From positions 1 through 37,403 of the forward strand of contig CAIQRS010000277.1 of the NCBI GenBank assembly GCA_903874275.1: a DNA stretch of 37,403 nt, in the 5' to 3' direction. Position 1 is the first letter of the stretch, and the number at the start of each line of letters is the position of its first letter. Positions 1 to 37,403 of the stretch are shown here, piece after piece. Source of the DNA: an uncultured Anaeromyxobacter sp. Its GTDB lineage: Bacteria > Myxococcota > Myxococcia > Myxococcales > Anaeromyxobacteraceae. The notes beneath the pieces were generated by a model. The model was not told the DNA's origin, searched no databases, and saw only the letters and a list, made by a program, of their open reading frames with translations. Made by a program: the position numbers and the translations under genes.

Positions 1-295
<295 letters not shown>

Positions 296-299
<4 letters not shown>

Positions 300-1009
300 G
301 CGAGCGAGCCGGACACCCCGCCGCGGAGAGCCTCCGTGCGCTCCTCGGCGGGTCGGCCGGCTCACTCAAGATCTTCCCGCTGCCCGAGGTGGTGGTCTTC
401 CCGGGTACGCCGGCGCCGTTCCACCTCTTCGAGCCGCGCTACCGCGCCATGACCAAGGCCGCCCTCTCGGGCGACCGGCTCATGGCGGTGGCCACGCTGC
501 GCGATCCGGCCGACGCCGCGCAGCCCCGCGCGCCCCTCTTCCCGGTGGCCGGGGCCGGCTTCATCGAGGCCGACGAGCGGCTGCCCGACGGGCGGTTCAA
601 CATCCTGCTGCGCGGGGTGGCCCGGGTGCGGCTCGTGGAGGAGATCCTGGAGACCGGTCGCCCGTACCGGGAATTCCGGGTCGAGGTGCTGGACGACGTC
701 TACCCACCCGGCGGCCCCCCGGCCCTGGCCGCGGAGGTCTCCACCCTGGAGCGATGCGTCCTCGAGCTGGCGCGGCGCAGCGACGCCGAGAGCGGGGCGC
801 GCGACCTGGCCGAGGCGGTGGCCCGCATGAGGGCCCCGGGCCGGCTCGCCGACGCGGTCGCGGCGGCGCTGGTCTCCGACACGGAGTCGCGCATCGCCAT
901 CCTCGAGGAGCTCGACGTGGGGCGCCGCATCGGCCTGGTGGTGGACGAGGTGGCGGCGCTCCTGCTCGGGTCGTACGGGGCGGGCGGGTCGCCGGCGGCC
1001 AGCGCCTAG
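296..1009 (+). CDS. Stand-alone LON substrate-binding (PUA-like) domain protein
   Basis: A 237-residue protein consisting mainly of the N-terminal domain of Lon protease without the AAA+ and protease parts. Residues 24-48 contain the family hallmark (KIFPLPEVVVFPGTPAPFHL followed by FEPRYRAM), and residues 98-112 carry DGRFNILLRGVARVRL, close to the conserved strand of LON-domain proteins. Residues 145-225 are helical, also as in LON domains. Such proteins are thought to act as substrate or peptide adaptors, but no precise role is established. The ATG start overlaps the pyrophosphatase stop (ATGA), implying translational coupling. The stop is convergent with that of the UDP-glucose dehydrogenase gene: the two TAG codons share the CTAG at 1006-1009. 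Confidence 0.87.
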
Positions 1010-3753
1010 TCCCGCGAGGCGCGCCCGATGCCCTGGTAGGTGAACCCCATGGCCCGGACCTTGGCCGGGTCCCAGACGTTGCGTCCGTCGAGGAGCACCG
1101 GCTGCTTCATGATCTGCTTGAGCCGCGCGAAGTCGGGCTGGCGGAACTCGTTCCACTCGGTGACCAGGACGAGCGCGTCGGCCCCGGCGGCGGCGGAGTA
1201 GGGGTCGGGGGAGAGCTCGATCCGCCCGCCGAAGATGGCGGTCGCCACCTCGGAGGCCACCGGATCGTGGGCCCGGACCCTGGCGCCGTTTCCGAGGAGC
1301 CCCTCGATGATGGTGATGGAGGGGGCCTCGCGCATGTCGTCGGTCTTGGGCTTGAACGCCAGCCCCCAGACCGCGAAGGTGAGCCCCTGCAGCGAGCCGA
1401 AGTGCTTCTGCGCCTTCTCGAGGAGGGTGCGCTTCTGCCGCTCGTTCACCCGCTCCACCGAGCGGAGCAGGTCGAAGTCGAGCCCCACCCCGCGCGCCAT
1501 GGTCATGAGGGCGCGGACGTCCTTGGGGAAGCAGTTGTGAACGACGAGCCCTCCGGTGGTCACGAAGGTCTCCGCGCCGGGGACCTCGAGGGAGTAGACC
1601 GGCGCCCGGAACGCTCGGCGCGAGACCTTGGTCACGCGGACGAGCGCGGTCCCCGCACCCGCATCCACCCAGCCGGTGGGGGCCGTGCGCCTTCGGAGCC
1701 GGGAGAGGGATCGGCCGATGCCCTCGCGGTCGCGGGGAGGGACGAGATCGAGGAGTTTCTCGACCCGGTCGGCCCCGGACACGACCAGCCAGTCGGTGTC
1801 CACCGTGGACTTCGGGGTGCGGCCCACCTTCCACCGGGCCACGATCCCGAGGCCGGAGAGCAGGCGGAGCATTCCGTCGGCCAGCGCCCTGCTCACGGTG
1901 CCGTACTCGAGCACCACGCTCGGCCCGCCTCCGACGAGCGACCAGGAGCCGTCGCCCCGCCACAGGCCGGAGAGGAGCGCCCTTCGCTCGCTGGAGGGGC
2001 GGTCCCAGATCAGATCGGGGATCCGGTGGCTGTAACAGTCGGCGCCGAGCTCCAGGACGTCGAGGAACAGGCCGGCGAGGAGCCGGGAGGAGACCGAAAC
2101 TTGAAGCGTCGTGGACAGGCGACGCACGTCCGCCTTCACGCCCTGGTCGCGCCAGAATCCGGCCACCTCGTCGGCGAGATCGTGTTCGCGAGTGGGGTGG
2201 AACGACCAGGCGAGCCGGCGCCGCCGCCCGTCCGTCGTGCAGTGCCCCTCGGCGAGGTACAGGCCGACGACGCGCCAGAAGTGCTCGTTGGCGAGCAGGG
2301 ACACCGGCACGCGGGTGCCGTTCTTCACCGTCGATGCCCGGGCGCAGTCGAGCGCGATCCCCAGCGGCGCGACCTCGTGGAGCCGCACGACGCCGCCCCG
2401 GACGACGTCGTCCGCCCGCGCGCGACCACGCGGATGGTCGAGCCGGGCCAGGGCCCGGTGCACCCCGGCGCTGCCCATCCCGACGAGTCGCATCTCGTCC
2501 TGGATGGAGGGGTGGACGATGACGTTCTCGGCGACGAGCCCCGACGGGCCCATCGCCTCGAGGAGGTCGAGCTCGAGAGGGAGGGCGCTGCCAGCCGTGG
2601 CCGTGGCGGCGCCGCGGGCGACCGGCAGCCAGTCGGCCGTGTCGAGCGCGGAGGCCTCCTTCAGGCCGAAGGACCGTCCGGATCGGTCGCTCACGACGAA
2701 CGGGTGGTCGGGCGTGCACACCACCCGCCTCCCCATCTTGGTGGTGACCTCGACGGCCTCGCCGTCGTGCCAGCGGCGCGTGGCCGCGGACACGGGGAGG
2801 AAGACCGGGCGGGCTCCCCCGGGGCGCCAGGAGAGGACCTCGAGCCCCTCGACGGCCACCGCGGCGTCCACCGGCGCGGCAGGCCCGGCCAGCGCGGCGA
2901 AGAGGTCCTGCAGTTCGACCAGCCGGGTCCGGCCATCCTGCCTGACCAGCACCGTCTCCTTGCCGGCGAGGCACGACCCCCCGAATCCCGCTCCCGGGAA
3001 GAGGAACGGGTAGCCGATGCGCTTGTCCGAGCCCATGCCCCGCCGGACGTGGTCCACGTCGGCGCCGACCCGCTCGCAGAGGCTGGCCACGTCGTTCATG
3101 AAGGAGATGCGCGTCGCCAGCATGGCGTTGGCCGCGTACTTGGTGAGCTCGGAGGAGCGCCGGTCCATGAAGAGGATGGGCTGCTCGGTGCGGACGAAGG
3201 GGGCGTAGAGCTCGGTCATCACCGCGCGCGCCTTCTCGGAGGCGACGCCGACCACGATGCGGTCGGGGCGCATGAAGTCGTCGATGGCCGCCCCCTCCTT
3301 CAGGAACTCGGGGTTGGAGACCACGTCGAAGGGGACCTGCGCGACCCGCGCCACCACCTCGGAGACCCGGTCGGCGCTGCCCACCGGGACCGTGCTCTTG
3401 TTCACGATCACCGTGTAGCGGCCGATGGAGCGGCCGATCTGCTCCGCGGCGGCGAGCACGTAGGAGAGGTCGGCCTCGCCGGTCTCGCCGGGCGGGGTGC
3501 CCACTGCGATGAAGGCCACGTCCACGTCACGGACCGCGTCGGCGGTCACGGTGGTGAAGTCGAGGCGGCCGTCGCGGACGTTGCGCTTCACCAGCTCCTC
3601 GAGCCCCGGCTCGTAGATGGGGATGCCGCCGCCCCGCAGCGTGGCGATCTTGCGCTCGTCGAGGTCGACGCAGGTGACCTGGTGGCCGGTCTCGGCGAGG
3701 CAGGTACCGGTGACGAGCCCGACGTAGCCGGTTCCGATGACGGCGATCTTCAC
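1006..3753 (-). CDS. ugd: UDP-glucose 6-dehydrogenase precursor with in-frame intein
   Basis: NAD+-dependent oxidation of UDP-glucose to UDP-glucuronate, a precursor for acidic surface polysaccharides. The precursor is 915 residues; removing the intein (261-740) leaves 435, a normal family length. The N-extein has the Rossmann motif GTGYVGL (7-13), the NKSTVPVGS segment (118-126), NPEFLKEG (147-154) and the catalytic-domain lysine region ELTKYAANAML (202-212). The C-extein resumes at the catalytic cysteine (CFPKDVRAL, 741-749) and includes VWGLAFKPKTDDMREAPS (795-812), the second nucleotide-binding half and DGRNVWD (889-895). The start is GTG, with AAAGGA about 7 bases upstream. It lies at the 3' end of a minus-strand glycosyltransferase run, consistent with supplying UDP-GlcA to that cluster. 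Activity should depend on splicing. Confidence 0.96.
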   Translation of the reverse strand: MKIAVIGTGYVGLVTGTCLAETGHQVTCVDLDERKIATLRGGGIPIYEPGLEELVKRNVRDGRLDFTTVTADAVRDVDVAFIAVGTPPGETGEADLSYVLAAAEQIGRSIGRYTVIVNKSTVPVGSADRVSEVVARVAQVPFDVVSNPEFLKEGAAIDDFMRPDRIVVGVASEKARAVMTELYAPFVRTEQPILFMDRRSSELTKYAANAMLATRISFMNDVASLCERVGADVDHVRRGMGSDKRIGYPFLFPGAGFGGSCLAGKETVLVRQDGRTRLVELQDLFAALAGPAAPVDAAVAVEGLEVLSWRPGGARPVFLPVSAATRRWHDGEAVEVTTKMGRRVVCTPDHPFVVSDRSGRSFGLKEASALDTADWLPVARGAATATAGSALPLELDLLEAMGPSGLVAENVIVHPSIQDEMRLVGMGSAGVHRALARLDHPRGRARADDVVRGGVVRLHEVAPLGIALDCARASTVKNGTRVPVSLLANEHFWRVVGLYLAEGHCTTDGRRRRLAWSFHPTREHDLADEVAGFWRDQGVKADVRRLSTTLQVSVSSRLLAGLFLDVLELGADCYSHRIPDLIWDRPSSERRALLSGLWRGDGSWSLVGGGPSVVLEYGTVSRALADGMLRLLSGLGIVARWKVGRTPKSTVDTDWLVVSGADRVEKLLDLVPPRDREGIGRSLSRLRRRTAPTGWVDAGAGTALVRVTKVSRRAFRAPVYSLEVPGAETFVTTGGLVVHNCFPKDVRALMTMARGVGLDFDLLRSVERVNERQKRTLLEKAQKHFGSLQGLTFAVWGLAFKPKTDDMREAPSITIIEGLLGNGARVRAHDPVASEVATAIFGGRIELSPDPYSAAAGADALVLVTEWNEFRQPDFARLKQIMKQPVLLDGRNVWDPAKVRAMGFTYQGIGRASRD
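1534..2973 (-). mobile_element. LAGLIDADG homing-endonuclease intein in ugd
   Basis: A 480-residue in-frame insertion (precursor residues 261-740) with all blocks of a class 1 intein. Block A starts CLAGKETVLV (Cys1 = 261). Block B is VVCTPDHPFV (344-353) with the TxxH-type histidine. Blocks C and E are LAGLIDADG helices, VVGLYLAEGH (495-504) and LLSGLWRGDGSW (593-604), with acidic residues Glu502 and Asp601 retained. Block F is VYSLEVPGAETFVT (719-732), and block G ends VVHN (737-740) with the His-Asn pair, followed by Cys+1 (741). Predicted spliced junction: GFGGS-CFPKDV. No frameshift or stop breaks the splicing or endonuclease parts, so both may be active. Single-line hand counts suggest GC slightly below the exteins (67% at 2101-2160, 72% at 3541-3600). 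The Methanocaldococcus jannaschii homologue is a known intein host; I cannot recall whether its insertion site is identical. Confidence 0.96.
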
Positions 3754-3793
3754 GGGGAGGTCCTTTCCGGGAGGGTGGCGACGGCGAAATCTA

Positions 3794-4588
3794 TCATCGA
3801 ACCCGCGGCCGCAAGGCCCGGAGAACGCGGTACACGGCCAGGATCTGGGCGGTGCGGAGCCGCTTGCGGAGGTGGAGCATCCTCCCAGGAGGGGCGTGGC
3901 GCAGGAAGACCTGCCGGTCCTCGGCGAACTGGGCCTCGAACGACGAGCCGCTCTTCGAGGAGACGTGCCAGCGGAAGGCGGCCAGCGTGCGGTCGAGCCA
4001 GAGGGGCGGCGCCACCCGGGCGAAGCGCAGCCAGAGGTCGTAGTCGAAGGTGTAGCGCAGCGACGGGTCGAGGATGCCTACCCGGTCCTGGAGGGACCGC
4101 CGCCAGAAGACCGTCATCTGGCTCACGTAGTTCTCGACGAGGAGCCGCTCGAGCCGGTGGCGGCGGGCCCGGAAGTCCTTGTAGGCCGAGACCGGGCGCC
4201 GGATGATCCGGTCCTCCTCGTCCACGATGTCGCACCGCCCGTGAAGCCAGAGCGCGCCCGGATGGTCGCGGAAGGCCTCCACCGCGGCCTGGATCGCCCC
4301 CGGGCGGAGCAGGTCGTCCGAGTTCACCCAGCCCAGGATCTCCCCGCGGGCCCTGGAGAGCGCCCGGTTCACCGCGTCGGCCTGCCCGGCGTCCTTCTCG
4401 ACGGCGAGGGAGATCCGGTCGCGGTGGCGCTCCAGCACCTCCAGCGTGCCGTCCCTGCTCCCGCCGTCCTGGACCAGCACCTCGAGGTCGAAGTCGCCGC
4501 GCTGGGAGAGGATGCTCTCGAGCGTGCGCTCCACGAAGGGGCGCTGGTCGAGCGACGGCACGACGATGGAGACGAGCGGGCGGCTCAC
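3794..4588 (-). CDS. GT2 family glycosyltransferase
   Basis: A 264-residue inverting GT-A glycosyltransferase, probably cytoplasmic and adding one sugar to a lipid-linked glycan. It begins with the GT2 core (SRPLVSIVVPSLDQRPFVE, 2-20). QDGGSRDGT (40-48) binds the nucleotide, WVNSDDLLRPGA (87-98) holds the metal-binding NSDD, and YDLWLRFA (183-190) lies in the acceptor region. The reading frame is open further upstream, but the family homology starts at a GTG that forms a GTGA overlap with the stop of the DUF2304 gene, so that start is chosen. Nothing identifies donor or acceptor sugar. Followed after 40 bases by ugd on the same strand. Confidence 0.88.
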   Translation of the reverse strand: MSRPLVSIVVPSLDQRPFVERTLESILSQRGDFDLEVLVQDGGSRDGTLEVLERHRDRISLAVEKDAGQADAVNRALSRARGEILGWVNSDDLLRPGAIQAAVEAFRDHPGALWLHGRCDIVDEEDRIIRRPVSAYKDFRARRHRLERLLVENYVSQMTVFWRRSLQDRVGILDPSLRYTFDYDLWLRFARVAPPLWLDRTLAAFRWHVSSKSGSSFEAQFAEDRQVFLRHAPPGRMLHLRKRLRTAQILAVYRVLRALRPRVR

Positions 4589-5004
4589 GGGCTCGGGCCG
4601 GCTCCGTCCCGTCCCGGCGTGGTGCCGCCGACGTCGCGGCGGGTCCGGCGTTCCGCCTCCAGCTCGGCGCGGAGCGAGGCGCACTCCTGCGCCAGCCGCC
4701 GGATGCGGGCTGCGTTCTGCGAGCTGGCAACGGTGTTCACGAGCACGTTCACCGCCAGGTACAGGACGGCGGCGCCGAAGACCGCGTTGGAGGCGACCTG
4801 GAAGCCGAGCAGGTGGGCCGCGCGCACCAGGATCCCGGGGAAGAGGGCCACCACGGTGGCGACGAGGGTGGTCACCACCCAGACCAGGCTGTCCCGGAGC
4901 GAGAGGCGCTGGGTGCGGACCAGCCGGAGCACCCAGAGCAGGAAGACCGCCAGGATGACGACCGAGACGACCTGCAGCTCGATGGGGATGAGGTCGGTCC
5001 TCAC
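4585..5004 (-). CDS. DUF2304 family membrane protein
   Basis: A 139-residue protein with three predicted membrane helices (about 8-27, 40-60 and 70-90). A charged, probably coiled-coil tail (95-122, rich in Arg/Glu/Leu) and a disordered Gly/Pro end follow. The layout and the motif RLSLRDSLVW (33-42) after the first helix match DUF2304 proteins. These are commonly encoded beside DPM1-like GT2 enzymes, as here, and are thought to partner them at the membrane; the role is not established. The GTG start overlaps the stop of the upstream GT2 (GTGA), and its stop overlaps the next gene the same way, so three genes are likely translated as a coupled set. Confidence 0.82.
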   Translation of the reverse strand: MRTDLIPIELQVVSVVILAVFLLWVLRLVRTQRLSLRDSLVWVVTTLVATVVALFPGILVRAAHLLGFQVASNAVFGAAVLYLAVNVLVNTVASSQNAARIRRLAQECASLRAELEAERRTRRDVGGTTPGRDGAGPSP

Positions 5005-5720
5005 GCGAGCTCCTCCTCGGCGCCGTGCCGCGTGGGGAGCAGGACCAGCGCCATGGAGACCTTGACCAGGTAGTAGAGCGATCGACCCGGGCCGATCGAG
5101 CTCTCGCCGTGGAGCCGCTCGGTCATCCGCACCGGGACCTCGGTCACCGAGAGCCCGGCCCGGGCCGCCACGGCGATCGACTCGGGCTCCGGGTAGTCGG
5201 GAGGGTAGCTGCGGGCGAAGAGCTCGATGGCGCGGCGGCCGGCGGCGCGGAAGCCGGAGGTGGGATCGGAGACCCGGGCCCCGCAGCGCAGCCGGAGCAT
5301 GAGGGAGAGGTAGCGGATCCCGGCCCGGCGCGACCAGGTGGAGCGGAAGGCGCCCGCCACCCGGGGTCCGAAGAACCGCGACCCCACCGCCAGGTCGGCC
5401 CGGCCGGAGGCCACCTCGGCCACCAGGGCGGGGAGGTACCCGGTGTCGTGCTGCCCGTCGCCGTCCACCTGGACGGCCACGTCGTAGCCGTGGTCGCGGG
5501 CCCAGCGGTAGCCGGCCTGGACCGCGCCGCCGATGCCCAGGTTCACCGGGAGGGAGAGCAGCGTGGCCCCCAGGGAGCGGGCCACCGCCGCGGTGCCGTC
5601 GGTGGAGCCGTCGTCCACCACGCAGACGTCCACGCCCGGCGCGGACCGGCGCAGCCCGGCCACCACCGCGGGGAGGCTCCGCTCCTCGTTGAAGGCGGGG
5701 ACGATGGCGAGGACGCGCAC
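5001..5720 (-). CDS. DPM1-like GT2 glycosyltransferase (polyprenyl-phosphate sugar synthase type)
   Basis: A 239-residue GT2 enzyme of the dolichol-phosphate mannose synthase type, which transfers a sugar from a nucleotide donor to polyprenyl phosphate. Visible motifs: IVPAFNEERSLPAVV (6-20), VVDDGSTDGT (34-43), the DxD centre VDGDGQHD (85-92) and the family signature SDPTSGFRA (151-159). The C-terminal segment LYYLVKVSMALVLLPT (215-230) may be a membrane-contacting helix. Start is GTG; an ATG eleven bases upstream is in another frame. Coupled to the DUF2304 gene downstream, a common pairing. Sugar specificity is unknown. Confidence 0.88.
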   Translation of the reverse strand: MRVLAIVPAFNEERSLPAVVAGLRRSAPGVDVCVVDDGSTDGTAAVARSLGATLLSLPVNLGIGGAVQAGYRWARDHGYDVAVQVDGDGQHDTGYLPALVAEVASGRADLAVGSRFFGPRVAGAFRSTWSRRAGIRYLSLMLRLRCGARVSDPTSGFRAAGRRAIELFARSYPPDYPEPESIAVAARAGLSVTEVPVRMTERLHGESSIGPGRSLYYLVKVSMALVLLPTRHGAEEELA

Positions 5721-5776
5721 GGAAGGTCCATTACACCACGGGCTGGCGGCGCCGTCGCGTTCGAGGCGAAACGGAG

Positions 5777-6703
5777 CTAACGAGGGAGCAGCGCCAGCCG
5801 GGCCGCCGCCTGGGCGCCTCGCAGGTGGGTGAGGCGAGACGGGTCGCCGGCGGAGCGGACCACCGCGTCCACGGCGGCGCGCTCCGGCGCCGAGAGCGGC
5901 GGGGCGAGGGCCCCGGCGGCGCCCGCCACCTCCGGGAAGTGGAGGGCGAGCAGCGCCATCGAGCCGTGCAGCGCCCGGGAGAGCCCCAGCGCGACGGCCC
6001 GTTCTTTCACCTGTAGTGAATCGAGCGGAGGATCGAGCCGGAGGACTTCCCGCAGGTCCACGAAGGTGACGAGCGGCGCGTAGAGCCCCTGCTCGGCCTG
6101 CTCGGCCACCGTGGAGAGCAGCATGTCCTCCGGGGACGGGCGCCGGATCTCCGGTCCCAGGGCGGGAAGCGGCGTGGCCCGGTCGAAGAGCCCCGCGTCG
6201 GGGGGGGCCCCCTGCCAGAGCCCCTCCTGGATGGTGAAGCGCACCCGGTCGTCCCCGAAGGCCGCCCCACGTCCACCCCCGGCCACCGCCTCGACGCGGA
6301 AGCCGGCGCCCTTGGCCGCCTCGGCGAACCGGGCCCCGTCCTCCCCCCGGACGGCCAGGCGCAGGTCGCCGAGCGGGCGGAAGGCCAGGTGCGGGTAGAG
6401 CCAGTCCACGGCCGCCAGGCCGGAGAGCACCACCACCGGGACGGGGCTCGCCTTGAGGGCGCCCCGGAGCGTCATGATCCGGTAGACGTTGTCGTTCACC
6501 ACGCCCTGGTAGAGGGCGAGCAGCTTCTCACGGAACTGGGCGGGGACACCGGCGCCCAGCGCGCAGGTCTCCAGGTGGTAGCTGGCGATGGGGGCGAGCC
6601 CGTTGGCCTCGAGGACCTCGGCGAGGAGGGCCAGGTCGCAGGGGGGGAGCGCGGCCGGGGGCTCGAAGGCGGAGAGTGCGCGGATGGCGTCGGAGAGGGG
6701 CAC
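5777..6703 (-). CDS. Nucleotidyltransferase-like protein with altered active site
   Basis: A 308-residue protein resembling the uncharacterised nucleotidyltransferase family PF14907 (NTP_transf_5), often found in polysaccharide clusters. The diagnostic stretch is at 91-118: VVLSGLAAVDWLYPHLAFRP followed by LGDLRLAV. In typical members this reads LLKG...YP...R.MGDIDLLV. Here the lysine is Ser94 and the second aspartate of the DxD metal site is Arg115, so classical nucleotidyl transfer is doubtful. The rest is mostly helical. The start is GTG; the stop lies 56 bases before the DPM1-like gene, and the upstream gene ends nine bases before this start. It may be a regulatory or binding pseudo-enzyme (inference). 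Family assignment is from memory of the motif, so moderate confidence. Confidence 0.68.
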   Translation of the reverse strand: MPLSDAIRALSAFEPPAALPPCDLALLAEVLEANGLAPIASYHLETCALGAGVPAQFREKLLALYQGVVNDNVYRIMTLRGALKASPVPVVVLSGLAAVDWLYPHLAFRPLGDLRLAVRGEDGARFAEAAKGAGFRVEAVAGGGRGAAFGDDRVRFTIQEGLWQGAPPDAGLFDRATPLPALGPEIRRPSPEDMLLSTVAEQAEQGLYAPLVTFVDLREVLRLDPPLDSLQVKERAVALGLSRALHGSMALLALHFPEVAGAAGALAPPLSAPERAAVDAVVRSAGDPSRLTHLRGAQAAARLALLPR

Positions 6704-6712
6704 CCGGTGGTT

Positions 6713-8224
6713 CTATTCGGGCCGCCGCTCCATCACCGCGATGAGCGAGAGGGGCGGGAAGGGGAGGAAGCGGTCCACCACCCGGGAGATGGGGGTGATC
6801 CAGTCGACGATGCGGATCTGGAGCAGCCCGAAGCTGGTCTTGCGCATCACCCGCCCGTTCAGGAACCAGGGCAGCGAGGAGACCCGGTTGAAGCGCACGA
6901 TCTGCTTCACCTCGAGACCGGCCTCCTCGGCGACCCGGCGCAGGCTGGCCTCGGTGTAGCGCCGCTTGTGGCCGAGCACCTCGTCGAGCGAGCCGAAGTT
7001 CCACGGCCCGCTGGGGACGAGCACGATGGCCTTCCCGTTCGCGGAGAGGGCGGCGCAGATGTTGCGAAGTGCTCCCACGTCGTCGTCGATGTGCTCGATC
7101 ACGTTCAGGCACACCACCGAGTCGAAGCCCCCGGCCAGCTGGGGATAGGAGGCCAGGTCGGTGACGTCGGTGAAGCGGGCGGCCAGGTAGGGCCGGTCGC
7201 TGGTGAGGTTCTGGAGCGTCTTCACGTAGAGCGGATTCACGTCGCTGGCCACGTAGACGTCGCGTGGAACGAGCCGGCGCGTCAGGTTCCCCGTTCCCGA
7301 TCCGATCTCCAGCAGCCGGGAGCCCAGGAACGGGCGGATCACGTCGGCCATCCAGCCGTTGAACCGCTGGGCCCGGGCCAGGCGCCCGAGCATCTGCGAG
7401 CCGTGCTCGTCGCGCACGTAGACGTCGTCGCCGAGCGAGAAGCGGAAGATGGCGAGGAGCGCCTTCAGCCCGTCCCGCCACCCGATCTTCTTGCCCTCCT
7501 GGTAGGTGCGCCCCGAGTAGCTGATGGGCACCTCGAAGATGCGCGCCTCCCGCTTGGCCAGCTTGATGGTGAGCTCGGGCTCCAGCCGGAAGTCGTTGGA
7601 GACGATGGGGATGGAGCGCAGGAGATCGGTGCGGACCGCCTTGTAGCAGGTCTCCATGTCGGTGAGGTTCAGGTTGGTGACCAGGTTGGTGAGGAAGGTG
7701 AGGAGCTTGTTTCCGATCTGGTGCCGGAAGAGCAGCACCCGCCGGGCCTCGCCGCCTGCGAACCGGCTGCCGAACACCGCGTCGGCGCCCTCGCGCACCA
7801 GGACCTCGACGATGCGCAGGATGTCCTTGGGGTGGTACTCGAGGTCGGCGTCGTGGATCACCGAGAACTCGCCGTCGGCGAGCGCCAGCGCGGATCGGAC
7901 GGCGGTGCCCTTGCCGCCGTTCCGCTCGTGGCGGAGGAAGACCCACTCGGTCTTGCCGTGAAGACCCCGGCCCAGCTCGATCGCCGGGACCGAGCCGATC
8001 CCCGCGCGTGGCGCCGCGGGCGGTGGGGGGGCGAGCGCGATCCCCCGTTCGGCGGCGAAGGAGTGCAGTGCGCCGGGGGTTCCGTCCCGAGACGAGTCAT
8101 CCACCACGACGACCTGGATGCGCTCGAGGTGCGGGCTCGACTCGAGGGCCGAGAGGCGGGCCAGCGAGGCCGCCACGAGGTGCTGCTCGTTGAAGACCGG
8201 GACGAGGACGGAGAGCGACGACAT
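6713..8224 (-). CDS. Fusion protein: GT2 glycosyltransferase plus SAM methyltransferase
   Basis: A 503-residue two-domain protein. Residues 4-265 are a DPM1-like GT2 domain: LVPVFNEQHLV (7-17), VVDDSSRDGTPGA (40-52), a Pro/Ala-rich insertion at 64-80, RNGGKGTAVRSAL (101-113) and the DxD in HDADLEYHP (124-132). Residues 285-500 are a class I methyltransferase, with motif I LLEIGSGTGNLTRRL (304-318), a later acidic position ASDVNP (326-331) and LNVIEHIDDD (373-382). The reading frame stays open far upstream, but GT2 homology starts at the ATG used here; the upstream part overlaps another GT2 gene in a different frame. The fusion suggests sugar transfer and methylation, or synthesis of a methylated glycan, on one membrane-associated polypeptide (inference). 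Confidence 0.88.
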   Translation of the reverse strand: MSSLSVLVPVFNEQHLVAASLARLSALESSPHLERIQVVVVDDSSRDGTPGALHSFAAERGIALAPPPPAAPRAGIGSVPAIELGRGLHGKTEWVFLRHERNGGKGTAVRSALALADGEFSVIHDADLEYHPKDILRIVEVLVREGADAVFGSRFAGGEARRVLLFRHQIGNKLLTFLTNLVTNLNLTDMETCYKAVRTDLLRSIPIVSNDFRLEPELTIKLAKREARIFEVPISYSGRTYQEGKKIGWRDGLKALLAIFRFSLGDDVYVRDEHGSQMLGRLARAQRFNGWMADVIRPFLGSRLLEIGSGTGNLTRRLVPRDVYVASDVNPLYVKTLQNLTSDRPYLAARFTDVTDLASYPQLAGGFDSVVCLNVIEHIDDDVGALRNICAALSANGKAIVLVPSGPWNFGSLDEVLGHKRRYTEASLRRVAEEAGLEVKQIVRFNRVSSLPWFLNGRVMRKTSFGLLQIRIVDWITPISRVVDRFLPFPPLSLIAVMERRPE

Positions 8225-8310
8225 GACCGACCGATCTTGTATCGCAGGTTGGCGGACGTCGCACCCTTCACGGGAATCGCGAAGCGGTAGTCCTCGAGAC
8301 CAGACGGTTC

Positions 8311-9252
8311 TCAGTCCTCTCGACCCGCCAGCAGGACGAGGGTCTCCACCAGTGCACCGACAACGAAGGCGAGCCCCGCCCCGGCGAACATGGCCCGGCT
8401 CCGAAGGGACGGTCGCTTTCGCCCGCCGGGAGCGGGCCTGGCGGAGCGCTTCGCGCGGGAATCCTTCAATACGTGCCTCCAGGTTCGGCGATCCCCGTCG
8501 GACCGGTGTCGCAGCTGGACGTAGGTTCGGCCGTGCCAGTAGAGGCGACGGATCAGGTACCGGGGAGTGAGCTTGCCGCCACGGATGAGGTGACGGATCT
8601 CGGCGCCCGGATCGTAGAGGACCGGGAGCCCCGCGTTGGCGACCTTGAGCCCGAGGTGGGAGTCCTCGCCGCCGAGCAGTGGATTGCTCCGTCCCTCGTC
8701 GAATCCGAGCCGCGTGTCGAAGCCCCCCAACTGCTGCATGAGCGCCCGCGGAAGCGCAAAATTCCCGCTCATCGGAAAGTCGCCAGCCGGGAACGCCCTC
8801 GCTCGGTCCCCGGCATCGTAGGCCCCGAGCAGGGACATGAACTCGTCGGGAAGCCAAGCGGGGCGAGGACCCTCCCACGCCGGAGTGACCCGTCCCCCCA
8901 CCATTCCGGGTCTCGGCTTGGACTCCCGGAAGGCCCTGGCGAATGCGGAGAGCCACCCTGGTTCCGGGATCGCGTCGTCGTCGAGGAAGGCGAGGATCTC
9001 GCCGCAGGCGTGCTCGCTGCCCAGGTTCCGGGCGCGGGCCGCGCCGGTCACGTCGCTGTGGAGGTAACGTACCCGGGGGTCGTTCCCGAATCGTCCGGCG
9101 ACGGCCAGGCGGGAAAGGTCGTCCGAGCTCTGGTCGACGACCAGGAGCTCGAAGTCGGCGCAGTCGCCCGCCAGGACTCCGTCAATGCATTTCACGAGGA
9201 GTGCTGAACGGTGAATCGTGGGGATGACGACGGAGATGAAGGGTCCCGTCAT
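8311..9252 (-). CDS. GT2 glycosyltransferase with C-terminal membrane helix
   Basis: A 313-residue GT-A enzyme. GT2 motifs are FISVVIPTIHRSALL (5-19), LVVDQSSDD (37-45), AARARNLGSEHACG (71-84), FLDDDAIPEPGW (89-100, DDD metal site) and LLGGEDSHLGLK (192-203, catalytic ED). After a basic linker (265-285) a hydrophobic helix at about 288-309 ends the protein, suggesting membrane anchoring. The ATG start overlaps the upstream gene's stop (ATGA, 9249-9252); the longer open frame upstream is Pro/Arg-rich and unlike the family, so it is rejected. An 86-base gap with no recognised element separates it from the fusion gene downstream. Confidence 0.87.
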   Translation of the reverse strand: MTGPFISVVIPTIHRSALLVKCIDGVLAGDCADFELLVVDQSSDDLSRLAVAGRFGNDPRVRYLHSDVTGAARARNLGSEHACGEILAFLDDDAIPEPGWLSAFARAFRESKPRPGMVGGRVTPAWEGPRPAWLPDEFMSLLGAYDAGDRARAFPAGDFPMSGNFALPRALMQQLGGFDTRLGFDEGRSNPLLGGEDSHLGLKVANAGLPVLYDPGAEIRHLIRGGKLTPRYLIRRLYWHGRTYVQLRHRSDGDRRTWRHVLKDSRAKRSARPAPGGRKRPSLRSRAMFAGAGLAFVVGALVETLVLLAGRED

Positions 9253-10235
9253 GGCCCGGAGTTGCCGCGCTCCCGCGCTGCGCGCCTCCGGCGAAGCAGC
9301 TCGAGCAAGGGGTGGAGGAGGAGGACCAACTCGTGCTTCACCCGGGCGGCTGCGGACCCGCGCCGGTGCAACTCGAGTTCCTGGAGCTCGGAACCCAGGC
9401 GCTGCAGGGCAAGCGCCTCGTAGCCGCTCCGAATCTGCAGCAGATGCAGTTCCGCGAGGAAAGACCCCCGCTGGGCCATGGTCTTCGCCGCGTCGTGGCG
9501 GGTTTCCTCGGCCCACATCTCCTCGACTTCCACGATGCGACCCACAGCAGCGAGGCGAAGCCAGAGGTCGACGTCCATGACGAAGTGGTACCGCTCATCG
9601 AGGGGGCCCACCCGATCGATCGCGACCCGGGAGAAGAAGCAGGACGGCTGGGGCACGTGACCCACGTGGTTCCAGTCGGCGATGGAGTCCCTGTCGAGGC
9701 CGCGGGGAGGCACGCGGGGATGGACCACGGTGCCATCGGGCTCGACCGTCCGGGCGCTCGCCACCCAGGCGACCGCCTCTGGCTGCTCGGTGGCCGCGCG
9801 GGCGAGACCTTGCAGCGCGCCCGGGAGCAGCCGGTCGTCGCTGTTGAGCCAACCGAGCAAGGATCCCTCCGATCGCGCGAGCCCCTTGTTGATGGCGTGG
9901 GACTGTCCCCGGTCGGCTTCCGAAACCCAGCCGGAGAGCCACGGTGCGTACTTTCGAATGACGTCGACCGAGCCATCGGTCGACCCGCCGTCGATGACGA
10001 AGTACTCGAGACGCGGGTAGCCCTGGAGAAGCACGGACCGGATCGTCGCCTCCAGGAAGACTGCCTGGTTGAACGATGGGGTGACGAGCGTCACGCCCGG
10101 CGCGGCGGCCGCTGGGAGCCTCGCCGCCGGCGTCTCCGACGTCCACGGCCAGCCCTGCAGTGGTCGGGGGGGAGGAGGAAGCTCGGCGAGGGATGGGGTC
10201 TGGCGGAAGGGCATGGGCGAGGCCGCGACCGACAT
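9249..10235 (-). CDS. GT2 family glycosyltransferase
   Basis: A 328-residue GT-A enzyme. A Pro-rich leader with GWPWTSET (28-35), seen in some GT2 proteins, precedes the core. The core has LVTPSFNQAVFLEATIRSV (50-68), VIDGGSTDGSVDVI (80-93), DRGQSHAINKG (108-118), GWLNSDDRLLPGA (128-140) and VMDVDLWLRLAA (219-230). It resembles the GT2 at 3794-4588 in motif order (GG-S-DGT, NSDD, DLWLR), suggesting a related donor class. The last 60 residues are Arg/Leu-rich. It is the first gene of the leftward run 10235-1006, and its promoter should lie in the 71-base divergent gap before 10307. Confidence 0.87.
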   Translation of the reverse strand: MSVAASPMPFRQTPSLAELPPPPRPLQGWPWTSETPAARLPAAAAPGVTLVTPSFNQAVFLEATIRSVLLQGYPRLEYFVIDGGSTDGSVDVIRKYAPWLSGWVSEADRGQSHAINKGLARSEGSLLGWLNSDDRLLPGALQGLARAATEQPEAVAWVASARTVEPDGTVVHPRVPPRGLDRDSIADWNHVGHVPQPSCFFSRVAIDRVGPLDERYHFVMDVDLWLRLAAVGRIVEVEEMWAEETRHDAAKTMAQRGSFLAELHLLQIRSGYEALALQRLGSELQELELHRRGSAAARVKHELVLLLHPLLELLRRRRAARERGNSGP

Positions 10236-10266
10236 TCTAGGTCATGCATGGCCCGGCGTCGCGAAA

Positions 10267-10301
10267 GCCATGGGAATCGGACGAAAGTGCTATTCCATGG
10301 C
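10267..10301 (+). repeat. Imperfect inverted repeat in divergent glycosyltransferase promoter gap
   Basis: GCCATGGGAAT (10267-10277) faces ATTCCATGGC (10292-10301) across 14 bases; the arms pair fully except for one bulged G. It fills about half of the 71-base gap between divergent genes starting at 10235 (minus) and 10307 (plus), and ends five bases before the plus-strand ATG. It could be an operator shared by both directions, or an mRNA hairpin near the GT4 start. No -35/-10 pair is convincing here. Confidence 0.45.
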
Positions 10302-10306
10302 TGCAC

Positions 10307-11401
10307 ATGCGGATTGCCATGAGCCTTCTCTCGCTCCGCCCCGGGAGCGTCGGCGGGGCCGAGACCTACGTCCGGGCACTCGTCCGCGAGTTGCCCGGGG
10401 TGGCCGGGGGCGATGACCTCCTCCTCGTGCTCGACCGCGACCTCGATCGCGAGATCGCCGCGCCAGGCTGGCAAAGAATGGTGGCACAGGTTTCCGCGGG
10501 GGAGGTCGTGGCCCGCCGGGTGCTCGAGGCGTACACGCCGTGGCGCGACCGCGGGCTCGAACGCCTCTTCGCCACCACCCGGGCCGACGTGCTCCTCTTC
10601 CCGCAACAGTCGATTTTCCCGGCGCGTGTCGAGGTGCCGTCGGTCGTCACGGTGGGCGACCTCCAGCATCTCGCCCACCCCCAGAACTTCGGGCTCTTCG
10701 ACCGGACCTTCCGTTCCAGGGTCTATCCACGCAGCCTTGCGGCGGCACGGCACCTCATCGCGGTCTCCGGGTTCACCCGGCAGGCGCTGCTCGAGGAGAG
10801 CCGGATCGAGCCGGCCCGAGTGACGACCATCCCCCACGGATTCACTCCGAGAGACGTGTCCGGGGTGACGCCGCACGAGGCCGGCGCCCCGTACCTCTAC
10901 TACCCGGCCGCCACCTACCCGCACAAGGACCACGCCACCCTCTTCCGGACGCTCGCGGTGCTGCGAGAAGGGGGAGAGCCCGGCTACCGTCTGCTCCTCA
11001 GCGGGATCCGGACCCGGGAGTGGAAGGGGCTGCGCCGGCTCCTGGGCGATCTAGGTCTCGACGACGTCGTGGAACATCGGGGGTTCGTCTCCCAGGCCGG
11101 GGTCGATGCACTCTACGCGGGCGCGGCGACGGTGGTCTTCCCCAGCCGGTACGAGGGCTTCGGGTTGCCGGTACTGGAGGCGGCCGTGTTCGGCAGGCGC
11201 ATCGTGACCTCCCGGCTACCGGTGTTCGACGAGATCGGGGTTCCGCACCGGTTCCAGATCGACTTCGCCGAACCGGATGCGCTGCTGGTGGCACTTCGGG
11301 AACCAGGGCCCACGGTGCTGGAGAAGCGACCGCTCACCTGGCGCGAGGTGGCGGAGCGGACGCTCGAGGTGCTGCGGAAGGTTGCCCGGAGCGGCCCGTG
11401 A
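10307..11401 (+). CDS. GT4 family glycosyltransferase
   Basis: A 364-residue retaining GT-B glycosyltransferase. The N-terminal acceptor domain opens with MRIAMSLLSLRPGSVGGAET (1-20), where the GG loop is typical. GDLQHLAHPQNF (117-128) and IAVSGFTRQALLEE (151-164) precede the donor domain. There, YPAATYPHKDHATL (199-212), GFVSQAGVDALYAGA (259-273) and PSRYEGFGLPVLEAAVFG (279-296) give the EX7E nucleotide-sugar site. The open frame starts 21 codons earlier, but the extra residues precede the conserved first strand, so this ATG is preferred. It is the first gene of a two-gene plus-strand islet inside an otherwise minus-strand glycan region. Confidence 0.88.
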   Translation: MRIAMSLLSLRPGSVGGAETYVRALVRELPGVAGGDDLLLVLDRDLDREIAAPGWQRMVAQVSAGEVVARRVLEAYTPWRDRGLERLFATTRADVLLFPQQSIFPARVEVPSVVTVGDLQHLAHPQNFGLFDRTFRSRVYPRSLAAARHLIAVSGFTRQALLEESRIEPARVTTIPHGFTPRDVSGVTPHEAGAPYLYYPAATYPHKDHATLFRTLAVLREGGEPGYRLLLSGIRTREWKGLRRLLGDLGLDDVVEHRGFVSQAGVDALYAGAATVVFPSRYEGFGLPVLEAAVFGRRIVTSRLPVFDEIGVPHRFQIDFAEPDALLVALREPGPTVLEKRPLTWREVAERTLEVLRKVARSGP

Positions 11402-11453
11402 ACCCCGCTCCGGAGCCCCGGTCGCATCGTGTAGCATGGGAGCGGTACCGGAC

Positions 11454-12293
11454 ATGAAAGTCGCGTCGATCACCGTGGTGACCCCCTGCCTCGACGCGGC
11501 AGGGCTGGTGTCCCGCACCGCGGAGTCGATCATGGCGCAGACCGCCGTGCGAAGCGGCCGGCTCCGGCTCGAGTACTTGGTGTGCGACGGAGGCTCGCGC
11601 GACGGGACGCTGGAGGCCGTCCGTCGGATCTGCGGCGAGGCGGCCGAGGTCCACTCCGAAAGAGACGGCGGGATGTACGAGGCCTTGGCGAAGGGGCTCC
11701 GCAAGGCCACCGGGGACGTGGTCGCGTACCTGAACGCCGGCGACGTCTATTCCCCTGCCGCGCTCGACGTGGTGGCCGACGTATTCGAGCAGACTCCGGC
11801 GCAATGGGTCACCGGGATCCAGGTCATGTACAACGAGGGCGGCCAGGTCATCGATGCCGTTCTCCCACACCGGTACCGAGGCAGGCTGATCCGCTCTGGA
11901 GTCTACGGCGGCCGGCTGCTCCCCAGGCACGTTCAGCAGGAGTCGACGTTCTGGCGGAGGTCGATGCAGGAGGACCTCGACTACGGCGCCCTCGCGGCCC
12001 TCAAGCTGGCGGGCGACTACTACCTGTGGACGCGGTTCGCCCGACGTGCCGAACTGCGGCTGGTGCAGTCCTGCCTGGGTGGGTTCACCTACCACGCGGG
12101 CCAGAAGTCGGAGGCCGCGGAGGCCTACCGTCGCGAGGTGGCGTCCTTCACCAAGCGGCCGGGTCCGCTCGACCTGCTGGTCGCCGCCGGGGACGGCTTG
12201 GCGTGGCACGCCGCGGCCATCCGATCCCGGGTGCATCACCGCCGCGCCATTCACTATGACCGGGCGACGCGCCGCTGGACGGACGAGCGCTAG
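11454..12293 (+). CDS. GT2 family glycosyltransferase
   Basis: A 279-residue GT2 enzyme. Motifs: ASITVVTPCLDAAGLVSRTA (4-23), LVCDGGSRDGTLEAV (42-56), ERDGGMYEALAKGL (69-82) and AYLNAGDVYSP (91-101). The usual NSDD metal motif is NAGD here, a variant seen in WcaA-like colanic acid and related GT2 enzymes; QQESTFWRRS and DYYLWTRFA follow. The ATG is preceded by GGGAG 12 bases upstream; another in-frame ATG six codons earlier is possible. Its TAG stop shares a CTAG (12290-12293) with the convergent radical SAM gene. Confidence 0.86.
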   Translation: MKVASITVVTPCLDAAGLVSRTAESIMAQTAVRSGRLRLEYLVCDGGSRDGTLEAVRRICGEAAEVHSERDGGMYEALAKGLRKATGDVVAYLNAGDVYSPAALDVVADVFEQTPAQWVTGIQVMYNEGGQVIDAVLPHRYRGRLIRSGVYGGRLLPRHVQQESTFWRRSMQEDLDYGALAALKLAGDYYLWTRFARRAELRLVQSCLGGFTYHAGQKSEAAEAYRREVASFTKRPGPLDLLVAAGDGLAWHAAAIRSRVHHRRAIHYDRATRRWTDER

Positions 12294-13384
12294 GAGCCAG
12301 CCCAGAGATCCTCGCCAGCGTTGTAGCGGCGCAGTCGGGGATGGCCAAGCACCTGCTCGTGGGGAATGTAGTAGGTGCAGGTGCGACAGAGCGGGTGGAG
12401 CTTCCCGCTTGCGAAGGAGTCCCGAAGGCCATCCATCGACGACCCCGTCCAGATCTCCCGCAGGGTCGAGGTCCTCGCGTCCCCGACGACGAGTTGCTCC
12501 GCCGCATCCATGCAGCCGCACCCCAGGGCCGTCCCGTCCGGCAGGATGGGAAGGTAGGTCAACGGAAAGAGGCACGTGCTGGGTCGCGGGGCGGAGGAGA
12601 CAGGATGGAGGCCGGCCCCCTCCGGCAGGTCGTCGCGGGTCACCAGCCCGCCCCAGTTGGCGAAGGTATTGATGACGTCGTTGCAGATGAACCCCAGATC
12701 CCTCAACTGCGCCAGCGTCGGGGACCGAAACACGGACTCGAGCGTTCGGTGGGTCCGCACGTGCAAGAGGAGTTTGCAGTGACCGCCTTCTCGCGCGTTC
12801 AAGGTTGCCAGGCGCTGGAGCGACGACCAGACGTTCTCGAACTGATCGACTCCGAACATGGTCCGGTAGTCGGCCGCGTCGAGCCCCCCGATGCTCACGT
12901 TGACGTGGTCGAGCGATCGCAGAAGGAGCAGGACATCGTCGTCCGAAAGTCTGGGGAGGGCGATCGCGTTCGTGAACATGTGCAGCGTGATGGAAGGGAA
13001 GGAAAGCTTCACGAGGCGGACCCGGTCGACCAGCAATCTGTCGAGAAGAGGGTCGGCGAGGAGCGGCGAGAATCCCAGGAATCCTCCACCGAGGTCGGAG
13101 TACTCCCCGCAGATCTTCTCGAAAAGGTCCATCTCCATCGTCACATCGTGCTGCGGTAGCTTTCGACGAGCGCAGAAGACGCACCTGGCATTGCAGCGGT
13201 CGTTGGTCTCGAGGGCGAGGTGGAGAGGGCGCGTGGCAGTGATGCGCTGCATGTGGGCGAGCGCCGCTCTCCGGGCGGGATCCAGCGCCCAGATCGCGCG
13301 CTGCAACGATTCCCGGGCACGGGTGATCACCCGCTTGGCCGGGTCCGGAAGAAGCGTCGCGATCCTACGAAGGGACGGGGCCAT
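12290..13384 (-). CDS. Radical SAM protein with SPASM-type C-terminal cysteines
   Basis: A 364-residue radical SAM enzyme. The 4Fe-4S/SAM motif is NDRCNARCVFCARR (61-74; Cys64, Cys68, Cys71, spacing CX3CX2C). A barrel core follows, with VNVSIGGLDAADYR (161-174). The C-terminus carries further cysteines: Cys271 (STCLFPLTY), Cys289 and Cys291 (ALGCGCMDAAEQ), Cys333 and Cys336 (PLCRTCTYY). The order, with a GDARTSTLREIW linker (301-312), is that of a SPASM/twitch auxiliary-cluster domain. It is the last gene of the leftward glycan run and starts in a TGATG overlap with the GT-like gene. Substrate unknown; context points to sugar modification (epimerisation, dehydration or methyl transfer) rather than peptide modification, because no precursor peptide is visible nearby. 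Confidence 0.88.
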   Translation of the reverse strand: MAPSLRRIATLLPDPAKRVITRARESLQRAIWALDPARRAALAHMQRITATRPLHLALETNDRCNARCVFCARRKLPQHDVTMEMDLFEKICGEYSDLGGGFLGFSPLLADPLLDRLLVDRVRLVKLSFPSITLHMFTNAIALPRLSDDDVLLLLRSLDHVNVSIGGLDAADYRTMFGVDQFENVWSSLQRLATLNAREGGHCKLLLHVRTHRTLESVFRSPTLAQLRDLGFICNDVINTFANWGGLVTRDDLPEGAGLHPVSSAPRPSTCLFPLTYLPILPDGTALGCGCMDAAEQLVVGDARTSTLREIWTGSSMDGLRDSFASGKLHPLCRTCTYYIPHEQVLGHPRLRRYNAGEDLWAGS

Positions 13385-14277
13385 CAACGAGCGGATCCAG
13401 GGCGCCTTGCGACCCAATCGAGGAGCCTGCGCACCCGGCCGCGAGGCATTCTGCACGCGCCCTGCCACAGTCGGGGGCAGTCGGGATGCTCGACCGGATC
13501 GGGCCAGCGGATCGGGTGCTGCGGAAGCGGGCCGAGACGGGCATTGAGCCAGCGGGTGTCCTGGCCGGCGTTGCTGGCGTGCGCGTCGAGCCCGGCGTGG
13601 GTGACCAGGCTGTGCGGCGGACGCAAGCAGAGGCCTCCCCTCGCGATGTGCAGGTAGGACCACCGCACCGCCCAGATGTTGCGGGCCTTCTCGTTCCGCG
13701 CCATCTCCACGAGGTCGTCCCCGTAGCGTGCCGGATCGATCCCCCTGGCGACGGCGTCCTCCAGATGGGCGAGGGCGTCCCGCTCCATCCCCCGCCAGGC
13801 CCGGCGCCAGGTGCCCCAGAACAAGCACTCGGTCCGACCGTCGAAGTAGGGACCATCCACCCTCGCGGGGGTGGTGCGCGGGTGTGTCCATGCCGTCACG
13901 CTGAGAACGTCGGGCGCGTCCCGGTAGCGCTCCAGGGCCTCGCAGACGAAGTCGTACGTCCCGGGGATGAACTCCAGGTCGTCCTCGACGACGACGATCG
14001 ATTCGTGTGTCGCAAGGACCTCCTCCACGCCGGCGCGGATCGACACGCCGAGGCCGAGGTTCACTGGCCGCTCCACGACCGTCACCTCCGCCCAGTCCAC
14101 GGCGCGGAGCAACCTGCGAACGCCGTCGACCGCCTCCACTTCGGCAGGCGACCGGGGGCCGTCGCTGAATGCATAGAGGAGACGGACGCCGTTCTCCTCC
14201 AGGTACCCAAGCGTCCGCGCGAGGCAGTCCGTCCGCAGGTAGGCGAAGAGGGCCACCGGGACGCGAGGCGGGCTCAT
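13384..14277 (-). CDS. GT-A-fold glycosyltransferase-like protein (EDD motif)
   Basis: A 297-residue protein with a glycosyltransferase-A look. VPVALFAYLRTDCLARTL (6-23) is the first strand and helix. VVERPVNLGLGVSIRAGVE (67-85) is the nucleotide-binding region, and SIVVVEDDLEFIPG (93-106) holds an EDD metal-binding motif like that of GnT-I (GT13) and related bacterial transferases. ECLFWGTWRRAWRGME (150-165) follows, another conserved patch in this group. It starts in an ATGA overlap with the upstream GT4 and ends in a TGATG overlap with the radical SAM gene, tightly linking the three products. Donor sugar unknown. Confidence 0.8.
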   Translation of the reverse strand: MSPPRVPVALFAYLRTDCLARTLGYLEENGVRLLYAFSDGPRSPAEVEAVDGVRRLLRAVDWAEVTVVERPVNLGLGVSIRAGVEEVLATHESIVVVEDDLEFIPGTYDFVCEALERYRDAPDVLSVTAWTHPRTTPARVDGPYFDGRTECLFWGTWRRAWRGMERDALAHLEDAVARGIDPARYGDDLVEMARNEKARNIWAVRWSYLHIARGGLCLRPPHSLVTHAGLDAHASNAGQDTRWLNARLGPLPQHPIRWPDPVEHPDCPRLWQGACRMPRGRVRRLLDWVARRPGSAR

Positions 14278-15431
14278 CGGTCGGTCTCCGGCCTCCAGCA
14301 CCGGATGGACGAAGCGAGCCCGTCGAGGATGCCGAAGACGCCGCGGACGAACTCGCGTCCAGTCCGCTGGCTGGCGCGGAGCCTTCCGCGAGCGATGAGC
14401 CCTTGCCGGAGCCCGGTATCCTCGATCGAGTTCCGGATGGCCTCCGCGAGGCGGTCCGGGTCGGTGGCGTCGACCCGAAGTGCGTCGTCCCCGAGCTGCT
14501 CCTCGGATCCGGAGACGTTCGCGGCGACGACCGGACAGCCGAGCGCGAAGGCCTCGAGCGGGGGCAGGTTCTCCGGACCGAAGAGGCTCACATAGGCGAG
14601 GCAGACGGCGCGGCGGTAGAGCGCGACGAGCTCGCCGGTCGTGACGAATCCCGGGAAGTGGACCCGGGGCTCGAGCCCAAGCTCCGCCGCGACATGGCGC
14701 ACGAGCGGCGCGATCCCCTTGTCCGAGCCCACCAAGACCAGGGCCAGGTCGACGCCCTGATCGCGCAGGATCCGCAGGGCGAGGAGGAGGTTCACGTGGT
14801 TCTTGTGAGGCCAGAACTGCGCCGGGTAGAGCACGAACCGCTCGGGAAGCCCGAACCGATCCAGGATCCCCGGAGCCTCGGGTGGCGCGGCGAGCGCGAA
14901 GCGCGGCGTGGGGTGAGGCAGCACGTGGATGCGCGAAGGAGGGACGCCGTAGAACGAGGTGACCTCGTTCCGCCCCGCCCCCGTCCCGACGATGACCCCA
15001 GCGGCCCGGCGCAGGTTGACCCGATACTGCCTCTCCCGGCGCTCCCACTCGCCTCCCGCGCTCACCTCCGGGAAGAAGGGTTGCAGCCGGTGCTGGAGGT
15101 CCCAGACGACGGTGAGGAACGGAATGTCGGTGGCCGGGTGCGAGGGCCCAAGGTTCCACACCAAATCGATCCCCTCGTGCGATAGCTCGGCCTCGAGGCT
15201 CGACCCCGAAAGGCGCCGGACCAGGCGCTTGCCCATCCCCGGCAGCTCCCGGTATTCGAGGTTGGCTGGATTCTCCGTGACATCCGGGGACGGGCGCAGC
15301 CCGCCGAGCGCAACGAACCGATGCGGAGACTCGCCCGCGAAGCGAGCGAGCTCGTCGAACACTTCGCGCTCGAACGTATGACCGCCGCCGACGTCGGCCG
15401 ACATCTGACTCCCGCGGACTCCGACGCGCAT
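14274..15431 (-). CDS. GT4 family glycosyltransferase
   Basis: A 385-residue retaining GT-B transferase. The N-terminal domain includes the Gly-rich ADVGGGHTFEREVFDEL (12-28) and TVVWDLQHRLQPFFP (107-121). The donor domain has YPAQFWPHKNHVNLLLAL (202-219), HFPGFVTTGELVALYRRA (258-275) and FGPENLPPLEAFALGCPV (284-301), the EX7E site with Glu287 and the Glu in PLEA. The sequence WPHKNH near the domain hinge is typical of mannosyl/rhamnosyltransferase-like GT4 enzymes, though specificity cannot be fixed. Two bases separate it from the methyltransferase upstream. Confidence 0.88.
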   Translation of the reverse strand: MRVGVRGSQMSADVGGGHTFEREVFDELARFAGESPHRFVALGGLRPSPDVTENPANLEYRELPGMGKRLVRRLSGSSLEAELSHEGIDLVWNLGPSHPATDIPFLTVVWDLQHRLQPFFPEVSAGGEWERRERQYRVNLRRAAGVIVGTGAGRNEVTSFYGVPPSRIHVLPHPTPRFALAAPPEAPGILDRFGLPERFVLYPAQFWPHKNHVNLLLALRILRDQGVDLALVLVGSDKGIAPLVRHVAAELGLEPRVHFPGFVTTGELVALYRRAVCLAYVSLFGPENLPPLEAFALGCPVVAANVSGSEEQLGDDALRVDATDPDRLAEAIRNSIEDTGLRQGLIARGRLRASQRTGREFVRGVFGILDGLASSIRCWRPETDR

Positions 15432-15433
15432 GG

Positions 15434-16213
15434 TCAGGCCTCCCGGGTTCCGCGCCGGGCCACGGCGACGACGTGCCAGGTCTTCTCGGTGACACGGCCG
15501 TCGAGGGAGAATCCATCCAGCCAGGCGAGCGGCTGGAAGTCCGCGGAGGTGAGCCAGAGCGCCATCTCCTGGACGAGGAAGTAGCGGTTGGTCTGGGTCT
15601 CCTCGAACGACGCGAAGGTGCCGTCGCGCCGGTGCTCGTTGACCCGGTAGCGAACGTGGGCCAGCTGCCGCTCGCAGTCGAGCTCGGTCTCGGAGATCCG
15701 GAGGACCTCGCCCGCTGGCGTCTCCCAGCGCCGCACCCGGACCGGGTCGAAGTCCCGGAGCATGGCGGCTCCGTGCCAGAACTCGAAGACCAGGAGCCCT
15801 CCGGGGCGTACCGTCGCGTGGATGCCCGCGAAGGTCCGCGAGAGCGCCTCGTTGGATCCGACGTAGCCGATGGAGTCGAACAGGCAGGTTGCGGCGTCGA
15901 AGGGCGCTCCGGGAACGTCCAGCCGGGCCAGGTCTCCGAGGTGGAAACGCGCCGCCGCGCCGGTCGAGGTGGCCCTGCGCCGGGCGACATCGATCATGGA
16001 CGATGAGTGATCGACGCCGACGACCTCGTGCCCGAGCCGCTCCAGTTCCAGCGCGTGCCGGCCGGTCCCGCAGGCGAGGTCGACGACCCGACGCGAGGGG
16101 CCCTCGGCGAAGCGGTCGAGGCAGTCGTGGACGAAGCGCGCCTCGGACTCGTAGTCCTTGGCCTCGTAGAAGAGGTCGTACAGTTCCGCGTGCCGGCCGT
16201 CATAGGAGCTCAT
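15434..16213 (-). CDS. Class I SAM-dependent methyltransferase
   Basis: A 259-residue methyltransferase. The N-terminal helix includes YDGRHAELYDLFYEAKDY (4-21). Motif I is RVVDLACGTGRHALELERLG (42-61), the acidic second-strand residue lies in VVGVDHSSSMI (64-74), and motif III-like ATCLFDSIGYVGSNEAL and PGGLLVFEFWHGA follow. The Y-D-x-x-Y start and CGTGRH motif resemble small-molecule or sugar methyltransferases of surface polysaccharide loci. Starts 15 bases after the DegT gene. Likely O- or N-methylates a nucleotide sugar or glycan (inference). Confidence 0.85.
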   Translation of the reverse strand: MSSYDGRHAELYDLFYEAKDYESEARFVHDCLDRFAEGPSRRVVDLACGTGRHALELERLGHEVVGVDHSSSMIDVARRRATSTGAAARFHLGDLARLDVPGAPFDAATCLFDSIGYVGSNEALSRTFAGIHATVRPGGLLVFEFWHGAAMLRDFDPVRVRRWETPAGEVLRISETELDCERQLAHVRYRVNEHRRDGTFASFEETQTNRYFLVQEMALWLTSADFQPLAWLDGFSLDGRVTEKTWHVVAVARRGTREA

Positions 16214-16228
16214 CCGGACCCCGCTGCC

Positions 16229-17338
16229 TCAGGCTCCGGAGGCGCGGCGGATGGCGCGCGCCACGGTGGCGATGGACTCCTCGTCGAGCGAAACCGAGGA
16301 GGGAAGGTAGAGACCGGTCTCCCAGAGACGGTCGGCGACGGGGCAGGGGACCTCTCGATACCCCGCCTGGGCCCGCAGGAAGGGCTGCTGGTTCATGCCG
16401 CAGAAGAAGGTGCGGGTCTCGATGCCGTCCTCCTTCAGGCGCGCCATGAGTGCGTCGCGCGTCACGCCGAAGCCCGGCTCCACGACCACCGCGTACATCC
16501 AGTAGACGTTTCGCGCCCAGTCGAGCTCGACCGGGAGCCGCAGGCCTGGAACTCCCTCGAGTTGCCTGGAGTAGGCGCGCGCCACCCGCCGCTTTTCGGC
16601 GACGATGAGCTCGACGCGCCGAAGCTGCGACAGGCCCAGGGCGCCCTGGTAACCGGTCATCCGGAAATTGAAGCCGGCCACCTCGTGGCGGAAGCGCGGG
16701 GTGGTGAAGCCCAGGTTTCGCAGCAGGCGGAGCCGCTCGGCCAGGCGGTCGTCGCTCGTCGTGACCATGCCGCCCTCGCCGGTGGTCAGGACCTTGTTGG
16801 CGTAGAAGCTGAAGCACCCCATGTCGCCCAGGCCGCCGGTCATGCGTCCCCGGACGGTCGCCCCGTGCGACTCGGCGCAGTCCTCGATGACGACGAGCCC
16901 GTGCCGTCGCGCGATCTCGAGGAGTCGGTCCATGTCCACCGGGTGGCCGAAGAGGTGCACCGGCAGGATGGCCCGGGTGCGTGGACCGATGAGTCCCTCG
17001 ACGCGGTCGAGGTCGAGGTTCCAGGTCACGTCCTCGGCATCCACAGGCACCGGGACGGCGCCGTTGTGGTACGCGGCCAGCGCCGTGGCCACGTTGGTGG
17101 AGGCGCTGACCAGCACCTCGTCGCCTGGACCGATCCCCGCGGCGGCGACGGCCAGGTGCAGGGCGGTCGTGCCGCTCGTGGTGGCGATCCCGTGCTTGCA
17201 CCCGCAGTACCGTGCGAACTCGTGCTCGAACTCGGCGAGGGCCTTGCCAAAGGAGCCCGAGATCTCCCCGCGGCGCAGCGCCGCGACGACGGCGGCCACG
17301 TCGTCCTCGGTGATCGATGGCTCGAAGACCGGGATCAT
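16229..17338 (-). CDS. DegT/DnrJ/EryC1/StrS-family PLP sugar aminotransferase
   Basis: A 369-residue PLP-dependent enzyme that transaminates a keto nucleotide sugar to an amino sugar. Visible are ATTSGTTALHLAVAAAGIG (52-70, PLP-phosphate loop), VLVSASTNVATALAAYHNGA (75-94), PVHLFGHPVDMDRLLEIARR (126-145), IEDCAESHGA (151-160, Asp153 to the pyridine nitrogen) and FSFYANKVLTTGEGG (176-190, Lys182 as Schiff-base lysine). All catalytic residues are present and length is normal. The frame is open upstream, but the protein begins at an ATG forming an ATGA overlap with the cupin gene. With that cupin it suggests an amino-deoxy sugar in the glycan; no 4,6-dehydratase is in the window. Confidence 0.93.
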   Translation of the reverse strand: MIPVFEPSITEDDVAAVVAALRRGEISGSFGKALAEFEHEFARYCGCKHGIATTSGTTALHLAVAAAGIGPGDEVLVSASTNVATALAAYHNGAVPVPVDAEDVTWNLDLDRVEGLIGPRTRAILPVHLFGHPVDMDRLLEIARRHGLVVIEDCAESHGATVRGRMTGGLGDMGCFSFYANKVLTTGEGGMVTTSDDRLAERLRLLRNLGFTTPRFRHEVAGFNFRMTGYQGALGLSQLRRVELIVAEKRRVARAYSRQLEGVPGLRLPVELDWARNVYWMYAVVVEPGFGVTRDALMARLKEDGIETRTFFCGMNQQPFLRAQAGYREVPCPVADRLWETGLYLPSSVSLDEESIATVARAIRRASGA

Positions 17339-17751
17339 CGCTCCTTCACCTCGACCATCACCTTGTCCATCTCCGTGCCCAGGAAGGGGCCCTGCTTCAC
17401 GGAGATGCACTGCATGTCCTCGATCACCCGGATGGCGTGCACTCCGTGGATCAGCACGATGGCGTCGCCGGCGCTGAGGACCACCTCGCGGAGGAGTTGG
17501 CCCGCGTCGTCGTAGAGCAGGACGGCGACGACGCCGCGCTGGACAACGAACATCTGCTGGAGGTCGGTGATGGTCCGGGTGGCCGCGGCGTGGAAGTGCG
17601 GCGCCTCGACGAAGCCGGCGGGATGCGCGAGGAGGCCGAACTGGAAGGAGGACTCCGGAGGTGAGAAGAATGTGGTGTGCGACACCCGCTCTTCCGCCCG
17701 GATCACCTCGGCGTACTTCTTGCCCCCGTAATCGATGGTCTCGACGCCCAT
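17335..17751 (-). CDS. Cupin-fold protein, possible sugar isomerase or sensor
   Basis: A 138-residue single cupin. VEAPHFHAAATRTI (48-61) and VLIHGVHAIRVIE (99-111) supply a metal- or substrate-binding histidine set. The intervening QQMFVVQRGVVAVLLYDD (65-82) is the usual cupin beta-hairpin. GAGGAG eight bases upstream supports this ATG. It resembles WxcM/FdtA-type 3,4-ketoisomerases in size and position next to a DegT aminotransferase, but I do not see enough conserved FdtA residues to assert that activity. Coupled to the aminotransferase by an ATGA overlap, so a joint function in amino-sugar formation is likely (inference). Confidence 0.72.
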   Translation of the reverse strand: MGVETIDYGGKKYAEVIRAEERVSHTTFFSPPESSFQFGLLAHPAGFVEAPHFHAAATRTITDLQQMFVVQRGVVAVLLYDDAGQLLREVVLSAGDAIVLIHGVHAIRVIEDMQCISVKQGPFLGTEMDKVMVEVKER

Positions 17752-17762
17752 GGGATCGCTCC

Positions 17763-18707
17763 TCAAGCCGGCCCGAGGTCGCCGAGGCGGACGGTCCTGC
17801 CCGTCGCCACGTCCACCACGCGCATGTCGGCGATGACGCGCCGGCGCGCGTCGCCCCGCAGGTAGGTGAGATTTCCATCTGGCCCGCGGGATTCCCGGAA
17901 CCGGGAGTCGACGAAGCCTTCCTCGCAGGCGAGGGGCCGCAGCGGGCCGAGCCGGTCCTTTCGCACGAAGTAGGCGTTGTTGCCGGCCCCGTTGGCGCCC
18001 ACGAAGGCCATGCCCTTCCGCTCCGCCAGCAGGCACAGTGCCTTGAGGGAGGCGCCCCAGAAGAGGTTCGACGAGTGCGCCCGCGTTCGCTGGAAGGCCG
18101 GGTCGTAAGGGACGGTGACGGCCTGGGACGGGCCGAACACCGCGTTGTACTCGCAGACCACGACCACCGGATCGACTGTGTCGATGGCCTCCCAGACCCA
18201 GTAATCGTTGCCGTCGATGTCGACGCTGAGCAGGCCGATGGGGCCTACGAAGCCGTTGTCGCGGAAGAGGCCGTTCACGTTGTCCCGGTCGACGAAGGCA
18301 CCGACCACGGTCAGGTCGTGGCGCCAGTGGTAGTCCTGGGCCCGGACTCGCTCCATGCTCGCTGCGTCCCCGTCGATCACCAGTCCTCGCCAGTTGTCGT
18401 TGAGGAGCAGGAACCGGGTGTTCGACTCCGAGTAATCCTGGACCCCGAACTCGATGAAGGCGTCCTCCATCGGTCCCAGGAGATGGACCAGGTACTGGAT
18501 GATGCCGTCGTCTCCGAACTGGGAGAACACCTTGAACTCGGCGTCGCGGAGTCGCGGGACGTGACCGCGCTCGCGGTTCCGGTCCGCGAGTAGCTTCCCG
18601 GTCAGGAGCCGGGCGTCCTCCAGCGAGCGCTGGAGGTCCGCGAAGCTGCTTCGAAGGGGCTTCAACCCGATGTCAAGGGCTGCTCGCCAGAGGTCCATTC
18701 GATCCAT
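17763..18707 (-). CDS. FkbM-like methyltransferase-fold protein of glycan clusters
   Basis: A 314-residue protein. After a helical N-terminus, residues 59-113 read KVFSQFGDDGIIQYL, FIEFGVQDYSESNTRFLL and NDNWRGLVIDGD, a pattern I associate with FkbM-like proteins of LPS/capsule loci. The IEFGV strand followed by an acidic IDGD at the second strand resembles a SAM-binding fold. LSVDIDGNDYWVWEAID (159-175) is the strand-4 region. The classical GxGxG loop is absent (GVQDYSES), so methyltransferase activity is uncertain. ATG chosen at 18707; a second ATG three codons on is possible. Its stop codon sits within the Shine-Dalgarno region of the cupin gene. Confidence 0.65.
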   Translation of the reverse strand: MDRMDLWRAALDIGLKPLRSSFADLQRSLEDARLLTGKLLADRNRERGHVPRLRDAEFKVFSQFGDDGIIQYLVHLLGPMEDAFIEFGVQDYSESNTRFLLLNDNWRGLVIDGDAASMERVRAQDYHWRHDLTVVGAFVDRDNVNGLFRDNGFVGPIGLLSVDIDGNDYWVWEAIDTVDPVVVVCEYNAVFGPSQAVTVPYDPAFQRTRAHSSNLFWGASLKALCLLAERKGMAFVGANGAGNNAYFVRKDRLGPLRPLACEEGFVDSRFRESRGPDGNLTYLRGDARRRVIADMRVVDVATGRTVRLGDLGPA

Positions 18708-18719
18708 CTCGGGTAGTGG

Positions 18720-18737
18720 GCGGGGTCATATCCCCGC
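18720..18737 (-). repeat. Perfect hairpin between GT4 and FkbM-like genes
   Basis: GCGGGG (18720-18725) and CCCCGC (18732-18737) pair perfectly around a six-base loop TCATAT. It lies in the 58-base gap between stop 18766 and start 18707 on the minus strand, 12 bases ahead of the FkbM-like ATG. There is no T-tract after the stem in the direction of transcription, so a simple intrinsic terminator is unlikely. An mRNA-processing or translation-modulating hairpin is possible. Confidence 0.45.
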
Positions 18738-18765
18738 ATGGTCGAACTCTGCTTTGCCGCAGGCT

Positions 18766-19929
18766 TCATTGCAAGGAAAGGGCCCCTTGGCGGCCAGTCA
18801 GGCCCAGGATTGCCCGGAGCGAATCGCGCTCTCCCTCCAAGGAGAAGAGGTCCCTGGCCCTTCGCCATCCGGCCATTCCCATGGAGGTTCGGAGCGTCTC
18901 ATCCTTCGACAGGTCGAGCAGCGCGCGTGCATGGGCCTCGACGTCGCCGGGGTTGACGAGGAAGCCGGTTTCCCCGTGGACCACGGTCTCGACGAGCCCC
19001 CCACTTCGCCCCGACACCACTGGCAGCCCCTCGGCCATCGCCTCAAGCACCGACACGCCCAATGCCTCGACTTGCCGCGACCGAGGGCCCGTCTGGTTGT
19101 GAGCGGTGAAGATGTCGGACTCCTCGCGAAGCCGCCTCCCCGTTGCCTCGTCCACGAAGCCCAGGAATTGGATGCGGTCGCCGAATGGGGAGGACCGCGC
19201 CATCGCCTCGCAGGACTCGCGAAGACTTCCGTCTCCCGCAAACACAAGCTCCGCGTCTAGCCCACGAGAGCAAGCTAGATCGAAGGCCCTGATCACGAGG
19301 TCGGGCCCCTTGACATCGATGAGACGTCCCAGGAAGAGAACTCGCAGCCGCCCCCTCGAAGACCTCCGGGGCGGCGTGGAGGGCACTGGAACTCCCGGGT
19401 GCTTCACCACTATTCGCTCCACTGGCACCCCTACGTCGATCAACTGTCGCCGGGTGTGCTGGGAGTTGGCGATGAAGGTTGCGAAGGTGGCCAGGCGGCG
19501 AACCGCAGGCAGGTAACCACCGTTGAAGTAGGGACGCTCCGCGTCGTCCTCCCTCCGGATGTCCCAGCTGACGTCGTAGCCGTGGCAATGGACGAGAACG
19601 TCCGCGCCGCAGCCCTGAAGGATCTTCTCGAATCGGCACGCGAAGTCGAGGTAGTGGACCAAGACCTTACGAGGGCGAGTCGTCGTGATGGCCTCATTGA
19701 GCACGACTCCCGGTGTGAGTCGCTGAAACGTTGCGAGCCTCAATGCGCGCTCAAAGACGGAACGATATCTTCGGTCCAAGGCGAAAGCGGGCGCACCGTC
19801 GTCCCAGACCCCGGCGAGCGGTTGGTTGGCGCAGATCCCCGCGAGGTCTCCGGAAACCATCCGGAGCATGCGCTGCATCCAGAGCTCAGATGGAACGTTC
19901 CAGTTGGGCATGACCCAGAGAACGCTCAT
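18766..19929 (-). CDS. GT4 family glycosyltransferase
   Basis: A 387-residue retaining GT-B transferase. The N-terminal domain contains VHCHGYDVSWDIRRED (113-128) and FIANSQHTRRQLIDVGVP (152-169). The donor domain has VLFLGRLIDVKGPDLVIRAF (197-216), LVFAGDGSLRESCEAMA (228-244) and QVEALGVSVLEAMAEGLPVV (286-305), with Glu288 and Glu296 giving the EX7E site. SGGLVETVVHGETGFLV (309-325) is the usual C-terminal GT4 patch. The ATG start overlaps the upstream methyltransferase stop (ATGA). By hand count one line inside it (19741-19800) is 60% GC, against 70% for a line in the DUF4175 gene, hinting at distinct origin. Confidence 0.9.
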   Translation of the reverse strand: MSVLWVMPNWNVPSELWMQRMLRMVSGDLAGICANQPLAGVWDDGAPAFALDRRYRSVFERALRLATFQRLTPGVVLNEAITTTRPRKVLVHYLDFACRFEKILQGCGADVLVHCHGYDVSWDIRREDDAERPYFNGGYLPAVRRLATFATFIANSQHTRRQLIDVGVPVERIVVKHPGVPVPSTPPRRSSRGRLRVLFLGRLIDVKGPDLVIRAFDLACSRGLDAELVFAGDGSLRESCEAMARSSPFGDRIQFLGFVDEATGRRLREESDIFTAHNQTGPRSRQVEALGVSVLEAMAEGLPVVSGRSGGLVETVVHGETGFLVNPGDVEAHARALLDLSKDETLRTSMGMAGWRRARDLFSLEGERDSLRAILGLTGRQGALSLQ

Positions 19930-21200
19930 TCGGTCGAGGGCCCTTGGAAATCGGGGTCGACCGGCGTCCGCTCGTAAATGAAGAAGCTCGACCGGCTCTC
20001 CTCCGGGAACTCGTTGGGAAAGTGCCGGAGGAGCCGCCACTCAGGTAGCTCCCGGCACACGAATCGGGAGAACTCCCGGTCACGAACGTGAGGTGCGTCC
20101 CTGCGATCCCGGTCGGAGGCGTAGATCAACACAAAACGGCGGGAGGCGGCGAACAGGTCGCGCATATACCGTTCGAACACCGCATCCTCAATCAGGTGGT
20201 AGATGACGTCGAGGGACAAGGACAGGTCGAAAGTCTCCCCGGCGATGGGGCTGGCCGCGCCGCCACCGATAAGGAGGAACCGCTTGGTTGCGTCCTTCGC
20301 GTAGCAGGTGCGCAGCCACGCGATGGCGGTCGGGGAGACGTCCAGTCCCGTGTACCGAGGAATTCTCAGGAGCGAGAGCTGGTTGCCGTCGCCGGCGCCG
20401 AACTCGACGACGCGCTCGATCCCGAACTCCGCGACGAAGTCATTGATGATGCGGGCCTTGAAGTTCGCTAACCGTCCATAGGAACCGTCGCCGGAGTTGC
20501 CGCCTGATCGGTACCGGGACTCCCAGAAGGCGGCGGAATCGAAATCGTCCACCGACGAGTCCCTGTCCCGCTGCGCCAGCCGCCGTATCGTTCGATCGGC
20601 CAGACCTCCGACGCAGCGGACAAGGTCGCCCAGGAGAGACTGCCAGCGCGGCCCTATCCGGAAGGACGGGGGTCGCACCCCTTTCCGCAACAGGACGGTA
20701 GTGCGAAGCCCGTCGGCTGATTCATTGGCAACCAAACTGGCGACGGCAGGGAAGTCGTCCAGCGCATACGACCGGCGGCCTTCCTCCGGCACGAGGGTGA
20801 CAACGATGACGGCCTGCCGCGCGTGGTTCAGGCACATACCGAGTAGATCGCGCCCTTCAGCCGCCGGGAGGTCATCCAGGAATCGGTCGAGGAGGACGAC
20901 GTCGTAGAGCCCCGCATCCTCGAGTCGGGCGCGCGGATCGCCGATTCGGAGTTGATCGTAGAGCCGCTCGAGGACCGGCATCACAAGGCCCGTGCGGACG
21001 AGAATCCCGTCGATGCGGCCCTGCCAGATCCCCCGGGGGGGAAGGGAAGGATCATTCTCGGCCGCATCCGGTCCCAGATACTCCCGGAGAAGGCTCCCCC
21101 ATGTCCCGGTGGTGACGCCGACCTCGAGAATGGAGACAGGGGAAAGCTGGGAGACTGCGCCGAGGACGGTAGGGATGTGACCGAAGCGGCTGTGTGGCAT
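19926..21200 (-). CDS. Two-domain methyltransferase-like protein
   Basis: A 424-residue protein with two SAM-fold halves. Residues 20-175 begin SPVSILEVGVTTGTWGSLLR (20-39), a motif-I-like loop, then YDVVLLDRFLDDLP (99-112); the glycine pattern is weak, so this half may be inactive. Residues 220-412 are a convincing class I methyltransferase: FWESRYRSGGNSGDGSYGRL (225-244), VVEFGAGDGNQLSLL (264-278), YTGLDVSPTAIAWL (283-296) and LSLSLDVIYHLIED (326-339). It lies directly downstream of the Wzm/Wzt exporter genes and is coupled to the next GT4 gene. A role in methylating the glycan, perhaps as a chain-end cap recognised by Wzt, is inference. Confidence 0.78.
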   Translation of the reverse strand: MPHSRFGHIPTVLGAVSQLSPVSILEVGVTTGTWGSLLREYLGPDAAENDPSLPPRGIWQGRIDGILVRTGLVMPVLERLYDQLRIGDPRARLEDAGLYDVVLLDRFLDDLPAAEGRDLLGMCLNHARQAVIVVTLVPEEGRRSYALDDFPAVASLVANESADGLRTTVLLRKGVRPPSFRIGPRWQSLLGDLVRCVGGLADRTIRRLAQRDRDSSVDDFDSAAFWESRYRSGGNSGDGSYGRLANFKARIINDFVAEFGIERVVEFGAGDGNQLSLLRIPRYTGLDVSPTAIAWLRTCYAKDATKRFLLIGGGAASPIAGETFDLSLSLDVIYHLIEDAVFERYMRDLFAASRRFVLIYASDRDRRDAPHVRDREFSRFVCRELPEWRLLRHFPNEFPEESRSSFFIYERTPVDPDFQGPSTE

Positions 21201-21211
21201 GAGGATCTAGC

Positions 21212-22480
21212 CTACAACTCGATGAACTTCCAGTCGGCGAGGAGGGAGCAGAGCCCGTTCCTCTGGTGCGAGGGGAAGGGGCGCAGAGTGCGAGCCGGAT
21301 TCTCCTCGACGGAGAACGGGAGGACCTCGAGCACGACGTCCACGGGAGTCTGGCCGGGTCCGTGCACACCGATTGCCCACATGTACTCGCCGCACTGCAG
21401 GGGGAGCGAGGATATGCCCACTCGCACTTTCCGGCGCCCGAAGACAACACCCGGGGCGAAGCCTGGAGTGTCGTAGTGGACGAGTTGGAGCGCCTTCATC
21501 CCATCTCGGGTCATACAGATCGCCGACAGGGTGATCTCGTCCGGGAACTGGCTGTCGAGCGTGAACTCGAGCACCGCAGGCTCAAGGTAGCGGAGCACCC
21601 GGGCGGGCTGACCGTCCACGCCCCTGAGAACCGCCTCGACGACCCGGGCCTCTCCCGAGCCGTAGCGGTTCGGCCAACTGGAAAGATCCGTGGAGGTGAA
21701 GTCTCCGCGCTCCTCGATAGAGTCTTGGTAGGCGGCCATGACGTCATCCGTGGTGCCGGTCCTGGCCACTGTCCCGCCCTCGAGCCAGACTGCGTGCGTG
21801 CACAGGCTCCGCAAGGCGGCCATGTTGTGGCTCACGAAGATGACGGTGCGGCCGCCCTTCGCGATCTCGCCCATCCTTCCCAGGCACTTCCGCTGGAACT
21901 GTGCGTCCCCAACGGCCAGGACCTCATCCACGAGGAGGATGTCAGTCTCCAGGTGCGCGGCGACGGAGAAGGCGAGGCGGGTGTACATGCCGCTCGAATA
22001 GTGTTTTACCGGGGTGTCGATGAACTTCGCGACCCCGGAGAAGTCGACGATCTCGTCGAACTTGAAGCGGATCTCGTCCCGACGCATTCCCAGGATTGCC
22101 CCGTTGAGGAAGATGTTCTCCCGTCCCGTGAGTTCGGGGTGAAACCCGGTACCGACCTCGAGCAGGCTGCTGACCGTCCCCCGGAGCGCGATCTCCCCCT
22201 CGGTGGGATCGGTGATTCGGCTCAAAATCTTGAGAAGCGTGCTCTTGCCGGCGCCGTTGCGCCCGATGAGTCCCACCACCTCGCCGGGGTTCACGTCGAA
22301 ACTTGCGTTCCGCAGCGCCCAGAACACCTCGCGTCGGGATTGGCGTCCGGTCCCGGCGAGAAGGCGACCGGGCAGCGACAGCGCTCCGGCAAGCGTGTCC
22401 CGAAAGGCCCTGTAGGGGACTGCGCCTCCCAGCCAGTAGCGCTTTCCGATCCCCTTGATCGAGATGGCGGGCGTCCCCAC
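21212..22480 (-). CDS. wzt: Polysaccharide ABC exporter ATP-binding protein with Wzt C-terminal domain
   Basis: A 422-residue ATPase powering export of undecaprenyl-linked glycan across the inner membrane. ABC domain: Walker A GLIGRNGAGKSTLL (70-83), Q-loop region TGFHPELTGRENIFLNG (111-127), signature HYSSGMYTRLAFS (160-172), Walker B TDILLVDEVLAVGD (179-192) and His218 in FVSHN. Residues 270-390 form a beta-rich extension like the Wzt carbohydrate-binding domain, which in O9a-type systems recognises the modified non-reducing end of the chain. The frame is open upstream, but the GTG one base after the permease stop, preceded by GGGGG, gives the expected start. Confidence 0.93.
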   Translation of the reverse strand: MGTPAISIKGIGKRYWLGGAVPYRAFRDTLAGALSLPGRLLAGTGRQSRREVFWALRNASFDVNPGEVVGLIGRNGAGKSTLLKILSRITDPTEGEIALRGTVSSLLEVGTGFHPELTGRENIFLNGAILGMRRDEIRFKFDEIVDFSGVAKFIDTPVKHYSSGMYTRLAFSVAAHLETDILLVDEVLAVGDAQFQRKCLGRMGEIAKGGRTVIFVSHNMAALRSLCTHAVWLEGGTVARTGTTDDVMAAYQDSIEERGDFTSTDLSSWPNRYGSGEARVVEAVLRGVDGQPARVLRYLEPAVLEFTLDSQFPDEITLSAICMTRDGMKALQLVHYDTPGFAPGVVFGRRKVRVGISSLPLQCGEYMWAIGVHGPGQTPVDVVLEVLPFSVEENPARTLRPFPSHQRNGLCSLLADWKFIEL

Positions 22481-22481
22481 G

Positions 22482-23327
22482 CTAGCCCCCGAGCATGTCC
22501 ACGAAGACGCGCTCGCGGGACCGGAACCAAGCAATGCCGGACATGAAGACCGCGGAGGCCACGACGAAGGAGGTCCAGAGCAGCGATCCAGGCGCTGGAG
22601 CACCAAGCAGGCACCAGCGGAATCCCTCGGTGACGCCCGCCATGGGGTTGAGCCCCAGGAGCCACCGATAACGCTCCGGCACAAGCGTCACTGGGTAGAC
22701 GACCGGGGTGACAAACATCCAGAACTGGACCAGGAACGGCATCGCGTACATCACGTCCCGATACTCGGTGTTGAGAGCTGCCAGCCAGAAGCCGAAGCCC
22801 AGCGAGGTGAGGAGGAGGAGGAGGAGCGGAAGGGGCAAGGCCAGCAGGGCAACTCGTGGCGCTACCCCGTACCAGATCATGACCACGACGAGAAGCAGGA
22901 GCCCGATCGCGAAGTCCACCAGGGCGGCCACCGCAGTGGAGATCGGGACGATGATACGTGGGAAGTAGACCCGCGTAACGAGTCGCTGATTCGTCACCAA
23001 GCTGCTTCCGGAATCGCTCAGCACCCGGGCGAAGTACTGCCAAGGAAGAAGGCCGGTGAGCGCGAAGAGGGGGTAAGGCGTTCCCCCAATGCCTTCGTAG
23101 ATGCCCGAGAGCCTCCCGAAGAAGACCCAGAACGCTCCCACCAAGAGAGCGGGTTGCAGAACTACCCAGAGGACTCCGATGGCCGTCTGCTTGTAGCGGA
23201 CCTGGACGTCCCGTAGGGCCAGGTACGCCAGCAGTTCCCGGTAGTGGAGCATCTCGCCGAGATCGAGGAATTGCAGACCGCGGGCCGGCCGGATGAACCT
23301 GGTGGTGGGCTCTGGCTCCGCGATCAC
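22482..23327 (-). CDS. wzm: Polysaccharide ABC exporter permease (ABC-2 type)
   Basis: A 281-residue membrane subunit. The cytoplasmic N-terminus has MLHYRELLAYLALRDVQVRY (26-45), the conserved gate-helix segment of Wzm/TagG proteins. About six membrane helices follow (for example VLWVVLQPALLVGAFWVFF, LLTSLGFGFWLAALNTEYRD). The FFGRLSG and LGLNPMAGVTEGFRW patches are typical of the family. GTG start, with AGGGA immediately upstream. It pairs with the adjacent ATPase. Only four bases separate it from the stop of the small exported protein of the sigma-factor operon, so it may be transcribed from that operon. Confidence 0.92.
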   Translation of the reverse strand: MIAEPEPTTRFIRPARGLQFLDLGEMLHYRELLAYLALRDVQVRYKQTAIGVLWVVLQPALLVGAFWVFFGRLSGIYEGIGGTPYPLFALTGLLPWQYFARVLSDSGSSLVTNQRLVTRVYFPRIIVPISTAVAALVDFAIGLLLLVVVMIWYGVAPRVALLALPLPLLLLLLTSLGFGFWLAALNTEYRDVMYAMPFLVQFWMFVTPVVYPVTLVPERYRWLLGLNPMAGVTEGFRWCLLGAPAPGSLLWTSFVVASAVFMSGIAWFRSRERVFVDMLGG

Positions 23328-23331
23328 GTCC

Positions 23332-23769
23332 CTACCCGCCCGCCTTGATGGTGACGAACCAGGCGCTCCCGCCCTGCTCGGCCGAGACCTGCTGCACGAT
23401 GCGCTTGCCCGGCGGCACCGTGACCCGGGACTGGGTCCGCGACCCCGGCGCGCTCACCTCGAAGGTGGCCGCCCCCTGCCGCGCCTCGACGAGCGTCACC
23501 GACACCGAACCGCCTCCCGGCAAGGAGACCGACACAGGCTTCTTCGGCACCATCGACGCCTGCATCTCGCCGGCCTGCTCCCAGCGGACGTAGGCCGTGG
23601 CGGAGAGCTGGCCGCGCAGGTCCTCGAGCCCGGGGGGCACCCCTGGCGCGCCCTGCCGGAACCCCTGGAGCACCCGGATGCGCACCGGCACAGGCGCGTC
23701 GGCCGCCCAGGCGGGCAGGCACACCAGCACCGCCACCGCCACCCACGCCGCCGTCCAGGTGCTCCGCAT
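23332..23769 (-). CDS. Small exported protein of unknown function in the sigma operon
   Basis: A 145-residue protein with a Sec signal peptide: short basic start, hydrophobic core TAAWVAVAVLVCLPAWA (6-22) and probable cleavage near Ala22 or Ala23. The mature part is rich in Val, Ser, Thr and Gly and looks beta-structured, with a glycine-rich stretch SLPGGGSVSVTL (82-93). No family recognised. GGAGG four bases before the ATG makes this start secure. It follows the anti-sigma gene by 10 bases. Because the anti-sigma factor has a membrane helix and a periplasmic tail, this protein might modulate it from outside (inference). Confidence 0.72.
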   Translation of the reverse strand: MRSTWTAAWVAVAVLVCLPAWAADAPVPVRIRVLQGFRQGAPGVPPGLEDLRGQLSATAYVRWEQAGEMQASMVPKKPVSVSLPGGGSVSVTLVEARQGAATFEVSAPGSRTQSRVTVPPGKRIVQQVSAEQGGSAWFVTIKAGG

Positions 23770-23779
23770 GCGCCCTCCG

Positions 23780-24262
23780 TCAGGTCCCCTCGGATCCGTC
23801 GCCCACCAGGATGACCGGGCCGTCGCTCGTGTCGAGCACGATCGCCGCCAGGTCCTCCGAGGTGACCTCGACGGACAGCTCCGAAGGGCCGGTTCCACCG
23901 GTCCGGCCAATGTACAGGTAGAGGGCGAGCGCGGCCAGCGCGGGAGCGAGCGCCGAGGCCGCCGCCAGCACCCGGTGGCGGCGCAGGAAGGCCCGCAGCC
24001 GCTCGAGCGGACCGGCCGGAGCGCCCTGCCAGGCAGAGGCGGGGATGCGGGCCATGACGCCGTCGGCGAAGATGGAGAGGTCGCGCCGGGCCGCCTCGTC
24101 GCGGAGCCCGTCCCGGACCACGCCGGAGAGGGCCTCGATGTCGGCCAGGCGCGCCCGGCAGGGCTCGCAGGTCGCGAGGTGCGCGCCGAGCAACGCCGCC
24201 TCGGTGGGGTCGAGCTCTCCCGGCAGCGAGCCGAGCAGCGGGGCGGCGCCGGCGCACCTCAC
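23780..24262 (-). CDS. Zinc-finger transmembrane anti-sigma factor
   Basis: A 160-residue protein that should hold the preceding ECF sigma factor inactive at the inner membrane. The N-terminal anti-sigma zinc finger has H28-x3-C32-x2-C35 within LGAHLATCEPCRARLADIEA, with an N-terminal cysteine at position 3. A basic segment (LRAFLRRHR, 89-97) leads into one membrane helix (about 98-117), and a short acidic tail (125-160) lies outside. The GTG start overlaps the sigma stop (GTGA), the usual coupled arrangement. No C-terminal protease motif was recognised. Confidence 0.88.
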   Translation of the reverse strand: MRCAGAAPLLGSLPGELDPTEAALLGAHLATCEPCRARLADIEALSGVVRDGLRDEAARRDLSIFADGVMARIPASAWQGAPAGPLERLRAFLRRHRVLAAASALAPALAALALYLYIGRTGGTGPSELSVEVTSEDLAAIVLDTSDGPVILVGDGSEGT

Positions 24263-24867
24263 CGGGCGTTCCCCCGGCCGGGCGCGTCGATCCCGGCGTA
24301 TCCGGCCAGGAGCGCCTGCATCTTCTTGCGCGCGTGGAAGAGGCGGCTCATCACGGTGCCCTTGGGGATCCCCAGCCGCAGGGACAGCTCCTCGTAGGAG
24401 AGGCCGTCCATCTCGCGCAGGACCAGGATGGCGCGGTGCAGGTCGGGCAGCTCGCCCAGGGCCTCGGTGAGCCGCGCCGAGAGCTCGTGACGCAGCATCG
24501 TCTCCTGGGGGTTGGTGCCGAGCGCGGTGGCGAGGACGCCCGGCGCCGCCTCCTGGAGGACCGCCTCCGGGACGTCGGCCACGTCGCTCCGCCTCCCCGG
24601 CCGCTCCTTGCGGAGCACGTCGATGGCGACCCGGGCCGTGATGCGGTGGAGCCAGGTGGTGAAGGAGGACTCCTCCCGGAACTCGGCGAGGTGCTGGTGC
24701 ACGCGCACGAAGGCCTCCTGGGAGACGTCCCAGGCGAGATCCCTGTCCTTCACGATTCCGAGCGCCACGGCGTAGACCCTTCGCTGGTGCCGGACGACGA
24801 GCTCCCGGAACGCCTCCGGGTCGCCGCCCCTGGCTCTTTCCACCAGTTCGAGATCGGATAGAGCCAT
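24259..24867 (-). CDS. ECF (sigma-24/RpoE-like) RNA polymerase sigma factor
   Basis: A 202-residue sigma-70-family factor with regions 2 and 4 only. Region 2 includes DPEAFRELVVRHQRRVYAVA (16-35), WDVSQEAFVRVHQHL (46-60) and FTTWLHRITARVAIDVLRK (69-87). Region 4 includes LPDLHRAILVLREMDGLSYE (140-159) and the helix-turn-helix LRLGIPKGTVMSRLFHARKK (163-182). Length and layout are normal for RpoE-like ECF factors. The ATG chosen starts at conserved sequence; a GTG at 24900 would add 11 residues, with a weak GGA upstream. It heads a minus-strand operon (sigma, anti-sigma, exported protein) that continues with only four bases of gap into wzm/wzt. Diverges from the DUF4175 gene; autoregulation from the shared gap is likely. 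Confidence 0.92.
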   Translation of the reverse strand: MALSDLELVERARGGDPEAFRELVVRHQRRVYAVALGIVKDRDLAWDVSQEAFVRVHQHLAEFREESSFTTWLHRITARVAIDVLRKERPGRRSDVADVPEAVLQEAAPGVLATALGTNPQETMLRHELSARLTEALGELPDLHRAILVLREMDGLSYEELSLRLGIPKGTVMSRLFHARKKMQALLAGYAGIDAPGRGNAR

Positions 24868-24920
24868 AGGCAAGGACGGGGGGACGGAGGGGAAATTCAC
24901 CTCGATCCGGGAAAGCTACC

Positions 24921-24963
24921 ACACCCGGTCGGGTGTACCTGAGCGCTTGTGCCCCGGACGGGG
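24921..24963. promoter_or_regulatory. Candidate twin operator: two CCCGGNCGGG palindromes
   Basis: The first site is ACACCCG-GT-CGGGTGT (24921-24936), a perfect inverted repeat with 7-base arms. The second is CCCCG-GA-CGGGG (24952-24963). Both contain the core CCCGG(T/A)CGGG, with starts 29 bases apart (24924 and 24953), close to three helical turns. They lie between the divergent sigma factor and DUF4175 genes, where a dimeric regulator could control both. Chance is a real concern in such GC-rich DNA. No regulator gene of classical type is adjacent. Confidence 0.5.
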
Positions 24964-24971
24964 TACGCGTA

Positions 24972-24989
24972 GTTTCGCGTGGTTTCGCG
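24972..24989 (+). repeat. Short direct repeat GTTTCGCG, 10-base period
   Basis: GTTTCGCG occurs at 24972-24979 and again at 24982-24989, followed by a partial third copy TTTCG (24992-24996). The period of about one helical turn, upstream of the DUF4175 start at 25025 and beside the palindromes, suggests a tandem protein-binding site. The run is A/T-richer than its surroundings. It could also include a promoter element; no standard -10/-35 pair is convincing. Confidence 0.35.
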
Positions 24990-25024
24990 GATTTCGAACC
25001 CCCTCTCCTCTGTTCCGGGAACAC

Positions 25025-28000
25025 GTGCAAGGGCCGTACTCCGAGATCTCCGGTGTCCTCGCGGATGCCCGCCGGCGCCGCCGGGGGGTCGTCGTCGCCA
25101 CTGCCCTGGGCTTTGGGGCGGCCGCCGTGGTCGCGATCCTGCTCGCCGGGGCCGTCGCCATGGGGGTCGGATCCACCGCCCAGGGGAGCTGGCTGCGCCC
25201 CGCCGCACTCGCCCTCGCAGTGCTCGCCGCGTCCTGCACCTTCGCCTGGGCCGGCTGGACCCTCTGGCGGACCGCCTGGGGCACGCCGGAGGTGGCGGCC
25301 ACGGTCGCCGGCCCCGACGACTCACTGCGCTCGGCGCTCCTCACCGCGGTCGAGCTCTCGGCCGACCGGGGCGCACTCGACGCCCGGGGGCTCTCCACCG
25401 CGCTCGCCGACGAGCACGTGGCCCGCACCGGGGCCCGGGCCCTCGCCATCGACCTCCGCGCCGCCGTGCCCGACCGGCCGGCCCGCCGGGCCGCCTGGTC
25501 CCTCGCCGCCGTGCTCGCGGCCTGGGCCGCCCTGGCCGTCCTCCTCGGCCCCAACCTGGGGCGGGGCTGGTCGCGCCTCGTCGAGGGGGTCGCCGCCCCG
25601 GCCGGTCCGCCCCGCGCCGAGCCCATCACCGGGGACGTCGAGATCACCTACCGCTACCCGGCCTACACCGGGCGCTCCGAGCGCAAGGTCCCGGGCAGCG
25701 ACGGCTCGGTCCTGGCGCCGCGCGGCACCGAGGTCCGCCTCTCCACCCGATCCGACCGCCCGGTCAAGGGGGCGCAGGTCGCCGTCGAGGGGGCCGATCC
25801 GAAGGCACGCCGGGTCGTGGCGCTGTCGGTGAAGGACGGACGGGAGCTCACCGGCACCTTCCTCGTCGAGGAGCCGGGGAGCTACCGGTTCCAGTTCACC
25901 GAGGGTGACAAGGTGGTGGTCAACGGACCTCCCGTCCCGGTGACGGTGGAGCCGGACGCCTTCCCGGAGGTGGCCATCTCGGCCCCGGCCGGCGAGGTGG
26001 AGGTGGCTGGCGATGCCCGGGTCCGCGTGGAGTGGAACGCCTCCGACGATTTCGGCCTCTCCGACCTGACGCTCGTGCTGAAGGCCCCCGCCGGCGACGA
26101 GGAGCGGCGGCCGCTCCGCTCGCTGGCCCCGGCGCGGCGCGATTCGGGCGAGTTCGACCTGGACCTCGCCCCCCTGCGGCTCGCCGAGGGGGAGCGGCTC
26201 CTCTACTGGCTGGAGGTGAAGGACAACGACACCGTCTCCGGCCCCAAGCGCGCCGCCTCTCCCACACGGGCGGTGAAGATCTACAGCCCGGCCGAGCACC
26301 ACCAGCGGCTGCTCGCCGAGGCCCGGCGCCACTGGGAGGAGATGGTCCGCATCCTGGGCGACCGGATGGAGCAGCTGCCGCGCGGGCAGCCGGCCGACGC
26401 CGCCAGGGTGCAGACGGGGCTGGCCCTCGACGGGCGGACCCGGCAGCTCCACGAGCGGCTGCGCGAGGCTGCCCAGGCCATGCGCAAGGAGAAGGCCGCG
26501 CCCCGGGAGCTCGCCGCGGCGCTCCAGAACGTGGCCCAGGGGCTTCGCGAGCGGGAGGTCCTGACCACCGCCGCGCGCCAGACGCTGGCCCGCCAGATGC
26601 AATTCGGCAGGCCCGGCGACGTCCTCGGGACGCGGCGGGTGGACGACCTCGACGACGCGCTCGACCGGGAGCTGGAGAAGGACATCCTCTATCTCGAGCA
26701 GCTCTTCGACAAGCGGCGCGCCGAGGACCTGGTGGCCATGGCGAAGGACCTGGCCTCGCGCCGGCGCGAGCTCGCCTCGCTCCTCGAGAAGTACAAGCAG
26801 GCCCCCTCCGAGCAGGCCAAGAAGCAGCTGCTCGCCGAGGTGGCGCGGCTGCGCGCCCGGATGCAGGACATGCTGCGCCAGATGTCCGAGCTGGCCCGCG
26901 GCGTCTCCGACTCCCACATGAACGCCGAGGCCATGGCCGAGATGGCCAAGGGGAAGGACGTCGCCGGGGGCATGCAGCGGGTCGAGGAGATGCTCGCCCG
27001 GGACGACGTCGAGGCCGCCCTGAAGGAGCTCGACGCCATGGGGAGCGCGCTCGACGACATGATGGCCTCGCTGAAGCGCACCGCCGGCGCCCCCGACGAG
27101 CGCACCGCCGCCCTCACCCGCGAGCTGCGCGAGTTCCAGAAGGACCTCGAGTCGGTCGAGCGGGAGCAGGGGAAGGTGGCGTCCGAGACCGAGAAGGTGC
27201 GCGACGCCTACCGCAAGGCGGCCCAGGAGCGGCTCAAGAAGGCCGAGCCTTCGCTGCGCAAGGTGGACGAGCTGGCCCGGAAGGCCGAGGCCGAGCTCCG
27301 CCAGTCGCGTGCCGGGACCACCCCCCGCTCCGAGGACGACTTCACCCAGTCGCGCGACCGGCTCGACGACCTGCGCAAGGCGCTCTCCTCCCGCGACCTG
27401 GACGCCGCCCTCGAGGCCTCCAGGCGGGCCCTGCCGCCCCTGCAGCGGCTCGCCGCCGGGCTGGACGACGAGGCCACCATGTCGGAGCGCTTCGCGCAGC
27501 TGCAGAAGCGCGACCCGGCCGAGCTCCGGGAGGCGGCCGGGCACGCCAAGAACGCCCTGCCGCCGGCGCGCCAGGCCCGCGAGGAGCTGGAGAAGCTCTT
27601 CCCCGAGGCCCGAACCGTCCTGCCCCAGGGGGAGCAGCAGAAGCTCGACCGGCTGGCCCAGGAGCAGCAGGCCCTCGAGCAGAAGGCCGGGCGGCTGCAG
27701 CAGAAGCTCGACCAGCTCTCGCAGGAGGCGCCGGTCTTCCCGCCCCAGGCCGGCCGGGAGCTGGCCGAGGGGCGCGGCCACATGCAGGCGGCGGCGGGCT
27801 CGCTCGGCCAGAAGAATCCACAGAGGGGCGTCGGCGAGCAGCAGGAAGCGCTCGGGTCGCTCGGAAGGCTGCGCAAGGGGCTCGAGGAGATGGGGAAGGG
27901 GGGCGGCAAGGGCGAAGGGGGCTTCCCGTTCCCGTACGCCTCCTCCGGCACGCCGCAGCACGAGGGGATGGAGGGGGACCCGTCGCGCGAGAAGGTGGAG

Positions 28001-28125
28001 ATCCCCCAGGTGGACGCCTCGAAGAACCGCGAGCAGTTCCGGCGCGACCTGCTCGAGGCCATGAAGCAGGGCACGCCGGAGCCCTACCAGGGCGAGGTGA
28101 AGCGCTACTACGAGGAGCTCGTGAA

Positions 28126-28129
<4 letters not shown>
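25025..28129 (+). CDS. DUF4175-family membrane protein with long coiled coil
   Basis: About 1034 residues. Two N-terminal membrane helices (about 22-47 and 56-77) and a third near 157-176 precede beta-sandwich-like segments (about 200-410, with [10 protein letters not shown] and [20 protein letters not shown]). The second half (about 430-980) is almost entirely charged helix rich in Glu, Arg, Lys, Leu and Gln, for example [20 protein letters not shown], predicting extended coiled coils. The architecture matches DUF4175 proteins, which accompany MoxR/DUF58/BatA genes. Function unknown, probably an envelope scaffold. The GTG at 25025 is preferred; an upstream open segment lacks membrane-protein character. 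Coupled to the next gene by GTGA. Confidence 0.85.
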
Positions 28130-29685
<1,556 letters not shown>

Positions 29686-29723
29686 CCGGGACCACGAGCA
29701 ACGGAAGCACGAACGAGGAGCAC

Positions 29724-30736
29724 ATGGACGACCGGCAGACCCAGGAAACCGCCCCGCGCGAGGCCGACCTCACCGCGGTGGACGAGCTCGCCGAGGCGCG
29801 CCGGACGCTGCTCGGCGAGATCGAGAAGCGCATCGTGGGGCAGCGGTCGGTGGTGGACCACCTGCTCGTGGCCCTCTTCGCCCGCGGCCACACCCTCTTC
29901 GTGGGCGTGCCCGGGCTCGCCAAGACGCTCCTCATCTCCACCGTGGCCGAGGCCCTCGACCTCTCCTTCAACCGCATCCAGTTCACCCCCGATCTCATGC
30001 CGTCGGACATCACCGGCACCGACGTGCTCGAGGAGGACCACACCACCGGCAAGCGGGCCTTCCGCTTCGTCCACGGCCCCATCTTCGCGAACCTCCTGCT
30101 CGCCGACGAGATCAACCGGACGCCGCCCAAGACCCAGGCCGCGCTCCTCCAGGCCATGCAGGAGTACCGGGTCACCGCCGGCGGACGGACCTACCCGCTC
30201 GACCTGCCGTTCCTGGTCTTCGCGACCCAGAACCCCATCGAGCAGGAGGGCACCTACCCGCTCCCCGAGGCGCAGCTCGACCGCTTCATGTTCTACGTGG
30301 ACGTGGACTACCCGTCCGCGGCCGAGGAGATGGAGATCGTCCGATCCACCACCTCCGGGACCCGTCCGCCGCTGCGCCGGGTGCTCTCCCCGGCGCGCAT
30401 CCGACAGCTGCAAGACTTGGTGCTGCGCGTCCCCGCCGCCGACCACGTGGTCCGCTACGCGGTGGACCTGGTGCGGGCCACCCGCCCCAAGGACCCCGGC
30501 TCGCCCGACTTCGTGAAGGACTACGTGGCCTGGGGCGCCGGGCCGCGCGCCAGCCAGTACCTGGTGCTGGGCGCGAAGAGCCGAGCCGTGCTCGACGGGC
30601 GCGTGGCCGCCTCGGAGGAGGACGTGCGGGCGCTGGCCCGTCCGGTGCTCGTGCACCGGGTCATCGCCAACTTCCGGGCGGAGAGCGACGGCGTGTCGAG
30701 CCGGGAGATCGTCGATCGGCTGCTCGAGAAGGTGAA

Positions 30737-30740
<4 letters not shown>
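29724..30740 (+). CDS. MoxR-family AAA+ ATPase
   Basis: A 338-residue cytoplasmic AAA+ chaperone-type ATPase. Walker A is [14 protein letters not shown] (59-72), the MoxR insert region is [20 protein letters not shown] (84-103), Walker B is [20 protein letters not shown] (124-143) and sensor 1 is [20 protein letters not shown] (about 166-185), followed by DRF. MoxR ATPases act with vWA/DUF58 proteins to mature or remodel envelope or metallo-protein clients. AGGAG five bases before the ATG is a strong ribosome site, so this start is preferred over an in-frame upstream extension. Coupled to the DUF58 gene by GTGA. Confidence 0.95.
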
Positions 30741-31642
<902 letters not shown>

Positions 31643-31649
31643 CGACGCC

Positions 31650-33803
31650 ATGAGCCTGTCCTTCCTGCACCCGGCGCTCCTCTGGGGGCTCGCCGCGGCG
31701 GCCATCCCGCTCGCCATTCACCTCTTCCACCGGCGACGCCCCAAGGCCGTGCCGTTCCCGGCCATCGACTTCGTGATGCAGGCGCGGCGCGAGACCGAGC
31801 GGCGGCTCAGGCTGCGGCGGATCCTCCTCTTCGCCGCCCGCACCGCCCTCCTCGCCGCCGCCGCGCTGGCCATCGCCCGGCCGCGCCTCTCCACGCCGGA
31901 GGCGAGCGCCGCGCCCGGGCCGGCCGGCCCGGCCGCCACCGCGGTGGTGCTCGACACCTCCGCCTCGATGGCCTACCGGCTGGGCGGCCGGACGCTCCTC
32001 GACCGGGCGCGCGACGACGTCCTCGAGGTGCTGGCGTCGCTCGGCCCCGACGAGCCCGCCACCGTGGTGATCTGCGGCGGGGAGGGTGCCCCGCAGGCCG
32101 ATCCTCCCGGCTTCGACCGGCTGGCCCTGCGGCGGCTCGTCGCCGACGCCGGCCAGGGCTTCGCCCACTCCGACCTCACCACCTGCGTCACCGCCGCCGT
32201 CCGCGCGCTCGGCGATCCAGCCGCCGCCGCCACCTCGCGCCGCAGGCTGGTCGTCGCCACCGACCTCACCGCCAGCGCCTGGCGGCTCGACGCCCCGCCG
32301 CCGGTGGTCACGACGGCCGCAGGCGCCCTGCGCCCCGAGGTGGTGCTCCTCGACGCGCCCCGCGGGGAGCGGCTCGGCAACCGATGGGTCGGAGGGCTCG
32401 TGGCAGAACCGGAACCAGCCGCCGGGGCGCACGGGTACCGGATCGGCGTCACGGTGAACGGCGAGGGGGTGGAGGCCGAGCGGGACGTGCCACTCCTGCT
32501 CCGGATCGGCGCTGGGAAGGACGAGCGCACCGTGCTGCGGTCGCTCCTCGAGCTTCCCGCCTCGGGGAGCACGAGGAAGGCGCTGGCCCACGACTTCGCG
32601 GTGGGCGGGCCCGCCGTGGTGACGGTCGCCCTGCCGCCCGACGCACTCCCCGAGGACGACGCGCTCACGCTGGTCGTGGACGTGCCGCGCGACGTGAAGG
32701 TGCTCGTGGTGAACGGCGCGCCGTCGGCGGTGCGCCACCGGGACGCCGCCTACTTCCTGGAGGCTGCGCTCTCCGGGCCCGCCTCGCCCGTGCGTCCCAC
32801 CGTGGTGGACGCCGAGGGGTTCGCGAAGGCGCGGCTCGGCGACTACGACGTGGTGATGCTGCTCGACCTGCGCGCCCCCGGCCCCAAGGCGGCCGAGCTC
32901 ACCGCCTTCGTCGAGAACGGGGGCGGCCTCTTCGTCGCCATGGGGGACGACGTCGACCCCGACCGCTACGACGCCGAGGTGGGCGGGTTGCTCCCGGCCC
33001 CGCTCCACGTGGTGAAGACCGCGGCCGAGCGCGGCACTCCCGGGGCCGAAGCCAAGGCGGCGCGGCTCGCCGAGATCGACTGGGACCACCCGGCGCTCCG
33101 GGTCTTCACCGGGCAGGCGCGGGAGGGGCTCGAGTCGGTGCGGGCCTGGCGCTACATGCTCCTCAAGCCGGGAGCGAAGGAGGGCGGCGCGCGGGTGCTG
33201 GCCCGCTACGACGACGGCGCGCCGGCGCTGGTCGAGGCCCGGCGCGGCAAGGGGCGGGTGATGCTCTTCGCATCCACCCTCGACCCCGAGTGGTCCGACT
33301 GGACCATCCGAACGAGCTTCCTGCCCGCCATGCAGCGCATCGCCGCCTGGCTGGCCGGTTCCCTCGACGAGCGCCGCTCGGCGCCCGGCGTGGTGGGCGC
33401 GCCGCGGCCGCTCGAGCTGCCGGCGGGGTCCTCGCTGGCCGCGGTGGTGGGGCCGGACGGGCGGGAGCGGCGAGAGTTCGCGGCGCGGGGCGGCGGCGCG
33501 GCGGAGGGGCCGCCGGTGTTCACCCCCGACCGGCCCGGGCTCTGGCAGGTGAAGGTTCGCGACCGGGCCACCGGCGGCGAGCGGCTCGACCCGGCGCTGG
33601 CATTCTCGGCCTGGCCCGACCCGCGCGAGTCGGACACCCGGCGTCTCGAGCCGGCCGAGCTGACCGCCTGGTTCGGGGGCGAGGCGCTGGCCCGGGTGGC
33701 GTCGGACGGGAAGCCGTCCGGGACGCGGGAGGTGCCCCTCTGGTCCTGGCTCCTGCTCCTCGCCGTGGGCGCCTTCCTCGCCGAGGGCTTGCTCGTCTCC
33801 TGA
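31650..33803 (+). CDS. BatA-like membrane-anchored vWA protein
   Basis: A 717-residue protein. The N-terminal BatA/aerotolerance domain has membrane helix FLHPALLWGLAAAAIPLAIH (5-24), the basic loop FHRRRPKAVPFPAIDFVM (26-43) and a second helix (57-77). A periplasmic vWA domain begins TAVVLDTSASMAYRLGGRTL (97-116), with MIDAS Asp102, Ser104 and Ser106. Residues 340-560 look like a glutamine-amidotransferase-like fold (VKVLVVNGAP, GDYDVVMLLDLRAP, FVENGGGLFVAMGDD). The C-terminal helix (about 695-713) re-enters the membrane. BatA-like proteins transmit MoxR action to envelope targets. Starts seven bases after the DUF58 gene. Confidence 0.88.
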   Translation: MSLSFLHPALLWGLAAAAIPLAIHLFHRRRPKAVPFPAIDFVMQARRETERRLRLRRILLFAARTALLAAAALAIARPRLSTPEASAAPGPAGPAATAVVLDTSASMAYRLGGRTLLDRARDDVLEVLASLGPDEPATVVICGGEGAPQADPPGFDRLALRRLVADAGQGFAHSDLTTCVTAAVRALGDPAAAATSRRRLVVATDLTASAWRLDAPPPVVTTAAGALRPEVVLLDAPRGERLGNRWVGGLVAEPEPAAGAHGYRIGVTVNGEGVEAERDVPLLLRIGAGKDERTVLRSLLELPASGSTRKALAHDFAVGGPAVVTVALPPDALPEDDALTLVVDVPRDVKVLVVNGAPSAVRHRDAAYFLEAALSGPASPVRPTVVDAEGFAKARLGDYDVVMLLDLRAPGPKAAELTAFVENGGGLFVAMGDDVDPDRYDAEVGGLLPAPLHVVKTAAERGTPGAEAKAARLAEIDWDHPALRVFTGQAREGLESVRAWRYMLLKPGAKEGGARVLARYDDGAPALVEARRGKGRVMLFASTLDPEWSDWTIRTSFLPAMQRIAAWLAGSLDERRSAPGVVGAPRPLELPAGSSLAAVVGPDGRERREFAARGGGAAEGPPVFTPDRPGLWQVKVRDRATGGERLDPALAFSAWPDPRESDTRRLEPAELTAWFGGEALARVASDGKPSGTREVPLWSWLLLLAVGAFLAEGLLVS

Positions 33804-33826
33804 GCCGCCCGCATCATGCTGCCGGA

Positions 33827-34924
33827 ATGAGCACCTCCAGGCTCGACGCCGAGTGCGCAGGCCTCCTCTGCGTGGGGTTCGACGGCCTCACCCCGTCGGC
33901 GGAGGTCCTCGAGCTCGTCCGGCGCGGGGTCTACGGGGTGATCCTCTTCGCGCGCAACGTGGAGAGCGCAGTCCAGGTTTCCGAGCTGTCGGCGGCGCTC
34001 AAGCGCGCGGCGGGGCGGCCACTCCTCGTCACCGTGGACCAGGAGGGGGGAAGGGTGGCGCGGCTCCGCGCCCGCCACGGCTTCACCGAGCTGCCCCCCA
34101 TGCGGGCGCTGGGGGAGACGGGTGACGAGGGGACCGCCTTCGAGGTCGGGGCGCTGCTCGGTCGCGAGCTGCGCGCGGTGGGGATCGACCAGGACTACGC
34201 GCCGGTCGTGGACGTGGACACCAACCCGGCCAATCCCGTCATCGGCGACCGCTCGCTGGGGCGCGACCCGGAGCTGGTCGGGCGGCTCGGGGCGGCGCTG
34301 GCGCGGGGGCTGCAGTCGGCCGGCGTGGCCGCCTGCGCCAAGCACTTCCCCGGCCACGGGGACACGAGCCAGGACTCCCACGTGGCCCTGCCGCGCCTCG
34401 CCCACCCGCTCTCCCGGCTCGAGGCGGTCGAGCTCGCGCCCTTCCGGGCGCTCGCCCGGGCCGGGGTGGCCTCGGTGATGACCGCCCACGTGGTCTTCGA
34501 GGCGCTCGACGCCGCCAGGCCCGCCACCATTTCACCCCCGGTGATGCAGCTCCTGCGCGGGGCCTGCGGCTTCGACGGGCCGGCCCTCTCCGACGACCTG
34601 GAGATGAAGGCGGTGGCCGCCCACTTCCCGCTGGAGGAGGTCGTGCCGGGGGCGGTGGCGGCCGGGGTGGACGGCCTGCTGGTCTGCCACCGGGCCGAGG
34701 TCCAGAACCGCGTCGTCGACCTGCTCCGGCAGGCGGTGGAGCGGGGAACGGTGAGCCGGGAACGGCTCTCGGAGGCCCGGGCCCGCATTGCACGGCTCCT
34801 GTCCTGGGCCGCCCCACCCGGCGACCCGGCCCTGGCCGCCTCCAGGCTCCGGCTGCCGGGGTCGCTGGCCCTGGCGGCCCGGCTGCCCGGCCACGCGGCC
34901 GGCCCCGACCCCACCGCTGCATGA
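33827..34924 (+). CDS. nagZ: Beta-N-acetylhexosaminidase, glycoside hydrolase family 3
   Basis: A 365-residue GH3 enzyme that removes N-acetylglucosamine from anhydro-muropeptides in cell-wall recycling. Motifs: GVILFARNVES (37-47), TVDQEGGRVARL (69-80), the signature CAKHFPGHGDTSQDSHVALP (170-189) with the general acid/base His-Asp pair, and ALSDDLEMKAV (253-263) containing the nucleophilic Asp. Length is that of single-domain NagZ. No signal peptide, so cytoplasmic. It follows the BatA-like gene by 23 bases and is probably co-transcribed, which hints at a cell-wall connection of that operon (inference). Confidence 0.94.
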   Translation: MSTSRLDAECAGLLCVGFDGLTPSAEVLELVRRGVYGVILFARNVESAVQVSELSAALKRAAGRPLLVTVDQEGGRVARLRARHGFTELPPMRALGETGDEGTAFEVGALLGRELRAVGIDQDYAPVVDVDTNPANPVIGDRSLGRDPELVGRLGAALARGLQSAGVAACAKHFPGHGDTSQDSHVALPRLAHPLSRLEAVELAPFRALARAGVASVMTAHVVFEALDAARPATISPPVMQLLRGACGFDGPALSDDLEMKAVAAHFPLEEVVPGAVAAGVDGLLVCHRAEVQNRVVDLLRQAVERGTVSRERLSEARARIARLLSWAAPPGDPALAASRLRLPGSLALAARLPGHAAGPDPTAA

Positions 34925-34942
34925 CTCCGGGCGTGAAGTCGG

Positions 34943-34972
34943 GCACACTTCCCCCCCCGAAGAGCCGTGTGC
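34943..34972 (+). repeat. Inverted repeat GCACAC/GTGTGC around a C8 tract
   Basis: GCACAC (34943-34948) and GTGTGC (34967-34972) flank 18 bases that include a run of eight C (34951-34958). It sits in the 85-base gap between nagZ and the binding-protein gene. Just after it is an A/T-rich stretch TCTATTTTG (34981-34989), unusual here and a candidate -10 region for the transporter operon. The repeat could be an operator or part of a weak terminator for the upstream operon. Confidence 0.4.
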
Positions 34973-35009
34973 TAGATCGCTCTATTTTGCCCCTCGCCTG
35001 GAGGTTTCG

Positions 35010-36197
35010 ATGCACGCAGCCCGCGCCCTGGCAATCCTCGCAGCGTCCCTCGCCGTCGTCGCCTGCCAGAGCAAGAAGCCCGAGGCGGAGGCGCCCGCCA
35101 GGCCCGCAGCCGCCCCCGCTCCGGCCAGCGACAAGATCCTGGTTGGCCACGTGGGCTCGATGACCGGGTCGGAGGCCACCTTCGGCCAGTCCACCGACAA
35201 CGGCATCAAGCTCGCCATCGAGCAGTGGAACGCCAAGGGCGGCGTGAAGGGCAAGACCATCTCGCTGCGCACCCTGGACAGCCAGGGCAAGCCCGAGGAG
35301 GCGGCGGTCGCCGCCACGCGCCTCATCGTGAACGACAAGGTGAACCTGCTCCTCGGCGAGGTGGCGTCGTCCCGGTCGCTGGCCATGGCCCCGGTGGCCG
35401 ACGGCAACGGCACGCCCATGATCACCCCGTCCTCCACCAACCCCAGGGTCACGAAGGACAAGGACAAGGTCCGCCCCTTCGTCTTCCGGGTCTGCTTCAT
35501 CGACCCGTTTCAGGGCACGGTGATGGCCAAGTTCGCCCGCAACGACAGGAAGATCGACCGGGTCGCCATCCTGCGCGACGTGGGCAACGACTACTCGATG
35601 GGGCTGGCCGACTACTTCCTGGCCAAGTTCAAGGAGCTGGGCGGGACCATCGTCGACGACCAGAGCTACAAGGCCGGCGACCAGGACTTCAAGGCCCAGC
35701 TCACCGCCATCAAGAACAAGAACCCGCAGGCCATCTACGTCCCCGGCTACTACACCGACGTGGCCCTCATCGCCCGGCAGGCCCGCGAGCTGGGCATGAA
35801 GCAGCCGCTGCTGGGCGGCGACGGCTGGGACTCCTCCAAGCTCTACGAGATCGGCGGGAAGGCCATCGAGGGCTCCTTCTTCTCGAACCACTACTCGCCC
35901 GACGACCCCAGCCCGCGCATCCAGGATTTCGTGAAGGCCTACAAGGCCCGCTACGGCGCGGTGCCGGACGGCCTGGCGGCCCAGGGCTACGACGCCGCCA
36001 TGGTCGGGTTCGACGCCATGAACCGGGCCGCCGACGGCTCCGGCGCGGCGGTCCGCGACGCCATCGCCGCGACCAAGGACTACCCGGGCGTCACCGGCAT
36101 CATCACCATCGACGCCAACCACGACGCGGTCAAGCCCGCCGTCGTACTGGAAGTGAAGGACGGCAAGTCGTCCTACGTCACCACCGTCGCCCCCTGA
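35010..36197 (+). CDS. Branched-chain amino-acid-type ABC transporter binding lipoprotein
   Basis: A 395-residue periplasmic-binding-protein type I receptor, tethered as a lipoprotein. The signal is ALAILAASLAVVAC (6-19) with lipobox Cys19, followed by a Pro/Ala/Glu linker (20-40). The binding fold starts ILVGHVGSMTGSEATFGQST (43-62), with GIKLAIEQWNAKGGVKG and EEAAVAATRLIVNDKVNLLL typical of LivJ/LivK. TPMITPSSTNPRVT and LLGGDGWDSSKLYEIGGKAI line the cleft. GGAGG six bases before the ATG fixes the start. Ligand may be a branched-chain amino acid, another amino acid or an aromatic acid; LIV-type families are broad. First gene of a livK-livH-livM order. Confidence 0.93.
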   Translation: MHAARALAILAASLAVVACQSKKPEAEAPARPAAAPAPASDKILVGHVGSMTGSEATFGQSTDNGIKLAIEQWNAKGGVKGKTISLRTLDSQGKPEEAAVAATRLIVNDKVNLLLGEVASSRSLAMAPVADGNGTPMITPSSTNPRVTKDKDKVRPFVFRVCFIDPFQGTVMAKFARNDRKIDRVAILRDVGNDYSMGLADYFLAKFKELGGTIVDDQSYKAGDQDFKAQLTAIKNKNPQAIYVPGYYTDVALIARQARELGMKQPLLGGDGWDSSKLYEIGGKAIEGSFFSNHYSPDDPSPRIQDFVKAYKARYGAVPDGLAAQGYDAAMVGFDAMNRAADGSGAAVRDAIAATKDYPGVTGIITIDANHDAVKPAVVLEVKDGKSSYVTTVAP

Positions 36198-36224
36198 CGG
36201 ACGTCGTCACCGGCCGACGCCCTC

Positions 36225-37235
36225 TTGACCGAGTTCCTCCAGCACGTCGTCAACGGCGTCTCGCTCGGGACCATCTACGCCCTCATCGCGCTGGGCTACA
36301 CGATGGTCTACGGGGTGCTGAAGCTCATCAACTTCGCCCACGGCGACGTGTACATGGCGGCGGCCTTCGCCGGCTTCTACATCGCCACCGCCCTCGACGT
36401 CCGGGACCACCCCACCATCGGCAAGGCGGTGGTGGTCTTCCTGGGCGCCATGGCGGTCGCCGGGGCCATGGGCTGGGCCATCGAGCGCTTCGCCTACCGG
36501 CCGCTGCGCAACCGCCCGCGCCTCGCCACCCTCATCACCGCCATCGGCATCTCATTCCTCCTCGAGTACGGCTTCCAGCTTCCCAGCCTCCAGGCCCAGG
36601 GGCGCACCTTCGAGGAGGTGCTGCGCGGGTGGGGCTGGGGCGTGCCGGGCTGGCTCGACGCGCTGGTGGGCGCGCTCCCCTCCACCTTCCCGCCCGGCCC
36701 GACGCCGCGCTTCTTCCCGGAGCCCTTCACCCGGGTTGACTGGACGGTCTTCGGCGGCGTGCACGTCTCCAACTACGACGTGGTCTCCTTCCTCGTCGCC
36801 GTGGGATTCATGCTCGGCCTGCAGTGGATCGTCTACCGGACCCGCTTCGGCACGGCCATGCGTGCCGTCTCCTTCGATCCCCGCGTCGCCGGGCTCATGG
36901 GCATCCCGGTGAACCGGGTCATCTCGGCCACCTTCGTGCTGGGCAGCGTGCTCGCCGCGGTGGCGGCGCTGCTCGTGGCCGGGTCGCGGCCGCGCATCGA
37001 CCCGATCATGGGGCTCATGCCGGGGCTGAAGGCCTTCGTGGCCGCGGTCTTCGGCGGGATCGGCAACGTGCCGGGCGCCATGCTGGGCGGCATCGCCCTC
37101 GGGCTCGCCGAGGAGATGGTGGCCGGCTACACGGTCTCGTCCTTCCGCGACGGCATCGCCTTCGCCATGCTCATCCTGGTCCTGATCCTCCGCCCCGAGG
37201 GGCTCCTCGGGCGGGTCACCGTGGAGAAGGTCTGA
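36225..37235 (+). CDS. livH: LivH-type ABC transporter permease with an extra loop
   Basis: A 336-residue inner-membrane permease. The start FLQHVVNGVSLGTIYALIAL (4-23), then GYTMVYGVLKLINFAHGDVY (24-43), is a close match to LivH. RTRFGTAMRAVSFDPRVAGL (205-224) is the EAA-like coupling loop contacting the ATPase, and VAAVFGGIGNVPGAMLGG (272-289) is conserved. The start is TTG: the frame has no ATG or GTG upstream after the preceding stop, and a later ATG would remove the first helix. Residues about 121-163 (LQAQGRTFEEVLRGWGWGVP onward) look like an insertion relative to ordinary ~300-residue LivH proteins. It overlaps livM by TGATG. Confidence 0.93.
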   Translation: MTEFLQHVVNGVSLGTIYALIALGYTMVYGVLKLINFAHGDVYMAAAFAGFYIATALDVRDHPTIGKAVVVFLGAMAVAGAMGWAIERFAYRPLRNRPRLATLITAIGISFLLEYGFQLPSLQAQGRTFEEVLRGWGWGVPGWLDALVGALPSTFPPGPTPRFFPEPFTRVDWTVFGGVHVSNYDVVSFLVAVGFMLGLQWIVYRTRFGTAMRAVSFDPRVAGLMGIPVNRVISATFVLGSVLAAVAALLVAGSRPRIDPIMGLMPGLKAFVAAVFGGIGNVPGAMLGGIALGLAEEMVAGYTVSSFRDGIAFAMLILVLILRPEGLLGRVTVEKV

Positions 37236-37403
37236 TGAGGCCCGTCCGGCTCGTCCTGCGCTCGGTGGCCCCGTTCCTGGTGGCCCTGCCGATCCTCTGG
37301 TTCGTGCAGGGGGCGCTGCCCAGCTACCACTCGTTCGTCTTCATCAACATCGCGGTGAACGTGATCCTGGCGGTCTCGCTCAACGTGGTGAACGGCTTCA
37401 CCG
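37235..37403 (+). CDS. livM: LivM-type ABC transporter permease, N-terminal fragment
   Basis: The first 56 codons of the second permease of the same transporter; the gene continues past the window edge. The fragment shows one membrane helix (APFLVALPILWFVQGAL, about 12-28) and the conserved FINIAVNVILAVSLNVVNGF (36-55), which in LivM proteins precedes the G-F-xG loop. ATG start in a TGATG overlap with livH, so the two permeases are translationally coupled. Confidence 0.88.
   Translation, partial: MRPVRLVLRSVAPFLVALPILWFVQGALPSYHSFVFINIAVNVILAVSLNVVNGFT

Follow-up and report, generated by a model that had tools for sequence, protein, structure and literature searches.

The whole stretch of DNA analysed here, 37,403 nucleotides of contig CAIQRS010000277.1 from an uncultured Anaeromyxobacter sp. 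and referred to below as the window, contains a polysaccharide operon which is closed by a gene for a divergent radical SAM protein. The product of this gene probably makes an unusual sugar, since its nearest solved relative, BtrN, acts on a sugar-like ring and not on a peptide. Our best overall reading, which we hold at slightly less than even confidence, is that a radical SAM enzyme with a twitch domain would modify a sugar of an ABC-exported O-antigen-type polysaccharide by a BtrN-like oxidation.

The radical SAM gene and its operon

The reading frame runs on the minus strand from an ATG at 13384 to a stop codon at 12292-12290 (Table 1), a strand which the original prediction of a radical SAM gene had not given; the plus-strand frame at the same coordinates is interrupted by an internal stop. 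The 364-residue product matches two Pfam models, Radical_SAM (PF04055) at 33.7 bits over a cut-off of 29.5 and SPASM at 38.1 bits over a cut-off of 21.5, and as both matches lie above their cut-offs the frame is no chance ORF; the gene is real and the protein belongs to the radical SAM superfamily. The CX3CX2C motif, which had been predicted, corresponds to C64/C68/C71, and the radical SAM fold is present in the structural model.

Table 1. Genes of the polysaccharide operon and its convergent neighbour.
Product	Coordinates	Strand	Remarks
GT2 glycosyltransferase	11277..12293	+	convergent with the radical SAM gene; stop codons overlap
Radical SAM/twitch (Pfam SPASM) protein, 364 aa	12290..13384	-	closes the polysaccharide operon
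GT-A-fold glycosyltransferase-like protein	13384..14277	-	TGATG stop/start overlap with the radical SAM gene
GT4 glycosyltransferase	14274..15431	-	overlaps the 13384..14277 gene by 4 nt
SAM methyltransferase	15434..16213	-	Pfam
DegT/DnrJ/EryC1/StrS sugar aminotransferase	16229..17338	-	closest protein of solved structure is perosamine synthetase (3bn1; 298 bits; searched from a start 54 nt upstream of the one given)
Small protein, weakly WbuC-cupin-like	17335..17751	-	29.8 bits against a cut-off of 42; Pfam finds nothing
314-aa protein	17763..18707	-	unmatched in Pfam and NCBIfam; resembles FkbM/methyltransferases by eye only
GT4 glycosyltransferase	18766..20040	-	start approximate
Protein with C-terminal methyltransferase domain	19926..21200	-	
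ABC-transporter ATPase, Wzt-like, weak Wzt C-terminal domain	21212..22684	-	start approximate
ABC-2 permease, Wzm-like	22482..23327	-	

The Glu of the GGE/GxGEP motif contacts SAM. It is found in 29 of 29 relatives (24 as GEP), but in the window protein this position is taken by Asp111, preceded by an insertion of two residues. The protein lacks the SAM-contacting Glu, a residue which is usual but not strictly defining, and Asp111 is a conservative replacement. This departure, together with a long branch in a tree of 41 rows, could be taken to mean that the protein is a paralogue which has decayed or lost its activity and is retained as a partner for the glycosyltransferase coupled to it. This is very unlikely, however, as the three cluster and four twitch cysteines are kept along with N65, T138, N139 and D293, and the reading frame is open and without disruption. 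The 54-residue N-terminal extension is basic and amphipathic (net charge +8, hydrophobic moment 0.69), which hints at contact with the membrane; several of the relatives have similar extensions, and those of others are short or little charged.

Upstream of the radical SAM gene, the genes on the same strand are joined by overlaps or by gaps of at most 58 nt. Their description as sugar-transfer, amination and methylation genes proved accurate, with Pfam and NCBIfam identifying glycosyltransferases, a DegT aminotransferase and methyltransferases in the operon. The ABC2_membrane and ABC_tran domains score above their Pfam cut-offs and Wzt_C falls below its own (27.5 against 30.4 bits); by this Wzm/Wzt-type pair and the glycosyltransferases, the locus is of the ABC-transporter-dependent O-antigen or polysaccharide type. 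The GC content of the operon genes is 64-71%, against 72-76% in 2-kb blocks beyond 24 kb, and at thresholds of E 1e-12 and 1e-35 neither the three other genomes of the genus, of which one is 74% complete, nor the sampled remainder of the family contains the radical SAM gene. The lower GC content and patchy presence fit a horizontally variable O-antigen-type locus.

Translational coupling to a glycosyltransferase-like gene had also been predicted; the coupling is confirmed and the glycosyltransferase nature of the neighbour is supported. The two genes share a stop/start overlap, and although Pfam alone is marginal for the neighbouring protein (Glycos_transf_2, E 0.016), its NxGL and EDDL motifs are invariant across six sequences, that of the window included. 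Its model (mean pLDDT 60, confident mainly over the first 130 residues) has a GT-A fold, for which GnT-I is the top match but tied with other GT-A enzymes at Z 14.4. Given the invariant motifs and the GT-A matches of the predicted structure, the term glycosyltransferase-like seems a fair one.

A twitch domain and a nearest solved relative

Five C-terminal cysteines had been noted, and these are C271, C289, C291, C333 and C336, all within the last 100 residues. In an alignment of 29 sequences (A2, window included), C271-X12-G284-X4-C289 and C333-X2-C336 are invariant and C291 is variable; the partial sequence L035 was left out of this alignment, of alignment A3 and of the tree, and L004 was left out of A3. 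Definitions of the SPASM and twitch domains are given in the available portions of two papers (PMC6231123; PMC9012708), the former of which sets out the seven-cysteine SPASM motif as CX9-15GX4C-gap-CX2CX5CX3C-gap-C. The window protein lacks this strict motif despite its above-cut-off Pfam match, and its truncated pattern with four invariant cysteines rules out a full SPASM domain. The four positions align with the twitch cysteines of BtrN, and the C-terminal domain thus fits a BtrN-type twitch with one predicted auxiliary cluster. The designation as a SPASM enzyme consequently stands as far as the Pfam match is concerned but not for a full SPASM domain, the conserved cysteines being those of a putative one-cluster twitch. 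The twitch type does not exclude a peptide substrate, because the peptide enzyme SkfB is also described with a twitch domain in the available text on that enzyme (PMC6231123).

None of the NCBIfam equivalog models fits the protein, and no peptide-maturase model comes near its cut-off. As a positive control, the one further SPASM gene which the genome yielded was recognised as a sulfatase maturase (456.7 bits, cut-off 349.45). Clustering with peptide maturases, which had been named beforehand as the outcome that would speak against the original prediction, was not seen, the peptide maturase compared being this sulfatase maturase. Weak matches run through A2: each of the W-maturase, twitch and MoaA models is matched by all 29 members, and each of the peptide models WgkB and PqqE by 27. 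The best NCBIfam score of the window protein itself is to W_rSAM_matur, and a relative in Thermovirga is encoded two genes away from a tungsten aldehyde ferredoxin oxidoreductase, both of which might suggest a maturase of a metallo-enzyme or cofactor of the tungsten-oxidoreductase type. We rejected this candidate as extremely unlikely; the score is far below the cut-off (50.9 against 380 bits), no such oxidoreductase is present among the window genes searched with Pfam, and the operon is a glycan operon.

When the A2 profile was compared with the PDB, BtrN was far ahead (E 3e-39, 138 bits over two matched stretches), followed by DesII (64 bits), BlsE (58.6), CteB (5wgg; 57.3), MoaA (57.1) and PqqE (57.0), with SkfB (52.5) and SuiB (50) lower; below BtrN, therefore, sugar and peptide enzymes score similarly. 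BtrN was also top with a three-row profile (74 bits; MoaA 44.5), in an alignment which brought together all four cysteines of the twitch as well as the Asp that follows them. The sequence match of BtrN takes in core and twitch, that of DesII the core only. Searching the PDB with the single window sequence gave no match at E 0.01; the link to BtrN comes from the family profile and from the model built with it.

This model (AlphaFold, 28 sequences) has a mean pLDDT of 81.6 and a pTM of 0.80. Structural re-alignment placed BtrN (4m7t) at the top (Z 24.7, rmsd 2.4, 232/246 residues), SuiB second (Z 21.9) and DesII as the third protein (Z 21.5); the peptide and protein enzymes ChlB (20.0), anSME (19.7) and SkfB (19.3) came further down, BlsE was also among the matches, and SpeY, the other twitch dehydrogenase, was far lower (Z 13.9). 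Foldseek placed BtrN (4.9e-12) and DesII (6.1e-12) together at the top. From the predicted structure and the profile, BtrN is the nearest solved relative, tied with DesII by Foldseek.

No relative that was found is more than 28% identical to the window protein. A scan of contigs yielded one distant relative only, a plasmid search with the protein itself gave one match, a search of 146 related genomes returned, apart from the gene itself, a single weak match, and no relatives were found in viral contigs and phages. By these sequence comparisons it is a divergent orphan. Its pairing with L010 in the tree was dropped as a case of long branches meeting. The available text of the SkfB paper also warns that function does not track similarity clusters in this radical SAM subfamily (PMC6231123).

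Genomic context of the relatives

A GT2 or GT4 gene was found within 3 kb of the radical SAM gene at 19 of 38 places, window included, a count in which some loci end at contig edges and for which the glycosyltransferase models were made from the window proteins and iterated on the same loci. Matches to the radical SAM protein were present in 27 genomes, 22 of which entered the GT2 count and 14 the DegT count. GT2 genes lay within 3 kb in 9 of 21 relatives' genomes against 1.07 expected, and in 4 of 11 against 0.41 (P 0.0005) after the set was reduced for close kin, the observed cases coming from our own models and the expected ones from Pfam counts. DegT genes were present in 6 of 35 loci including the window (5 of 34 without it) among loci longer than 4300 bases. 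Of the 14 genomes counted, 3 have a DegT gene no more than 6 kb away, where 0.11 would be expected, and 2 of 13 do so (P 0.005) when the window's genome is removed. In CP026658, where it is annotated as a perosamine synthetase, and in NZ_CP026539 the DegT gene adjoins the radical SAM gene. The DegT label is scattered on the tree, however, with 127 of 500 shuffles as low, and a DegT-linked clade was discarded; the GT2 and DegT tests thus show a glycan-locus context and not a DegT-specific clade, and the DegT linkage may mark glycan loci only.

Annotated plasmid relatives gave a mixed picture. The sample comprised 11 records plus L004, from 31 and 26 matching records; it includes three of 12 from Azospirillum and none from Brachyspira or Lawsonia. 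In five of the 12 (L004, L062, L063, L065 and L069) a gene for a glycosyltransferase or for nucleotide-sugar metabolism lies at most three genes away, and in seven there is none. These seven include the Thermovirga relative, another with a TOMM leader-binding protein four genes away, L066, next to a gene for anhydromuramic acid kinase, and L071, next to beta-glucosidase genes. Some of the relatives' neighbours were read by eye, and L012 was read from an ORF list. HpnA- and NeuB-like neighbours of relatives were likewise named by eye from their N-termini.

Substrate, proposed reaction and precedents

A sugar or glycan modification had been proposed, and a sugar or glycan substrate gains support, as BtrN is the nearest solved relative, the sampled relatives lie near glycosyltransferases far more often than expected by chance, and neither a precursor ORF in the operon gaps nor a PqqD domain in the protein is found. 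We infer that the substrate is likely to be a sugar, against which stands the position of SuiB as second structural match. No small precursor ORF had been seen, and none was found in the operon gaps; between 6713 and 24900 only two small ORFs lie mostly outside annotated genes, both approximately 3 kb from the radical SAM gene. According to Pfam the radical SAM protein has no PqqD-type domain, and the four PqqD-like domains found in the genome are all on other contigs. These four domains, the twitch of SkfB and the fold shared with SuiB, SkfB and anSME (Z 19-22), as well as with ChlB, speak for a peptide or protein maturase (SkfB-, SuiB- or sulfatase-maturase-like) with its substrate encoded elsewhere in the genome. 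Such a maturase is nevertheless improbable here, since in contrast to those enzymes the window protein has no PqqD-type domain, no precursor in the operon gaps and no score reaching the NCBIfam cut-offs.

In butirosin synthesis BtrN is paired with the DOI aminotransferase. For the window protein, C64/C68/C71 would hold the [4Fe-4S] cluster that cleaves SAM, and the resulting 5'-deoxyadenosyl radical would take hydrogen from a hydroxyl-bearing sugar carbon; the putative auxiliary cluster (C271, C289, C333 and C336) would then accept the second electron to leave a ketone, as proposed for BtrN. In the available portion of PMC9012708, BtrN is described as taking two electrons from its aminocyclitol, with the auxiliary cluster proposed to accept one. 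Provided that the substrate is a sugar, the chances of such an oxidation, by analogy, are about even. From the ketone, the operon's own DegT aminotransferase might go on to make an amine, although we consider this hand-over, again by analogy, a doubtful step. The basic amphipathic N-terminal helix raises the possibility of a membrane-linked substrate, and a lipid-linked one is put forward only tentatively.

DesII is a radical SAM sugar deaminase which acts after DesI. The main rival to a BtrN-like oxidation is a DesII-like deamination, and after it a peptide substrate encoded elsewhere. More broadly, the protein could act on a sugar by radical SAM chemistry but with a different outcome, be it deamination or elimination of a DegT-made amino sugar, NeoN-like epimerisation or BlsE-like decarboxylation. 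DesII is second by profile, level with BtrN by Foldseek and third by re-alignment, BlsE matches by profile and by re-alignment, and the operon includes a DegT enzyme, which the NCBIfam model for DesI matches at 200.6 bits (cut-off 650). However, the DegT protein scores higher with LegC (280.6) and PseC (269.1), the core-only match of DesII contrasts with that of BtrN, and an auxiliary cluster ligated entirely by cysteines is suited to accepting electrons, as the accessible text of PMC9012708 has it; on balance another outcome of this kind is unlikely.

The comparison with BtrN itself has limits. Both proteins combine a radical SAM core with a four-cysteine twitch, but BtrN (2-deoxy-scyllo-inosamine dehydrogenase) shares only 15-20% identity with the window protein in structural alignments and belongs, in the portion of PMC9012708 available, to an antibiotic pathway, whilst the window protein differs in its basic N-terminal extension, fifth cysteine and Asp111. 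DesII and BlsE, the latter a cytosylglucuronate decarboxylase according to the available text of PMC3715490, share the radical SAM core and have sugar-linked substrates; their reactions differ from the oxidation proposed here.

Radical SAM genes among glycosyltransferase and sugar genes are on record in other organisms. The available text on a Brachyspira hyodysenteriae plasmid lists several among rfb genes and glycosyltransferases (PMC4267127), and that on the capsule-related cluster of Campylobacter jejuni HS:19 lists one (PMC8743553), with function unassigned in both. The Brachyspira genes are matched by two relatives of the window protein (tblastn); the window protein itself gave no match to the plasmid at E 1e-5. 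In the accessible parts of the open-access PMC literature we found no function assigned to any radical SAM enzyme encoded in a cluster for O-antigen or capsule, which is weak evidence of absence; papers on the hopanoid enzyme HpnH (PMC12013268) and on a 68-aa biofilm ORF (PMC3130047) had no bearing on the question. As far as can be seen, then, the window protein is a divergent variant in a surface-glycan setting which has been recorded before and seemingly not explained. It is conceivable, though we think it rather unlikely, that a BtrN-like dehydrogenase acting on a lipid- or nucleotide-linked sugar together with DegT would place an amine at a carbon beyond the usual nucleotide-sugar dehydratase route, and that the relatives found beside DegT or glycosyltransferase genes in several phyla would make up a scattered and unrecognised class of enzymes that tailor glycans by radical chemistry.

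Even if nothing beyond the family placement stands, the result is a useful correction, namely a twitch enzyme near BtrN and not a SPASM peptide maturase. Radical chemistry on sugars is known mainly from antibiotic pathways. Should the proposed function prove true, such chemistry would be part of the diversification of bacterial surface polysaccharides; it would account for the radical SAM genes which occur without explanation in clusters for LOS and capsule, and glycan chemists would gain a source, open to testing, of keto- and amino-sugars that are out of the ordinary.

Glycosyltransferase genes beside the relatives

A gene for a glycosyltransferase of family GT2 or GT4 lies within 1.2 kb of the twitch radical SAM gene in 11 loci of relatives (L043, L045-L048 and L050-L055), and the radical SAM genes of these loci form one tight clade; at L044 and L049, which belong to the same clade, no GT2 or GT4 gene was seen. 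Judged by eye, the 11 loci often also encode an SDR that resembles an epimerase and a multi-membrane protein. Neighbours of other relatives are listed in the table together with genes of the window.

Genes of the window and loci of other relatives
Feature	Position	Strand	Basis
UDP-glucose/GDP-mannose dehydrogenase, putatively intein-split	window 1006-3753	minus	Pfam
Uncharacterised nucleotidyltransferase	window 5777-6703	minus	PF14907, 96.9 bits
GT2-methyltransferase fusion and the gap after it	window 6713-9248		Pfam
314-aa protein within the operon	window 17763-18707	minus	no family match
Relative adjoining NeuB-like synthase and GT2	L012 917-4145		NeuB by eye; GT2 by GT-model search
Several B12-binding radical SAM-like and cysteine-rich methyltransferase-like proteins around relatives	L039 6595-11981 and 16769-18301; L041 420-9159; L042 10872-14050		by eye

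Unusual genes in the window

The 314-aa protein, for which searches of Pfam and NCBIfam returned no match, resembles FkbM-type methyltransferases when judged by eye, and the nucleotidyltransferase gene adjoins glycosyltransferases. In the GT2-methyltransferase fusion the best GT2 match begins only at profile position 57, and the fusion is followed by a 292-nt gap holding two odd small ORFs; a frameshift or a wrong start is possible in this region. An intein that carries a LAGLIDADG homing domain apparently interrupts the dehydrogenase; LAGLIDADG_3 scores above its Pfam cut-off, and Intein_splicing, at 35.6 bits, falls just below its own of 35.8.
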